Shown here one piece after another: positions 1 through 53,462 of a DNA stretch of 53,462 nt. Below the pieces are notes generated by a model. That model was not told the DNA's origin and searched no databases. It saw nothing but the letters and a program-made list of their open reading frames with translations. The stretch's first letter is position 1, and the number at the start of each line of letters is the position of its first letter. The position numbers and the translations under genes were made by a program. This stretch comes from Aquidulcibacter sp. (GTDB taxonomy: Bacteria > Pseudomonadota > Alphaproteobacteria > Caulobacterales > Aquidulcibacteraceae). The stretch lies in assembly GCF_020253525.1 (NCBI RefSeq), contig NZ_JADCBK010000072.1, positions 1 through 53,462 of the forward strand. The letters are read 5' to 3'.

Positions 1-1431
1 ATTTTCGCCATGGCCAATCCCGACCCTGAAATTCGCCCGGAAGAGATTATGGAAGTAAGATCTGACGCCATTATCGCTACGGGCCGTTCCGACTATGCGA
101 ACCAAGTCAACAATGTTTTGGGCTTTCCATACATATTCCGTGGTGCACTCGACGTCCGCGCGAGAACCATTAACGAGGAAATGAAGCTGGCAGCGGCCCG
201 AGCCTTGGCAGAGCTTGCACGCGAGGATGTGCCGGATGAAGTAATGGCCGCTTATCATGGCCGCCAGCTAAAGTTCGGTCCAGGCTACATCATTCCGACA
301 CCATTTGACCCGCGATTGATCGCGGCCATTCCGCCAGCGGTGGCGCAAGCTGCGATGGACACCGGGGTAGCCCGAAAACCGATTGATGATATGGGTGCCT
401 ATCGAGATCGATTGGCCCAGCGCCTCGATCCAACAGCTTCGTTACTGCAAAGTCTGCAAGAGACAGTTCGTGCCAACCCGAAGACAATTGTGTTCGCAGA
501 GGGCGAAGACCCCGCAGTGATCCGCGCCGCTTATCAATTTGAACAATTGGAAATGGGCAAGGCCATCTTGATTGGCCGCGAAGAACAGGTCCGGCGCAAT
601 AAGTCATTGGTAGGTGTTCCTGAAGATTCGGGGCTCCAGATATTCAATGCCCGCCTTTCTGACCGCAACGTTGATTATACAGATTATCTCTATCGCCGTC
701 TGCAGCGTCGTGGGTATTTGTTGCGCGATTGCCAGCGCATGATCAATCAAGATCGAAACGTATTCGCTGCAACAATGGTTGCAATGGGTGATGCAGATGG
801 AATGGTTACGGGGACCACTCGGACGACCGACCAAGCGCTCGGTGAGGTGATGTTGGCGATTGATGCGCCTCCTCGGACCAAGCCAATTGGCCTTTCAGTA
901 TTGATTTCGAAGGGGCGAACCATTTTTGTCGCCGACACCAATGTGACCGAAATGCCAAACGCTGAGGATCTGGCGCGCATTGCAATTCAAGCAGCTGGCG
1001 CTGCTAAGCGTCTGGGCTTCGTCCCACGCGTTGCCTTTGTGGCCTATTCTACGTTTGGTCGCCCCATGGGCGAGCGCTCCGAGAAATGCCGTGAGGCGAC
1101 GGCTATCTTAGACCGGATGGAAGAAATTGACTTCGAATATGAGGGGGAAATGTCGGTTGGTGTGGCGCTGAGTGCTGACTCACACCGCCTTTATCCTTTC
1201 TCGAGGTTGTCAGGTCCTGCTAATGTTTTGGTGATGCCAGCTATTCACTCGGCCCGCATTTCAACAGATCTGGTGGAATTTTTGGGTGGAGCGACTGTAT
1301 TAGGTCCCATGATTGTCGGCCTAAGGCACCCTGTGCAAATCTGTTCGCTGTCGGCACCTGTGTCTGAAATTGTGACCTTGGCCACTTTGGCCGCCTATGA
1401 TGTGAACCCAATCACACCCAGCAAGCGCTAG
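1..1431 (+). CDS. maeB: NADP-dependent malic enzyme, MaeB type (3' part, truncated by window start)
   Basis: The reading frame is open from base 1 (Ile-Phe-Ala before the first Met at 10), so the true start lies upstream and the Met at 10 is internal. The MANPDPEI segment is the conserved malic-enzyme motif near the NAD(P)-binding domain, and '[14 protein letters not shown]' follows it. From about residue 150 the protein continues into a phosphotransacetylase-like domain, the fused architecture of large (about 760-residue) MaeB enzymes, so roughly the C-terminal 60% is present. Known role: oxidative decarboxylation of malate to pyruvate with NADP; the C-terminal domain is usually regulatory and lacks transacetylase activity. 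It ends 9 nt before the convergent gene that follows. Confidence 0.93.
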
Positions 1432-1440
1432 GCTGTCAGT

Positions 1441-2559
1441 TCACCATGGTTGGGAATACGATTGCCGCGGGGCAAGCCCGGTCTCAAACTCAACCAAAAT
1501 GTCGCGGAACTCTTCCGCGGTTGGTAAATCGGCTGAGCCGCCCTTAAACCGATAACCCCAAAAGGACGAGATGTGCGAAATCATGCCCATGGAATGTCCG
1601 AGGTCTAAAAAGAATATAGGCGCCTCCAAAAGGAAGCGGCGGAAAGCCGCCGTATTGCCTCGGTGTACAAGGTCTGCAAAAGCATCATCGTAGAGAGCCA
1701 AGACGCGACTGCAGTTTCGGGCAGCTTCGCGGATCCGTTTGCGGATAGAGGCTTTAAGAGCCCGAATTTCCTCACGCGTTGCAACGTCATTCCGGCCTGA
1801 TGGTTTGATATGTTCCATCTCTTGGGTGACCCGGATGAGGCTTTGAATCATTTCAGAGAATTGCCATTTGTAATAAATGAAACCCTTCCAGCTGAAGATG
1901 CCCTGGGTGAACTGATCTCCATGCAGACCAAGGGTCTCTCTCAATGGGTCGAGGCGCGTATCCGCATTCGCAGACAGAAGGGCATCAGCCAACTTTCCAA
2001 CCAGACCGGCACTAGTTGCGCCCGGCTTTGTTTGGAATGCCATGCGGATCAAAGGGGCCATCTCAGCATTCGTGAAGCTCTGCATGCGACTCGTGTCAGC
2101 AGGCGAGATCGAAAAATAGCAGTCTGCTGGCTGGTGGTGGTTTCTCCTCAACTGTTCTCGGACCAAGAATGGATCGAGGGAGGGCAATTCGTTGAGCAAG
2201 GAAAGCACAAGGAAGTCCTTCTCTAGCTCCAACTCGCGATAACCAACCAAATCGCAAATGGCCTGGCGGAAGCCCTTCTGGTTCACAAAAATCGAACGTC
2301 CGCCGAGTTCGAGGTCGTCAAAATCTAAAGGGAAAATGATCTTAGTGGCAACCGCAGCGGAGTTCGGCAACAAATAGGCTTCATCCCGTCGAAGCCTGTG
2401 CTTAACTAGGATCGAACGGTTCAGAAGATCATCGGTAAACAGGGGTGCCTTTTTGCGCATTGGATCGTCTGGATAGCGTTTCGCAACCAAGTTTAGATTC
2501 AGCACACGACTTGTCGAGGCTGAAGTTGCCAACGCAGCTAGGTTACGAACTCCAGACAT
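1441..2559 (-). CDS. Conserved alphaproteobacterial-type protein of unknown function, 372 aa
   Basis: Complete 372-residue ORF with ATG start on the minus strand. I do not recognise a domain of known function. The composition is that of a soluble protein: no signal peptide, no membrane segment, a basic stretch around residues 255-280 (REEIRALKASIRKRIREAAR) predicted helical, and aromatic-rich patches (FSWKGFIYYKWQF near 222-234, SSFWGYRFKG near 333). The coding signal is convincing: long, and with normal codon use. It converges on the malic enzyme with a 9-nt gap, so it is a separate transcript, presumably started in the AT-rich region beyond 2560. Confidence 0.8.
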   Translation of the reverse strand: MSGVRNLAALATSASTSRVLNLNLVAKRYPDDPMRKKAPLFTDDLLNRSILVKHRLRRDEAYLLPNSAAVATKIIFPLDFDDLELGGRSIFVNQKGFRQAICDLVGYRELELEKDFLVLSLLNELPSLDPFLVREQLRRNHHQPADCYFSISPADTSRMQSFTNAEMAPLIRMAFQTKPGATSAGLVGKLADALLSANADTRLDPLRETLGLHGDQFTQGIFSWKGFIYYKWQFSEMIQSLIRVTQEMEHIKPSGRNDVATREEIRALKASIRKRIREAARNCSRVLALYDDAFADLVHRGNTAAFRRFLLEAPIFFLDLGHSMGMISHISSFWGYRFKGGSADLPTAEEFRDILVEFETGLAPRQSYSQPW

Positions 2560-3388
2560 AGATTAGCCTGTTCCAAATGCGCACAAAAGCAAGGACCAAA
2601 GCATTCTCAGTAGTAACAGGGGGTGAAGGAGTAGCTAAGCCATTCAATAAAATTTTTTGGAAAAGGCCCATTAGGCCAGAAAAAATCATTTTTGCGCAGT
2701 CGGAAATAGTCAAAAAATCAATATTTTGGTTAACATGTTAAACACATTGGGTATAGTGTAGGTCCACGGAATCCCCTTTTTGACCATGTCAAGACCTCGA
2801 TCGTGGCGATAGTACGCATCATAAATCCATATGGCAGAATTAAATCGCCGTTTAGTCTTGCCCAATTGGAGGCAACGGGAATCGGTATGCTGTGGTCGAT
2901 GCTAAGTGTCGCTGCGAAACGGATCCTAATTTGTGGCGTCATATCCATGATTTGCTGGCTTACGAAGTTTCTCGCGCAATTAGTGCTACTCTACCTATTG
3001 AGAGCTCTGGCTGCTGTATATGCTGTTATTAGCAGCCTACTTCGCTCAGCTTACAGAGCGACCAATTCTACTAATAATGGCAATCTCAACTAACAGCATG
3101 GCAACTAAGCCTCTGAAAGTCGCGAACCGGCCGCGCCGGGATTTGCGGTCGACCTTGATTTGGAGCGTAAAACTCGTTCGGCCCTTGGCCAGCGTGTAAG
3201 TGCTCACAAGTGCACTTCAGGAAGACGCTGCTATTAAGAGGAGGATTGCTAATTCGTTGGAGGCGTTGGCACCTTAGCCCGGGAATGGTTTATCCATCTG
3301 CTTTAGAAAAGTTTTCCTTATGTTCCAATGGCAAAAGTGCCCAAAGGGTCCGACTGCCCAGGTCCTAAAGCGAGCTTGTGTAGAAAAA
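2560..3388. other. Gene-poor AT-rich intergenic stretch
   Basis: About 830 bp without a convincing gene. The first part (2640-2760) is very AT-rich and includes the 12-bp palindrome TTAACATGTTAA at 2730-2741 and a short GGCC-cattA-GGCC inverted repeat at 2665-2677; these would suit a promoter/regulatory region for the minus-strand gene ending at 1441. A GTG-initiated ORF at 2803-3093 (96 codons, with a hydrophobic middle) is possible but has no recognisable family, no clear ribosome binding site and lies among overlapping shadows, so I do not call it. From 3094 to 3388 I see nothing definable. Confidence 0.5.
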
Positions 3389-4648
3389 TTACTGGCGCAA
3401 TCTAGTTCCGTTTCCGCTTAGCTTCTTGTCACCCACGCCAATAGGAACAGGAACGCCAGAGCCTGTGTAATCTGTATTGATAACAAGCCGAGCGTTGCGA
3501 TCTAACGCAATCTCTTTGGCGACGACTACGCTCCATTTTGAATCTTCAGCAACAGATCCCGCTGCATTAATCAGCAATTCGGCATTGGGCAAATAAATGG
3601 TACCCAGAAGTTTATCGACGAAGCTGGAGGATATTTCCATGTCCTCTTCATTGTCTCGCGTTGTGACAATCACAAAGCCAGCCCAGTCACCTGTTGTTCT
3701 GCCGGTCAATGCAATGATTGAGCTCTCCGTAGCATTGAACGTCGCATCATCATCGAACATCATTACCACGTTATCGCCAGTAAGACTTCCGTTGCCTCTT
3801 ACAGCAAAAGACCTGCAAAAATAATGTTCGCCAGCTCCGAGAATTAGCTTTCCGCTGCCTTGTACAAGGACTATTCGATTGTGAACGCCCGCCGGAAGTG
3901 TAAAAACTGAAGATCCATTGACTTCAAGCGCTGCGCTTGGAGTGCCTGAACACGCATTGGCTCTTTTGATAGTTCGCCCCCTAAATGGATCGGCAACGCG
4001 AAGCGCTCCACTATTGGCGGCCGGTGTAAATCCGGTGCCGGTTGCTGTGCGTGAAGCTTGGATCGTTCCGGCCGTTACGACGCCTTTGCCTTCTGTCTGC
4101 ATATTCCCGTTTGAGTGAACCAAGCAATTTGTGGCTTGAACGCTGCTATTAAGAATAACGCTCAAGCCAGATGGTTCAGCTTCGTCGTCTTCGTTTTCCG
4201 GCAAAGCTAGCACACAAAGGGGTGCTTGGTTCAACGCCTCCGCAACCGCGTTAACTTCGATTCTGAAGCCTCCAGGGGGAACCATATTGCCGAAAAAGGA
4301 GCCACGTAGTCCGACTCCAGCAACTTGGAATCCACCATTGGAATTCTGGCTTGCGGTAAAGGTCATAGCTATTCGCGGCGACAAATCAGAGACTTGGTTC
4401 ATCGCGAACGTTTCTGCAAAGCCATTGGCATTCCGGGCGGAGCCACCAGCAACGGCCAGTTCGCGAGCACCAGCGAGTGCTGCGGCATCAACAGCAGCTT
4501 GCATTCGCGCCTTCTCACTACTGAGCGACACCATCTCGATTGTAATCACAACAATCATGGCCACAGGGATCGCAATAAGGCCCGTGACCACGGCTAGATT
4601 GCCGCGTTCGCCGCGTCGCCTAGTTCTCTGTCTCCTTGAAAACAACAC
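3389..4648 (-). CDS. TadG/TadE-like Flp pilus assembly protein
   Basis: 419 residues from a GTG start at 4648 (an in-frame stop lies four codons upstream; the adjacent TTG is the only other choice). A basic N-terminus is followed by a single hydrophobic segment (about residues 18-40) and then the 'ARMQAAVDAAALAGARELA' helix typical of the Tad/TadE-G N-terminal domain, which anchors pilus-associated pseudopilin-like proteins. The remainder (residues 60-419) is a beta-rich, Asn/Ser/Gly-rich extracytoplasmic region with paired cysteines (C143/C174 region, C230, C280). Tad systems build Flp-type adhesive pili, but no other tad gene is visible within the window, so this copy is separated from its cluster or acts alone. 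Confidence 0.78.
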   Translation of the reverse strand: MLFSRRQRTRRRGERGNLAVVTGLIAIPVAMIVVITIEMVSLSSEKARMQAAVDAAALAGARELAVAGGSARNANGFAETFAMNQVSDLSPRIAMTFTASQNSNGGFQVAGVGLRGSFFGNMVPPGGFRIEVNAVAEALNQAPLCVLALPENEDDEAEPSGLSVILNSSVQATNCLVHSNGNMQTEGKGVVTAGTIQASRTATGTGFTPAANSGALRVADPFRGRTIKRANACSGTPSAALEVNGSSVFTLPAGVHNRIVLVQGSGKLILGAGEHYFCRSFAVRGNGSLTGDNVVMMFDDDATFNATESSIIALTGRTTGDWAGFVIVTTRDNEEDMEISSSFVDKLLGTIYLPNAELLINAAGSVAEDSKWSVVVAKEIALDRNARLVINTDYTGSGVPVPIGVGDKKLSGNGTRLRQ

Positions 4649-4905
4649 AGCTGGCCGTTACCTTTACGTAGTAAGAGATAGATAAGCAGAAACTGGTGTA
4701 TTAATGGTTTATGCAGCGGCAGCAGCAAGTGAAAATCGCTTCTCTGAACTGTTATCGACCTGCTTTTGATATTTGGAGATAACTTTAAGGCAGAAAGTCA
4801 CTTATTCGCTGCATCCAAGTATCTTAGTTTTCATTCGGAAGTCTTCGTGAAGTCCCAGAGCGCGCAACCTACCCGGATCATGGGTCAAGTTCGCGATAGT
4901 TTTTC

Positions 4906-4938
4906 GCATGTCTGGTGATGGCATTGTTTGTGACATGC
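4906..4938. promoter_or_regulatory. Inverted repeat upstream of the glycosidase operon, possible operator
   Basis: GCATGTC at 4906-4912 and its exact reverse complement GACATGC at 4932-4938, separated by 19 nt, lie about 75 nt before the chosen start of the GH13 gene. Perfect 7-bp arms at this distance upstream of a carbohydrate operon suit a dimeric repressor. That is inference; no regulator gene is adjacent on the plus strand. Confidence 0.35.
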
Positions 4939-5011
4939 CAAAGGTGAAGCCTCTATGCTTGTGAGGTCCCGCCAATTAAATTTGGTCAAACCAAGCGAAT
5001 TAAACCAATCA

Positions 5012-6634
5012 ATGCAATTTTCTGATCCGAATTGGTGGCGTGGCGCAACGCTATATCAAATCTATCCACGAAGCTTTGCCGATTCAAATGGCGACGGGAT
5101 CGGCGATTTAAAGGGGGTAACCTCCAAGCTCGACTATGTCGCAGAACTCGGAGTTGATGGAATCTGGCTATCTCCATTTTTTGCATCGCCGCAGCGAGAC
5201 TTTGGCTATGACGTCAGCGACCATTGCGCCATCGACCCGATGTTCGGCGACATGCGAGATTTTGATGCTTTGATCGCCAAAGCGCATGCGCTCGGTCTAA
5301 AGGTAATCATTGATCAGGTCTGGTCGCACACGGCCATTGAGCATGCGTGGTTCCAAGAAAGCCGTCAAAGTCGCACAAATCCGAAAGCGGATTGGTATGT
5401 TTGGGCCGACCCACTGTGTGATGGATCCTGCCCGACGAATTGGCAGAGCTGGATGGGCGGCGGCACATGGACCTGGGAGCCCCGTCGTGGCCAATACTAT
5501 TTGCATAACTTTCTGCCCCAGATGCCGGACTTGAATTTTCACTGCCAAGAAGTTCGGAAAGCCATTTTGGATATAGGGCGGTTTTGGCTCGAACGCGGTG
5601 TTGATGGCTTCCGGCTGGACACGGTGAACTATTATTTCCACGACAAGCAGCTTCGCAATAATCCGCCAAAGCCCGGAGAGAGTCCGGCTACTATGCAGCG
5701 GCACATTTATAATGTCTGTCAGCCTGAAAACTTGCCTTTTCTGAAGCAAATTCGAGCATTGCTGAACGAGTTTCCAGGTAGATTTGTCGTTGGTGAAATC
5801 GGCTCCGATGACAATCTCGCTCGTATGATTGAATACACGGCCGGATCAGATCACCTACATACCGCCTATTCATTTCAGCTATTGAGCAATCGCGCTGACC
5901 CGAAACACTTTAGCGAAGCGATGGTGCCATGGACTAAAGGGCTGGGTGCATTAGCTTGGCCGTCTTGGGCGCTGAGCAATCATGACTGCGAGCGCGTGGC
6001 CAGCCGATGGGAACTCGATGCTCCATCAGATCAAGTCGCTCAGTTTGCCTTAGCACTCCTCCTTGCTCTGCGTGGCACAGTTTTTCTGTATCAAGGGGAG
6101 GAGCTGGGGCTTACTCAAGCAGAACTCAGATTTGAGGACTTAAAAGATCCCCTCGGGATTGCCAGTTGGCCTGCTAATAAGGGCCGTGATGGTTGCAGGA
6201 CTGTGCTGCCGTGGCTCCATGACCAAGCCTTTATGGGCTTTTCAGACACGAAGCCTTGGTTGCCAGTTATAGAAGGACACCGGGACCAAAGTATCGACTT
6301 ACAGTCCAAAAATCGAGCCTCTGTATTGGCTTTTGCGAAGCTGGCGATCCGATTACGCCAGTCGAGTTCTGCTTTGCGCTATGGCGATTTCAAGGTTCTT
6401 CACGAGGATGGCTCTTGTCTTATCTTTTCCCGCAATTGTTCGGGTGAAACTTGCCTGGCGGGCTTCAATTTCTCAGGCCAGACTCAAATAGTCCCTACTT
6501 CCAAGTCGCTGGTTGACCAGCCTGCATTGACTGTCGGCAGAGTATCGGTCGGCAGAAAGGAAATCACGCTCGGTCCGGTATCGGCCTTTCTGGTCTCTCT
6601 TCCCTCGCTATCTAGCCAAGGATTCTTTCCATGA
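5012..6634 (+). CDS. GH13 alpha-glucosidase (oligo-1,6-glucosidase type)
   Basis: Hydrolyses terminal alpha-linked glucose from oligosaccharides. I start at ATG 5012 (MQFSDPNWWRGATLYQIYPRSF), which matches the family N-terminus; the frame is open back to a TTG/ATG at 4955. The (beta/alpha)8 barrel carries the GH13 motifs: nucleophile D203 in GFRLDTVNYY, acid/base E262 in GEIGSDD and transition-state stabiliser D325 in SNHD. The length of about 540 residues is normal for the family. No signal peptide is visible, so it should act in the cytoplasm. It is the first gene of a five-gene operon; its stop overlaps the next start by 4 nt (ATGA). Confidence 0.9.
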   Translation: MQFSDPNWWRGATLYQIYPRSFADSNGDGIGDLKGVTSKLDYVAELGVDGIWLSPFFASPQRDFGYDVSDHCAIDPMFGDMRDFDALIAKAHALGLKVIIDQVWSHTAIEHAWFQESRQSRTNPKADWYVWADPLCDGSCPTNWQSWMGGGTWTWEPRRGQYYLHNFLPQMPDLNFHCQEVRKAILDIGRFWLERGVDGFRLDTVNYYFHDKQLRNNPPKPGESPATMQRHIYNVCQPENLPFLKQIRALLNEFPGRFVVGEIGSDDNLARMIEYTAGSDHLHTAYSFQLLSNRADPKHFSEAMVPWTKGLGALAWPSWALSNHDCERVASRWELDAPSDQVAQFALALLLALRGTVFLYQGEELGLTQAELRFEDLKDPLGIASWPANKGRDGCRTVLPWLHDQAFMGFSDTKPWLPVIEGHRDQSIDLQSKNRASVLAFAKLAIRLRQSSSALRYGDFKVLHEDGSCLIFSRNCSGETCLAGFNFSGQTQIVPTSKSLVDQPALTVGRVSVGRKEITLGPVSAFLVSLPSLSSQGFFP

Positions 6635-7458
6635 GTCTTGTTCTGAACTCTGATCTCGATCTTCCCTTTGACCTGAAGCCAGAGCAGCTCCACAAGTTTG
6701 AGAAAGACGGCTTCATCCATTTGAAATCGGTGTTGTCGCCAAGTGTATTGGCTGAGTATGGTCGCGAGATCACAAGCCTGACCATCGCGCTTAATACCCA
6801 GACTAAACCATTGCAGGAGCGAACCACATACGATCGCGCCTTCTTACAAGTTATGAATCTGTGGGAACAAAGCGAGCGTGTAAAAGCTTTCGTTCTTGGT
6901 AAAACCTTGGGTCGTATCGCTGCGGAATTGATGGGTGTACGCGGTGTGCGTCTTTACCATGATCAATCGCTCTACAAAGAGCCTGGTGGTGGGATCACGC
7001 CCGCGCACGCAGATCAGTATTATTGGCCACTTTCAACTGACCGCACAATTACCGCTTGGATTCCTTTACAGAACGTCCCTCTAGAAATGGGTCCACTGAG
7101 TTTTTATGCCGGTAGTCAACATGAAGCATTTGGTCGAGACCTCGGCATTTCCGATGAAAGCGAAGCCGCCATTACAGCGATGATGGAAGCCCGTCGATTC
7201 CCGTTAATCCAGAATCCATATGAGCTTGGTGATGTCAGCTTTCACTTGGGTTGGACGTTCCACAAGGCCGGATCAAATGTCTCTACCAAGCCGCGAAGTG
7301 TGATGACCATAATCTACATGGACGTTGACATGGTGCTCCAAAAGCCAACAAACGGCATCCAAGAAGGGGACTGGGTCCAATGGTGTCCAGGCGCACGCAT
7401 TGGCGAAATCATCCAAACGCCGAAAAATCCGATAGTTTACGAGCGTGCAACATGCTGA
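6631..7458 (+). CDS. Phytanoyl-CoA dioxygenase (PhyH) family Fe(II)/2-oxoglutarate oxygenase
   Basis: 275 residues. The jelly-roll oxygenase fold is indicated by the iron facial triad H126-x-D128 (AHADQYYWP) and H211 (WTFHKAGSN), with R222 placed to bind 2-oxoglutarate. Members hydroxylate small molecules, and some cleave C-O or C-P bonds through oxidation; the substrate here is unknown. Translation is coupled to the GH13 gene upstream (ATGA overlap) and to the alcohol dehydrogenase downstream (7-nt overlap). Sandwiched between glycosidases and two oxidation/hydrolysis enzymes, it is more likely to act on a sugar or sugar substituent than on phytanoyl-CoA, which is inference. Confidence 0.85.
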   Translation: MSLVLNSDLDLPFDLKPEQLHKFEKDGFIHLKSVLSPSVLAEYGREITSLTIALNTQTKPLQERTTYDRAFLQVMNLWEQSERVKAFVLGKTLGRIAAELMGVRGVRLYHDQSLYKEPGGGITPAHADQYYWPLSTDRTITAWIPLQNVPLEMGPLSFYAGSQHEAFGRDLGISDESEAAITAMMEARRFPLIQNPYELGDVSFHLGWTFHKAGSNVSTKPRSVMTIIYMDVDMVLQKPTNGIQEGDWVQWCPGARIGEIIQTPKNPIVYERATC

Positions 7459-8600
7459 GCCCGAGCCAAACAAGCAGCCGTAAGGGGCTGGCTGCCATTA
7501 CCGATGGCCGGGGCGGATTTGTTTTGGATTATGTATCTGTCCGTGCACCAATTGGGGACGAAGTAAGGGTGGCACTTGGTGCATCCGGCATATGCCACAC
7601 AGATTATGCATCTCTTTCGTGGGAGGGACCGCTTGTGGCAGGACATGAAGGAGCCGGTTGGGTCGAGGCCGTTGGACCGGATGTCATTGACTTGGAAATT
7701 GGCACTCCGGTTCTGCTTAATTGGGCAATACCTTGTGGCCGCTGCAAGCAATGCGAGACTGGGCACGCCAATATCTGCGAGCGTTCACATGGGATTGACC
7801 CTGAAACCTATGGAACAAGCCGCGCTGGACTAGGGCATACCATTTGGCAGGACCAAGCTATTGAGCGTGCCTTTAATCTTGGCACATTTTCAGAGTTTAC
7901 CTTGGTTCGTAGGTCGGCTGTAACCCCAATTTTGCCTGAAATTCCTGTCGAGCATGCCTGTATTCTGGGCTGTGGCGTCATGACGGGCGTCGGCTCTGTT
8001 CTGAATATCGCGCAACCCAGTCCCGGCGATACACTCGCTATTGTTGGCTGTGGTGGGGTGGGTCTTTCGGTTGTGCAGGGCGCGCGCTTGGCTGGTGTCA
8101 GCAAAATTATTGCGATTGACCTTCGGCAGGAAAGTTTGAACCGCGCACGAGAGATGGGGGCCACAGACCTTATCCTTGCCGATTCATCTGACGCCAATCA
8201 CGACGGCCTAACCGCACAGGTTAAAGCCAAGACCGCGGGACGCGGCGTAGATTTTGCGTTCGAGGCCACAGGCGTTGCAGCGCTAGCATTTTTGCCATTA
8301 AAGCTAGTCCGTAATGGCGGGATGGCTGTCCAAGTAAGTGGGGCCCATGGGCCTGTTGAGGTCCCAATGCCTATGTTCTGGTGGGATAAGCGGTACGTAA
8401 CTCCTCTATATGGCGGCTGCGTGCCCGACCGGGACTTCCCTCGCTTGATGCACTGGGCAGCTGAAGGCACGCTTCAATTGTCGACAATGATCTCCAAGAC
8501 CTATCGTCTCGAAGCTCTTAGTGACGCCATCGACGATATGTTGGCAGGCCGCACCGCAAAGGGTGTCGTTATCTTCGAGAATGGTAGGGCACATGTTTAG
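7452..8600 (+). CDS. Zinc-dependent alcohol dehydrogenase, class-III-like
   Basis: Chosen start ATG 7452 overlaps the previous stop; a longer ORF from 7380 would overlap the upstream gene by 79 nt. The 382-residue protein has catalytic zinc ligands C48, H65 (with E66 in AGHEGAG) and C174, the structural-zinc lobe C95/C98/C101/C109 (CGRCKQCETGHANIC), and the NAD-binding GCGGVG at 200-204 followed by an acidic IAID end of beta-2, so NAD is the likely cofactor. The VMTGVG and GARLAG surroundings resemble class III ADH, the family of S-(hydroxymethyl)glutathione (formaldehyde) dehydrogenases, although I cannot claim that exact activity. Confidence 0.88.
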   Translation: MLSPSQTSSRKGLAAITDGRGGFVLDYVSVRAPIGDEVRVALGASGICHTDYASLSWEGPLVAGHEGAGWVEAVGPDVIDLEIGTPVLLNWAIPCGRCKQCETGHANICERSHGIDPETYGTSRAGLGHTIWQDQAIERAFNLGTFSEFTLVRRSAVTPILPEIPVEHACILGCGVMTGVGSVLNIAQPSPGDTLAIVGCGGVGLSVVQGARLAGVSKIIAIDLRQESLNRAREMGATDLILADSSDANHDGLTAQVKAKTAGRGVDFAFEATGVAALAFLPLKLVRNGGMAVQVSGAHGPVEVPMPMFWWDKRYVTPLYGGCVPDRDFPRLMHWAAEGTLQLSTMISKTYRLEALSDAIDDMLAGRTAKGVVIFENGRAHV

Positions 8601-9411
8601 AACTTTTGAGAATGCGGAATTAACGGCAGATACATTTGGGCTGTCTCATGTCACCGTCAAAAGTAAAGCCTTGGGCAGACGGGCAGATGTCACGGCTTTC
8701 ATTCCTAAAGGCCTTGAGGCGTTGGCGAACGTTCCGGTTGTGACATTATTGCACGGCGTTTTCGGTTCGCATTGGGCTTGGGCATTTAAGGGTGAAGCGC
8801 ATCTGACCGCACGGGCGCTAATGTCGCAGAAACTGATTCCACCTATGGTGCTTCTTATGCCATCCGATGGTCTTTGGGGAGATGGGTCTGGCTATATTGC
8901 GCATGCCGATGCTGATTATGAGAAATGGATTGTAGAAGAAGTTCCAACAATCGCTTACGCGCTAACATCGGCCTGCAGCTCTGTTTCGCCCCGATTTTTG
9001 GCCGGACTGTCCATGGGTGGCTTTGCAGCCCTTCGCCTCGGTGCCAAATTTCCCAGTGCCTATAGGGCTATCAGCGCGCATTCGGCAGTGACTAACGTTG
9101 CCCAGTTAACCAAGCTGATTGAAGACGACACCGCCGGGTGGAGTTCTAATCCAAGCGACCAGGACATATTTGCGGCTATGCGGTCGGCTCATGGAAAACT
9201 ACCCTCCATCCGCTTCGATTGTGGCACAGAGGACGCTCTTCTCCCCGCAAACCGAGAACTCCACCAAAAGATGGCAAGCCATGACCTGATACATATCTAT
9301 GAAGAACTTTCTGGCGGCCATGATTGGGACTATTGGAAGTCCAACTTGCATCGTTCTCTCTTGTTTTTCGCCAGTATAGGCAAAGGGGTAGACGCAAATG
9401 CGAGTACTTAA
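8593..9411 (+). CDS. Esterase D / S-formylglutathione-hydrolase-like serine hydrolase
   Basis: Start ATG 8593 overlaps the dehydrogenase stop; ATG 8581 is the alternative. The 272-residue alpha/beta hydrolase shows nucleophile elbow GLSMGG (S140), acid D214 in DCGTEDALL and H243 in SGGHDWDYW, the arrangement of the esterase-D superfamily that includes S-formylglutathione hydrolase and mycolyltransferase-like esterases. No signal peptide, so cytoplasmic. Placed directly after a class-III-like alcohol dehydrogenase, the pair resembles a formaldehyde-oxidation module (dehydrogenase then thioester hydrolase); an ordinary carboxyl or sugar acetyl esterase is the alternative. Overlaps the next gene by 14 nt. 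Confidence 0.83.
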   Translation: MFRTFENAELTADTFGLSHVTVKSKALGRRADVTAFIPKGLEALANVPVVTLLHGVFGSHWAWAFKGEAHLTARALMSQKLIPPMVLLMPSDGLWGDGSGYIAHADADYEKWIVEEVPTIAYALTSACSSVSPRFLAGLSMGGFAALRLGAKFPSAYRAISAHSAVTNVAQLTKLIEDDTAGWSSNPSDQDIFAAMRSAHGKLPSIRFDCGTEDALLPANRELHQKMASHDLIHIYEELSGGHDWDYWKSNLHRSLLFFASIGKGVDANAST

Positions 9412-11605
9412 GCGACTTGTCTTTTGGATGTTTGGATTTGCCACTTTAATATTGGTCACGCCTGTCGAGGCATTAGAGAAGCACCCACTGAATTATGTAG
9501 ATCCGTTTATTGGCACAGATGGTACCGGCCATGTCTTTCCTGGTGCAGTCGTACCTTTTGGCATGGTTGCGCCAGGTCCTGATATGGAGGATCGGGGTTG
9601 GAGCTACTCCAGTGGCTACCAGTATCAAGGGCGCTCGATCCTTGGTTTCTCCAACACCCATATCAGCGGGGCGGGCATTGGTGAGCTGGGCGACGTTTTG
9701 CTCCAGCCCTCATCAGGGACTAAATGGACCCGTAAAACTGTCAATTTTCGCAGTTCCTTCGACAAAGTGACGGAGAAAGCCAGCCCAGGCTATTATGCTG
9801 TAACTTTGAAGGATCACGGCGTCCGGGTCGAACTCACAGCCGGTCAGCGCGTCGCAATTCAGCGCTATCGCTTTGACCGTTCGGGCAAGGTGCAGGTTCT
9901 TCTCGACCTGCAGCACGGCATTTTGTTTGGTGATGGCCCAAGAGTTTTGAAGTCGGAAGTGAAAACGGATGCTGTTCGTGGTGAGATTAGTGGTACTGTT
10001 TGGTCGAAAAACTGGGTTGAGCGTGAGGCATCCTTCATTGTGCGCTTTAGTCGGCCGATTTCGAATGTCATAACCTTGCCCGCGCGCCCTGGAGACCGCG
10101 CGCCGCGTTTGATTCTGGAATTTGACCTTAGACAGAGCAGAGCTTTAGAGGCGCGCATTGCCCTATCGACTGTGGATGTGGCTGGGGCGCGTGCCAATCT
10201 TGCTGCTTTTGGTCAGCCGCGTTTTGACGTTGTCGTTCAGTCTGCTCGTAGCCAGTGGAGCACCTTGCTGCAGCGGATTGAGATCGAAGGAAGCGATAGG
10301 GAGAAACGGATATTCTATTCCGCCCTTTATCGAACCTTGATCCATCCAAGCGATATTGCTGACGTGGACGGCCGGGTACGAGGTCCAACCGGCCAAGTCA
10401 TCAAAGCCGAAACGGGTCACTATTATAGCACTCTGTCCCTTTGGGACACGTTCCGAGGCGTCCATCCCCTCTTTACTTTGATCGTACCCGAACGCGTCGA
10501 TGGAATGATTCAGACCATGCTTGAGCATCATCGAGCCCAAGGCTATTTGCCTCTTTGGACCGCGTGGGGGCGCGAGACTTGGACCATGATCGGCAATCCC
10601 GCTTTGCCTGTTATCGCTGATGCGGTGGCAAAAGGGTTTCAAGGCTTTGATAAGGCCGAAGCTCTAGCGGCGATGATTGCTACCTCAACTGATCCGCGAC
10701 CTAATGCACCCGCATGGGCCCAGCGTGATTGGCGGGCTTACGAAGAGTTTGGCTATCTGCCTTATGATCTGAATGAGGGCGAAGCGGTCTCAAAGACACT
10801 AGAATACGGTATTGGTGATGACGCAGTGGCGCGTGTCGCGAGGCATTTAGGAAAGCATGAAATCGGCAAACGATTTGAGGTCCGTGCCGCAGGTTATCGC
10901 CATTTATTCGATCCATCAACGCAAACAATGCGCGCCCGTAACAAGGCGGGTGGCTGGCGAACCCCTTTTGATCCTTTGGTGCCCACTTCGCCGATGAATA
11001 ATCCAGGCGATTATACAGAGGCCAATGCATGGCAATACACAGCCACCCCAGCACTTCATGATGTGGATGGCTTCCGTGCGCTAGTTGGTGGATCAAGTGG
11101 CTTATCGCGCTGGTTGGATCGGTTCTTTTCCCTGCCATCGCTGGGCGATAACAAGCACTTGGGTCAAGAGGCACTCATAGGACAATATGCGCACGGTAAT
11201 GAGCCAAGCCACCATATTGCTTGGTTGTACGCCTATAGTGACACACCAGAGCGCGGCTATGAGATGATCGAGCGGATTGCCCGAACTTTTTACTCGGACC
11301 GTCCAGACGGCATTATTGGTAATGATGATTGTGGGCAGATGAGCGCATGGTATGTCTTTGCAAATTTGGGTTTCTATCCGGTTGAAGCTGCGAGTGGACG
11401 TTTCACCTTAGGGCGCCCTCTTGTGTCGAAAGCAAAGCTTCACTTAGCTAACGGAACGGTTCTTTTGGTTGAGCGTTTGGATATGAAGGATGTGGAGTTA
11501 AACGGGCGTGTCATTTCCGAACCAACCATTGACTACAAGAGCATAATGGTTGGGGGCAGGCTGTCGTTTCCCCACTTCACCGCTCAAGTGCCAAAAGCTA
11601 ACTGA
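9398..11605 (+). CDS. GH92 family alpha-mannosidase, secreted
   Basis: 735 residues. An N-terminal signal peptide (basic MRVLKRL, hydrophobic core to about residue 23, probable cleavage after VEA) sends it to the periplasm. The mature protein starts with the GH92 signature YVDPFIGTDGTGHVFPGA and continues with GWSYSSGYQY, the (alpha/alpha)6 region and the G-N-E-P-S-H-H active-site motif near residue 599, then D-D-C-G-Q-M-S near 645. GH92 enzymes are calcium-dependent exo-acting alpha-mannosidases working on N-glycan or mannan termini. As the last gene of the operon and the only exported one, it should deliver trimmed sugars to the cytoplasmic enzymes encoded upstream. Confidence 0.93.
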   Translation: MRVLKRLVFWMFGFATLILVTPVEALEKHPLNYVDPFIGTDGTGHVFPGAVVPFGMVAPGPDMEDRGWSYSSGYQYQGRSILGFSNTHISGAGIGELGDVLLQPSSGTKWTRKTVNFRSSFDKVTEKASPGYYAVTLKDHGVRVELTAGQRVAIQRYRFDRSGKVQVLLDLQHGILFGDGPRVLKSEVKTDAVRGEISGTVWSKNWVEREASFIVRFSRPISNVITLPARPGDRAPRLILEFDLRQSRALEARIALSTVDVAGARANLAAFGQPRFDVVVQSARSQWSTLLQRIEIEGSDREKRIFYSALYRTLIHPSDIADVDGRVRGPTGQVIKAETGHYYSTLSLWDTFRGVHPLFTLIVPERVDGMIQTMLEHHRAQGYLPLWTAWGRETWTMIGNPALPVIADAVAKGFQGFDKAEALAAMIATSTDPRPNAPAWAQRDWRAYEEFGYLPYDLNEGEAVSKTLEYGIGDDAVARVARHLGKHEIGKRFEVRAAGYRHLFDPSTQTMRARNKAGGWRTPFDPLVPTSPMNNPGDYTEANAWQYTATPALHDVDGFRALVGGSSGLSRWLDRFFSLPSLGDNKHLGQEALIGQYAHGNEPSHHIAWLYAYSDTPERGYEMIERIARTFYSDRPDGIIGNDDCGQMSAWYVFANLGFYPVEAASGRFTLGRPLVSKAKLHLANGTVLLVERLDMKDVELNGRVISEPTIDYKSIMVGGRLSFPHFTAQVPKAN

Positions 11606-12207
11606 GTAAGCGCTGCTGCCAAGGTAAGTAGCAGAAGAACGCTTAGACGTGGGCTCAAATAGAGGCTCAACATTCTGTGCGTTGGAAATGAAAAGGTGAC
11701 CGGCGTGCCCAATATTTTCTCAGGGTGAGCCGCGATAAAGTTGGGGTCTAAGGCAAGGCGCATCATGTCTCGCCGGCTCCGATAGCGCATAAGGCCAAAC
11801 AGGGTCCAACCTGGGTCTGCTGGCGTATTCCATGCATCAATATAGCCACCAACTTTCCGCCCCACGATGGCCGGGTGGCCGCCACGCGCCAGCAGCACGG
11901 GCATGAAGCGCTCTGAGTAGCGCTTCAAAAGCGCGGTACCACGAACTCTTTGGCCCGTCCTCGGATCCTCTACCTCTCTCATTTCAGCCTTAACAAGATT
12001 GAGCATCAGAAACTCACGCCCATCATCTTGCTCCAGAAAGGTCTTTAGAATCGACCTGCTATTACCAGTCTCTTCAAGCCTATCGCCAATTGAGTCTAGG
12101 AATGCCTCGACCTCATGGGGCTTAACTGGCCCGTTCCAATTATCGTACCAAAGTCGGAAGACAGCATAGAGAAGGAGGGCGGTGCCCCAAATGATCAAAG
12201 CTGACAT
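11584..12207 (-). CDS. DUF1330-like membrane protein of unknown function
   Basis: Chosen start ATG 12207 (MSALIIWG); the frame extends upstream to 12315 but with sequence unlike a protein N-terminus. The protein has a transmembrane helix at the N-terminus (residues 2-17), a soluble ferredoxin-like domain with 'FLMLNLVKAE' and 'TALLKRYSERFMPVLLARGG' resembling the DUF1330 / dimeric alpha-beta barrel fold, and a C-terminal hydrophobic helix ending AALTQLAFGT. Two membrane anchors around a DUF1330-like domain is unusual. The 3' end overlaps the GH92 gene by 22 nt on the opposite strand. Function unknown. Confidence 0.65.
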   Translation of the reverse strand: MSALIIWGTALLLYAVFRLWYDNWNGPVKPHEVEAFLDSIGDRLEETGNSRSILKTFLEQDDGREFLMLNLVKAEMREVEDPRTGQRVRGTALLKRYSERFMPVLLARGGHPAIVGRKVGGYIDAWNTPADPGWTLFGLMRYRSRRDMMRLALDPNFIAAHPEKILGTPVTFSFPTHRMLSLYLSPRLSVLLLLTLAAALTQLAFGT

Positions 12208-12561
12208 GGTTGCTCCTATGGCTTGGGTGCATTGATTTGGGTGGTTACTTTTGCAGTTGCTGCCAGGCGGGCAGGGCTTGTTTTGGCGAGCTAAGCACAT
12301 CATGTCTCGCTGCAATCGTCCTTAGAAAAGACCGGTATGGTTGCGAGGTTTTGGTCAGTTTTGCCCTGACTCAAGGGTGGACGCCCATGCGATTATGAAC
12401 TGATAGTTTCGGTGGGCACAAACGCATAACGTCTGCCATGATTTAGTTACGTATACGATCTCGTTCCCTTTCCTTTTCCAACTCGTCCCCCTGGCCAATT
12501 GTAGTGAGAGTCACGGCAAGTGGAGCGAGGCCTCTAATCGGCACTCGACTTAGCCGTTTCG

Positions 12562-12592
12562 AAAATATTGACACCTAACATGTCAATATTTT
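12562..12592. promoter_or_regulatory. Perfect 12-bp inverted repeat, likely operator of the TetR gene
   Basis: AAAATATTGACA (12562-12573), spacer CCTAACA, then TGTCAATATTTT (12581-12592): perfect 12-bp arms. It sits 66-96 nt before the TetR start in the 450-bp region between this gene and the minus-strand gene starting at 12207. TetR regulators usually bind such palindromes in their own promoter. The arms also contain TTGACA, a -35-like hexamer. The remaining part of this intergenic region shows nothing else I can define. Confidence 0.55.
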
Positions 12593-12657
12593 TGATTCAA
12601 GCAAATTGGCTGGTGGATTGGCTTGCCATTTCGACTATTTGAGGCGAGAGATTACCC

Positions 12658-13275
12658 ATGGCTTCTGCAAACTTCCCAACTTTACCTTTGCCTTCCAATC
12701 CACCCGGAGACGGTCGCCGTGCGCGTAGCCGAACCAGTCGCGACAAGATTGTCGCGGCAGTTCTGCACTTGATTGAAGGTGGTGACTTATCACCAAGTGC
12801 GGCACGCGTGGCCGAGGTAGCCGGTGTTGGGTTGCGGTCGGTCTTCCGACACTTCGACGACATGGACAGCCTTTATCAGGAAGTCAGTGAGCGTGTATCT
12901 GCCCAAGTAATGCCGCTGCTTCGGGAGGCTGTGATCGGGGCCACTTGGAAAGAACGGCTGGTCCGTATTGTCGAGCGGCGCACATCAATATTTGAGCGCA
13001 TACACCCATTCCGGCTTTCTGCCAGCTTTAAGCGCTTCCGATCAGCGTTTTTAACCGAGGAATATCGACGCACCCTCGATTTGGAAGCTGCGACAGTAGA
13101 AGCCCTGCTACCACCGCATATTCTGGCAGATCAGGTCAGCACTCGAAGCATTAAAGTCATCCTGAGTTTCCAAAATTGGCATGCCTTACGGTTCGAGCAA
13201 GATTTATCAATTGAAGAAGCGCGAGAAGTTGTTTCGCGTCTGCTGGGCGACACAATCTCAAAACTGGCAGATTGA
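12658..13275 (+). CDS. TetR family transcriptional regulator
   Basis: 205 residues. The N-terminal helix-turn-helix spans about residues 25-72: SRDKIVAAVLHLIEGG, then ARVAEVAGVGLRSVFRHFDDMDSLYQEV, the classic TetR recognition helix (SVFRHF, equivalent to the usual 'LYYHF'). The C-terminal ligand domain (75-205) is divergent, as normal for the family, so the effector cannot be guessed. A perfect palindrome upstream suggests autoregulation. Its position between the glycan operon and the photosynthesis cluster leaves the target open; it could also control the membrane protein transcribed away from it. Confidence 0.88.
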   Translation: MASANFPTLPLPSNPPGDGRRARSRTSRDKIVAAVLHLIEGGDLSPSAARVAEVAGVGLRSVFRHFDDMDSLYQEVSERVSAQVMPLLREAVIGATWKERLVRIVERRTSIFERIHPFRLSASFKRFRSAFLTEEYRRTLDLEAATVEALLPPHILADQVSTRSIKVILSFQNWHALRFEQDLSIEEAREVVSRLLGDTISKLAD

Positions 13276-13309
13276 TAGCGCCTCTATAAAATCGCGAGAG
13301 CATGGCTCT

Positions 13310-13903
13310 TCATAGACCCAACTCACTCCAGCGTTTCAGGTAGATTTTGAACCAAGGCGCATAATTTTGCGGATTTGCGATGGCATCTAGTTTCAACTCG
13401 CGCACATCCGTCCAACGAATATCCGCCACTTCGTCAGGGGCCAAGTTAAAGTCAAGGTTCTGGTGCGGTACATCAGCTCTGAACACTTGGACGCGCTCAT
13501 GCTCGATCAGATTGTTTGAAACTTCTGCATAGTATTCAATTACGTGTGCAGCCTTAAGCTCCAACTTGAGGCCTAGCTCCTCCTGCAGTCTGCGTCTGGC
13601 GCTCGCCTCCGGTGCTTCATTCCAGTGAGGGTGCGTGCAGCAAGTATTCGCCCAGAGGCCCCCGCAATGATATTTGCTTTCCGCGCGCTTTTGGATCAGC
13701 AAATTAGGGCCACAAAACACGAACACGGAAACCGCCAAATGGAGGGTGCCGTCTTTGTGCGCTTTAAGCTTCTCGATTGGAAACAACAGACCATCTATCC
13801 CGATTGCTGGAATGATGGGCTGGATAGGTGCGGCTTTTTGCTTCATTGAGAGAGGCCAATCAACTGGGGTCTCTGGGAGATGGCTCACTTCGTCGACTCC
13901 CAT
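13310..13903 (-). CDS. idi: Isopentenyl-diphosphate delta-isomerase type I
   Basis: Interconverts IPP and DMAPP, supplying precursors for the bacteriochlorophyll tail, carotenoids and quinones. 197 residues from ATG 13903, which overlaps the puhE stop and has AGGA about 8 nt upstream; ATG 13846 is an alternative. The Nudix fold is recognisable: HLAVSVFVF, QKRAESKYHCGGLWANTCCTHP with the catalytic-type cysteine at 89, and the Nudix helix ASARRRLQEELG (102-113) carrying metal-binding glutamates. C-terminal PDEVADIRW and 'NPQNYAPWFKIYLKRW' agree with bacterial Idi. It is the last gene of the bchF-lhaA-puh transcription unit. Confidence 0.92.
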   Translation of the reverse strand: MGVDEVSHLPETPVDWPLSMKQKAAPIQPIIPAIGIDGLLFPIEKLKAHKDGTLHLAVSVFVFCGPNLLIQKRAESKYHCGGLWANTCCTHPHWNEAPEASARRRLQEELGLKLELKAAHVIEYYAEVSNNLIEHERVQVFRADVPHQNLDFNLAPDEVADIRWTDVRELKLDAIANPQNYAPWFKIYLKRWSELGL

Positions 13904-14721
13904 GATGTTGGTCCTAAATCCGTATCCTTTGGCGGCCTAGGATCTGGTTTCCGCACGCTCTTATTGGGTGAAGCCCACCGCCATAAGGCAGCGTCTTGAA
14001 CCGGCAAGACCATGAAGAAATGTTCCAACAAGGCCAATGCGGTCAAAGTAAACAGCAATACGAAGCCGGTCGCCATGGCTGAGCCTTCAGGGGCATGGTC
14101 CGCTTGAGTCATTAGCCAGGCACAGAGGATGAGCGAGCCGACTACCGAGATAGGCATCAATGCATTCATTGGCCGCTTGGGCAAATAGGACTTGAGATGT
14201 TCCAAATGGGAAGGGAAAAACTCGTCAGTCAGGTTTGGTACACCCAAAAAGATATTCAGTTTTGCGCTGATCCGCATAGTGAATAAAACCCCGAAAGTCC
14301 AAGATGCAACCTGATTAGGTTGGCCCCATGTCAACCCGACAAGGGCTAACAGCGTAAGAAAAATCGCAATCTCATGATGGATGACGGTTAAGGTTGCATA
14401 CTTAAAGCGAGCCCAACCCTTTGCATCGGCAGGGCATGCCGCAGGACGGGGACCCGTTATCTTACCCATCAAGAAGCTCGCTTCATGCCAGCCCCATATG
14501 CACAATGCACAGCCAGCTGCAAAGTATGCGGCAGAGCTTGTGTCTTTGTCGGCCGTAATAATTACGCCCCCGGTGGCCAAGGCGAGGACTAAGGCGAACA
14601 GGCTTAGAGCGGTGCCATAATTCTTGGGTGGCAAGCGCACAAGCAAGAGGATTATTCCGGTGCTGAACCACCAAGCGAACACCGTCGCAATTATAGGCAC
14701 AGACAAGGCGGCAAGGTCCAT
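13885..14721 (-). CDS. puhE: Photosynthetic complex assembly protein PuhE
   Basis: Start chosen at ATG 14721 (MDLAALSVPIIATVFAWWFSTG); the frame is open further upstream but into the puhC coding region. The 278-residue integral membrane protein has about seven hydrophobic segments and the PuhE/DUF3623 hallmarks: an N-terminal WWFSTG, a central 'CIWGWHEASFLMG', 'IHHEIAIFLTLLAL' and 'SAKLNIFLGVPNLTDEF'. PuhE modulates assembly of the reaction centre-LH1 core. It lies 43 nt after puhC and overlaps idi by 19 nt, so it belongs to the puh operon. In most proteobacteria acsF sits next to puhE; it is not here. Confidence 0.92.
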   Translation of the reverse strand: MDLAALSVPIIATVFAWWFSTGIILLLVRLPPKNYGTALSLFALVLALATGGVIITADKDTSSAAYFAAGCALCIWGWHEASFLMGKITGPRPAACPADAKGWARFKYATLTVIHHEIAIFLTLLALVGLTWGQPNQVASWTFGVLFTMRISAKLNIFLGVPNLTDEFFPSHLEHLKSYLPKRPMNALMPISVVGSLILCAWLMTQADHAPEGSAMATGFVLLFTLTALALLEHFFMVLPVQDAALWRWASPNKSVRKPDPRPPKDTDLGPTSWESTK

Positions 14722-14764
14722 TAGCGACCTCGCACTTTGCAAAACAGGTTGCTTGCAGTTGCCA

Positions 14765-15226
14765 TTAACGGGACCCGGGTTCAGCCAAAAAGCGGGCGAA
14801 GGCACCTTCATTGGTTGGCCCAAAGGCGCGCAGATCAATTTCCTTTCCCGTCGTTGGATCTGACATCGTCAACCGCTTGTTGGGATAACGGGAAAGGTTG
14901 AACGGTACCTCGGCGCCAATCTTGCGCAGTTTTCGATCGCGGACAAAACCGCGCATCACGGCTCGAATAAAGGCATCCTCACCGGGGGCAATTGTATCAA
15001 TCGTCGCGCCAGTATCGGCATTCAGAACAATGACCGACCCATCCGGTTCGTCCTTGAAGCGCATTTTAAGGAGCTGGCTTGGGATAGGTGCTGAAACAAT
15101 GGCGTCGGCGGGGGGATTAAGATTCTGATACCGGCCTACGGCTGCGGCGATTAGCGATAAGGCGATCAAGCTGCCTGCCGCGTACAAAGCCCCTTTTGGA
15201 AACGGTTCATGGTCGATCGCGCTCAT
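14765..15226 (-). CDS. puhC: Photosynthetic complex assembly protein PuhC
   Basis: 153 residues: short cytoplasmic N-terminus (MSAIDHEPFPKGAL), one membrane segment (about 14-32) and a periplasmic domain containing 'FKDEPDGSVIVLNADTGA' and 'FIRAVMRGFVRDRKLRKIG', the conserved PuhC core. Known role: needed for normal LH1-reaction centre assembly. It follows puhB after 85 nt, a gap that contains a hairpin, and precedes puhE. Confidence 0.92.
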   Translation of the reverse strand: MSAIDHEPFPKGALYAAGSLIALSLIAAAVGRYQNLNPPADAIVSAPIPSQLLKMRFKDEPDGSVIVLNADTGATIDTIAPGEDAFIRAVMRGFVRDRKLRKIGAEVPFNLSRYPNKRLTMSDPTTGKEIDLRAFGPTNEGAFARFLAEPGSR

Positions 15227-15269
15227 GTGTAAATTCCTTTAGTTGGACTAGGTGCGTTTAGGTAGTGTT

Positions 15270-15299
15270 TGACCCGCTCCACCTGAGCGAAGCGGGTCA
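15270..15299 (-). promoter_or_regulatory. Hairpin in the puhB-puhC gap
   Basis: TGACCCGCT (15270-15278) pairs perfectly with AGCGGGTCA (15291-15299) around a 12-nt loop in the only sizeable gap (85 nt) of the puh operon. No U-run follows in the direction of transcription, so it is not a standard terminator; it could stabilise or process the mRNA and set different levels of the upstream and downstream genes. Confidence 0.45.
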
Positions 15300-15311
15300 T
15301 AATTTGTGTTG

Positions 15312-15980
15312 CTAGGCGAGGGCAGGTTCTGCACCCACACCACCTCCTCTGGTGGCTTGAGACCCTTCATCGACCCTGGGCGCAGTCGCATGAGATTGTT
15401 CATGTGTCTGCCGGAGGGCCTCAGCGAGAACCGCCGCTGCGCTTGTGGCGTCACGCAGACAGCGGAGCGAAGGTTGCGGCTGCGAGACAAAGCCAGGACG
15501 CGCGTGTGGCCATAACAAGATAATCGAGATCTTGTTGGGCTTCACCAATTGCAATGCGACATCGCCGCTGCCATCCGCCTTTTGGTTCACAGCGGCGCTT
15601 TCAATTATCTTGTAAGGGATATTGATGGCCTTGGTGAGCGCAGCGCCGAACCGCATGACCAAGCGGCGGTTAGTCAATGTATAGACCGTGGTGCGGCTAT
15701 TCAGATAGGCCAAGCCAACCAAGAGGCCTAAACCCACGATTGCAATTGGTGCAACCCAAATGGCCGCCAGTAGTGCTGTGACCAAGTCTTGGCCATTAGC
15801 TGTGCTGTCGATAACGCGCCATGCCATTAGCAAGGCGAAATAGACAGCAACCCAATCCACCCGAAAAACCCTTCTGGCCATAAGGGTCCAATCCGGCTCT
15901 CCCTGCCACAGGATGGTTTCACCCGGTGGCAGGTCACTTGGGAGCCCGCGAATGGGCTCAAAGTCGTGTTCGACACTCAT
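15312..15980 (-). CDS. puhB: Photosynthetic complex assembly protein PuhB
   Basis: Start ATG 15980 (MSVEHDFEPIRGLPSDLPPGE) overlaps the puhA stop by 4 nt (ATGA). 222 residues: the conserved N-terminus 'PPGETILWQGEPDW' is followed by three hydrophobic segments (about 40-57, 70-100) and a PH-like domain with 'YTLTNRRLVMRFG' and 'IPYKIIESAAV'. PuhB acts as a dimeric assembly factor for the reaction centre. The C-terminal 40 residues are Ala/Glu/Gly-rich and look like a flexible tail. Confidence 0.93.
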   Translation of the reverse strand: MSVEHDFEPIRGLPSDLPPGETILWQGEPDWTLMARRVFRVDWVAVYFALLMAWRVIDSTANGQDLVTALLAAIWVAPIAIVGLGLLVGLAYLNSRTTVYTLTNRRLVMRFGAALTKAINIPYKIIESAAVNQKADGSGDVALQLVKPNKISIILLWPHARPGFVSQPQPSLRCLRDATSAAAVLAEALRQTHEQSHATAPRVDEGSQATRGGGVGAEPALA

Positions 15981-16759
15981 ATTGCAGGCTCCGAGCGGGC
16001 AGGTGTAGAATAGAGATAGCCAGCCCCAAAGTAGCCGACGATCTTTTCTTCTTCGAGCAGAGTCACCTGGTCTGGATTGGCCAATGTTGGCGCACCGGCA
16101 ACTTGGCTCCCCAAAACGGCGTCCAAACGAACACGATTTAAGTTCTTTTGCACGACGCACATGGTCATGGGTACGAGCACATGCTTGGCAGCCCCTCCTT
16201 CTGAGGTGACATCAACCTCCAGGTAGCGGACAAGAAACTCGGCTCGGTCTACCCAAATATCCTTGATAACGCCGCCAGTTGCGCCGTCGAGCCCGACCAG
16301 TGCCATGCCCCGTAAGTCTGGGTCCTTTTTGTCTATGGAATAATCGGTTGCAATGCGCAGCGGGGCCAAACGAGTTGTTCCATGGTTGGTCATGTCAGGC
16401 TTATCTGCCCGCATGGCGTACGAGCCTGGGCCAATGCCTGATGTCAGAGGATTGCCGTCGGGCTCAATGGGCGATCCCGACCAAGCGGCTGTCCGCTTGA
16501 ATTGGGTTGCATGGGTGTCGCGCGAATTGTCCGGTTTCACCAATTTGCTGCCGTCAGGCAGATTGTAGGTCTTGGGTAGAGCGCGGAAGAAAACACCAGG
16601 TGTTGGCTCTAACTCGCCCGTGACGTCGTGTTCAAGCGGAAATCCCTCGCGTCGACCTTCACGCAAGAGATAAAGAACCAGCATAAGGAAAAAACCAAAG
16701 AAGACATAGAGAACTATCTCTGTGACATCCACGGTCCCCGCGAAATAATAGTTATACAT
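15977..16759 (-). CDS. puhA: Photosynthetic reaction centre H subunit
   Basis: 260 residues. A single N-terminal transmembrane helix (about 12-32, VTEIVLYVFFGFFLMLVLYLL) is followed by a cytoplasmic beta-barrel domain, with 'REGFPLE' after the helix, 'FFRALPKTYNLPDG', 'YSIDKKDPDLRGMALVGLDG' and 'VGYFGAGYLYSTP' near the end, all characteristic of subunit H of the type II reaction centre. It caps the L and M subunits on the cytoplasmic side and controls proton uptake to QB. Located 18 nt after lhaA and overlapping puhB by 4 nt. This gene alone establishes that the organism carries anoxygenic phototrophy genes. Confidence 0.97.
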   Translation of the reverse strand: MYNYYFAGTVDVTEIVLYVFFGFFLMLVLYLLREGRREGFPLEHDVTGELEPTPGVFFRALPKTYNLPDGSKLVKPDNSRDTHATQFKRTAAWSGSPIEPDGNPLTSGIGPGSYAMRADKPDMTNHGTTRLAPLRIATDYSIDKKDPDLRGMALVGLDGATGGVIKDIWVDRAEFLVRYLEVDVTSEGGAAKHVLVPMTMCVVQKNLNRVRLDAVLGSQVAGAPTLANPDQVTLLEEEKIVGYFGAGYLYSTPARSEPAI

Positions 16760-16777
16760 GTCACTTCTCCATCGTAG

Positions 16778-18244
16778 TTAGAGGGTCGGGAATTCGGCGA
16801 GCCCAAAACGGCGCTCTCCGTTATTTGTGAGTTCCTGTGCTTCACGAATTTTCGATGCGCCCGGCGCATGCTTGGCGAGCGGACCAATCGCTATAAGTGC
16901 TGCGAACAGCAGCCCAATTTCCAAATGATAGACGAGACCGTAGCTGGTCACTTGTCCACTGAAGGCGGGGCCAAGCGCACCAGAACCCGACAATTGTGTG
17001 CCAAGATCGCGAATGCCGCCTCCCAGGGCAATCCCAATCCCAGCCGCAGTTGCCTGAACGCCACCCCAGGCACCAAGCGCAAGTCCAGACTGTTGGCCAT
17101 CCCGCGCCAATGCCATGGCCGCGGTTAGAGTACCTACTGAGAAAAGCCCGCCTCCAAGCCCAATACCCATAACACCCAAGCAAAAAAGTGGCGTTAGCGA
17201 GATTGCGCCAGAGAGGATGACGCAAGCGAAAGCCGCAATTCCAATCAATGCGCCATAACCAGCAAGCCGATGGGCTTCACCTTCTTTGCTGAGTTGCTGG
17301 GCGGCAAATGCAAAGCCAGTTAGCGTGCCTGCCGCCCATAGGGCGGTCAAAGCAGTGGTCGAACCCACATTCATGCCTAGAACTTCAGCTCCATACGGCT
17401 CAAGTAAAACATCTTGCATGGCAAATGCTCCAGCCCCGAGGCCAGTCGCGACCAAGAGGCGTAGGGTACGACCCTGCTGCATCAGCGAATTCCACTGGTC
17501 TCTAAAGACGGGGCGGACCCGGTCTGGAGCGGTAAGCGCGGGATTTCGAGCTTCTTGCTTCCAGACCGCAACCGTATTCAGGATCATCGAAACTAAAGCG
17601 GCACCTTGAATAACTTGGATCAGGCGAATTGCATCAAAGTCCACCAGCAAGCTGCCCAAAGCCAAAGACGAAATCAGCATGCCGACAAGAAGCATGACAT
17701 AAAGTAGGGCGACTACCCGGGGCCGTGTTTCGTCTGTTGCAAGGTCAGTTGCTAGAGCCAAGCCTGCAGTTTGAGTGGTGTGCATCCCAGCACCCACAAG
17801 GAGAAAGGCAAGTGCTGCCCCGATTTGGCCAATGACAACCGGTCCTTGCCCGTCACCTGATAGGATCAAAAGTGCGAACGGCATGATCGCTAGGCCGCCA
17901 AACTGAGCCAATGTGCCCAAAAGAATATATGGCGATCGGCGCCAGCCGAGATAGGATTTATGTGTATCAGACTTAAAGCCGATCAAGGCACGTAAAGGCG
18001 CAAACAACAGAGGCAGCGACACCATTAGCGCTACGAGAGTTCCACTAACGCCCAACTCCACAATCATCACACGGTTCAAGGTTCCGGTTAGCAAAACAGC
18101 TGCCATCCCCGTCGTGATTTGGAAAAGCGATAGACGCAATAGACGGCTAATGGGCAGGTCATCACTCGCAGAGTCTGCAAATGGCAGCATGCTGACGATT
18201 AGATTGCGCCATGCAATGGCATTTTTTTCGGCTTCCGGCGTCAT
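16778..18244 (-). CDS. lhaA: PucC family light-harvesting 1 assembly protein LhaA
   Basis: Start ATG 18244 (MTPEAEKNAIAWRNLIV) overlaps the bchF stop by 4 nt; the longer frame back to 18529 runs through bchF and is rejected. The 488-residue MFS-fold protein has about twelve membrane helices and the PucC/LhaA landmarks 'LSLFQITTGMAAVLLTGTLNRVMIVELGV', 'GFKSDTHKSYLGWRRSPYI' and 'QDVLLEPYGAEVLGM' (each given in part). It assists assembly of LH1 and probably pigment delivery. It sits immediately before puhA, its conserved position. Confidence 0.93.
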   Translation of the reverse strand: MTPEAEKNAIAWRNLIVSMLPFADSASDDLPISRLLRLSLFQITTGMAAVLLTGTLNRVMIVELGVSGTLVALMVSLPLLFAPLRALIGFKSDTHKSYLGWRRSPYILLGTLAQFGGLAIMPFALLILSGDGQGPVVIGQIGAALAFLLVGAGMHTTQTAGLALATDLATDETRPRVVALLYVMLLVGMLISSLALGSLLVDFDAIRLIQVIQGAALVSMILNTVAVWKQEARNPALTAPDRVRPVFRDQWNSLMQQGRTLRLLVATGLGAGAFAMQDVLLEPYGAEVLGMNVGSTTALTALWAAGTLTGFAFAAQQLSKEGEAHRLAGYGALIGIAAFACVILSGAISLTPLFCLGVMGIGLGGGLFSVGTLTAAMALARDGQQSGLALGAWGGVQATAAGIGIALGGGIRDLGTQLSGSGALGPAFSGQVTSYGLVYHLEIGLLFAALIAIGPLAKHAPGASKIREAQELTNNGERRFGLAEFPTL

Positions 18245-18981
18245 GATTGGTTCCTCACCAATCGAGAGCTTGTCGATGCTGTGGAGGCGGCGGTTTGCCG
18301 GTTGCCGTTGTCGATATCGACCTTTCGCCCTTCTAGCCGGGCCATACGCAGTTTCCAAAGAAACTGCGCCGCATTGATCAGATACGTACCGTAAGCCGCT
18401 ACGGCGATGTAGACTTGTTGTTGCGGCGTCCACCATCCCTTGAGAAGCGCAACGACATAAAGCGTCTGCAGCGCGAGAACCAACATGGAAAAGACATCTT
18501 CCCAGAAGAATGCTTCTACGAAGAGCCACTCGTCAAAAACGACCTTTTCCCAGATCGAACCTGTGATCATGATGGTGTACAGTAGAAATGTTTTTGCGAG
18601 GATGGATATCGTCGCCGCTTCATACCCATTGCCAGTGATCAGATAATTGGCCACGAGAGCCAAGCTGATTAGGAATACCAAAAATTGTAATGGGGCTAAA
18701 ATGGCCTGCACCATGGTCCAGGGTGTGGCATCACGTCGCGCCCTTTGCTCGGGGGTATAGAGGGGCCTTCTTGGCGGTTTAGACCGTTGTGCGGCCACAG
18801 ATGGTGTCAAACTGACAGGTAGATTGGACAAAACACAGTCAACCCCTGCTTGGTCCGCACTGAAAATCTCACCTTTTTTCACCTGATGACTAGGCGCACC
18901 AAGTTCAACAGCGGATGCGCCTTCGCACTCGCAAGATGTATGCGAAGCCGTTGAATTTGATAAGCTCTTCAAGGATTTCAT
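18241..18981 (-). CDS. bchF: 2-vinyl bacteriochlorophyllide hydratase BchF, uncertain start
   Basis: Hydrates the C3 vinyl group of (bacterio)chlorophyllide on the way to bacteriochlorophyll a. The BchF core starts at 'LYTPEQRARRDATPWTMVQ' and continues through four hydrophobic segments with 'IMITGSIWEKVVFDEWLF' and 'AFFWEDVFSMLV', then 'YLINAAQFLWKLRMARLEG', all typical. Start is the problem: ATG 18981 gives 246 residues, a GTG at 18798 gives 185, close to the usual 160-185, and the open frame reaches 19095. The extra N-terminal part has no family resemblance I trust, contains three cysteines (CEC, DCV), and may be leader DNA. It is the first gene of the operon ending at idi. Confidence 0.88.
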   Translation of the reverse strand: MKSLKSLSNSTASHTSCECEGASAVELGAPSHQVKKGEIFSADQAGVDCVLSNLPVSLTPSVAAQRSKPPRRPLYTPEQRARRDATPWTMVQAILAPLQFLVFLISLALVANYLITGNGYEAATISILAKTFLLYTIMITGSIWEKVVFDEWLFVEAFFWEDVFSMLVLALQTLYVVALLKGWWTPQQQVYIAVAAYGTYLINAAQFLWKLRMARLEGRKVDIDNGNRQTAASTASTSSRLVRNQS

Positions 18982-19050
18982 CCGGATTTTTCCATGGTCC
19001 GGAATTAAAATTGCCCGCACCATCCCGCAGTTTCGCACGCCCCCCCTGAT

Positions 19051-19068
19051 TGTCAAGCAATTTGGACG
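19051..19068. promoter_or_regulatory. PpsR/CrtJ-type site upstream of bchF (near match)
   Basis: TGTC-aagcaatttg-GACG: seven of the eight conserved bases of the PpsR consensus TGTC-N10-GACA. It lies in the divergent bchF/ppaA intergenic region, 70 nt upstream of ATG 18981, a sensible place for aerobic repression of the bchF-lhaA-puh operon by the PpsR encoded just across the promoter. Its location inside the open frame reaching 19095 argues for a bchF start at 18981 or further in. Confidence 0.5.
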
Positions 19069-19313
19069 CCCAATTAAACTGACACTTTTTGACATTCGGG
19101 GACAAAAAAACTAATTTGCCTATGGCTCATATTGAATCTTCGTGTAAGCTGACAAAACCAGAGGTCAGCAAAGTTCTGTCAAAAGGGCAGCTGCACTGGT
19201 TTGTGATGGCCTGCTGATTGTTCCCTTCCTGAAGCGGGCAATTCTAGCAGGGGGCAGCGCGTAGCTGGACGCGTACGAGACGGTGTGACTCCGAAGACAA
19301 TCTGGAGAAGCAA

Positions 19314-20198
19314 ATGCCCAATCAAGACACCTTGGAGCACCTGGATCCCAGAAGCCACGGCCATGAGGATCAAGCTCAGAATACATCGCCCCAGCACTCC
19401 GGCGACAAATCCACCGACTTAAAGATTATGGAGCTATTGGCTCAGATGGTCGAAGGGGATATCATCCCACGTCTCATGCTAGCACACAAAACCCACCGCG
19501 AACAAAACCAAGGTCAAGCTGCTGGGAAAGTGCTTGGCCACACCGCTGTGGTGGATTTGGCGCATATTCTTCTAACCCATGAAGTTGATGATGTGGAGTT
19601 GATCCTGCACGCTTATCTCAACTCTGGTATGCATTTAGATGAAGTTTACGTGGACCTCATGGCCCCCGCTGCCCGTCACTTGGGAGAGATGTGGGAGAAC
19701 GATACAGCTACGTTTGCTGATGTGACGATTGGTCTTGGGCGGATGCAGACGCTCCTGAACCGCCTTAGCGATTCCTATCGTAACCAGGAAGAAGTCCGGG
19801 ATGACCTCGCCTCCGGCCTTTTTGTTACGCCGGCCGGTGAAATGCATAGTTTTGGCATCCGCATGGTGGACGAACTGTTTAGGCGCGCCGGGTGGAGAAC
19901 TCTCTGCGAGCCCAATTCACGGCTCAACGACGTCTTGGCGATGGTTGGGAGTGAGAGCTTCCACATCCTCGGAATCGGGGTTTCGACCGAGTCACAAGTC
20001 CCTTTTGTGAGGGAATTGATCCGCCAAGTACGAAAAGTCTCACATAATCGCCATATTCTCGTGTTGGTTGGCGGAAGCTACATTGTTGGGCGGCCTGAGT
20101 TGGCCGCAAGCATCGGAGCCGATTTTTCTGCTAGTGACGGCAGAGAAGCTATCGCAATCGCCGAAACAGTCATATACGAGCACACCCACAGGCATTAG
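19314..20198 (+). CDS. ppaA: PpaA/AerR cobalamin-binding antirepressor
   Basis: 294 residues. About 60 divergent N-terminal residues precede a helical domain ('VDLAHILLTHEVDDVELILHAY' in part, 'VYVDLMAPAARHLGEMW') and a Rossmann-like B12-binding domain with 'GEMHSFGIRMVDELFRRAGW'; H178 in this motif is the expected cobalamin ligand region, and 'ILVLVGGSYIVGRPELAASIGAD' closes the fold. The family links B12 and light to PpsR/CrtJ control of photosynthesis genes. A GGAG sits just before ATG 19314. It precedes ppsR by 35 nt, so the two are probably co-transcribed, diverging from bchF. Confidence 0.93.
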   Translation: MPNQDTLEHLDPRSHGHEDQAQNTSPQHSGDKSTDLKIMELLAQMVEGDIIPRLMLAHKTHREQNQGQAAGKVLGHTAVVDLAHILLTHEVDDVELILHAYLNSGMHLDEVYVDLMAPAARHLGEMWENDTATFADVTIGLGRMQTLLNRLSDSYRNQEEVRDDLASGLFVTPAGEMHSFGIRMVDELFRRAGWRTLCEPNSRLNDVLAMVGSESFHILGIGVSTESQVPFVRELIRQVRKVSHNRHILVLVGGSYIVGRPELAASIGADFSASDGREAIAIAETVIYEHTHRH

Positions 20199-20233
20199 CC
20201 GTTTATGCTAGTTTCAAGGTTATCAACGCGCAC

Positions 20234-21664
20234 ATGGAACATCGCCCTCCCAATCAAAACTTTGGTCCATTGCTGCAGCCCGCGGCACTCGGTGACTTGG
20301 AGGCTTCGATTGCGGTTAAGGTGCTTGCAGCAGGTGGCGATGTTGCAATTGTGCTCGATCGTGATGGCGTGATTTGTGACCTCGCGGTCGGCAATTCAGA
20401 TTTGCAACTCGATGACTTTGAAAGCTGGGTCAATAAACCCTGGTCCGATACTGTCACCCAGGATAGTCGTCCAAAAGTTGAGGAAATGCTGCGGGATGCA
20501 GCTTCAGACAAAGCAATTCGGTGGCGCGAGTTGAATCACCCGTCACGGCGGGGTGACTCTGTCGCGTTGCGCTACGTCGCGGTCGGAACGGGTGATGACG
20601 GCCGAATTATCGCTATTGGCCGCGATCATCGAGCTGCGTCGGTGTTGCAACAACGTCTGCTGCAAGCCCAGCAATCTATGGAGCGTGACTACGCGCGCAT
20701 GCGCACTTCAGAGTCGCGCTACCGAATGCTGTTCCAGTCAACCAGTGAGGCTGTTCTGATTATTGATGGCTCGACTCGCCGGGTCGCTGAAGCCAACCCT
20801 GCGGCTGACCGCCTGATCGGTGGCGATGGGTCCCTCGTTGGCAAACCGTTTTCGCGCCTTTTTGCCGTGCAAAGCCAAGAAGATGCGGCATCGCTTCTCT
20901 CGGTCGCTCAGGCGTCGACAAGTCGCACGGCTCCACAATCAAACTTAACGTCAAACGGTCGTCAATTGAATGTGACTGCGTCCTTGTTTCGTCAGGATCG
21001 TAGTATGCATTTCTTGGTTCGGCTGGTTCCCGTGGAACGGTCAGAGCCGATTATCGTGGACAGCAACCACAGAATGTTGGCCGCGATCAATCTTCTGCCG
21101 GATGGGTTGGTCGTTACAGATCGAGATTTGAATATTCTGACCGAGAACTCGGCGTTTTTGGATCTTGTCCATTTACCGACGCCTGAACAAGCAAACGGGG
21201 AATCTCTGACACGCTTCCTCGGCCGTCCCGGGGTTGATCGGAACATCTTGCTGGAAAATTTGGTAAAGTACGGCGTCGTTCGTAATTTTCCAACGGTTTT
21301 GCAAACCCAGTTCGGTGAGCTGGAAGATGTTGAGGTTTGCGCTGTCTCGGTGCCAGAGGGTGATGATGGTTTTTATGGTTTCAGCATCCGCCGTGTAAGC
21401 CGCCGCGAGATGGAGCGTGGACAACAGCCTTTGGAGTTAGTCCGCTCGCCAGCAGATATGAGTGAATTGGTTGGTCGGGTTTCTTTGAAGGAGATCGTTC
21501 GCGACACAACGGATTTTGTCGAAAGGCTTTGTATCGAGGCTGCGCTCGATTTGACAGGCAATAATCGAGCGTCTGCCGCTGAGATTTTAGGTGTCAGCCG
21601 TCAAAGCCTATATTCGAAGCTTCACCGTTTTGGGATTGGCAATTTTGAGGACGATCCCCAATAG
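20234..21664 (+). CDS. ppsR: PpsR/CrtJ photosynthesis gene repressor
   Basis: 476 residues: N-terminal domain (about 15-140), a short coiled segment (QQRLLQAQQSMERDYARMRTSE), two PAS domains (about 150-255 and 275-385) and a C-terminal Fis-type helix-turn-helix (about 440-470, NNRASAAEILGVSRQSLYSKL). C433, in ERLCIEAALDLTG at the start of the HTH, corresponds to the redox-active cysteine of CrtJ/PpsR. Known role: under oxygen it represses bch, crt and puc genes by binding TGTC-N10-GACA, and PpaA counteracts it. No good ribosome binding site is visible before ATG 20234. Sites upstream of bchG and bchF are probable targets. Confidence 0.95.
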   Translation: MEHRPPNQNFGPLLQPAALGDLEASIAVKVLAAGGDVAIVLDRDGVICDLAVGNSDLQLDDFESWVNKPWSDTVTQDSRPKVEEMLRDAASDKAIRWRELNHPSRRGDSVALRYVAVGTGDDGRIIAIGRDHRAASVLQQRLLQAQQSMERDYARMRTSESRYRMLFQSTSEAVLIIDGSTRRVAEANPAADRLIGGDGSLVGKPFSRLFAVQSQEDAASLLSVAQASTSRTAPQSNLTSNGRQLNVTASLFRQDRSMHFLVRLVPVERSEPIIVDSNHRMLAAINLLPDGLVVTDRDLNILTENSAFLDLVHLPTPEQANGESLTRFLGRPGVDRNILLENLVKYGVVRNFPTVLQTQFGELEDVEVCAVSVPEGDDGFYGFSIRRVSRREMERGQQPLELVRSPADMSELVGRVSLKEIVRDTTDFVERLCIEAALDLTGNNRASAAEILGVSRQSLYSKLHRFGIGNFEDDPQ

Positions 21665-21800
21665 GGGCAAGTCTGCTTCTCGCTAATGCATGAGGCATAA
21701 GGTAGCGAAACTCATTATTGCGGGTAGCTCTTTCGTATGTGCATTGTTTGTGTGCATTGAAATTAATATGTTTTTTGAGGTTACTGTCAAAGTAAATTGG

Positions 21801-21818
21801 TGTCGAATTTAATTGACA
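21801..21818. promoter_or_regulatory. Perfect PpsR/CrtJ binding site upstream of bchG
   Basis: TGTC-gaatttaatt-GACA is an exact match to the palindromic PpsR consensus and ends 30 nt before the bchG ATG. A second TGTC half-site (21785-21788) lies exactly 16 nt upstream, and GACAC-N6-GTGTC (21815-21830) overlaps its right arm, giving a dense cluster as expected for cooperative PpsR binding. This implies oxygen- and B12/light-responsive control of bchG-bchP. Confidence 0.7.
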
Positions 21819-21847
21819 CTTTTCAGTGTCCAACATAGGCTTGCCCT

Positions 21848-22762
21848 ATGAATGAGACAGCCGCCCCCTTGGCAAAATCAAATTTACCGGCCCCTAAAGC
21901 GGTGTTGGAGCTGTTTAAGCCCATCACATGGTTTGCACCAATGTGGGCTTTTATGTGCGGAGTTGTTTCTTCCGGCGCGCCGTTCTCTGAAAAGTGGCCG
22001 TTGACTTTAGCGGGTGCGATCTTGGCCGGGCCAATGATTTGTGCCACCAGCCAGGCGGTAAACGATTGGTTTGATCGCCATGTCGATGCCATAAATGAGC
22101 CCAATCGGCCTATCCCATCAGGAAGAATCCCCGGCCGATGGGGCCTGTGGATTGCCATGATTTGGACCGTTGTGTCCTTGATTTTTGCATCTACGTTAGG
22201 GGTTTGGGTCCTTGTGGCAGCAACGCTTGGCATTGTCCTTGCCTGGGCTTATAGCGCGCCACCCTTTAGGCTGAAGCAGAGCGGTTGGTGGGGTCCTGCC
22301 TCGGTTGGCTTTTCGTACGAAGGCCTTACTTGGTTCACGGGTGCGGCCGTTGTGTCTCAGGCCCTGCCTGACCTAAAGATTTTGCTGCTTGCTGGGCTTT
22401 ACGCCGCCGGTGCGCATGGGATCATGACGCTAAATGACTTTAAGGCCGTCGAGGGAGACCGTCAGTTGGGCCTTCGATCCTTGCCGGTCGTGATGGGGGT
22501 TGATCGTGCCGCGCGTATTGCGTGCCTTTTCATGGCCGCGCCTCAAGTGGTCGTTATCTGCTTGCTCGTGAACTGGGGGCTTTTGCTTTATGCCGGCGGG
22601 GTCTTGATCGCTCTAATCGCACAGGTTGCGCTAATGCGCCGACTCTTAAGTGACCCACTCAAGCATACGCCTTGGTATAATGCCACCGGAACCAGCCTCT
22701 ATGTGCTGGGTATGTTGGTCAGTGCCATTGGTGTTGGATCCCTGCTTGGAGGACACCCATGA
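21848..22762 (+). CDS. bchG: Bacteriochlorophyll synthase BchG
   Basis: Esterifies bacteriochlorophyllide with geranylgeranyl or phytyl diphosphate at the membrane. 304 residues with about eight to nine hydrophobic helices. The UbiA prenyltransferase motifs are clear: first aspartate-rich motif 'NDWFDRHVDAINEPNRPIPSG' (in part) near residue 75, and second 'LNDFKAVEGDRQLGLRSLPV' near 198. N-terminal 'LFKPITWFAPMWAFMCG' is typical of BchG/ChlG. The last bases overlap the start of the next gene (ATGA). A perfect PpsR site precedes it. Confidence 0.95.
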   Translation: MNETAAPLAKSNLPAPKAVLELFKPITWFAPMWAFMCGVVSSGAPFSEKWPLTLAGAILAGPMICATSQAVNDWFDRHVDAINEPNRPIPSGRIPGRWGLWIAMIWTVVSLIFASTLGVWVLVAATLGIVLAWAYSAPPFRLKQSGWWGPASVGFSYEGLTWFTGAAVVSQALPDLKILLLAGLYAAGAHGIMTLNDFKAVEGDRQLGLRSLPVVMGVDRAARIACLFMAAPQVVVICLLVNWGLLLYAGGVLIALIAQVALMRRLLSDPLKHTPWYNATGTSLYVLGMLVSAIGVGSLLGGHP

Positions 22763-24138
22763 CTGAAACCATTCACAAGCCGCTGGATTGGTTTGGCATT
22801 GCGCGTCTTGGGCTAGTGCAAAGTGCACTTGGTGCCGTGGTCGCGCTGACAACTTCGACGCTGAATCGGATAATGGTTGTGGAAATGGCTATGCCCGCGA
22901 TGCTGCCGGCGGCCTTAGTTGGACTGCATTTTGCTGTTCAGATTACCCGACCGCATTGGGGCTATGGTTCAGATTTGGGCAGTCGTCGTACGCCTTGGAT
23001 CATTGGTGGCATGGCTTGTTTATGCTTGGGAGCGCTTGGGGCAACTGATGCCGCGCTCATGATGGCCACCACGCCTTTACTTGGCATCTTCATCTCTGTC
23101 CTCGCTTACCTTATGATCGGGATGGGGGTGGGGGCGTCCGGGACATCGCTCTTGGCCCTTTTAGCTACCCGTGTTGCGCCAGAGAGGCGGCCTGCCGCGG
23201 CTTCGATTACTTGGATTATGATGATCCTCGGGATTGTGATTTCCTCGATTGTTGTCGGCAAGCTAATCGACCCATTTAGCTCCCAAGCCTTAGCCTTCGC
23301 CGCGACGTGGGTGGCGGGGTGCGCTTTCTTGATAACCTTGGCAGCGGTTCATGGGGTCGAGTTGCCAGTTGGGGCAAAGTTGCTTGCAGATGAACCCGCA
23401 ACAAGCGAAGGCCCACCGGTTCCATTCAGGCAGGCTGTTAAGGAGATTTGGGCTGAACCCTTGGCTCGAAACTTCTCAATTTTCGTCTTTGTTTCGATGC
23501 TCGCCTATAGCGCGCAGGACCTCATTTTGGAACCGTTTGCCGGCTTGGTTTTTCACATGACGCCCGGCCAATCGACGCAAATGTCCGGCATTCAAAACAT
23601 GGGCGTCTTGTTGGGCATGATTTTGACCGGCGCGATTGGCGGGCGCACTACGCGGTCAGGGAAAAGCTGGATGGCGGCCTGGGCTATTTTTGGTTGCCTA
23701 GGTTCCGCCCTTGCGCTTTTGGGCCTTGCCGCGGCGGCAGAGGTTGGCCCAGGCTGGCCACTTATGCCCACTGTGTTTGCCTTGGGTTTCGCCAATGGGG
23801 TTTTTGCCGTGTCGGCAATCGGCTCCATGATGGGATTGGCCGGTCATGGGCAAAAGTCCCGAGTTGGAATTCGGATGGGTATTTGGGGTGCCGCGCAGGC
23901 GATTGCCTTTGGGCTTGGCGGGTTCTTTGGGGCAATGGGCGTCGATGGTCTGCGCGCTGTTTTGCCAGAGACAGGTCACGCCTTCCTCATAGTGTTTTTG
24001 ATTGAGGGGGCGCTGTTTTTGGTCTCCGCTTATCTCGCCAGTCGTCTTGGGTCTTCCGAACGTCCATCAAGCGTAAAAACTGATGAAAGCGAATCTGCCT
24101 CCTCCCCATTGATGGGACATGTTTCTACTTTGACATAA
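22759..24138 (+). CDS. PucC family MFS protein of the bchG-bchP operon (ORF428/Bch2 type)
   Basis: 459 residues, about twelve membrane helices. The same family as LhaA in this window: 'TTSTLNRIMVVEMAMPAMLPAALVG' (part), 'GYGSDLGSRRTPWIIGG', and 'YSAQDLILEPFAGLVFHMTPG', but a distinct paralogue, the one conserved between bchG and bchP in purple bacteria and suggested to take part in handling or delivering bacteriochlorophyll. Start overlaps bchG by 4 nt and it ends 10 nt before bchP, so it is translated as part of one operon. The exact transported ligand, if any, is not known for this group. Confidence 0.9.
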   Translation: MTETIHKPLDWFGIARLGLVQSALGAVVALTTSTLNRIMVVEMAMPAMLPAALVGLHFAVQITRPHWGYGSDLGSRRTPWIIGGMACLCLGALGATDAALMMATTPLLGIFISVLAYLMIGMGVGASGTSLLALLATRVAPERRPAAASITWIMMILGIVISSIVVGKLIDPFSSQALAFAATWVAGCAFLITLAAVHGVELPVGAKLLADEPATSEGPPVPFRQAVKEIWAEPLARNFSIFVFVSMLAYSAQDLILEPFAGLVFHMTPGQSTQMSGIQNMGVLLGMILTGAIGGRTTRSGKSWMAAWAIFGCLGSALALLGLAAAAEVGPGWPLMPTVFALGFANGVFAVSAIGSMMGLAGHGQKSRVGIRMGIWGAAQAIAFGLGGFFGAMGVDGLRAVLPETGHAFLIVFLIEGALFLVSAYLASRLGSSERPSSVKTDESESASSPLMGHVSTLT

Positions 24139-24148
24139 GGATAAGGTC

Positions 24149-25336
24149 ATGACCCAAGCACCAGATTTTGAAGTGATCGTTATTGGTGGTGGCCCTGCAG
24201 GTGCCACAGCTGCGGCGGATCTCGCCGCAAGAGGTCGTCGGGTTCTGCTGCTGGACAAGGGTGGTCGGATTAAGCCTTGCGGTGGCGCTATTCCTCCTCG
24301 TCTCATACGCGATTTTGATATCCCTCCACACTTGCTTTGCGCGCACGCCAATGCTGCGCGAATGATTGCGCCCAGTGGCAAGGTTGTCGATATGCCAATT
24401 GAGGGTGGTTATGTCGGCATGGTCAATCGTGATACGTTTGACGAATTTCTTCGAGAGCGGGCTGAGAAATCTGGCGCGGACCGTCGCAAGGGCGAGTTTG
24501 AACGCTTGGAGCACCAAATCGACGGCCCTACACTCATCCATTATGTTGATGCTGATGGTCGAGCCCGTCAGATCACCACACGCTATGTCATTGGAGCTGA
24601 TGGAGCCCGGTCTAAAGTAGGCAAGCAAACAATTAAGGGCGCGGACAGGATTCCATGTGTGTTCGCCTATCACGAAATCATTTCGGTTCCTGATCAGATG
24701 TCGGGCGATTTTGATCCAAGCCGATGCGATGTCTATTATCAGGGGCATTTGTCGCCAGACTTTTACGCTTGGATTTTTCCACATGGCTCAACAGCGAGTA
24801 TCGGGGTGGGGAGTGCACAGAAAGGGTTTTCTTTACGTGGTGCGATCAAGGACCTTCGTGCTGCCTCGGGACTGGACGTCAATGCGACAGTGAGAACGGA
24901 AGGCGCGCCGATTCCTTTAAAGCCGCTAAAGCGATGGGATAATGGGCGTGATGTTCTACTGGCGGGTGACGCTGCCGGCGTGGTCGCCCCGTCCTCGGGC
25001 GAAGGCATCTACTATGCGATGGTGTGTGGCCGCGAGGCGGCTGATGCCGTTTCGGAGGCTCTAGAGACCGGGAAAGTATCTTCACTGAAGTTAGCTCGAA
25101 AGCGTTTTATGAAGGCACATGGTAAGGTTTTCTGGGTTTTGGGCATTATGCAGCATTTTTGGTATCGCAATGACAAGCGGCGAGAGCGCTTTGTGCAAAT
25201 GTGCGCCGACCCGGACGTCCAGTATCTCACTTGGCAAGCCTATATGAACAAGGAACTGGTGCGGGCAAAACCTGCGGCCCATGCACGTATATTCTTAAAG
25301 GATATGGGTCATTTATTGGGCCTCTCACCTTCGTGA
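24149..25336 (+). CDS. bchP: Geranylgeranyl diphosphate/bacteriochlorophyll reductase BchP
   Basis: 395 residues. N-terminal FAD-binding Rossmann motif 'VIVIGGGPAGATAAADLAAR' (about 10-29), then 'KPCGGAIPPRLIRDFDI' and the second FAD motif 'DVLLAGDAAGVVAPSSGEGI' (about 268-287), with 'YYAMVCGREAADA'. These identify the geranylgeranyl reductase family. BchP reduces three double bonds of the geranylgeranyl tail to phytyl. The spacing to the upstream PucC-like gene is 10 nt and to the next small gene 21 nt. Confidence 0.95.
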   Translation: MTQAPDFEVIVIGGGPAGATAAADLAARGRRVLLLDKGGRIKPCGGAIPPRLIRDFDIPPHLLCAHANAARMIAPSGKVVDMPIEGGYVGMVNRDTFDEFLRERAEKSGADRRKGEFERLEHQIDGPTLIHYVDADGRARQITTRYVIGADGARSKVGKQTIKGADRIPCVFAYHEIISVPDQMSGDFDPSRCDVYYQGHLSPDFYAWIFPHGSTASIGVGSAQKGFSLRGAIKDLRAASGLDVNATVRTEGAPIPLKPLKRWDNGRDVLLAGDAAGVVAPSSGEGIYYAMVCGREAADAVSEALETGKVSSLKLARKRFMKAHGKVFWVLGIMQHFWYRNDKRRERFVQMCADPDVQYLTWQAYMNKELVRAKPAAHARIFLKDMGHLLGLSPS

Positions 25337-25357
25337 TGGGCGAAGTGCCTCACAATC

Positions 25358-25645
25358 ATGCCTGAAGTCTTGCCTTCTTCCATTACCCAATTCTTCCTCT
25401 CAGGCCTAGCAATTGATGTGGCTTTGGGAGTGATCGCGCTGGAATTCTTGGTGCTTTTGGCCTTGGGGAAAAGCGAAAAGATCCGTTCGCGTGTTGTCAC
25501 CCTAATCCTCGCGCTTGGACCTGGAGCGTGTCTTATGTTGGCCTTGCGAGCCGCATTAACACAAGCGGGCATTTTTTGGGTGGCTTTGTTTCTTTTGCTA
25601 TCTCTGCCGCTTCACTTGGCTGATCTTGCTCGGCGCAAAATCTAA
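25358..25645 (+). CDS. Small integral membrane protein downstream of bchP
   Basis: 95 residues, three hydrophobic segments: about 16-36 (IDVALGVIALEFLVLLAL), 44-66 and 69-88, with a short basic loop (GKSEKIRSR) and a basic C-terminus (ADLARRKI), so a positive-inside topology is likely. I do not recognise a family of known function. The 21-nt gap to bchP and the same strand make it the last gene of the ppsR-regulated bchG operon. In other purple bacteria idi often occupies this position; here idi is elsewhere. Confidence 0.7.
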   Translation: MPEVLPSSITQFFLSGLAIDVALGVIALEFLVLLALGKSEKIRSRVVTLILALGPGACLMLALRAALTQAGIFWVALFLLLSLPLHLADLARRKI

Positions 25646-25667
25646 TTGCAGAGCGAGGCTTACGAGA

Positions 25668-25695
25668 AAGGCGGAGTGTATCAACACCCCGCCTT
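25668..25695. terminator. Hairpin between convergent bchP operon and cytochrome c gene
   Basis: AAGGCGGAGTGT (25668-25679) and ACACCCCGCCTT (25684-25695) form an 11-of-12-bp stem with a 4-nt ATCA loop, 22 nt after the last gene of the bchP operon and 47 nt before the end of the convergent cytochrome gene. There is no long U-run in either direction, so it is a terminator-like, possibly bidirectional, hairpin rather than a textbook intrinsic terminator. Confidence 0.6.
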
Positions 25696-25742
25696 CAAGA
25701 ACTTTATCGACCAGCTAACTCTAGCTGACTCAATTGCCCCAC

Positions 25743-26333
25743 TTAGTTCGTATGGGTCTTCAAGTAGGCCACTAGGTCGGCGCGCTTTTGTGAGTCTTTG
25801 ATGCCCACAAATGCCATGATCGTACCCGGGATACGAGCCTTTGGATTCTCTAGATAGGTATAAATCTCTTGCTCCGTCCATGTAATGCCGGAGTTTTTGT
25901 TTGCCTCGGAATAACGAAAGCCTGCAACCTGTCCGGCTGGGCGGCCAATGATATTGTGCAAGGATGGGCCAACTTTGTTCACACCAGCGGTCACCACATG
26001 GCAGGTTTGGCACTGACGGAACACGGCCTCACCCTTTACTGGGTCACCCGAAAGAGTTGCACCGGCCTTGTCTTTAATGGCAAGAACCATCGCACCAGCC
26101 GCTGGCGCAGCCGCAGCAGCGGCTTCAGCTGCAGGTGCCGCCGCAGCGACTTCATTGGTCGCGGGCGCCTCGGCAGCAGGAGCAGCCGCAACTTCATTAG
26201 TCGCCGGAGCAGCAGCCTCAGTAGCTGCAGCAGGTGCTTCGGCCTTTTGGTGGGCTTGTGGGCCGCAACCTGCCACCAGAGCCAACGCCGCGAGCGAGAC
26301 AGCAATTCCAGAACCCAAAATTTGTCTTTTCAT
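25743..26333 (-). CDS. Lipid-anchored class I cytochrome c (c2/cy-like)
   Basis: Start ATG 26333 follows a GAGAGG ribosome binding site. The 196-residue precursor has a lipoprotein signal peptide with lipobox LVAGC (C23), an about 60-residue Ala/Pro/Glu linker containing a near-exact double repeat of 'APATNEVAAA', then a class I cytochrome c domain: haem attachment C108-Q-T-C111-H112, 'KVGPSLHNIIGRPAG' and axial M173 in IPGTIMAFVG. This is a one-haem carrier tethered to a membrane by a flexible arm. Next to the photosynthesis cluster it may donate electrons to the reaction centre or a terminal oxidase, which is inference. Confidence 0.92.
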   Translation of the reverse strand: MKRQILGSGIAVSLAALALVAGCGPQAHQKAEAPAAATEAAAPATNEVAAAPAAEAPATNEVAAAAPAAEAAAAAAPAAGAMVLAIKDKAGATLSGDPVKGEAVFRQCQTCHVVTAGVNKVGPSLHNIIGRPAGQVAGFRYSEANKNSGITWTEQEIYTYLENPKARIPGTIMAFVGIKDSQKRADLVAYLKTHTN

Positions 26334-26774
26334 GGTTTTTCCTCTCAAAATCGGCGTGCAAGCCTTCTGATGGTTTTACTTATAGTGCGAAATTGTTTGA
26401 GGTCCAGAGTCACGAACCCGTGATCAACGCAAAAACCGCTGGTTGGATTTACTGCGGACAAAAGATCGTTGTTTCGAATTGAGTTTGTTCGTCGTTCCGT
26501 TGCCTCAATGGGCCAATACAAGTCAACTAAAAGTTCAATTTGCCTTCATCGTGTCCAGAAGTTCAGCAGAATCAGTCTTGCTAATCGAGCAATGTGGGCA
26601 GGTGCTTAACATCTTGAATGTAATCCCCCATTCGCACGGAAAAAGGGACAGTTCTTATCCAACACAAGGTTCTTGACTTGCTATAGAGTGCGTTGTCGTT
26701 ATTGATCTGAAAGCAGTTTGGTTCCGTCGCATCAGATGGCTTCCCAAGCATGGTCATTTATTCGGAGACGTCAG
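26334..26774. other. Divergent intergenic region between cytochrome c and DUF2333 genes
   Basis: About 440 bp that should hold the promoters of the two diverging genes. I see only a small hairpin, TCACG-aacc-CGTGA (26410-26423), and a TTGACT hexamer at 26673 without a convincing -10 partner. The frames that are open here are short and lack family resemblance. Confidence 0.4.
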
Positions 26775-27812
26775 ATGGATTTTGGTCAACGCGTACGACA
26801 TAGTCTAGCTGGCCTGCGGCGAATGTTTACTCCACGACCGCCCCAAGACCTCTTTGCTACCGCCGAGACGACCCCCGCTGCTGCACCTGTAACGGCCAAG
26901 CCGAGACCGAGTTGGCGTGGCTGGGCCCTTGCTGCAATCGTCGTCGTTGTGCCGATCTATTACATTTTCGGTGCCATTCTTACTCATCGTATCAATGACG
27001 ATTTGAACTTCAAAGCCGGTGACCCTGGCCCTGGGGCCTCACGGACTATTGCTGTTATCGCGGGTTTGATTGATCGCGAGATCAATCAAACGGCGTGGGC
27101 CCCAAACACACAGCCCTTCCAGCCGGCAGCTTTGTTGCGTTATGGCGGCAATATGGCCAATTTTCAGTCCGGAATGGTGAAGGCCTTGTCGAACATAACC
27201 GTTGAGATAGAGAGTTACGTGGGCCGTTCACGGGGTACTTCCGCCGCCGATCCTGATTTGGGTCGCGCCCGGCAAGGCCTTTCTCGCCAGCCTGACACTT
27301 GGTTGCTTGATCCGTGGCCAACCTCCTCTGCTGACCAAGAGTATCGGAAGGCCCGAACCGCATTAATCGCCTATAACGCTCGTGTCGCTGAAGGCAAGGC
27401 TGTATTCGACGTCCGGTCCGACAACTTACAAGCGTTGTTAGCACGTTCAGCTCTTGACCTCGGGTCGTCATCTGACGCTCTAGAGAAGCAAATTGGGGCT
27501 GGGCGAAAAGTCTTCATTGATCGGCGAGCCGACAAATTATTCTATTTTGTCAAAGGCCAGTCTTACGCCTATTTCATCGCACTACGGGCTGTTCGCGAAG
27601 ACTTTAAGGACGTTATCGTCGAGCGGCGGGTTGCTGCACTATATGATGCGATGTTGGCAGATCTTGCCACTGCTGCAAGCTTGCAGCCCCTGATTGTGCA
27701 GAATGCTTCCCCCAACGCGCTCTTGATGCCGAACCACCTGTCAACCGAAGGCTTTTATCTCCTTCGCGCGCGCTCGAAACTGCGCGAGATCACTGACATT
27801 CTTCAGCGATAG
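26775..27812 (+). CDS. DUF2333 family membrane-anchored protein
   Basis: Start ATG 26775 (MDFGQRVRHSLAG) has GGAG 8 nt upstream; the open frame reaches 26718. The 345-residue protein has one transmembrane segment (about 48-67, WALAAIVVVVPIYYIFGAIL) and a large soluble domain whose features 'RINDDLNF', 'AGLIDREINQTAW' and 'MANFQSGMVKAL' match DUF2333 as I remember it. No function is established for the family; the topology suggests a periplasmic domain. Only 3 nt separate it from the universal stress protein gene. Confidence 0.8.
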   Translation: MDFGQRVRHSLAGLRRMFTPRPPQDLFATAETTPAAAPVTAKPRPSWRGWALAAIVVVVPIYYIFGAILTHRINDDLNFKAGDPGPGASRTIAVIAGLIDREINQTAWAPNTQPFQPAALLRYGGNMANFQSGMVKALSNITVEIESYVGRSRGTSAADPDLGRARQGLSRQPDTWLLDPWPTSSADQEYRKARTALIAYNARVAEGKAVFDVRSDNLQALLARSALDLGSSSDALEKQIGAGRKVFIDRRADKLFYFVKGQSYAYFIALRAVREDFKDVIVERRVAALYDAMLADLATAASLQPLIVQNASPNALLMPNHLSTEGFYLLRARSKLREITDILQR

Positions 27813-27815
27813 CGG

Positions 27816-28298
27816 ATGTCAGCTATGGGCGAGCGCAAACTTCTTTGCATTGCGGATGACAGCCCAGAATGTCGGGCCGCTGTCTATTTCGGGGCTTTGC
27901 GTGCGGCCAGTACAGACGCAAAGCTGATTATCCTGCGCGTCGTTGAGCCGATGGATCCGGGCCTATGGTCGGCCATGGGGGAGGCGATGCGCGAACGTAT
28001 GCGTCTAGAAGCGCTCGATGACCTACAAGAGCTTTCAGATGTTGCATGGCAGGCTGCAGGCATTGCGCCTGAACTTGTCGTTCAGGAAGGTACTCTGGAC
28101 CACCAAATTCGTGCGTTCATCGATGCTACACCCAGCGTCAAGACATTGTTGCTTGCCGCAGCTGCGGGGCGTGGGGGGCCTGGTCCGTTAGTTGCGGCTG
28201 CCATGCGTGGCGGATTTGGATTTGGCGCTCGCGCGGTTGCAATCATGATTGTTCCTGCAGGATTAAGTGACGAAGAGTTGGCCGACCTTGCAACCTAG
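27816..28298 (+). CDS. Universal stress protein (UspA fold)
   Basis: 160 residues. Starts with 'RKLLCIADDSPECRAAVYFG', where the aspartate and the helix after it fit the UspA nucleotide-binding fold, and ends with 'VAIMIVPAG'. The middle 'TLLLAAAAGRGGPGPLVAA' resembles the G-x2-G-x9-G loop but not exactly, so ATP binding is uncertain. ATG 27825 is an alternative start. It follows the DUF2333 gene by 3 nt and is very probably co-transcribed with it. Confidence 0.85.
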   Translation: MSAMGERKLLCIADDSPECRAAVYFGALRAASTDAKLIILRVVEPMDPGLWSAMGEAMRERMRLEALDDLQELSDVAWQAAGIAPELVVQEGTLDHQIRAFIDATPSVKTLLLAAAAGRGGPGPLVAAAMRGGFGFGARAVAIMIVPAGLSDEELADLAT

Positions 28299-28367
28299 TA
28301 GGCAACTGACCCGGTCTTTGTCATGATAGGCGTTGAATTTTCCAGTTGAGAGGCCCATGTCTAGCCC

Positions 28368-28940
28368 ATGTTTATTCAAACCGAAGCAACTCCAAACCCC
28401 GCCACTTTGAAGTTTCTGCCCGGGCGCGATGTGCACCCCGCAGGAGCCATCGAGTTTAACGACGTTCAAGCCGCTTCAGCTTCACCGTTGGCGACAGCTT
28501 TGTTTAAGGTTGAGGGGGTGCGTCGGGTCTTTTTTGGCTCAGACTTCATCACCGTTACGAAATCTGCCGAGGTTGATTGGCCTCACATTAAGCCATCGCT
28601 TCTCGGTGCCATAATGGACACCTTTGTCTCTGGCATACCAATCGTCACAGCAAGTGTAGCCTCAGAGCCGGTTTCTTCAGCGGGTAGTTATAGTGGCGAT
28701 GCAGCTCAGATCGTCCGAGAGATCGAAGAATTGCTCGCGACACGTGTGCGGCCCGCCGTTGCACAAGATGGTGGTGACATTGATTTTGACCGGTTTGAGC
28801 CTGAAACCGGCACTGTCTATCTGCGGCTTCGCGGCTCGTGCGCAGGCTGTCCGTCTTCGACAATCACCCTGAAGCAAGGGATCGAAAATATGCTCAAGCA
28901 TTATGTCCCGGAGGTTCTGCGCGTGGAACAAGCCTTGTAG
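28368..28940 (+). CDS. NifU-like Fe-S cluster carrier (NfuA type with Nfu N-terminal domain)
   Basis: 190 residues in two domains: an N-terminal Nfu_N domain (1-90; 'MFIQTEATPNPATLKFLPG' and 'GVRRVFFGSDFITVTK') and a C-terminal NifU domain (about 110-185) with 'RPAVAQDGGDIDF' and the cluster-binding C-x2-C in 'LRGSCAGCPSST'. This two-domain form is the common alphaproteobacterial and mitochondrial NFU; it delivers [4Fe-4S] clusters to client enzymes. The nitroreductase gene follows after 27 nt. Confidence 0.93.
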   Translation: MFIQTEATPNPATLKFLPGRDVHPAGAIEFNDVQAASASPLATALFKVEGVRRVFFGSDFITVTKSAEVDWPHIKPSLLGAIMDTFVSGIPIVTASVASEPVSSAGSYSGDAAQIVREIEELLATRVRPAVAQDGGDIDFDRFEPETGTVYLRLRGSCAGCPSSTITLKQGIENMLKHYVPEVLRVEQAL

Positions 28941-28967
28941 ACACACTTCTTGTTTTGAGAGGGGGGG

Positions 28968-29561
28968 ATGATGGCTGTACTTGATGATCACGCATTGCAT
29001 CAATTGTTTATAGATGCACGCACCCGCAATGGTTGGGTGGAAGAGACTTTGCCTGAAAGTTTAATGCGGGCAGTATATGATCTCACAAAATGGGGCCCGA
29101 CCAGCGCGAATTGTTCTCCGGCCCGTTTTGCGTTCATTGGTTCGGCAGAAGGCAAAGCGAAGCTGAAACCCTATTTGGCTCCCGGTAATGTCGAAAAAAC
29201 GATGTCGGCACCTTGGACAGTGATCGTCGCAAGCGATCCAAAATTCTATGACAAAATCCCAGAATTGTTTCCTCACAATCCAGATGCAGCAAAGTGGTTT
29301 TCAGGCATGCCAGACGGTGGTGCTGAGGCTGCCTTCCGCAATGGTACCTTGCAGGGGGCCTATTTGATGATGGCCGCACGCGCGCTGGGCCTGGACTGTG
29401 GCCCGATGAGCGGCTTTGATAATGCTGGCGTTGACCGAGTTTTCTTCAGCGAAAGCGGCTGGAAGTCCAATTTCTTGGTCAATTTGGGTCATGGCACCGA
29501 TAAGGATTTGTTCCCGCGCCTGCCGCGTCTGTCATTTGAATCTGCTTGCCAAGTTTTGTGA
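28968..29561 (+). CDS. Nitroreductase family protein, RutE/HadB-like
   Basis: 197 residues. '[38 protein letters not shown]' (given here in part: [14 protein letters not shown]) is the FMN-binding N-terminal region of the RutE-like branch of nitroreductases; '[22 protein letters not shown]' supports it. RutE reduces malonic semialdehyde in pyrimidine breakdown, but no other rut gene is adjacent, so the substrate is open. Two adjacent ATGs (28968, 28971) follow a G-rich ribosome binding site. Confidence 0.88.
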
Positions 29562-29608
29562 TCGGAAAATGATCGACAGAGCCTGCAAAACAACTCAACA
29601 CTAGTGGC

Positions 29609-30280
29609 ATGTCAGAAACTGAGAGCCTTGTTGGTGAGACTGTCGACCGTGCCGAACCATTGCACGAGGCGATTTATCAAGAGCTGCGAGCGCGCCTTTC
29701 ACGCGGGGCTTTTGCACCGGGTGAAAGCCTAAGCTTGCGGTCTTTGGCCACCGAACTAGGGGGCAGCGTTACGCCCGTTCGCGATGCCGTCTGGCGACTC
29801 ACCGCGGAACATGCATTGAGCATGGGTGCCACACGACGCATCACGGTGCCGGAGATGGATCGAACTGGGATCATCGAGTTAATGCGTGCTCGGGCATTGC
29901 TCGAGCCTGAGGCGGCAGCAAGGGCGCTGCCCTATGTTACTGTGGACCACCAAAGGGCAATGGCTGAGGCCAATGATGCCATGAACGCCGCGCTGCGACA
30001 GGGCGACATTGTTGGCTATATGGCAAGTAATCATGCATTCCACTTTAACCTCTATCGTGCGTGTCCCTCCACAGTTATCATTCCTATGATTGAAAGCATT
30101 TGGGTGCGGTTTGGCCCGTTTATGCGATTAATGTTCCCTGATGCCGTTAATGACCTAGACCTATCTGATCGCCATGGCGACGCATTGAAGGCTCTTGAGA
30201 CCGGCGATGAAGCAGGACTGCGCGCATCTATAGCCGCCGATGTGCAAGATGGTCTCGATTGGATGATTAAGCGCATTTAG
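29609..30280 (+). CDS. GntR family (FCD/FadR subfamily) transcriptional regulator
   Basis: 223 residues: winged helix-turn-helix at about 15-80 ('AIYQELRARLSRGAFAPGES' then 'LRSLATELGGSVTPVRDAVWRL') and an all-helical FCD effector domain (90-220) with the expected metal-site spacing of Asp/His (ARALLEPEAA, NHAFHFNLYRA, DRHGDALKAL). FCD regulators respond to small carboxylates or amino acids. It lies 62 nt upstream of, and on the same strand as, the aminotransferase-ligase genes, and is their likely regulator. Confidence 0.9.
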   Translation: MSETESLVGETVDRAEPLHEAIYQELRARLSRGAFAPGESLSLRSLATELGGSVTPVRDAVWRLTAEHALSMGATRRITVPEMDRTGIIELMRARALLEPEAAARALPYVTVDHQRAMAEANDAMNAALRQGDIVGYMASNHAFHFNLYRACPSTVIIPMIESIWVRFGPFMRLMFPDAVNDLDLSDRHGDALKALETGDEAGLRASIAADVQDGLDWMIKRI

Positions 30281-30341
30281 TGCCGTTTTCGGCTTGACCA
30301 ACCCCACCCCAAGAACGTTATAACAAATTCTGAGGTGGAAT

Positions 30342-31685
30342 GTGCCAATTGTCAGGGAGAGGCTGAGAGCATTTAAGGCGCGTGAAAGCGCGGCCTATCA
30401 GAATAGCCGTCCGTTATCGGCTGCGCGTGCCAGTCGTGAGAATGGTTTTTTCGGCGGTGTTCCACAGCATTGGATGCTTGATTGGCCCATGCCATTCCCG
30501 CTCGTTATTGAGCACGCGAGCGGCACCAGCCTGACTGACCTTGATGGGCATGTTTTGATCGATCTTTGCTTGGGCGACACTGGGGCTATGTTTGGTCACA
30601 ATCCAGAACCCGTCGCCAAAGCAGTGCATGCTCAAGCTATGCGTGGACTGACCTCGATGTTACCTTCAGCAGATGTGGAGGAAGTCGGGGCATTATTGCA
30701 GGCAAGGTTTGGGATGCCTTTCTGGCAGATTACCTTGACGGCATCCGATGCCAATCGGTTTGCGCTTCGCGCGGCACGGGCCATTACGAATAGACCGAAG
30801 ATTCTTGTATTTGATGGATGCTACCACGGCGCAGTGGACGAGACGGCAGTCAATCTCGTGGATGGCCTGACCGTCGCTAAGCCCAGCCTATGGGGGCAAG
30901 CTTATGATCTTGCTGCAGTAACAGTTTGTGTATCCTTCAATGACGTAGAGGCGCTAACTCATGCTCTGGTGCAAGGCGATGTCGCGTGCGTGATTATGGA
31001 GCCCGCCCTAACCAATTGTGGCATCGTGGCACCGGCTCCAGGGTTTTTGACCGAAGTGCGCCGCGTGACTCAGGCCACCGGTACGCTGCTCTTAATTGAT
31101 GAGACCCACACACTTTCCACTGGGCCGGGTGGATGGACACGAACCTTTGGCCTTGAGCCTGATATCTGGGTTGCAGGTAAAGCTGTCGCCGGGGGAATTC
31201 CCACTGGGGTTTGGGGTTTCACGGAGGAGGTAAAGCGCGGGATCGAGCGGGTACGCGGTGAGCTTCCCACCGGGCATTCCGGTGTTGGCACAACTTTGTC
31301 AGGCTCTGCCCTGCAAATGGCCGCCTTACGTGCTTGTCTGCAGGACGTTATGACTGAGACCAATTATGCAGCAATGATTGCCGGTGCAATTGCTTTAGAA
31401 GATGGCATCGCGGCGATGATTGCCAGTACAGGCCTACCTTGGTCTGTCATACGCTTGGGCGCACGGCTTGAGACTGTGTTTGCGCCCAAACTGCCGACCA
31501 ATGCCGAACAAATGCGGGCCAGCTTTGATCATGAGTTGGAGGCTGCTCTCCACCTCGGCCTTTTAAATCGGGGCTTCTTGGTTACGCCATTCCACAATAT
31601 GCTGTTGGCGGGGCCAAGCCTATCCAGAGAGGCACCAGCAGCCTATGTTGCAGCCCTCAATTCCATTCTTAATGAGATCCTATAG
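30342..31685 (+). CDS. Class III (glutamate-1-semialdehyde-mutase-like) PLP aminotransferase
   Basis: GTG start at 30342 with GAGG upstream; the ATG at 30340 is in another frame and stops early. 447 residues, fold type I: 'LGDTGAMFGHNPEPVAKAV', 'DGCYHG', 'IIDETHT'-like segment 'LLIDETHTLSTGPGG' with PLP aspartate, and the Schiff-base lysine K280 in 'VAGKAVAGGIPTGVWG'. The sequence is closer to GSA aminomutase-like transaminases than to omega-amino acid transaminases. Followed after 16 nt by two glutamine-synthetase-like ligases, so it probably acts on an amine or amino acid in the same catabolic route, not in haem synthesis. Confidence 0.88.
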   Translation: MPIVRERLRAFKARESAAYQNSRPLSAARASRENGFFGGVPQHWMLDWPMPFPLVIEHASGTSLTDLDGHVLIDLCLGDTGAMFGHNPEPVAKAVHAQAMRGLTSMLPSADVEEVGALLQARFGMPFWQITLTASDANRFALRAARAITNRPKILVFDGCYHGAVDETAVNLVDGLTVAKPSLWGQAYDLAAVTVCVSFNDVEALTHALVQGDVACVIMEPALTNCGIVAPAPGFLTEVRRVTQATGTLLLIDETHTLSTGPGGWTRTFGLEPDIWVAGKAVAGGIPTGVWGFTEEVKRGIERVRGELPTGHSGVGTTLSGSALQMAALRACLQDVMTETNYAAMIAGAIALEDGIAAMIASTGLPWSVIRLGARLETVFAPKLPTNAEQMRASFDHELEAALHLGLLNRGFLVTPFHNMLLAGPSLSREAPAAYVAALNSILNEIL

Positions 31686-31701
31686 CGGAAATTGGTGACC
31701 C

Positions 31702-33087
31702 ATGTCGTTCGAAACAGACCCTAACATTCACAAGCGCCTTGAAGCTTGGATCAAAGAGAAAGGCGTTTCTGAAATTGAGCTAATCTTGCCGGACATGAAC
31801 GGCATTATCCGCGGCAAGGTGGTTCCCGCCGCCAGGTTTTTGAAGGGTGTGTCGAATCATACTTTGCGGATCGCTTCTTCGATCTTACGAGTGACCGTAA
31901 CTGGTGAATATCCAGATGCCGAGACTGACGATGAAGATGGATTCTCTGGCACCTTGGATCCTGATTGCGTGCTGGTTCCAGACCCCGCATCAATCTGTGT
32001 TGCCCCCGGCTATCGCACTCCCACAGCTTATGTGGTGACTGATGCCTATACTCATGCAGGTAAGCTTATAGATATCGCGCCACGTCAAGTATTGCGCCGC
32101 GTATTGGACCTATATGCCGAGCGAGGGTGGGAGCCAGTGGTTGCACCAGAAGTGGAGTTCTTCCTAACGGCCCGAAATATTGATCCAGATCTGCCCCTAG
32201 AAACCCCGGTTGGGCGCTCTGGGCGCGCTGAGACAGTATCGCAGCCCTATGGGCTCGAAGCGATAAACGAATATGAGGATCTGATCGAGCAAATCTACGA
32301 ATATTGTGAGATTGCAGAGCTTGATATCGATACAATGATCCATGAAGCTGGTGCCGCGCAGCTGGAGGTGAATTTCAATCACGGTGACGCGCTCGAGCTG
32401 GCTGATCAGGTCTTGATGTTTAAGCGCATTGTCCGACAAGTGGCCTTATCGCAAAACGTGTACGCCACATTTATGGCCAAGCCGATGGACAATCAGCCCG
32501 GCAGCGCCATGCACATTCACCAATCATTGGTGGATAGACAAACCGGTCGCAATCTGTTCGCCAATACCAACGGAACAGACAGCAAATTGTTCAGATCCTT
32601 CGTAGGTGGATTGCAAACCTACCTGCCAGATGTGGCCCCCCTGTTTGCCCCAAATGTAAATTCTTTCCGCCGGATGCGGCCTCAGTTTGATGCGCCCATA
32701 AATGTGCAATGGGGCCTCGACAATCGCTCCTGCGGTTTGCGAACGCCGATAAGTGACGGACGCAATCGCCGTGTCGAGAATCGTTTGCCTGGGGCAGATG
32801 CCAATCCTTATCTCGCTATCGCTTCGTCGCTAGCATGCGGCTATGTTGGCATGGTGCAGGGGTTGGAGCCAGGACCCTTGATAACCACTTCGGCCTACCG
32901 GATGCCTCGTTCCCTACCCAGGACGTTGGATGAGGCTTTAGGTCGTTTCCAAAATTGTGAACCCATGCGAGAAGTCTTGGGTGAAGAATTCTGTCGTGTG
33001 TTCGCAGCCGTTAAGCTGGATGAGCTTGATGCCTTCGAAGGGGTCGTGTCGGCCTGGGAACGTGAACATTTACTCCTAAAAGTCTGA
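31702..33087 (+). CDS. Glutamine synthetase family ligase (gamma-glutamylpolyamine synthetase-like), copy 1
   Basis: 461 residues. N-terminal beta-grasp domain ('ELILPDMNGIIRGKVVPAARF') and a catalytic domain with metal/ATP motifs 'PEVEFFL' and 'MIHEAGAAQLEVNFNHGDAL' (in part), 'FMAKPMDNQPGSAMHIHQS' and 'RRVENRLPGADANPYLAI'. The start 'LPDMNGIIRGK' rather than the true GlnA N-terminus, and the absence of an adenylylation-loop tyrosine context, place it in the PuuA/SpuB/SpuI-like group that gamma-glutamylates amines. It is followed 9 nt later by a paralogue. Confidence 0.87.
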   Translation: MSFETDPNIHKRLEAWIKEKGVSEIELILPDMNGIIRGKVVPAARFLKGVSNHTLRIASSILRVTVTGEYPDAETDDEDGFSGTLDPDCVLVPDPASICVAPGYRTPTAYVVTDAYTHAGKLIDIAPRQVLRRVLDLYAERGWEPVVAPEVEFFLTARNIDPDLPLETPVGRSGRAETVSQPYGLEAINEYEDLIEQIYEYCEIAELDIDTMIHEAGAAQLEVNFNHGDALELADQVLMFKRIVRQVALSQNVYATFMAKPMDNQPGSAMHIHQSLVDRQTGRNLFANTNGTDSKLFRSFVGGLQTYLPDVAPLFAPNVNSFRRMRPQFDAPINVQWGLDNRSCGLRTPISDGRNRRVENRLPGADANPYLAIASSLACGYVGMVQGLEPGPLITTSAYRMPRSLPRTLDEALGRFQNCEPMREVLGEEFCRVFAAVKLDELDAFEGVVSAWEREHLLLKV

Positions 33088-33096
33088 GGTCCTGTT

Positions 33097-34497
33097 TTGT
33101 CCAAAAAGCCAACCCAACACACCTACGGCATCGCGACTAAAGAAGAAGCGATAGCCTTTCTGGCCGCCAATCCGGGCATTAATTTCATTGACATTCTGTA
33201 TAATCCAATGAGTGGGCCGCCGCGCGGCAAGCGGATACGACCGCACGAGCTTATAACTGTTTACGGCCACGGTCGTTATTTGCCGGGTTCAATTACTGTT
33301 GTGGATATGCAGGGTGCCGATTGTGAAGCGACCGGGCTCGTTTGGGAAGATGGCGATGCCGACCGTTTAGCCAAGCCCGCGCCCAATACTTTGTTTAAGG
33401 CCCCTTGGTTGGGCGAGGATGTCGCTCAGTGCGTGTTGTCGCTATATGAGCTCGATGGTCCAGGCAGTGATCTTGACCCACGCCATGTGCTGCAACGTGT
33501 ATTGGACAGGTTCGCCGCTGATGGCCTTACGCCGGATGTGGCATGTGAACTCGAGTTTTATCTCTTGGACCAGCGCTATGCAGGCCAAGCCCCAACCCTA
33601 CCATCGTCGCCAGTTACCGGGCACACGCCCACTGGCCATGAAGTCTACGGCTTGCGAGAGCTTGACGATTATATGCCGTACCTGCGGGACCTTTATGAGG
33701 CGGCTGAAGCCCAAGGTTTGCCGATTGAAGCTGCTATTAGCGAGTTTGCTCCCGGCCAACTAGAGATTGGCCTTGAGCATCGACCCGATGCCTTACGGGT
33801 AGCTGATGAAGCAATGATGTTTAAGCGCCTCGTAAAGGGCTGCGCGGTCAGCCATGGTTTGGAGGCGACCTTCATGGCTAAGCCCTTTGAAGGGCGCGCA
33901 GGCAATGGCCAACATTTGCATGTCTCAGTACTCGACCAAGACGGACGTAACATTTTCGGCAGTGAAGACCCCCAAGGCACCCCTCAATTGCGCCATGCTA
34001 TTGCAGGCATGCAGCAGCTTTTGCCCCCCGGTATGGCAATATTTGCTCCAAACCAGAATTCTTATCGCCGTTTCGTTGGAAACTCGTATGCGCCCGTAGC
34101 AGCTACCTGGGGTGTGAATAACCGGACAGTCGGTTTGCGCGTTACGGCAGGCCCCCCGGCCAGCCGCCATGTTGAGCATCGGGTTTCGGGTGCGGACGCT
34201 AATCCCTATCTTGCCTTAGCCGCTATGTTGGCAGGCGTGCATTATGGCCTTACCCATAAGCTTGACCCCGGCCCCCCAATTACCGGTGACGGATATGCAC
34301 AGGCGGACAAAGCACCTGTTGACCTCCCCAAGAATTGGTTTGCAGCGGTGGACACTTTTGCGTCATCCGACCCGCTCAAAGACTATCTCGGTGCTCGTTT
34401 TCAAGCCATGTATACGATCGTGAAGCGAACTGAGCAGGATCGCTACTTCGCACATGTTCCGCTTGCAGATTATGACTGGTGTTTCCGCAATGCTTAA
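33097..34497 (+). CDS. Glutamine synthetase family ligase (gamma-glutamylpolyamine synthetase-like), copy 2
   Basis: 466 residues from a TTG start at 33097 with GAGG (33085-33088) at correct spacing; no ATG is available nearby. Same architecture as copy 1: 'FIDILYNPMSGPPRGKRIR', 'CELEFYLLDQRY', 'AISEFAPGQLEIGLEH', 'FMAKPFEGRAGNGQHLHVS' and 'HRVSGADANPYLALAAML'. The two are diverged well beyond recent duplication, which suggests different amine substrates or a heteromeric complex. The polyamine-type binding protein gene follows after 33 nt. Confidence 0.87.
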   Translation: MSKKPTQHTYGIATKEEAIAFLAANPGINFIDILYNPMSGPPRGKRIRPHELITVYGHGRYLPGSITVVDMQGADCEATGLVWEDGDADRLAKPAPNTLFKAPWLGEDVAQCVLSLYELDGPGSDLDPRHVLQRVLDRFAADGLTPDVACELEFYLLDQRYAGQAPTLPSSPVTGHTPTGHEVYGLRELDDYMPYLRDLYEAAEAQGLPIEAAISEFAPGQLEIGLEHRPDALRVADEAMMFKRLVKGCAVSHGLEATFMAKPFEGRAGNGQHLHVSVLDQDGRNIFGSEDPQGTPQLRHAIAGMQQLLPPGMAIFAPNQNSYRRFVGNSYAPVAATWGVNNRTVGLRVTAGPPASRHVEHRVSGADANPYLALAAMLAGVHYGLTHKLDPGPPITGDGYAQADKAPVDLPKNWFAAVDTFASSDPLKDYLGARFQAMYTIVKRTEQDRYFAHVPLADYDWCFRNA

Positions 34498-34530
34498 ACC
34501 AAGGATTAAACCTGAGAAGGAGAGACGTGA

Positions 34531-35685
34531 ATGACTGAGCGACCCCTGTCCCGTGAAGAAGTTGATCTGTTCCTACGACTCCGACCCCATTCGCGGCGAG
34601 CATTCATGGCCGCATTTGGCGCGACTGCTGCCGCGCTCACTCTTTCGGGTTGTAAACCTGCTGAACCCGACGCAAAGACCGATGACAAGCTTGTCATCGA
34701 AGGTTCAGAGGGCAATAAGCTCGCCTTCTATAATTGGGATACGTATATCGGCGAAAACACGCTCGCAGACTTTAAGGCTGCTAGCGGTGTCGAGGTCAAT
34801 ATGACCCTATTTGCCAATAACGATGAACTCTTTGCGAAATTCCGCGCTGGCAATCCTGGTTTCGACGTGATCATGCCCTCAAATGAATACGTCGCCCGTA
34901 TGATTGAAGCTAAAATGCTGGCCCCCCTCGATCATGCCAAAATTCCTAACAAAAAGAACTTGTTGCCGGAATTCCAGGATGCTGACTTCGATCCGGGTCG
35001 CAAGTATTCGATGCCGTACACTTGGCTAGTTCTAGGTATTGGCTATCGTAAGTCTGCGATGAAAGGGGGTGTCATTCCAGACAGCTGGAAGTATCTCTAC
35101 GACAGCGACGAGTATAAAGGCCGCGTGTCCCTATTATCGGAAAGCGCCGACGTATTTCGCTTGGGCTTTAAATATTTGGGCAAGAGCGTCAATGACGCCA
35201 CACCGGAACTCATCAAACAAGTCGAGGATATGCTGATCAAGCAAAAGGTAAATATCAAGAACTTCCACGACGACAATGGCCAAGACCTTTTGATGTCTAA
35301 AGAAGTCGATATTGTGTTGGAGTATAACGGCGACATTGCACAGAAGGAGACAGAAGATCCTGATCTCGCTTTCGTGGTTCCAAAGGAAGGGTCGCTATTG
35401 AATTCGGATTGTATGTGCATCCCAACAGGGGCACCAAACCCAAATAACGCACATGCCTTCATCAACTTCTTATTGGATGGTCAAAATGGTGCAAACATCA
35501 CCAAAACCATTTTGTATCCAACGCCAAACGCTGCCGCCAAGGCGCTGATGGATGACACCTATAAGAACAACCCAACCATCTTCCCCCCAGCCGAAGTAAT
35601 GGCTAAGTGTGAGTATGGAAAATATGCAGGTTCCGAGATCACTCAGGCCTTTGAGGCCGCGATGACACGTGTTCGCGCCGCCTAA
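34531..35685 (+). CDS. PotD/PotF-type polyamine-binding lipoprotein of an ABC transporter
   Basis: 384 residues. The export signal is unusual: twin arginines at 22-23 (HSRRAFMAAFGATAAALTL) leading to a lipobox LSGC with C41, so a Tat-type lipoprotein is likely. The mature domain carries the PotD-like starts 'KLAFYNWDTYIGENTLADF', 'VEVNMTLFANNDELFAKF', 'FDVIMPSNEYVARMIEA' and 'EYNGDIAQ', as in spermidine/putrescine receptors. No permease or ATPase genes follow: the next feature is a strong terminator, so the rest of the transporter must be elsewhere. With the two ligases and the aminotransferase it resembles the Pseudomonas spu arrangement. Confidence 0.9.
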   Translation: MTERPLSREEVDLFLRLRPHSRRAFMAAFGATAAALTLSGCKPAEPDAKTDDKLVIEGSEGNKLAFYNWDTYIGENTLADFKAASGVEVNMTLFANNDELFAKFRAGNPGFDVIMPSNEYVARMIEAKMLAPLDHAKIPNKKNLLPEFQDADFDPGRKYSMPYTWLVLGIGYRKSAMKGGVIPDSWKYLYDSDEYKGRVSLLSESADVFRLGFKYLGKSVNDATPELIKQVEDMLIKQKVNIKNFHDDNGQDLLMSKEVDIVLEYNGDIAQKETEDPDLAFVVPKEGSLLNSDCMCIPTGAPNPNNAHAFINFLLDGQNGANITKTILYPTPNAAAKALMDDTYKNNPTIFPPAEVMAKCEYGKYAGSEITQAFEAAMTRVRAA

Positions 35686-35706
35686 GCGGCCGTTAATCTG
35701 GAGCTG

Positions 35707-35738
35707 AAAAGGGGTGTCGGTTTTCGGCACCCCTTTTT
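35707..35738 (+). terminator. Strong rho-independent terminator
   Basis: AAAAGGGGTG (35707-35716) pairs with CACCCCTTTT (35728-35737), loop of 11 nt (itself able to pair CGG/CCG partly), followed by T-rich sequence. It ends the GntR-to-binding-protein cluster 22 nt after the last stop codon. Confidence 0.9.
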
Positions 35739-35820
35739 GTTTGCCCTCAGTCGGGGCTAGGGCTAAAGTCCTCTTAGAACTCAGGCGTTCAGATCTGAGC
35801 AACAAACTAAGGGAGTGACC

Positions 35821-37074
35821 ATGACAAACGCTTACATCATTGACGCCTGCCGTACCCCTCGTGGAATCGGGAAAGTTGGCAAGGGCGCGCTCGCCCATCT
35901 GCATCCGCAGCATTTGGCCGCCACGGTCCTGAAGGCCATTGCAGATCGTAATGGTCTTGATACCGCCACGGTGGACGACATCATTTGGGGAACCAGTTCT
36001 CAACGGGGCGCGCAAAGCTGTGACCTTGGCCGGATGGCCGCCTTGGATGCAGGCTATGACATCAAAGCTTCTGGAGTGACCCTAGACCGCTTCTGTGGCT
36101 CTGGTATTACAACCGTCAATCTTGCCGCCGCTCAAATCATGGCCGGGATGGAGGATTGCGTCATTGCTGGTGGAACCGAGATGATGAGCTATACGGCCGC
36201 CACAGCCGATTTGACGGCCCCCCCTATGTTAGATGCAGGCAATAAAAGTTTGCGCGAAAAGCATCCTCAGTCCCAACAAGGCGTGTGCGCCGATGCTATA
36301 GCGACACTCGAGGGTATAGATCGTGACGCGGTTGATACCCTTGCCTTTGTCAGCCAACAGCGTGCAGCTAAAGCCATTTCTGAGGGGCGGTTTAATCGTT
36401 CTCTTGTGTCGGTTTATAACCAAGATGGCACGCTTGCATTGGATCATGACGAGTTTCCCCGCCCGCAGACGACCCTTGAAAGCCTAAATGGCCTCAAGAC
36501 CGTGTTCAACATGTGGGCAGAAATGAAGGTTGATGACACTGGTCGCACCTATGGTGATCTCATCACCAGCAAATACCCTCAGCTCAAGGGTGCAATGAAC
36601 CATGTCCACCATGCAGGAAATTCATCTGGAGTCGTTGATGGCGCTGCGGCACTACTCCTGACATCAGAGGGTTATGCAAAGGCCAAGGGCATGAAGCCGC
36701 GGGGTCGCATTGTGGCCACCGCTAATGTTGGTGATTGCCCAACATTAATGCTCAACGCGCCGGTCCCGGCAGCTAAAAAGGTTCTCGCGAAAGCGGGTTT
36801 AACGGTCGCGGATATCGACGTTTGGGAGATCAATGAAGCGTTTGCCGTTGTGGCAGAGAAATTCATTCGTGATCTTCAGCTCGATCGCAGCAAGGTCAAC
36901 ATCAATGGCGGCGCGATGGCGCTTGGCCATCCAATCGGGGCCACGGGTTCGATTCTGATCGGTATGGCACTCGACGAGTTGGAGCGGTCTGGCGGCCGCT
37001 ATGGTTTGATCACGATGTGTGCAGCCGGCGGCATGGCACCGGCCATCATCATCGAGCGTGTCAGCAGCTTCTAG
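35821..37074 (+). CDS. Acetyl-CoA C-acyltransferase (thiolase)
   Basis: Start ATG 35821 with GGGAG 5 nt upstream; the GTG at 35815 is the alternative. 417 residues. The acyl-accepting cysteine is C92 in '[16 protein letters not shown]'; the C-terminal catalytic motifs are '[18 protein letters not shown]' (His) and '[13 protein letters not shown]' (second Cys). Thiolases of this size cleave 3-ketoacyl-CoA or condense acetyl-CoA. No other beta-oxidation gene is adjacent, so the specific pathway is not shown. The gene converges on a histidine kinase: the sequence CTAG at 37071-37074 supplies a TAG stop to both. Confidence 0.92.
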
Positions 37075-38519
37075 GCTTTATCCTCAGTCCTTCCGGCGAG
37101 CGAGGAGATTTCTTGCTCGCTGGTTGTTTCGAAGAAACGGGCGATTGTAAGCGTAAAAGTTGAGCCCTGACCAACTCGGCTAGCGACGATAAGGTCGCCT
37201 CCCATAAGATGAGCCAGCTTTTGACTGATCGCAAGGCCAAGTCCGGTGCCTTCGACGGAACGCGTGAAGCTTGTGTCGCTCTGAAAAAATGGCAGGAAGA
37301 TACGAGGGAGGTCCTCCTCCTTTATACCCACACCGGTATCTGCAACTTCAAACGCAATCCATTCGGCTTTTTGACCACTCGCCCTGCAGGTCAAAGTAAT
37401 GGTGCCACTGGTCGTAAACTTGGCTGCATTGGATAGGAGGTTCAACAGACATTGTCGCAGTTTCCCTTCATCATTGTAGGCCAATGGTTCTAAATCAGAT
37501 GCGATTTCTAGCTTGCACTTTGTATGGCTTGCCGCCGCTCTTGGGATAATGGCGTCAAGTGCTTCTTGGGCGATATGACGCACGTCAAACTGGCTGGGCC
37601 GACAGACTTGTTCATTGGCTTCCATCTTTGAGATGTCGAGCACTTCATTGATCAAACCCAACAAATGACGGGCCGCGTTGCGTATTTTCTCGAGATCTGC
37701 CTCAGTTGAGCCGAGATCTCCTGATCGGACATCCTCTCCCACCATTTCGGCATAACCAATCACAGCATTGAGTGGTGTACGTAACTCGTGACTCATGGTC
37801 GCCAAAAAGCGGGACTTGGCCCGATTAGCTTCCTCGGCTACCTTTACCGCTTCTTCTAACTCGCGGGTCCGTTGTACCACTCGTTCATCTAGCTCGTTCG
37901 CCAAGCGGAGTGCTTGGCCTTGAGCTTCAATCAAATCCTCTGAGGATTTGACCGATGCTCCAGTCAACACCACGGTATTGACGCAAAGTAAGAAGGCGAG
38001 AAAGCCCAAAAGATAACCGATCCAACCATCACCAAGACGAACCGCACACAGAACGACCGCCAAAGTTATCACTGGGAGGGTCTTATAGACCATGTTCCGG
38101 TCTAGAACATGCTGACCGCAGATAACCAAAAGGCTGCCGCAGGCAAAAATTAGTCCTAAGCTGGGCCCAGGGTCTGGTGCAAACGCAAGCGCTAAGAACG
38201 GGCAGGCATAAAGCGCGACCAAGCAAATAATTGCCCGAATAGTGAGCTGTTTGATGGCGGGTAAGTCTCGCGGATCGAGATCATCCGGATGATCTATTTT
38301 GTTGCTCAGCCAGCGATAGAATGTCCCTTCAATCGCCCAACCGATAGTCATGGCTGCAACACAGAAAATCCACCAAGGTCCTGGGACTGAAATTCCTACG
38401 GCAGTTGTGGCAACAAAAATCGATCCAATTCGCGTGACTGCGTGTTGACCCCACGCTTTATCTCTGCAGTGAACCAACGTCATATAGTCATGGTTCATAC
38501 GAAGTGCTTTGGCGTGCAT
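37071..38519 (-). CDS. Membrane sensor histidine kinase
   Basis: 482 residues (ATG 38495, MNHDYM, is an alternative start). About five to six hydrophobic segments between residues 31 and 187 form a membrane sensor, followed by a coiled-coil (190-235, ELDERVVQRTRELEEAVKVA), the HisKA domain with phospho-acceptor H244 in FLATMSHELRTPLN, and the HATPase domain with N-box 'QCLLNLLSNAAKFT', G1 'VADTGVGI' and G2 'GTGLGLAI'. No extracytoplasmic domain of size, so it probably senses within or near the membrane. No response regulator gene is adjacent. Confidence 0.92.
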   Translation of the reverse strand: MHAKALRMNHDYMTLVHCRDKAWGQHAVTRIGSIFVATTAVGISVPGPWWIFCVAAMTIGWAIEGTFYRWLSNKIDHPDDLDPRDLPAIKQLTIRAIICLVALYACPFLALAFAPDPGPSLGLIFACGSLLVICGQHVLDRNMVYKTLPVITLAVVLCAVRLGDGWIGYLLGFLAFLLCVNTVVLTGASVKSSEDLIEAQGQALRLANELDERVVQRTRELEEAVKVAEEANRAKSRFLATMSHELRTPLNAVIGYAEMVGEDVRSGDLGSTEADLEKIRNAARHLLGLINEVLDISKMEANEQVCRPSQFDVRHIAQEALDAIIPRAAASHTKCKLEIASDLEPLAYNDEGKLRQCLLNLLSNAAKFTTSGTITLTCRASGQKAEWIAFEVADTGVGIKEEDLPRIFLPFFQSDTSFTRSVEGTGLGLAISQKLAHLMGGDLIVASRVGQGSTFTLTIARFFETTSEQEISSLAGRTEDKA

Positions 38520-38753
38520 GGCGGTTTACCGGCTCAAGTCATCGTGAGTGAATGACTCATTTTCACGGTTACCGGTGTTTAAATCCTTAAACCGCCAGTA
38601 AACGAGGTCTTCCGGTTCAACGCGCGTTCAAAGACAATAGCGGCCTTAACAAAAGGTGTTTCAAACGAAAACGCAAATCCAAATTCAATTTGGACAGCCA
38701 AGATTGGCAATGTCGTTAAAATAAGATTCATTGCATGGTGGTAGTCTGCTACA

Positions 38754-41462
38754 ATGCTTGAAGCTATTTCTAAATTTTTGGACTTTGCTTTAGATCGCGC
38801 GGTGCCTGAGCCGGCGAGCTCACAAGCCGCAATTCGGATCACTGGGGTTCGGCAAGCGCTCAAGAATACACGGGTTCATTGGTCTGCAAGTCTTTTGAGT
38901 CACGGCTTGCTTAACGCCAGTATTGCTATGTCTGGGGCACCGGTTTGGGCGTGTCTGATCTTTCTTGCTAGTATTGCCTTTGATCGATATTTGAAGAGCT
39001 TCTCGAGCAAGTGGCTTGGCCGGATGAAGGCGGTTCAAGAGCCGGGACAATTATTGGCCGCTGCCCGTAAAGCCGAAGATCAATTGATTTTTGTCCTGAT
39101 TGCGCGCTGCGGCCTCGCTTGGGTTCCCTCAGTCGCCATTCTGATGGCCAGCCAGCAATCTGGTCTTAGCTACGCGGCGGCTGCAATCATGCTGGCTGCC
39201 AGCACGAATGTGTTCATTGCCCAAACCAACTCCCGTTTACGGATTATGGTGCTTGGCACATGGCCGATTTGGGCTGGCCTTTTAGGGTTTGGCTTATGGT
39301 TGGCCTTGCAGCCAGATGGCCTAGTTCTGGCAACCGTTACTGGAGCCTATTTTTGTTGCATGTTGTGGTTTGCACGCTACCTCAGTCAAGGGCAGGCACG
39401 CCTGCACACATTGCTCGTCGAAAAGGACAGTCACGCACAACAATTGGCAAATGCGCTCGAACGCCGTGACCGCGATGCGCATATGTTTGATCTCTTGGAG
39501 AGCGATCTTCCGATCGGGTTCTTCGACTTCGATGCGAAAACAAAAACCCTTTTCTGGTCCCCGGGAACCTTTCGCGCCTATGGACGTCAGCCGAATACTG
39601 GTGTGCCTAGTGCTCGAGAGCAACTCATGCAGGTTGCGCCGGAATTTCGTGGTGAGGCAAAGGAAAGCATTCTTCGCTTCAATCAGGTGGCTGGTGTGCA
39701 CAAATTTGTTATGCCCATCGTTGGAATGGATGGGGTAACGCGGCAGGTTGCGTCTATCGTTCACACAGTCCTCGACGAAGAAGGCCGCGTTTCGCAGATT
39801 TTTGGCATGGTTGACGATCAGACCGAGCTTCGGACACTTCTAACCCGTGCGGAACAGCTGGAAAATCGTCTGGAGACCGCCTTATTGAGTGGTTCTTCCA
39901 TGGTCTGGGATTTAGAACAGCCTGGGCACAAGATTACGGGCTTTGGCGCGGTTGAGCATTTCTTGCGGCCCGATCAGGATCGAAACGGCGATCTGATGGC
40001 CTCGTTTACACAGAATATCCTCGAAGAAGATCGTGAGCTCGTTCATCGGGTTACGCGGCAGGCGTACCTTGAAGGTCGTCCGCAAACGGTGGATTTCCGC
40101 TTTACACTCGATGGCGTCACAACGCGACATGGCCGCTCGATCGTCAGTGTTTTTGGCCGACCCGCATCGGGCGCTGGAACAATCCGGTCCTTTGTAACCG
40201 ACATCACTGACGACGTTGCTCGTCGGGAGGCGTTAGATCAAGCGCGTGCAAATGCTGAGCTTGCAAACATGGCAAAGAGTGCGTTCCTGGCCAATATGAG
40301 CCACGAAATACGGACGCCCTTAAATGGGATTGTGGCCATTGCCGGCGCCTTATCTCAAAGCGAACTCTCTGATTCCCAGCGTGAAATGGTCGATCTTGTT
40401 CGCCAGTCTGGTGTTTCGCTGGAGCGTGTTCTGAATGATATTCTCGATCTCGCGCGAGTGGAGTCCGGTCGCCTTGAAATTGAGGCGACACCATTCAGGT
40501 TATCCGATCTGATCACAGGGACATGCGCCCTTTTTGCTGTTCGTGCTGACGATAAAGGACTGAAGTTCTCCCAGCCTTGTCTGGAGTCTGATCATACTTG
40601 GCTAGTCGGGGATGCGGTCCGTATAAGGCAAATTCTAGCGAATTTCCTATCAAACGCGATTAAGTTTACAGCCACAGGGTCTGTAAAGCTTGCCGTCGAT
40701 ATGATGCCCGCCGACACCAGTGCATGCCGTCAGATGCGCCTGTCGATAGCGGTGACAGATACGGGGCCGGGCATTGAGTCCCATGATCTCGCGCGCTTGT
40801 TCAATCGTTTCGAGCAGATTGATGCATCCATTACCCGGGCCCATGGTGGCTCAGGGTTGGGATTGGCTATTTGCCAATCTCTGGCACAATTGATGGGCGG
40901 TACGGTTCATGCAGAGTCGGTCGTCGGTGTTGGATCGACCTTTTATTTGGAATTGACTCTGCCTCTTGCCGAGGCTCCAAGCACACCAATAGCGGGGTAT
41001 CGGGATTTATCTCGAGAAGGATTGAGCGAAGCAGCTCCAGACCGACTTCGCATATTGGCCGTTGATGACCACCCGACCAATCGTCGAGTCTTGCAATTGA
41101 TCTTGGAACCCTTGGGCGTTGAGTTGACATTGTGCGAAGACGGCCAACAAGCATTAGATGCCGCCCAACAGGAAGAATTTGACCTCGTTCTGATGGACTT
41201 GCAGATGCCTGTGATGGACGGCCTGACAGCGACGCGCATTCTGCGCGACCGTGAACAGACCAGCCAGCGGACGCGTATACCCATCATCGCTGTTTCGGCG
41301 AATGCAATGACGCACCATAAGGCTGAAGCCTTTGAAGCAGGAGCGGATTTGCACATCGCAAAGCCGTTTACGCCCGAGACGTTGATCTCTGGGATTGATG
41401 AGGCCTTGGCAATTGTCGGGTTAGCCGCCACCCAACCAAATAAGGCTGTCAAGGCGTCCTGA
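38754..41462 (+). CDS. Hybrid sensor histidine kinase with receiver domain
   Basis: 902 residues. N-terminal part (about 40-220) carries several hydrophobic helices similar in layout to the other kinase; a coiled linker leads to two PAS-like regions (about 245-350 and 370-490, 'FFDFDAKTKTLFWSPGTFRAYG'), the HisKA domain with H517 in FLANMSHEIRTPLNGI, HATPase (N-box near 632, 'LANFLSNAIKFT'; 'GGSGLGLAICQSLAQLMGG') and a C-terminal receiver with phospho-acceptor D815 in VLMDLQMPVMDG. It is transcribed divergently from the other kinase across a 234-bp region, with no stand-alone output regulator nearby. Confidence 0.93.
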   Translation: MLEAISKFLDFALDRAVPEPASSQAAIRITGVRQALKNTRVHWSASLLSHGLLNASIAMSGAPVWACLIFLASIAFDRYLKSFSSKWLGRMKAVQEPGQLLAAARKAEDQLIFVLIARCGLAWVPSVAILMASQQSGLSYAAAAIMLAASTNVFIAQTNSRLRIMVLGTWPIWAGLLGFGLWLALQPDGLVLATVTGAYFCCMLWFARYLSQGQARLHTLLVEKDSHAQQLANALERRDRDAHMFDLLESDLPIGFFDFDAKTKTLFWSPGTFRAYGRQPNTGVPSAREQLMQVAPEFRGEAKESILRFNQVAGVHKFVMPIVGMDGVTRQVASIVHTVLDEEGRVSQIFGMVDDQTELRTLLTRAEQLENRLETALLSGSSMVWDLEQPGHKITGFGAVEHFLRPDQDRNGDLMASFTQNILEEDRELVHRVTRQAYLEGRPQTVDFRFTLDGVTTRHGRSIVSVFGRPASGAGTIRSFVTDITDDVARREALDQARANAELANMAKSAFLANMSHEIRTPLNGIVAIAGALSQSELSDSQREMVDLVRQSGVSLERVLNDILDLARVESGRLEIEATPFRLSDLITGTCALFAVRADDKGLKFSQPCLESDHTWLVGDAVRIRQILANFLSNAIKFTATGSVKLAVDMMPADTSACRQMRLSIAVTDTGPGIESHDLARLFNRFEQIDASITRAHGGSGLGLAICQSLAQLMGGTVHAESVVGVGSTFYLELTLPLAEAPSTPIAGYRDLSREGLSEAAPDRLRILAVDDHPTNRRVLQLILEPLGVELTLCEDGQQALDAAQQEEFDLVLMDLQMPVMDGLTATRILRDREQTSQRTRIPIIAVSANAMTHHKAEAFEAGADLHIAKPFTPETLISGIDEALAIVGLAATQPNKAVKAS

Positions 41463-41551
41463 AGCCGAGCTCATTTTCATCTGTCTACAGACTAATGGAT
41501 GAGCTGAAGTGCTGCCTTCATTGGCGGCGTTTTGATGTGGTTGCAATAAAA

Positions 41552-41603
41552 CGGTCACACTCAATTTACAATTCTGTCACAGCGACTTTGTGAGACTGTC
41601 ACA
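41552..41603 (+). promoter_or_regulatory. Three direct repeats at 22-nt period, Pho-box-like
   Basis: CGGTCACA (41552-41559), CTGTCACA (41574-41581) and CTGTCACA (41596-41603) begin exactly 22 nt apart, two turns of the DNA helix, 120-170 nt before the lipoprotein gene. PhoB recognises TGTCA-containing direct repeats of 11-nt units; here the intermediate 11-nt units match poorly (AATTTACA shares four of eight bases). Phosphate control of the lipoprotein/TonB receptor pair is therefore a reasoned guess. GAGGGGAG just before the ATG is a strong ribosome binding site. Confidence 0.5.
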
Positions 41604-41725
41604 TCCAAGGACTAGGGAAACCCAGCACGAGCAGAATTGCGCCTACTTTCAAGAAAAGCACGCCTATTTGGGTATTTTCTACTGATTAAGGGGACGGCGG
41701 CGCAAAGGCCAGTGAGGGGAGTAGA

Positions 41726-44533
41726 ATGAAATTTATCGCAAGTCGCGGAACTCTGGTGGCCGCTTTGGCGCTTTTCATAGGTGCATGTTCGCAGGGTGGT
41801 AGTATCCAATCACCTGGTTCAACGTTTGTTGGCGATCTCCCCGGCGGTACTGGTGGTGGTGGAACCGGCGGCACCGGCAGCGGCGCGACTTGTCCGCTCG
41901 GGACTACGATCGGAACCGCAATTGGTACGACCACAGTTTGTAATCTGACTGGCGAAGTTCTCACCAATCTCACGCTTCCACGCATCACCGGCGTGGCCTA
42001 TCGTCTGGTCGGGCGCGTCGATGTCGGTCGCGATTTGGGCGCGGCAGGGAATGCGGCAACCGGCGTTGCTGCGACACTCACAATAGAGCCCGGTGTAACC
42101 ATCTTTGGAGATGAAGCTTCCGACCTATTAATTATTAACCGCGGCAGCCGAATCAACGCTGTAGGAACTCCAAGCCAGCCCATCGTGTTCACAGGTAGGG
42201 AGGATATCGCCGGTACCGCAAATGCCGATACATCTAATCGTTTGTGGGGTGGCCTCATCCTGCTTGGCCGCGCACCAATCCGCGGCTGTTCGACCGCTGT
42301 CGCTCAGGGTACATTGGAGTGTCAGAATGCTGTTGAAGGCATTACCGCGGCAACAGGCCGTCAAGCACTCTACGGTGGCGCGACGCCTGCGGATACAAGT
42401 GGCACTATGCGCTACGTTCAGATCCGCTACCCGGGGGAGTTCTTATCATCGGCGGCAGCTGGCGACGATTTGAACGGTTTAACATTGGGCGGTGTTGGTT
42501 CGGCCACCGATATCAGCTTCTTGCAAGTCCACAACTCTGGTGACGACGGCATCGAGGTTTTCGGTGGCACGGTAAACATGAAAAACATGGTTATCACTGG
42601 GGCACTAGACGACAGTCTCGACTTTGATGAAGGTTGGACCGGTGCTGTCCAATTTTTAGTGATCAAACAAACACCAAACGCTGGTGGGCCTGACCGTCTT
42701 TTTGAAGGTAGCAACCGCACGGTTGCTAGCCTTGCAGGCACGCTGAATACAAACCCAACCATTGCAAACTTCACAGCGGTCGGCGTTCGTACAAACAGTG
42801 CGGGCGCAAACATCCAAGGTATTGTTCTGAACAATACGGGTGGCACTCCCGGTGCATCCGGGCGCTTCTTGAATGGGGTGGTTACCGGCAGCAATACGTG
42901 TGCGGTTGCAAGTGCTGCCAATAGTGTGCGCTTCGACTCCATGTTGTTCGACTGTCCAGGCACTATGGATTCGGTTGCAGCTGCCGCCCTTTCTGGTGGC
43001 TCCAATAACGTCTCTAATGCGGCTGCGACTTTAAGCGCATCGTTGCTGCCTGGCCCGAACGAGTTGGCCCGCACAGCCCTCAATCCAACCGGTGTGAATT
43101 CTTTCTTCGAAGCGGCTAACTATGTTGGCGCTTTCTCGGCCACTGCGACGGCAACGTCGAACTGGGCTTCGGGTTGGACCATCCAACTGCTTCCGGCCGC
43201 AGCTTGCCCCACTGGAACTGTTGAGCAGGGCACCATCGCTGGCCAACGCAATTGCGTCATCAGTGGCGTTATTGGCAGCGGCACGATCCCGGCAAATCTC
43301 CGTTTAACGGCTGGCAATATCTATCAGATTTCAGGTCGGGTAGATGTGGGCTTTGACCGCGGTGCAGCCTTGAACTCCGGAACGGCTGCAAGCTTGACGA
43401 TTGACCCCGGCGTTCGCCTCTATGGTTCTACCTCGGCTGATGTTTTGATTGTGAACCGTGGCTCACAAATCTTTATCAACGGCACACCCCAAGCGCCAGT
43501 TGTTATGACTTCACGCAATGACGTTGCGGGCACGCAAACGGACAAGGCACGGGCAAGTCGGGAATGGGCTGGCCTTATCGTGCTAGGCGCGGCACCCATT
43601 CGAGGTTGCTCAACGGCTGTGGCTCAAGGCAGTGTTGATTGCCAAAATGCCGTTGAGGGCATTACCGCAGCAACAGGTCGTCAAGCTTTGTATGGTGGAG
43701 CTACGGCGGCGGACAACAGCGGCCGGATCACCTATCTACAAATCCGCTATCCAGGTGCTTTCCTGACTTCGGCTGCGGCAGGCGACGACTTGAACGGTTT
43801 GACTTTAGGCGGCGTCGGTTCAGCTACTGAAATCAGCAACATCCAAATCCACAACTCTGGAGATGATGGCATCGAAATCTTTGGCGGCACGGTGAATCTG
43901 CGAAACTGGGTTGTCACGGGTGCTCTCGATGACTCGCTTGACTTTGACGAGGGTTGGGTTGGCAAGGCGCAGTTTGGCATTGTTCTTCAGGCCTTGACAG
44001 CTACCGGTGGGCCAGATCGTATGATCGAAGGCAGCAATCGTACTGTCGCTAGCTTGGCTGGTACGCTGAATACCAACCCAATCATTGCCAACTTCACCTT
44101 TGTAGGTGTCCCACAAAATGATGCTTCGGCTGGCTTGACTGGCATCGTCTTGAACAACACTGGCGGCACGCCGGGTGGCTCGGCTCGCCTTCTCAACGGC
44201 GTGGTCACGGGTTCAACAACATGCTTGAACTTCGAATCGGCGAATACCAGCCCAGCACCACAGCTCGACTCGATCTTGTCCAGTTGTTCAGGTGGGTATG
44301 GAGCGGTTGCCACCGCACGTTTAAATGCAGGCTCAAACAATTCCACAGGCACAGCCGCGACCTTGGCTAGCCGCTTTATCAATGGGTCGGCAGAATCGGG
44401 TCGCGCTGCAGTGAATCCAACGACGGTCGACCCATTCTTCACCGCGACGAACTACATAGGAGCAGTTCGCGATGTTGCCGACTTATGGTGGTCTTCTTGG
44501 ACTTGTAGTCTAGCCGCGGGTTCGTCCTGTTGA
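41726..44533 (+). CDS. Outer-membrane-type lipoprotein with duplicated beta-helix-like domain
   Basis: 935 residues. Lipoprotein signal with lipobox IGAC (C21), then a Gly/Thr-rich linker (about 35-52). Two homologous domains follow, about 53-490 and 492-935, offset by 440 residues; both contain 'GRVDVG..G', 'LTI(E/D)PGV', 'RGCSTAVAQG', 'VEGITAATGRQALYGGAT', 'AAAGDDLNGLTLGGVGSAT', 'NSGDDGIE(V/I)FGGTVN', 'GALDDSLDFDEGW' and 'SNRTVASLAGTLNTNP'. Repeated short strands with Asn/Gly turns suggest a right-handed beta-helix. I know the type as a conserved partner of TonB receptors without a defined function. It precedes the receptor by 99 nt. Confidence 0.8.
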   Translation: MKFIASRGTLVAALALFIGACSQGGSIQSPGSTFVGDLPGGTGGGGTGGTGSGATCPLGTTIGTAIGTTTVCNLTGEVLTNLTLPRITGVAYRLVGRVDVGRDLGAAGNAATGVAATLTIEPGVTIFGDEASDLLIINRGSRINAVGTPSQPIVFTGREDIAGTANADTSNRLWGGLILLGRAPIRGCSTAVAQGTLECQNAVEGITAATGRQALYGGATPADTSGTMRYVQIRYPGEFLSSAAAGDDLNGLTLGGVGSATDISFLQVHNSGDDGIEVFGGTVNMKNMVITGALDDSLDFDEGWTGAVQFLVIKQTPNAGGPDRLFEGSNRTVASLAGTLNTNPTIANFTAVGVRTNSAGANIQGIVLNNTGGTPGASGRFLNGVVTGSNTCAVASAANSVRFDSMLFDCPGTMDSVAAAALSGGSNNVSNAAATLSASLLPGPNELARTALNPTGVNSFFEAANYVGAFSATATATSNWASGWTIQLLPAAACPTGTVEQGTIAGQRNCVISGVIGSGTIPANLRLTAGNIYQISGRVDVGFDRGAALNSGTAASLTIDPGVRLYGSTSADVLIVNRGSQIFINGTPQAPVVMTSRNDVAGTQTDKARASREWAGLIVLGAAPIRGCSTAVAQGSVDCQNAVEGITAATGRQALYGGATAADNSGRITYLQIRYPGAFLTSAAAGDDLNGLTLGGVGSATEISNIQIHNSGDDGIEIFGGTVNLRNWVVTGALDDSLDFDEGWVGKAQFGIVLQALTATGGPDRMIEGSNRTVASLAGTLNTNPIIANFTFVGVPQNDASAGLTGIVLNNTGGTPGGSARLLNGVVTGSTTCLNFESANTSPAPQLDSILSSCSGGYGAVATARLNAGSNNSTGTAATLASRFINGSAESGRAAVNPTTVDPFFTATNYIGAVRDVADLWWSSWTCSLAAGSSC
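41884..44530 (+). repeat. Internal tandem duplication, about 1.32 kb unit
   Basis: The two halves of the lipoprotein gene (about 41884-43198 and 43199-44530) align with a constant offset of 1,320 nt over the best-conserved part, e.g. 42326-42365 versus 43646-43685. Amino-acid identity is high in the central blocks while many third codon positions differ, so the duplication is old and kept by selection rather than recent. Confidence 0.85.
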
Positions 44534-44537
44534 ATTC

Positions 44538-44576
44538 AATCGATCGGTGCGGCAGGGCTTCCTTGCCGCATCGATT
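44538..44576 (+). terminator. Hairpin between lipoprotein and TonB receptor genes
   Basis: AATCGA...TGCGGCA (left arm, 44538-44543 and 44548-44554) pairs with TGCCGCA-TCGATT (44564-44576), with a 4-nt bulge (TCGG). A T-rich but not uniform tail (GGTTTCTTGC) follows. It begins 5 nt after the lipoprotein stop and may give partial termination, so that the receptor gene is expressed at a lower level. Confidence 0.5.
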
Positions 44577-44632
44577 GGTTTCTTGCTTTGGCCAGCCTGG
44601 CCCCTTCTCAGTCTTCCTAAAGGCCGTCCGAC

Positions 44633-47245
44633 ATGATCATTTCCGCCCGTCTGCGCAGAATTCTGTTGCTTACTAGCATTCTTGTAGTGCCATCACTGAT
44701 GCCCAGTTTTGCCAGCGCTCAAGCCGCCCCGGCTCAGCCGACTTCTGCTCCTGCCGCAAGAGATGAACCCGAAGAAGATGTCGAAGTGGTTGTTGTTCGT
44801 GGCCGGTTTATTCCTGAACCTCAACGTGTAACGTCAGAAGTTGCAAACTTCTTATCAGCAGCTGATCTTGCGCGAACCGGCGATGACAATGCCGCAGCCG
44901 CGCTGACTCGCTTAACAGGTCTGTCTGTTGTTTCTGGCCGTTTCGTTTACGTGCGTGGTTTGGGTGACCGCTATTCGTCAGCCCTGCTTAACGGTTCCCC
45001 ATTGCCAAGCCCGGAACCACTGCGTCGTCAAGTGCCGCTGGATCTCTTTCCATCCAACATTCTGAACGGTGCCACAGTACAAAAGACTTTCTCCCCTAAC
45101 TATCCCGGCGAATTCGGTGGCGGCGTTATTGACCTGCGGACTTTGAAGACCCCAAATGAAGACTTCCTAACCCTAAAGGTCGGCACCGGTTATAATTCTG
45201 AGACCACTGGCAAAACTGGCCTTGTTTATGAAGGCCACCGAATGGACTGGACTGGGGTTGACACTGACCTACGTCGTCTTCCTCAGCCTGTGCGAGATGC
45301 CGTTGCTACCGGTAAACGTATCAATGATACTAACTTTACGCCTAAGCAGCTTGAATTCATTGGCGAGAGCTTCATCAACTCACCCTTGACGGTCATTCAA
45401 AGCGAAAGGACCCGCCCTGATTTCGATGCAGAGATCACTGCAGGTCGCAGTCTGGACGTCAACGACGCCACCATCGGCCTAGTTGGAGTATTTGGCTATA
45501 AGAGTGGGTTTAAGACCCAAGAAGCCCTGCGTCAGGATGTTGTATCCGATACGGTCGAGGCTGAAGGCACCAATTTGTCGTCAACTTGGGACATTGTGAT
45601 AAATGGTTTTGGTAGTGCCAGCGCCAATTGGGGCGATAATCGTATTGGTTTAACCGGTCTTTTGGTGCGGAGCACATCAAAAAAAGCACAAGTTGAGGTC
45701 GGCACGGATACCAACCTTCCAAGTGGTCAATCCTATCGCACTGAAGGCACTGCTTGGTACGAGCGCGAGCTGGCCTCAGCCCAGCTTTCTGGTGAACACA
45801 AGCTGGGTGGGATGGAATTGCAGTGGCGTGGCTCGATAGGTCAATCTACCCGCAAAGCACCCTATGAGCGTGATATCTCATACACTGTGGTCAACGGCAT
45901 TACAGCATTTAATGGGGCTTCACTGGGCAATGCGATCCGCTTCTCGGAACTAAAGGACGAGGTTTCTAGCTTTGGATTTGATGCAAAATACATTCTAAAA
46001 CTCGCGAAGGGGCGAGAGGTTGAGCTTTCTGGTGGGGCGGTCACGTCCAAAACTGACCGCAATTACGAGCTGATTTCCTTCGCATTTACGGGTCCTCGTG
46101 GTCCTACGTCCAACAACGTCTTGCGCTCACGGGTTGATTTTCTGTTTTCGCCGGACAACATCGATCCTGCACGTTTTGTAATCAGCGAGCAGACCGGTAA
46201 AGATGATGCGTATGTGGGTAGCCTCGAAAACATGGCCGCCTATCTCGCCTCAGAGTTTGAGCTTACCTCCTTCATCCGCGCGTCAATTGGTGTGCGCTAT
46301 GAGGATGCTACACAAAAAGTGCGGACTACCAACCGATTTGGCGATACGCCGACAGCCCCCGTTGAACTGGCCAACGACTATTTGCTGCCTGCGGCCACGA
46401 TCACGTGGAACTTCGCAGACGAATTGCAGATGCGGTTGGGCTATTCAAAGACCATCGCACGTCCGCAGTTCCGCGAGTTAGCGTTTACACCTTACATCGA
46501 CCCAGAATCCAATCGAATTTATCAAGGCAACCCATTCCTCAAAGATAGTGAGTTTGAGAACTTTGACGCTCGGCTGGAATACTATTTTGGTCGCGGCCAA
46601 TTCGTCACGGCAGGTGCTTTCTACAAGAAGATCGACAATCCAATTGAAGAAGTCATCGTACGCCTGGAGCGCTCATTTACCCGCTTCATCAATGCCCCCG
46701 AAGCAACCTTGTATGGCTTAGAATTGGAGTATCGCGCCAATTTCGAAATGCCGTTCAAGATGCCTGTTCTTCAAGATGCCAAGTGGAATTTTGCCGCTAA
46801 CTATACCTACACACACTCTGAGGTAAATGCGCCAACAGGGTCAAATGTGATAAGCCCAATCGATTTCCGCTCGATTTCTGCTTCGCAATTCGGTTTGGAT
46901 GGCAGCGAGTTGCAAGGTACGCCCAAGAACATTGCCAATTTGCAATTAGGCTATGAAACCGACGACCAGCAATTGACTCTGTTGATTGGCTGGGTTGACG
47001 AACGTATCGCGCGTCGCGGTTTAGGTTCGGTTCCTTCCGTAATCGAAAATCCAGGGACGAACGTTGATTTGGTTTACAAACGCGATTTCACCATTGGAAA
47101 AGTCGACTATACGTTTGGTATCAGCGGCCGCAATTTGCTAGCTGAAGACAATCAGGAATTCCAAATCTCCAAGCTGGGTCGTACCGAATCAAACACCTAC
47201 AAAAGAGGTCGGTCGATTTCGCTGAGTTTGACTGTCCGCCACTGA
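44633..47245 (+). CDS. TonB-dependent outer membrane receptor
   Basis: 870 residues. Signal peptide of about 29 residues ending ASA-Q, an Ala/Pro-rich spacer, a TonB-box-like 'EVVVVRGRF' near residue 50, the plug domain (about 60-180; 'ARTGDDNAAAALTRLTGLSV', 'FVYVRGLGDRYSSALLNG', 'NYPGEFGGGVIDLRT') and a 22-strand barrel to the C-terminus, with 'GYSKTIARPQFRELA' in the second half. Imports a large or scarce substrate energised by TonB. Adjacent lipoprotein and the Pho-like repeats suggest a phosphorus-containing substrate; iron or sugar uptake cannot be excluded. The final residues (SLSLTVRH) lack the usual terminal aromatic. Confidence 0.92.
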   Translation: MIISARLRRILLLTSILVVPSLMPSFASAQAAPAQPTSAPAARDEPEEDVEVVVVRGRFIPEPQRVTSEVANFLSAADLARTGDDNAAAALTRLTGLSVVSGRFVYVRGLGDRYSSALLNGSPLPSPEPLRRQVPLDLFPSNILNGATVQKTFSPNYPGEFGGGVIDLRTLKTPNEDFLTLKVGTGYNSETTGKTGLVYEGHRMDWTGVDTDLRRLPQPVRDAVATGKRINDTNFTPKQLEFIGESFINSPLTVIQSERTRPDFDAEITAGRSLDVNDATIGLVGVFGYKSGFKTQEALRQDVVSDTVEAEGTNLSSTWDIVINGFGSASANWGDNRIGLTGLLVRSTSKKAQVEVGTDTNLPSGQSYRTEGTAWYERELASAQLSGEHKLGGMELQWRGSIGQSTRKAPYERDISYTVVNGITAFNGASLGNAIRFSELKDEVSSFGFDAKYILKLAKGREVELSGGAVTSKTDRNYELISFAFTGPRGPTSNNVLRSRVDFLFSPDNIDPARFVISEQTGKDDAYVGSLENMAAYLASEFELTSFIRASIGVRYEDATQKVRTTNRFGDTPTAPVELANDYLLPAATITWNFADELQMRLGYSKTIARPQFRELAFTPYIDPESNRIYQGNPFLKDSEFENFDARLEYYFGRGQFVTAGAFYKKIDNPIEEVIVRLERSFTRFINAPEATLYGLELEYRANFEMPFKMPVLQDAKWNFAANYTYTHSEVNAPTGSNVISPIDFRSISASQFGLDGSELQGTPKNIANLQLGYETDDQQLTLLIGWVDERIARRGLGSVPSVIENPGTNVDLVYKRDFTIGKVDYTFGISGRNLLAEDNQEFQISKLGRTESNTYKRGRSISLSLTVRH

Positions 47246-47472
47246 TTTTGGAGTCCAAAGCTACCGAATCACTTTGCGATTTCCTGCCATTCTATGGCTT
47301 TTTCGTATGATGATTTAGGTGCGTTGGACCTTGGAGTTGGCTTCAAGTCAGGGGGAAATTAGGATTTGGGCATGGATCTGGTCAAAACTGCGGTTAGCAA
47401 CTGAGGGTAAAACAAGGCAACCCTCGACAAACAAACCGTTTCAGACAAAACTCGCTGATCCAAGCGCTTGGC

Positions 47473-48129
47473 ATGCACATGATCTATAAAGTGAAATTGA
47501 CTATGAGGCACGGAGCTTGGCAAGCATTTGCCTGGCTGGTGGTGGCTTGTTCTTGTTTGGGTACTGGTCAAGCTCGAGCGGATGTTATTGAGGTTGGTAC
47601 AAACGGCACGGCGACAGTCTATGCCGGGCCAACTTTGTTTTTGGGCGATACAACGCGACCCGTGTTGAAACCTGAAGCAAAAGCATCGCCACCTGGGCCT
47701 GGCACCTATACCCCCGCTAAGCTGGTTGAACCTGCCTATCCTTTAAGGCTACATCCAACCTTGGATGCATACGTAACAGAAGCGGCTACAAAATATGGCG
47801 TGGACCCAATCTTGGTCAGAGCCGTGGCTTGGCAAGAGTCGCGGTTTCGCGATTCCGCAGTCTCTCCAAAGGGAGCGATTGGTGTGATGCAGCTAATGCC
47901 CGCGACAGCTTCTTGGCTGGGCGTAAACCCTTACGATCCGCGTGAGAATATCTTTGGCGGTGTCGCCTACCTCAGTACGTTGCTCGAGCGCTTTGGCGGT
48001 GATGTCCGCCTTGCGCTTGCCGCATATAATGCTGGTCCAGAAGCGGTTGCCCGCCATCGTGGAATTCCACCCTATCGTGAAACCCAAAACTATGTGAAGG
48101 CCATCTCAGAGCGGCTTTCGATCCGCTAG
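47473..48129 (+). CDS. virB1: VirB1-like lytic transglycosylase
   Basis: 218 residues; starts at 47473, 47479 or 47503 are all possible and none has a clear ribosome binding site (a 12-bp palindrome CCAAGCGCTTGG lies directly upstream). Signal peptide ending QARA-D; then a linker and an SLT domain from about residue 95: catalytic Glu in 'RAVAWQESRF', 'SPKGAIGVMQLMPATASWLG', 'LALAAYNAGPEAV'. It opens peptidoglycan for assembly of the type IV secretion machine whose genes follow, 13-30 nt away. Confidence 0.88.
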   Translation: MHMIYKVKLTMRHGAWQAFAWLVVACSCLGTGQARADVIEVGTNGTATVYAGPTLFLGDTTRPVLKPEAKASPPGPGTYTPAKLVEPAYPLRLHPTLDAYVTEAATKYGVDPILVRAVAWQESRFRDSAVSPKGAIGVMQLMPATASWLGVNPYDPRENIFGGVAYLSTLLERFGGDVRLALAAYNAGPEAVARHRGIPPYRETQNYVKAISERLSIR

Positions 48130-48157
48130 TACATTTGGAAGCTTGAGGAAGATGTCG

Positions 48158-48478
48158 ATGACAGAAGTACACAAGGCGCTCTGGGCGCTAACCTCCATCT
48201 GGGCGATTTTTTGGGCAGGTCCAGCCCTAGCACAATCGGCCAATCTGGATCCCGCAGGCTCGGGTGTCATTCTAGGTGCTGTGAATTGGGTACAGGGTAC
48301 CCTTCTAGGCGCGGTCGCGACCGCGGTTGCGGTGATCGCAGTGGCTGGATGTGGGTTTATGATGCTAACAGGTCGAATGAACTGGCGGCATGGCGGTATG
48401 GTTATCCTTGGATGCTTTATCCTGTTTGGATCCGCTGCCATTGTCGGGGGCATCCGCAGCGCTGCACAAGGGTTTTAG
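48158..48478 (+). CDS. virB2: VirB2-like T4SS pilin
   Basis: 106 residues from ATG 48158, which has GAGG 9 nt upstream (ATG 48152 and TTG 48143 are in frame). Signal peptide 'ALWALTSIWAIFWAGPALA' then a short mature protein with two hydrophobic helices (about 43-62 and 77-97, 'GMVILGCFILFGSAAIVGG') separated by a basic loop (TGRMNWRHG). Size and topology match TrbC/VirB2 pilins, major subunit of the T4SS pilus. The position between virB1 and virB3 agrees. Confidence 0.87.
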   Translation: MTEVHKALWALTSIWAIFWAGPALAQSANLDPAGSGVILGAVNWVQGTLLGAVATAVAVIAVAGCGFMMLTGRMNWRHGGMVILGCFILFGSAAIVGGIRSAAQGF

Positions 48479-48487
48479 GGGGCGACC

Positions 48488-48772
48488 ATGGCGCAGCTCG
48501 AGCGCGATCCAGTCTTTGCCGCTCTGACGCGCCCGCAGATGTTTGCCGGCGTGACCTACACTTGGTTCATTCTTAATGGCATCATTACGGCTGAAGTCTT
48601 TTTGGTCACAAAGTCAGTATGGGCTTTGGTTGCTGCTGTTGTTTTGCATTTAGTTGGGGTGATCGCAGCGCGAGATGAGCCGCGCTTCCTAGACCTGTGG
48701 ATCACGCGTATGATCAGCTCACCTCGCGTCGCAAATTTTGCCTTTTGGCGCTGTAACTCGTACCGACCGTAA
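48488..48772 (+). CDS. virB3: VirB3-like T4SS inner membrane protein
   Basis: 94 residues with strong GGGGG ribosome binding site. 'LTRPQMFAGVTYTWFILNGI' is the VirB3/TrbD N-terminal motif, followed by a hydrophobic hairpin (about 22-62) and 'DEPRFLDLWITRM', the conserved C-terminal segment. VirB3 works with VirB4 in the inner membrane. Begins 9 nt after virB2 and ends 18 nt before virB4. Confidence 0.9.
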   Translation: MAQLERDPVFAALTRPQMFAGVTYTWFILNGIITAEVFLVTKSVWALVAAVVLHLVGVIAARDEPRFLDLWITRMISSPRVANFAFWRCNSYRP

Positions 48773-48790
48773 GGGGTGTTTGAAGCTTAA

Positions 48791-51226
48791 ATGGCAGGAC
48801 GACGCGCCCATAACAAGCGTTTGGCTACTCTGGCCGAAATAGCTCACCGAGAAGCCCCGGCGGGCGCTCGTCTGCCTTATGCACGCCATGTTGATGACAC
48901 AACAATTGAAACCCGCGATGGCATGTTGCTTCAGGTCATTAAGCTGGACGGTTTAGCCTTCGAGACGGCAGATACCGAGGATCTCAACTACCGCAAAGCG
49001 ATACGTGACACGATGTTGCGTTCTATCGCGCATGCACGCTTTGCCGTGGTTCACCATGTTGTGCGAAGCCCAGTTAAACCATCGCTTGATGCAGATTTTC
49101 CGGATGCCTTCTCCCGTGAAGTTGACCAACAATGGTCCGCACGTCTCGACGGTCGGGCTATGTTCATCAATGATCTGTTCTTGACGATTGTGCGTCGCCC
49201 TGCTGTTGGCCGGTCAGGCTTCATCGACAAGACAATGGAGCTTTTTCGAGGGACATCAGCCCAAGCCATTGCTGCTGAGCGTGCGCGCGACATGCGAGAA
49301 TTGGATACCGCTCGAGATGCCTTAATGGCATCCCTTTCGCCCTATGGCGCGCGCGTTTTGTCAGTTTATGACAGCCGCCATGGCCCCTGTTCAGAGCCGT
49401 TGGAGTTTCTGTCTGGCCTCTATAACGGAGAGTTGCGGCCTGTTCTGTTGCCCGACACAGATCTTGGTTTTCATATTCCGTACCGACGGATCAGCTTTGG
49501 TCTCGAAGCCTTTGAACTTCACGCGGCCCCCGGACTGCCTCGCCAATTTGGCACCATGATTTCGATCAAGGATTATCCTCCTCACACGGCACCAGGAATG
49601 TTGGATGATCTAATGCGTCTGCCAGTCGAGATGACTGTCACCGAAAGTTTTGCATTTGTAGATCGGCAAGTCGCTCTCGACCGCATGAATCTTGCACTTC
49701 GCCGGATGCGTGCGGCAGATGACGATGCCATAAGTTTGCGTCGTGACTTATCGATTGCCAAAGACGATGTCTCCGCGGGGCGATCTGCCTTTGGCGAGCA
49801 CCATATGAGCGTGTGCATCAAAGCAGCAACGCAGGCACAGCTTGATCAAGCTGCAGCCGATGTGCAAGCCGCTTTTACCGAAGAAGGCATTATTTCGGTC
49901 CGAGAGGACGTGAATCTTGAACCAGCATTCTGGGCGCAGTTTCCCGGGAACTTCAAAGATATCGCCCGTCGGGCTTTAGTCTCGACGGGAAATTTTGCTG
50001 GCCTGGCCAGTTTTCACAATTTTCCGATTGGCCAGGAAGATCACAACGTTTGGGGTCAAGCCGTTACTGTTTTGGAGACAACTTCGGCAACCCCATATTA
50101 CTTCAATTTCCACAAGAATGATTTAGGCAACTTCACCATTATTGGGCCATCTGGATCCGGTAAGACAGTGGTGTTGAACTTCCTTCTGACACAGGCGCGA
50201 AAGTTTGATCCGCGCATTGTCTTGTTCGACAAGGACCGCGGCGCGGAAATCTTTATTCGTGCGATTGGCGGCCGCTACGAGACCCTACGTCATGGCAACC
50301 CATCTGGCTTAAACCCATTGTCATTGCCCGATACGCCAGCCAATCGTGCCTTTGTTACGGAGTGGCTGTCGCGGTTAGTGAGCGTTGATGGTGAGAAATT
50401 GAGTGTTGATGAGCAGGCCCAGATTGCTGATGCTGTGGCTGCCAATTTTGACCAAGCGCCACAGTACCGCCGACTGCGTTATGTTGCTGAGTTGCTTGCC
50501 GGTGTCCGTAGGCCGGTTCCTGGTGATCTTGCGTCGCGCCTAGAGCCATGGATTCATGATGGCGTGCGCGCCTGGCTTTTCGATAACGAAGAAGACCGTC
50601 TAGATTTATCGACCCGCACGCTTGGCGTTGACATGACGGCGATCTTGGACGACCCCGCCCTGCGCACACCGGCCATGATGTATTTGTTTCATTGCGTGGA
50701 GCAACGCCTAGATGGCACACCCGCAATTCTCGTAGTTGATGAAGGCTGGAAAGCACTGGATGATCCAGTTTTTGTGGCTCGAATTCGGGATTGGGAAAAG
50801 ACTATTCGTAAGCGTAATGGCATCGTAGGTTTTGCGACCCAAAGTGCATCAGACGCTTTGTCCAGCCAAATTGCCTCCGCCATTATCGAGCAAGCAGCTA
50901 CCCAGATCTTCATGCCGAACCCAAAGGCGCAGGAAGACGAATATTGTCGCGGGTTTGGTCTTACCTTGCACGAGTTGGACTTGATCCGCGCTCTGCCGGA
51001 TACGTCGCGCTGCTTTGTCATTAAGCACGGCACTGACAGCGTTGTGGCCCGTCTCAACCTTGACGGAATGCCTGATGTGTTGACCGTACTTTCTGGTCGA
51101 GAGTCGACAGTTCGCCGTCTAGATGCGCTACGCGCCGAGCATGGGGATGATCCCGCCATCTGGTTGCCGCTTTTGACTGCAAGTGTTCATCAAGCTCGTG
51201 ATCCGAACCGAGGGGGGCGGCGATGA
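48791..51226 (+). CDS. virB4: VirB4 ATPase of the type IV secretion system
   Basis: 811 residues. The N-terminal CagE/TrbE/VirB4 domain (about 40-420) precedes the ATPase: Walker A with K458 in 'IGPSGSGKTVVLNFLL', 'FDKDRGAEIFIRAIGG', Walker B in 'PAILVVDEGWKAL' near 650, and 'NGIVGFATQSASDAL'. Energises pilus biogenesis and substrate transfer. Length is normal for the family. The stop overlaps the next gene by 4 nt. Confidence 0.95.
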   Translation: MAGRRAHNKRLATLAEIAHREAPAGARLPYARHVDDTTIETRDGMLLQVIKLDGLAFETADTEDLNYRKAIRDTMLRSIAHARFAVVHHVVRSPVKPSLDADFPDAFSREVDQQWSARLDGRAMFINDLFLTIVRRPAVGRSGFIDKTMELFRGTSAQAIAAERARDMRELDTARDALMASLSPYGARVLSVYDSRHGPCSEPLEFLSGLYNGELRPVLLPDTDLGFHIPYRRISFGLEAFELHAAPGLPRQFGTMISIKDYPPHTAPGMLDDLMRLPVEMTVTESFAFVDRQVALDRMNLALRRMRAADDDAISLRRDLSIAKDDVSAGRSAFGEHHMSVCIKAATQAQLDQAAADVQAAFTEEGIISVREDVNLEPAFWAQFPGNFKDIARRALVSTGNFAGLASFHNFPIGQEDHNVWGQAVTVLETTSATPYYFNFHKNDLGNFTIIGPSGSGKTVVLNFLLTQARKFDPRIVLFDKDRGAEIFIRAIGGRYETLRHGNPSGLNPLSLPDTPANRAFVTEWLSRLVSVDGEKLSVDEQAQIADAVAANFDQAPQYRRLRYVAELLAGVRRPVPGDLASRLEPWIHDGVRAWLFDNEEDRLDLSTRTLGVDMTAILDDPALRTPAMMYLFHCVEQRLDGTPAILVVDEGWKALDDPVFVARIRDWEKTIRKRNGIVGFATQSASDALSSQIASAIIEQAATQIFMPNPKAQEDEYCRGFGLTLHELDLIRALPDTSRCFVIKHGTDSVVARLNLDGMPDVLTVLSGRESTVRRLDALRAEHGDDPAIWLPLLTASVHQARDPNRGGRR

Positions 51227-52611
51227 TTGGTCAATGTTCCGCCCCACGCGCAGATTTGGGGTTAGTTCGCGGCCTACTCGATACAGTTGACTGCAATATC
51301 CGTGAGGGTGTTCAGGGTGGCTACACTGCCTTTTTTGGCCCAGGTTCCATGCTGGGCTCCGTCATTACGGTTTTACTGACCATTTATGTCGCATTGTTGG
51401 GCTTCCGTCTCCTAACGGGCCGCACTGATTTGCGCGTTGGCGACCTCCCAATGATTGCAATCAAGTTGGGTGCCGTCGTGATGCTGACCACCTCTTGGGC
51501 TAGCTATCAAAGCTTGGTGTTTTCCTTGCTATTCGATGGGCCCGCGGAAATCGCCAATAGTCTCTTGGCCAACATGCCCATGCCGCAGACTATGGGTCCA
51601 AGCGATATATTTGCGCGGTTACAATATACATTTGATCAATTGACCCAATCGGCAAGTGCGATGTCGCTGGTTAGCGACATTCCTGGTCAAGGCCCAAATG
51701 TGGCCGGTGCCTCATTGAATGCGGGAAGTTTCGTCCTGCAAGCAGCACCGGGGACAGATCCAGAGAGTCTAAAGGGCTTGGCACCTGTCATTCAAATGCG
51801 TTCGGCCTTACAAGGTGGGCCAGCCTTTGGCGCCACAGCTCTTTGGCTTTCCGCGATTACATTGCTGGTCTCAACTTTGGGACTCTTAATTCTAGCAAAG
51901 TTGATGTTAGGCCTTCTGTTGGCCCTCGGGCCATTGTTTGTCGGCCTCCTGCTTTTTGAGAGCACAAAAGGGTTTTTTGAGGGGTGGTTGCGAACCGCTT
52001 TGGGTTTTGCGCTTGTACCTTTGGCCACGGTTGTTTTCATGGCAGGCCTTTTGGCTTCCCTTGAGCCAAGTTTACAGGGGCTGGCCGTTGCACGGGCCGA
52101 AAATCGCTATGACCTGCAGCCGATTTTGACTGTAATGGTCATCATTCTAACGTTTACGGCTGTTTTTGGGAGTGTGATTGGTCTCTGCACCCGTCTCGTT
52201 GCCGGATTTCGTTTGCCTGTCGCTAAGTCGCGCGAACCCGACCCAGTTTTGGTCAACCAAACCGAGGGCGGGCGCCTGGGTTTCGCGGCCGATAGTCCAA
52301 CGGAGGCAAGCCGTGCATCGCGTCTAGCCGCAGTTGTTTCGGGCGGTGTAGCCGGGGCGAGCAGTGATCGACGCGATGCTCGCTTGGCAGCGGCCGTGTC
52401 TGGTGGTGGCCAGGTTTCAACCACTTTTGACCGCCGCACTGAACTTGTCGCTGGCGGTGGCGGTGATGCTTTGCGCGGAGATTACTCCGTCAGATTGGGG
52501 CAGAATGGTCGTAAACGCAATAACCCAACCCGTCCAAGTCTCCCCCGTGAAAGCATGTTTGCTCAATCCCCATCAAAACTAAGCCTATCGGCAACTGGAA
52601 AAGCACCATGA
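51223..52611 (+). CDS. virB6: VirB6/TrbL-like T4SS channel protein
   Basis: 462 residues. Five to six hydrophobic segments between about 40 and 330, with the conserved 'LLALGPLFVGLLLFESTKGFFEGW' (in part) and a downstream membrane helix near 300; the last 120 residues are hydrophilic and Arg/Ser-rich (a cytoplasmic tail) with a repeated 'SDRRDARLAAAVSGG'-like unit (ASRLAAVVSGGVAG, DARLAAAVSGGGQV). Polytopic inner membrane core component. It follows virB4 directly: the virB5 gene usually found between them is absent. Confidence 0.88.
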   Translation: MIGQCSAPRADLGLVRGLLDTVDCNIREGVQGGYTAFFGPGSMLGSVITVLLTIYVALLGFRLLTGRTDLRVGDLPMIAIKLGAVVMLTTSWASYQSLVFSLLFDGPAEIANSLLANMPMPQTMGPSDIFARLQYTFDQLTQSASAMSLVSDIPGQGPNVAGASLNAGSFVLQAAPGTDPESLKGLAPVIQMRSALQGGPAFGATALWLSAITLLVSTLGLLILAKLMLGLLLALGPLFVGLLLFESTKGFFEGWLRTALGFALVPLATVVFMAGLLASLEPSLQGLAVARAENRYDLQPILTVMVIILTFTAVFGSVIGLCTRLVAGFRLPVAKSREPDPVLVNQTEGGRLGFAADSPTEASRASRLAAVVSGGVAGASSDRRDARLAAAVSGGGQVSTTFDRRTELVAGGGGDALRGDYSVRLGQNGRKRNNPTRPSLPRESMFAQSPSKLSLSATGKAP

Positions 52612-53462
52612 CCGGCCCCCAAGCTGATCCATCCCACACCCCGCCCGGTTTGCCGCCCAATGGCGTTGCTGCCCGCGCCCATTACTATGAGGCGGCCAGC
52701 ACGTGGGCGCAGGATACCCATGCCACGTTGCGGAGATCGCAGCGCACAGCATGGATCGTGGCAGGAATTGCAGTTGGTATAGCCGCTATTCAAGCTGTCG
52801 CCTTAGTGGTCCTGGTGCCGCTTAAGCAAACCATGCCTTACACGATCACGGTTGATCGTGAGACCGGCTATGTTCAGACCACGCGCGGTGTCAATCTTGG
52901 CAATTTGAGCGAAACAGAAGCCGTCGCTCAATCCTTTGTTGTACAATATGTATTGGCACGGGAAACTTTTGACGTTGCGGATTATCGCGAGCAGTATCGA
53001 AAAACGCTGGCATGGTCCCAGGGTGCTGCTGAGACCGAGTATTTGCGGGATTGGGACAAGTCTAATCCTAACGGTATTCAAAGCCGCGTTAGCCCAAATA
53101 CTCGCATTCAAGTTACCGTTAAAAGTGTGACCATTTTGGGCCCACGTTCCGCCATGATCCGGTTTGATACTGAGCGCTCTGAGGGCGGAGGTCCCGGGAT
53201 GCGTCAGCCCTGGGTAGCGTCCGTTGTCTATAGTTTCTCGGGTAAGCCCATTAACGAGCAGGATCGCTATCTCAATCCTCTTGGCTTCCAGATTTCGAGT
53301 TATCGACGCGACGCCGAAACGACGCAACCTGTTCCTATGCCCGCTGCTCCAATGCCGATGGCCCCGGCTCCAACCGCTGCACCTCTGCCAACGCCTGGTT
53401 TGACAACCTTACCAGTTACTGGAACGCCCGGACCTGGAGGATCTCCTGCGCCAGCAAACACG
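52608..53462 (+). CDS. virB8: VirB8-like T4SS inner membrane protein (3' end cut by window)
   Basis: ATG 52608 overlaps the virB6 stop (ATGA); the frame stays open to the last base, giving 285 codons. Cytoplasmic N-terminus (about 40 residues, 'ARAHYYEAASTWAQDTHATL'), one membrane helix (about 46-68) and the periplasmic VirB8 domain ('MPYTITVDRETGYVQT', 'FVVQYVLARETFDVADY', 'NPLGFQISSYRRD' near 235). After about residue 240 a Pro/Ala/Thr/Met-rich tail of at least 45 residues continues beyond the window, which most VirB8 proteins lack. Bridges inner membrane channel and outer membrane core. Confidence 0.9.
   Translation, partial: MTGPQADPSHTPPGLPPNGVAARAHYYEAASTWAQDTHATLRRSQRTAWIVAGIAVGIAAIQAVALVVLVPLKQTMPYTITVDRETGYVQTTRGVNLGNLSETEAVAQSFVVQYVLARETFDVADYREQYRKTLAWSQGAAETEYLRDWDKSNPNGIQSRVSPNTRIQVTVKSVTILGPRSAMIRFDTERSEGGGPGMRQPWVASVVYSFSGKPINEQDRYLNPLGFQISSYRRDAETTQPVPMPAAPMPMAPAPTAAPLPTPGLTTLPVTGTPGPGGSPAPANT

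Follow-up and report, generated by a model that had tools for sequence, protein, structure and literature searches.

The window analysed here is a 53,462-nucleotide stretch of DNA from Aquidulcibacter sp. (contig NZ_JADCBK010000072.1). It contains five overlapping genes, and the coordinates given for them in the initial annotation hold, with overlaps of 4 nt (GH13/PhyH), 7 nt (PhyH/ADH), 8 nt (ADH/esterase) and 14 nt (esterase/GH92):

5012..6634, + strand: GH13 alpha-glucosidase-type hydrolase (PF00128, 404 bits)
6631..7458, + strand: PhyH-type Fe(II)/2-oxoglutarate dioxygenase, proposed sugar O-demethylase (PF05721, 86.8 bits)
7452..8600, + strand: zinc MDR alcohol dehydrogenase (ADH) of the FoADH/ZoADH type (ADH_N and ADH_zinc_N; 8h2a/8h2b, 373.5 bits)
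8593..9411, + strand: cytosolic PF00756 esterase, homologue of the ADH-paired esterase of P450 clusters (69.4 bits)
9398..11605, + strand: GH92 family glycosidase (alpha-mannosidase family; GH92N and GH92 domains)

The start of the GH13 gene was placed at 5012, not at the upstream ATG 4955, by a congener beginning MQTSDPSWWRG, and no export signal was recognized in the protein by eye. Its best PDB matches are an alpha-glucosidase (3wy1, 595.8 bits) and an alpha-glucosyltransferase (6aav, 590.8 bits). The PF00128 match and the nearness to characterised alpha-glucosidases indicate a putative alpha-glucosidase; among the matches listed (25 of 34), none passed an NCBIfam equivalog cut-off. The GH92 enzyme is assigned to its family by TIGR01180 (533.8 bits, cut-off 249.55), with 7zgm as the best PDB match (594.9 bits). 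DYTEANAW (538) and GNDDCGQMSAWY (641), motifs with a presumed catalytic role, are both present. The N-terminus is hydrophobic and signal-like by eye, and the enzyme is probably exported. For the neighbouring TIM-barrel protein P0006, identity searches gave no match; two of its homologues match PF01261 below the cut-off of that family.

The PhyH protein belongs to its family by the PF05721 match and by a 2-His-1-Asp site with an Arg (H126, D128, H211, R222). Residues H126, D128, H205 and H211 are kept in 82/82 aligned rows and R222 in 81/82; which of H205 and H211 is the distal ligand was assumed from the spacing of human PHYH. For A3, 35 PhyH rows were used (L041, with a stop within the stretch, was excluded). 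In the ADH, C48, H65 and the structural Cys 95, 98, 101 and 109 are kept in all 48 rows, and C174 in 47 (one gap). The esterase retains S140 in 52/52 rows, D214 and H243 in 51/52 each (one gap each). The oxygenase site, zinc ligands and esterase triad, initially described as intact, are thus conserved among the relatives as well.

The ADH and the esterase had been regarded as a class-III-like dehydrogenase and an esterase-D hydrolase, the standard pair for formaldehyde oxidation. This assignment failed at the curated family cut-offs: the ADH scores 203.8 bits with TIGR02818 (cut-off 543.95) and the esterase 28.8 bits with TIGR02821 (cut-off 281.7), as against 600.9 and 389.4 bits for the FrmA and FrmB of the same genome, whose genes adjoin each other on another contig. 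Identity between the ADH (P0003) and this FrmA is about 34%; in their alignment the glutathione-site Arg is replaced and a five-residue loop is absent. This Arg (IR in FrmA LCTAIRATQG), which together with the neighbouring loop is taken to form the glutathione site, is kept neither in P0003 nor in the FoADH/ZoADH rows. A true frmA-frmB pair is present in 5/8 operon-bearing genomes of the genus, and frmA or frmB above the cut-off was found in none of the other three (G003, G004, G005).

The best PDB matches of the ADH are FoADH and ZoADH (49 and 48% identity); the next PDB entry reaches 175.5 bits. Similarity to these enzymes is full-length, and the tree (built from rows of more than 300 residues, L042 excluded) groups the ADH with them, apart from FrmA, the only outgroup row being very long. 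A known system of this kind is the oxidative demethylation of 6-O-methyl-D-galactose by a cytochrome P450 in the porphyran users Formosa and Zobellia (Reisky et al. 2018; Brott et al. 2023). Excerpts of PMC10033563 report that deletion of ZoADH or of the P450 impairs growth on 6-O-methyl-galactose, not on galactose. According to the same excerpts, FoADH and ZoADH have no activity on formaldehyde, either alone or with thiols (glutathione, mycothiol, bacillithiol, cysteine, CoA, ergothioneine and others), which together with the failed family models makes the formaldehyde-pair designation wrong here.

Alternatively, PhyH could release free formaldehyde, which the ADH and the esterase would oxidize via another thiol cofactor, a route also raised by Brott et al. 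The gene pair is arranged as in thiol-dependent formaldehyde oxidation, the excerpted text of PMC10033563 leaves room for a further thiol, and three of the eight operon genomes have no frmA or frmB over the cut-off. This route is nevertheless unlikely: FoADH and ZoADH were inactive with the thiols listed above in the portions of PMC10033563 cited, the FrmA glutathione-site Arg is not kept, the other five operon genomes possess true frmA-frmB as well, and the pair spans Bacteroidota and Pseudomonadota, which need not have a common thiol.

The kinship to the P450-linked pair extends to the esterase (tree without rows of 200 residues or fewer), which is 47% identical over 264 aa to the ADH-adjacent partner on the Microscilla plasmid pSD15, 44% to that on an Emticicia plasmid and 36% to that on a Catenovulum plasmid. 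ADH and esterase are adjacent in 11/11 fetched P450-type loci. Six of these have P450, ferredoxin and reductase in the same stretch; for the other five, the three lie at another place in the genome or record. Co-occurrence is strict: in a set of 295 genomes from one gammaproteobacterial order, the ADH is found in 8 and the P450 in 9, all 8 within the 9 (Fisher 7e-15, uncorrected for kinship; 6 genera), G866 being the sole P450 genome without the ADH.

The two oxygenases were found apart. PhyH was detected in 0/11 P450-type genomes or records, and a demethylase-type P450 in 0/3 PhyH-type carriers (G000, G645 and the Emticicia plasmid, for which only the plasmid was searched), where the best P450 matches reach at most 30% identity. 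In G000 the best P450 is 27% identical, and the set of P450, ferredoxin and reductase is not present by this measure; PDB 6g5o is taken here to be the Zobellia P450. The Emticicia plasmid carries PhyH-ADH-esterase, and in the trees this ADH and this esterase fall with their P450-linked counterparts; placing them in one PhyH-linked clade gave AU p values of 0.023 and 0.041, modest figures for a single row with long branches.

The order GH13-PhyH-ADH-esterase-GH92, for which a genome survey had been suggested, is conserved in 7/8 further genomes of this genus; the G001 contig stops within GH92, and G006 gave no PhyH match. One pattern scan yielded 327 PhyH relatives, and the best 80 of these plus L029 give 81 loci, which represent near relatives only. 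All five genes stand in the same order in 16 of the 81, from three proteobacterial classes, and no P450 match was found in any of the 81. GH13 or GH92 is near PhyH in 78/81 (tblastn) as compared with 0/17 comparison stretches, so the oxygenase is not one that always accompanies non-glycan genes. Together with the order in the congeners, these counts rule out a chance neighbourhood. Seven of the loci (L033–L039) are on the same contigs as L021–L027, loci cut by contig ends stay in the denominators, and co-occurrence counts include related genomes. Louvain clusters rest on mechanical ORFs in GC-rich DNA, some antisense ORFs included; the counts reported are those of tblastn. Secreted PF00756 esterases or a tannase were seen nearby in other loci.

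Within the same 81 loci, ADH and esterase occur together in 35, ADH only in 1 (L042, a contig end), esterase only in 4 (L049, L053, L085 and L090) and neither in 41 (Fisher 2.7e-17). These counts bear on the improbable case that both enzymes play an auxiliary part and have nothing to do with the C1 unit, the ADH reducing aldehydes or balancing NADH and the esterase deacylating the glycan. Aromatic and furan aldehyde reduction by FoADH/ZoADH is far better than alcohol oxidation, as stated in excerpts of PMC10033563, and acylated glycans are plausible because of the esterases or tannase near other loci. Against these points stand the pair's almost never being apart and its tracking of the demethylating P450, not of a common glycan (galactans versus alpha-glucosides or mannosides).

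Other neighbours of PhyH in the inspected loci are AraC regulators and sugar-type MFS transporters; no CoA or lipid genes were seen there. PhyH could hydroxylate a target other than an O-methyl group, such as a deoxy sugar, an aglycone of lipid or terpenoid type, or a CoA thioester like that of the family's namesake, since its closest solved relatives are natural-product hydroxylases or epimerases (SnoK, the best PDB match at 64.8 bits, SnoN and MysH). This is quite doubtful given the glycosidases and sugar-type transporters around PhyH and the ADH-esterase pair, which ties it to known demethylation. Gene context likewise appears to speak against phytanoyl-CoA hydroxylase proper.

PhyH probably replaces the P450 as the sugar O-demethylase. 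Oxidative removal of O-methyl groups by PhyH was the initial proposal; it lost its formaldehyde-pair step, while the demethylation itself is strengthened by the glycosidases of the 78 loci and by the homology of ADH and esterase to the two enzymes accompanying the P450 6-O-methyl-galactose demethylase. Several observations oppose the scheme: ADH and esterase are both absent from 41 of the 81 PhyH loci (best 80 of 327 plus L029), and five more have one of the two alone; the P450 genome G866 lacks the ADH; the shift of partners is seen in the single Emticicia row; and in the excerpts of PMC10033563 FoADH/ZoADH are inactive on galactose, 6-O-methyl-galactose and other sugars, their active site being judged by the authors too narrow for sugars.

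In the proposed route, GH92 and the cytosolic GH13 would free the sugars, and PhyH, in the place of the P450, ferredoxin and reductase of the porphyran system, would use Fe(II), O2 and 2-oxoglutarate to hydroxylate the methyl ether, yielding the hemiacetal R-O-CH2OH and, from it, the demethylated sugar. Before its collapse, the hemiacetal could be oxidized by the ADH with NAD+ to the formate ester R-O-CHO, which the esterase would hydrolyse to R-OH and formate. Such formaldehyde-free O-demethylation, with PhyH here or the P450 in the porphyran system, is put forward tentatively. This would account for an ADH that is indispensable on the methyl sugar although it shows no activity with formaldehyde or thiols, for an esterase that always follows it, and for the use of both with two unrelated oxygenases. 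The formate could be taken up by formate-tetrahydrofolate ligase, found in 8/9 genus genomes, the exception being G006, which is also the genome that lacks the operon; formate dehydrogenase alpha over the cut-off was found in 0/9. MTBE breakdown via tert-butyl formate suggests an analogy, for which the search found no paper as precedent. Of the substrates that FoADH/ZoADH oxidize, 2,5-bis(hydroxymethyl)furan is the best (excerpts of PMC10033563); its ring bears CH2OH groups, which is consistent with the formate-ester route without proving it.

The operon as a whole probably encodes catabolism of an O-methylated alpha-hexoside; methylated mannose or glucose could be the sugar, at low confidence. 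Candidates considered were the methylated mannose found in algal N-glycans, alpha-glucans with methyl groups, and the methylglucose polysaccharides of actinobacteria. Nothing in the analysis marks the sugar freed by GH13 and GH92 as specifically methylated. Aquidulcibacter and its relative Ca. Phycosocius live with freshwater algae (PMC5712168 and PMC10008586, in the parts cited), and Chlorella N-glycan ends carry 3-O-methyl- and 3,6-di-O-methyl-mannose (PMC6344472, in part).

If the scheme is true, a simple two-substrate dioxygenase does the job of a P450, and methyl-sugar use extends beyond seaweed bacteria to Proteobacteria of fresh water and soil. It would also provide a means to test directly what the essential ADH does in porphyran users.

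Glutathione-dependent formaldehyde oxidation (FrmA, FrmB) likewise involves an adjoining zinc ADH and PF00756-fold esterase; it differs in that both operon enzymes fall under the curated cut-offs. Yeast ADH, with its methyl formate synthase activity, provides a precedent: it oxidizes a hemiacetal derived from formaldehyde, yielding a formate ester (PMC12572079, in part). The hemiacetal in yeast is that of methanol; for the operon's ADH, a sugar hemiacetal is a proposal. The published sugar O-demethylase found in the literature search is a P450. The P450 porphyran system shares with the operon a homologous ADH and esterase beside the oxygenase, among glycosidases, and an AraC regulator (10/11 P450-type loci, often in the operon kind too). 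In contrast, the operon relies on a PhyH dioxygenase, which requires neither ferredoxin nor reductase, and agarase, GH2 and GH16 of the porphyran system are replaced by GH13 and GH92 in PhyH operons, mostly of freshwater and soil Proteobacteria.

The operon extends over positions 5012-11605 of the window and comprises five genes on the plus strand, overlapping by 4, 7, 8 and 14 nt as initially annotated. Its genes (Pfam assignments) are listed with other genes of the window.

10-1431: fused malic enzyme-phosphotransacetylase gene, truncated where the contig begins (761 aa in congeners)
3389-4648, minus: one TadG-like protein (two diverged copies there in several congeners, loci L022, L023, L025)
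5012-6634, plus: GH13
6631-7458, plus: PhyH oxygenase
7452-8600, plus: zinc MDR dehydrogenase (ADH)
8593-9411, plus: PF00756 esterase
9398-11605, plus: GH92
13310-26348: anoxygenic photosynthesis genes adjoining the operon (among them the PRCH reaction-centre H chain, 15977-16759), also beside it in congeners whose contigs are long enough
29609-37074: GntR-type regulator (by eye), class-III aminotransferase, two glutamine synthetase-like genes and solute-binding protein, a set resembling one for polyamine use
41726-44533: 935-aa ORF with no Pfam match, built of two halves that resemble each other (stretches of 300 nt at 74% and 92 nt at 80%, about 1320 nt apart) and followed by a TonB receptor
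48791-52611: conjugation/secretion genes of the VirB4 and VirB6 types, where the contig ends

Active-site residues of the operon enzymes are preserved in an alignment of relatives. The window is one contig of a 3.49 Mb genome; judged by this PhyH, its nearest named relative is Aquidulcibacter paucihalophilus (94%), and the PhyH of Ca. Phycosocius bacilliformis is 80% identical. PhyH (80-94% identity) was recovered in 7 of the 8 other genomes of the genus, with all five genes in the same order and matching place (GH92 of G001 is cut by the contig end); the operon is absent from the eighth, G006. At family level, G009 carries GH13 and PhyH (64%) at a contig end and G017 carries PhyH (60%) and GH92, with no ADH or esterase in either stretch.

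Two peptide patterns scanned over 84,980 species genomes gave 327 PhyH relatives, and the best 80 of these, spread over Alpha-, Beta- and Gammaproteobacteria, form 81 loci together with locus L029. GH92 lies near PhyH in 55 of them and a GH13 match (any, 60 bits) in 71; one or the other is present in 78, which upholds the association of the oxygenase with glycan genes (exceptions: L042 and L065, both cut contigs, and L103). Seventeen comparison stretches (321,794 bases in total, unmatched in composition) gave 0 matches to GH13 or GH92. All five genes in order, intervening genes allowed, recur in 16/81 loci, 7 of them from the genus itself. ADH is found in 36 and the esterase in 39 (both in 35, ADH alone in 1, esterase alone in 4, neither in 41), and the order PhyH-ADH-esterase in 34, contiguously in 30. 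A TIM-barrel protein, matching PF01261 weakly and below cut-off, follows PhyH in 8/81 loci (L029, at 9079-9912, minus; L059, L067, L069, L070, L072, L078, L097), where no ADH or esterase was found; perhaps it takes the place of the pair. In L068 (1425-2255) and in one cluster of 4 loci, the first PhyH is accompanied by a second, different one.

Gene content (GH13, GH92) suggests an alpha-glucoside or alpha-mannoside as the substrate. Neighbours in other PhyH loci include cyclomaltodextrinase- and glucodextranase-like GH13s, sugar-type MFS transporters, AraC regulators and a second PhyH. Terminal 3-O-methyl and 3,6-di-O-methyl mannose are described for Chlorella vulgaris N-glycans in PMC6344472; such methylated mannose, a candidate substrate, would suit algae-associated hosts. 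More distant PhyH relatives, L129 (42%, Priestia) and L131 (32%, Deinococcus), are solitary, each next to an AraC gene within a sugar-transport region.

The initial labels of class III ADH and esterase D could not be retained: against TIGR02818 (cut-off 543.95) the operon ADH reaches 203.8 bits, and against TIGR02821 (cut-off 281.7) the esterase reaches 28.8. On contig C55 the same genome holds a true FrmA (600.9 bits) and, adjoining it, a true FrmB (389.4 bits). Both families exceed cut-off in 5/9 genus genomes; in G003, G004 and G005 the operon is present and neither family does so. An Arg that we take to be the glutathione-site residue of FrmA is not kept in the operon ADH, as aligned with the genome's own FrmA. 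The nearest solved structures of this ADH are 8h2a and 8h2b (373.5 bits; next 175.5). According to PMC10033563, these are FoADH and ZoADH, whose genes adjoin a P450 demethylating 6-O-methyl-galactose, with an esterase also in the neighbourhood; ZoADH deletion impaired growth on the methyl sugar only, and both enzymes were inactive on sugars and on formaldehyde with or without thiols. The inactivity with thiols and the Arg not kept argue against a thiol-dependent route for the operon ADH.

This ADH is rare (6/398 genomes of the phylum sample, E 1e-90). Among 295 genomes of a gammaproteobacterial order it occurs in 8 (E 1e-80) and the P450 in 9 (E 1e-100); all 8 ADH genomes also carry the P450, kinship ignored, and G866 is the sole P450 carrier without ADH. 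ADH adjoins the esterase in 11/11 P450-type loci. With kinship likewise ignored, PhyH (E 1e-10) was found in 0/11 P450-type genomes or records by a search that finds it in G000 (the window genome) and G645; the demethylase-type P450 is present in all 5 of the ADH genomes or records that lack PhyH and in 0 of the 3 that have it (one being a plasmid only). The operon ADH matched three of 72,556 plasmid records (E 1e-60), with esterases homologous to that of the operon (47% in Microscilla, 44% in Emticicia and 36% in Catenovulum).

Microscilla pSD15: P450, ferredoxin, reductase, AraC, ADH, esterase; agarase, sulfatase and fucosidases alongside
Catenovulum plasmid: AraC, ADH, esterase; P450 (80%) at another place on the plasmid
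Emticicia pEMTOL04: AraC, PhyH (57% to the window PhyH), ADH, esterase; sulfatases and TonB receptors alongside

The best PDB match of the Microscilla P450 is 6g5o (666 bits; next 151.6), presumably the Zobellia demethylase. In the ADH tree (50 rows), the PhyH-linked Emticicia ADH falls in one group (96/87) with the Microscilla ADH, FoADH and ZoADH, separate from the 35 other PhyH-linked rows, and a single PhyH-linked clade is rejected (AU p 0.023). The same Emticicia grouping and rejection (p 0.041) come from the esterase tree of 53 rows. The sole outgroup rows are very long; two changes are counted irrespective of root position. The apparent swapping of the pair between oxygenases is carried by one row, Emticicia.

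One ADH-esterase type serves both the demethylating P450 and the operon PhyH; most simply, the candidate PhyH product would then be the same in kind as that of the P450. If the esterase works downstream of ADH, the ADH product should be an ester, thioester or lactone, formed by oxidation of a hemi(thio)acetal; the product common to both oxygenases would be a sugar hemiacetal. We propose that the oxygenase would yield R-O-CH2OH, ADH could oxidise it to R-O-CHO, and the esterase could release R-OH and formate. No report of this formate-ester route or of a PhyH-type sugar O-demethylase was found in the open-access literature searched. Against the ester route stand the four of 81 loci with esterase and no ADH, and the P450 alone, which reportedly gives equimolar formaldehyde in vitro. 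PMC10033563 likewise judges the FoADH/ZoADH active site too narrow for sugars and describes a preference for aldehyde reduction. A precedent for the proposed oxidation is yeast ADH, which, as described in PMC12572079, oxidises the methanol-formaldehyde hemiacetal to methyl formate.
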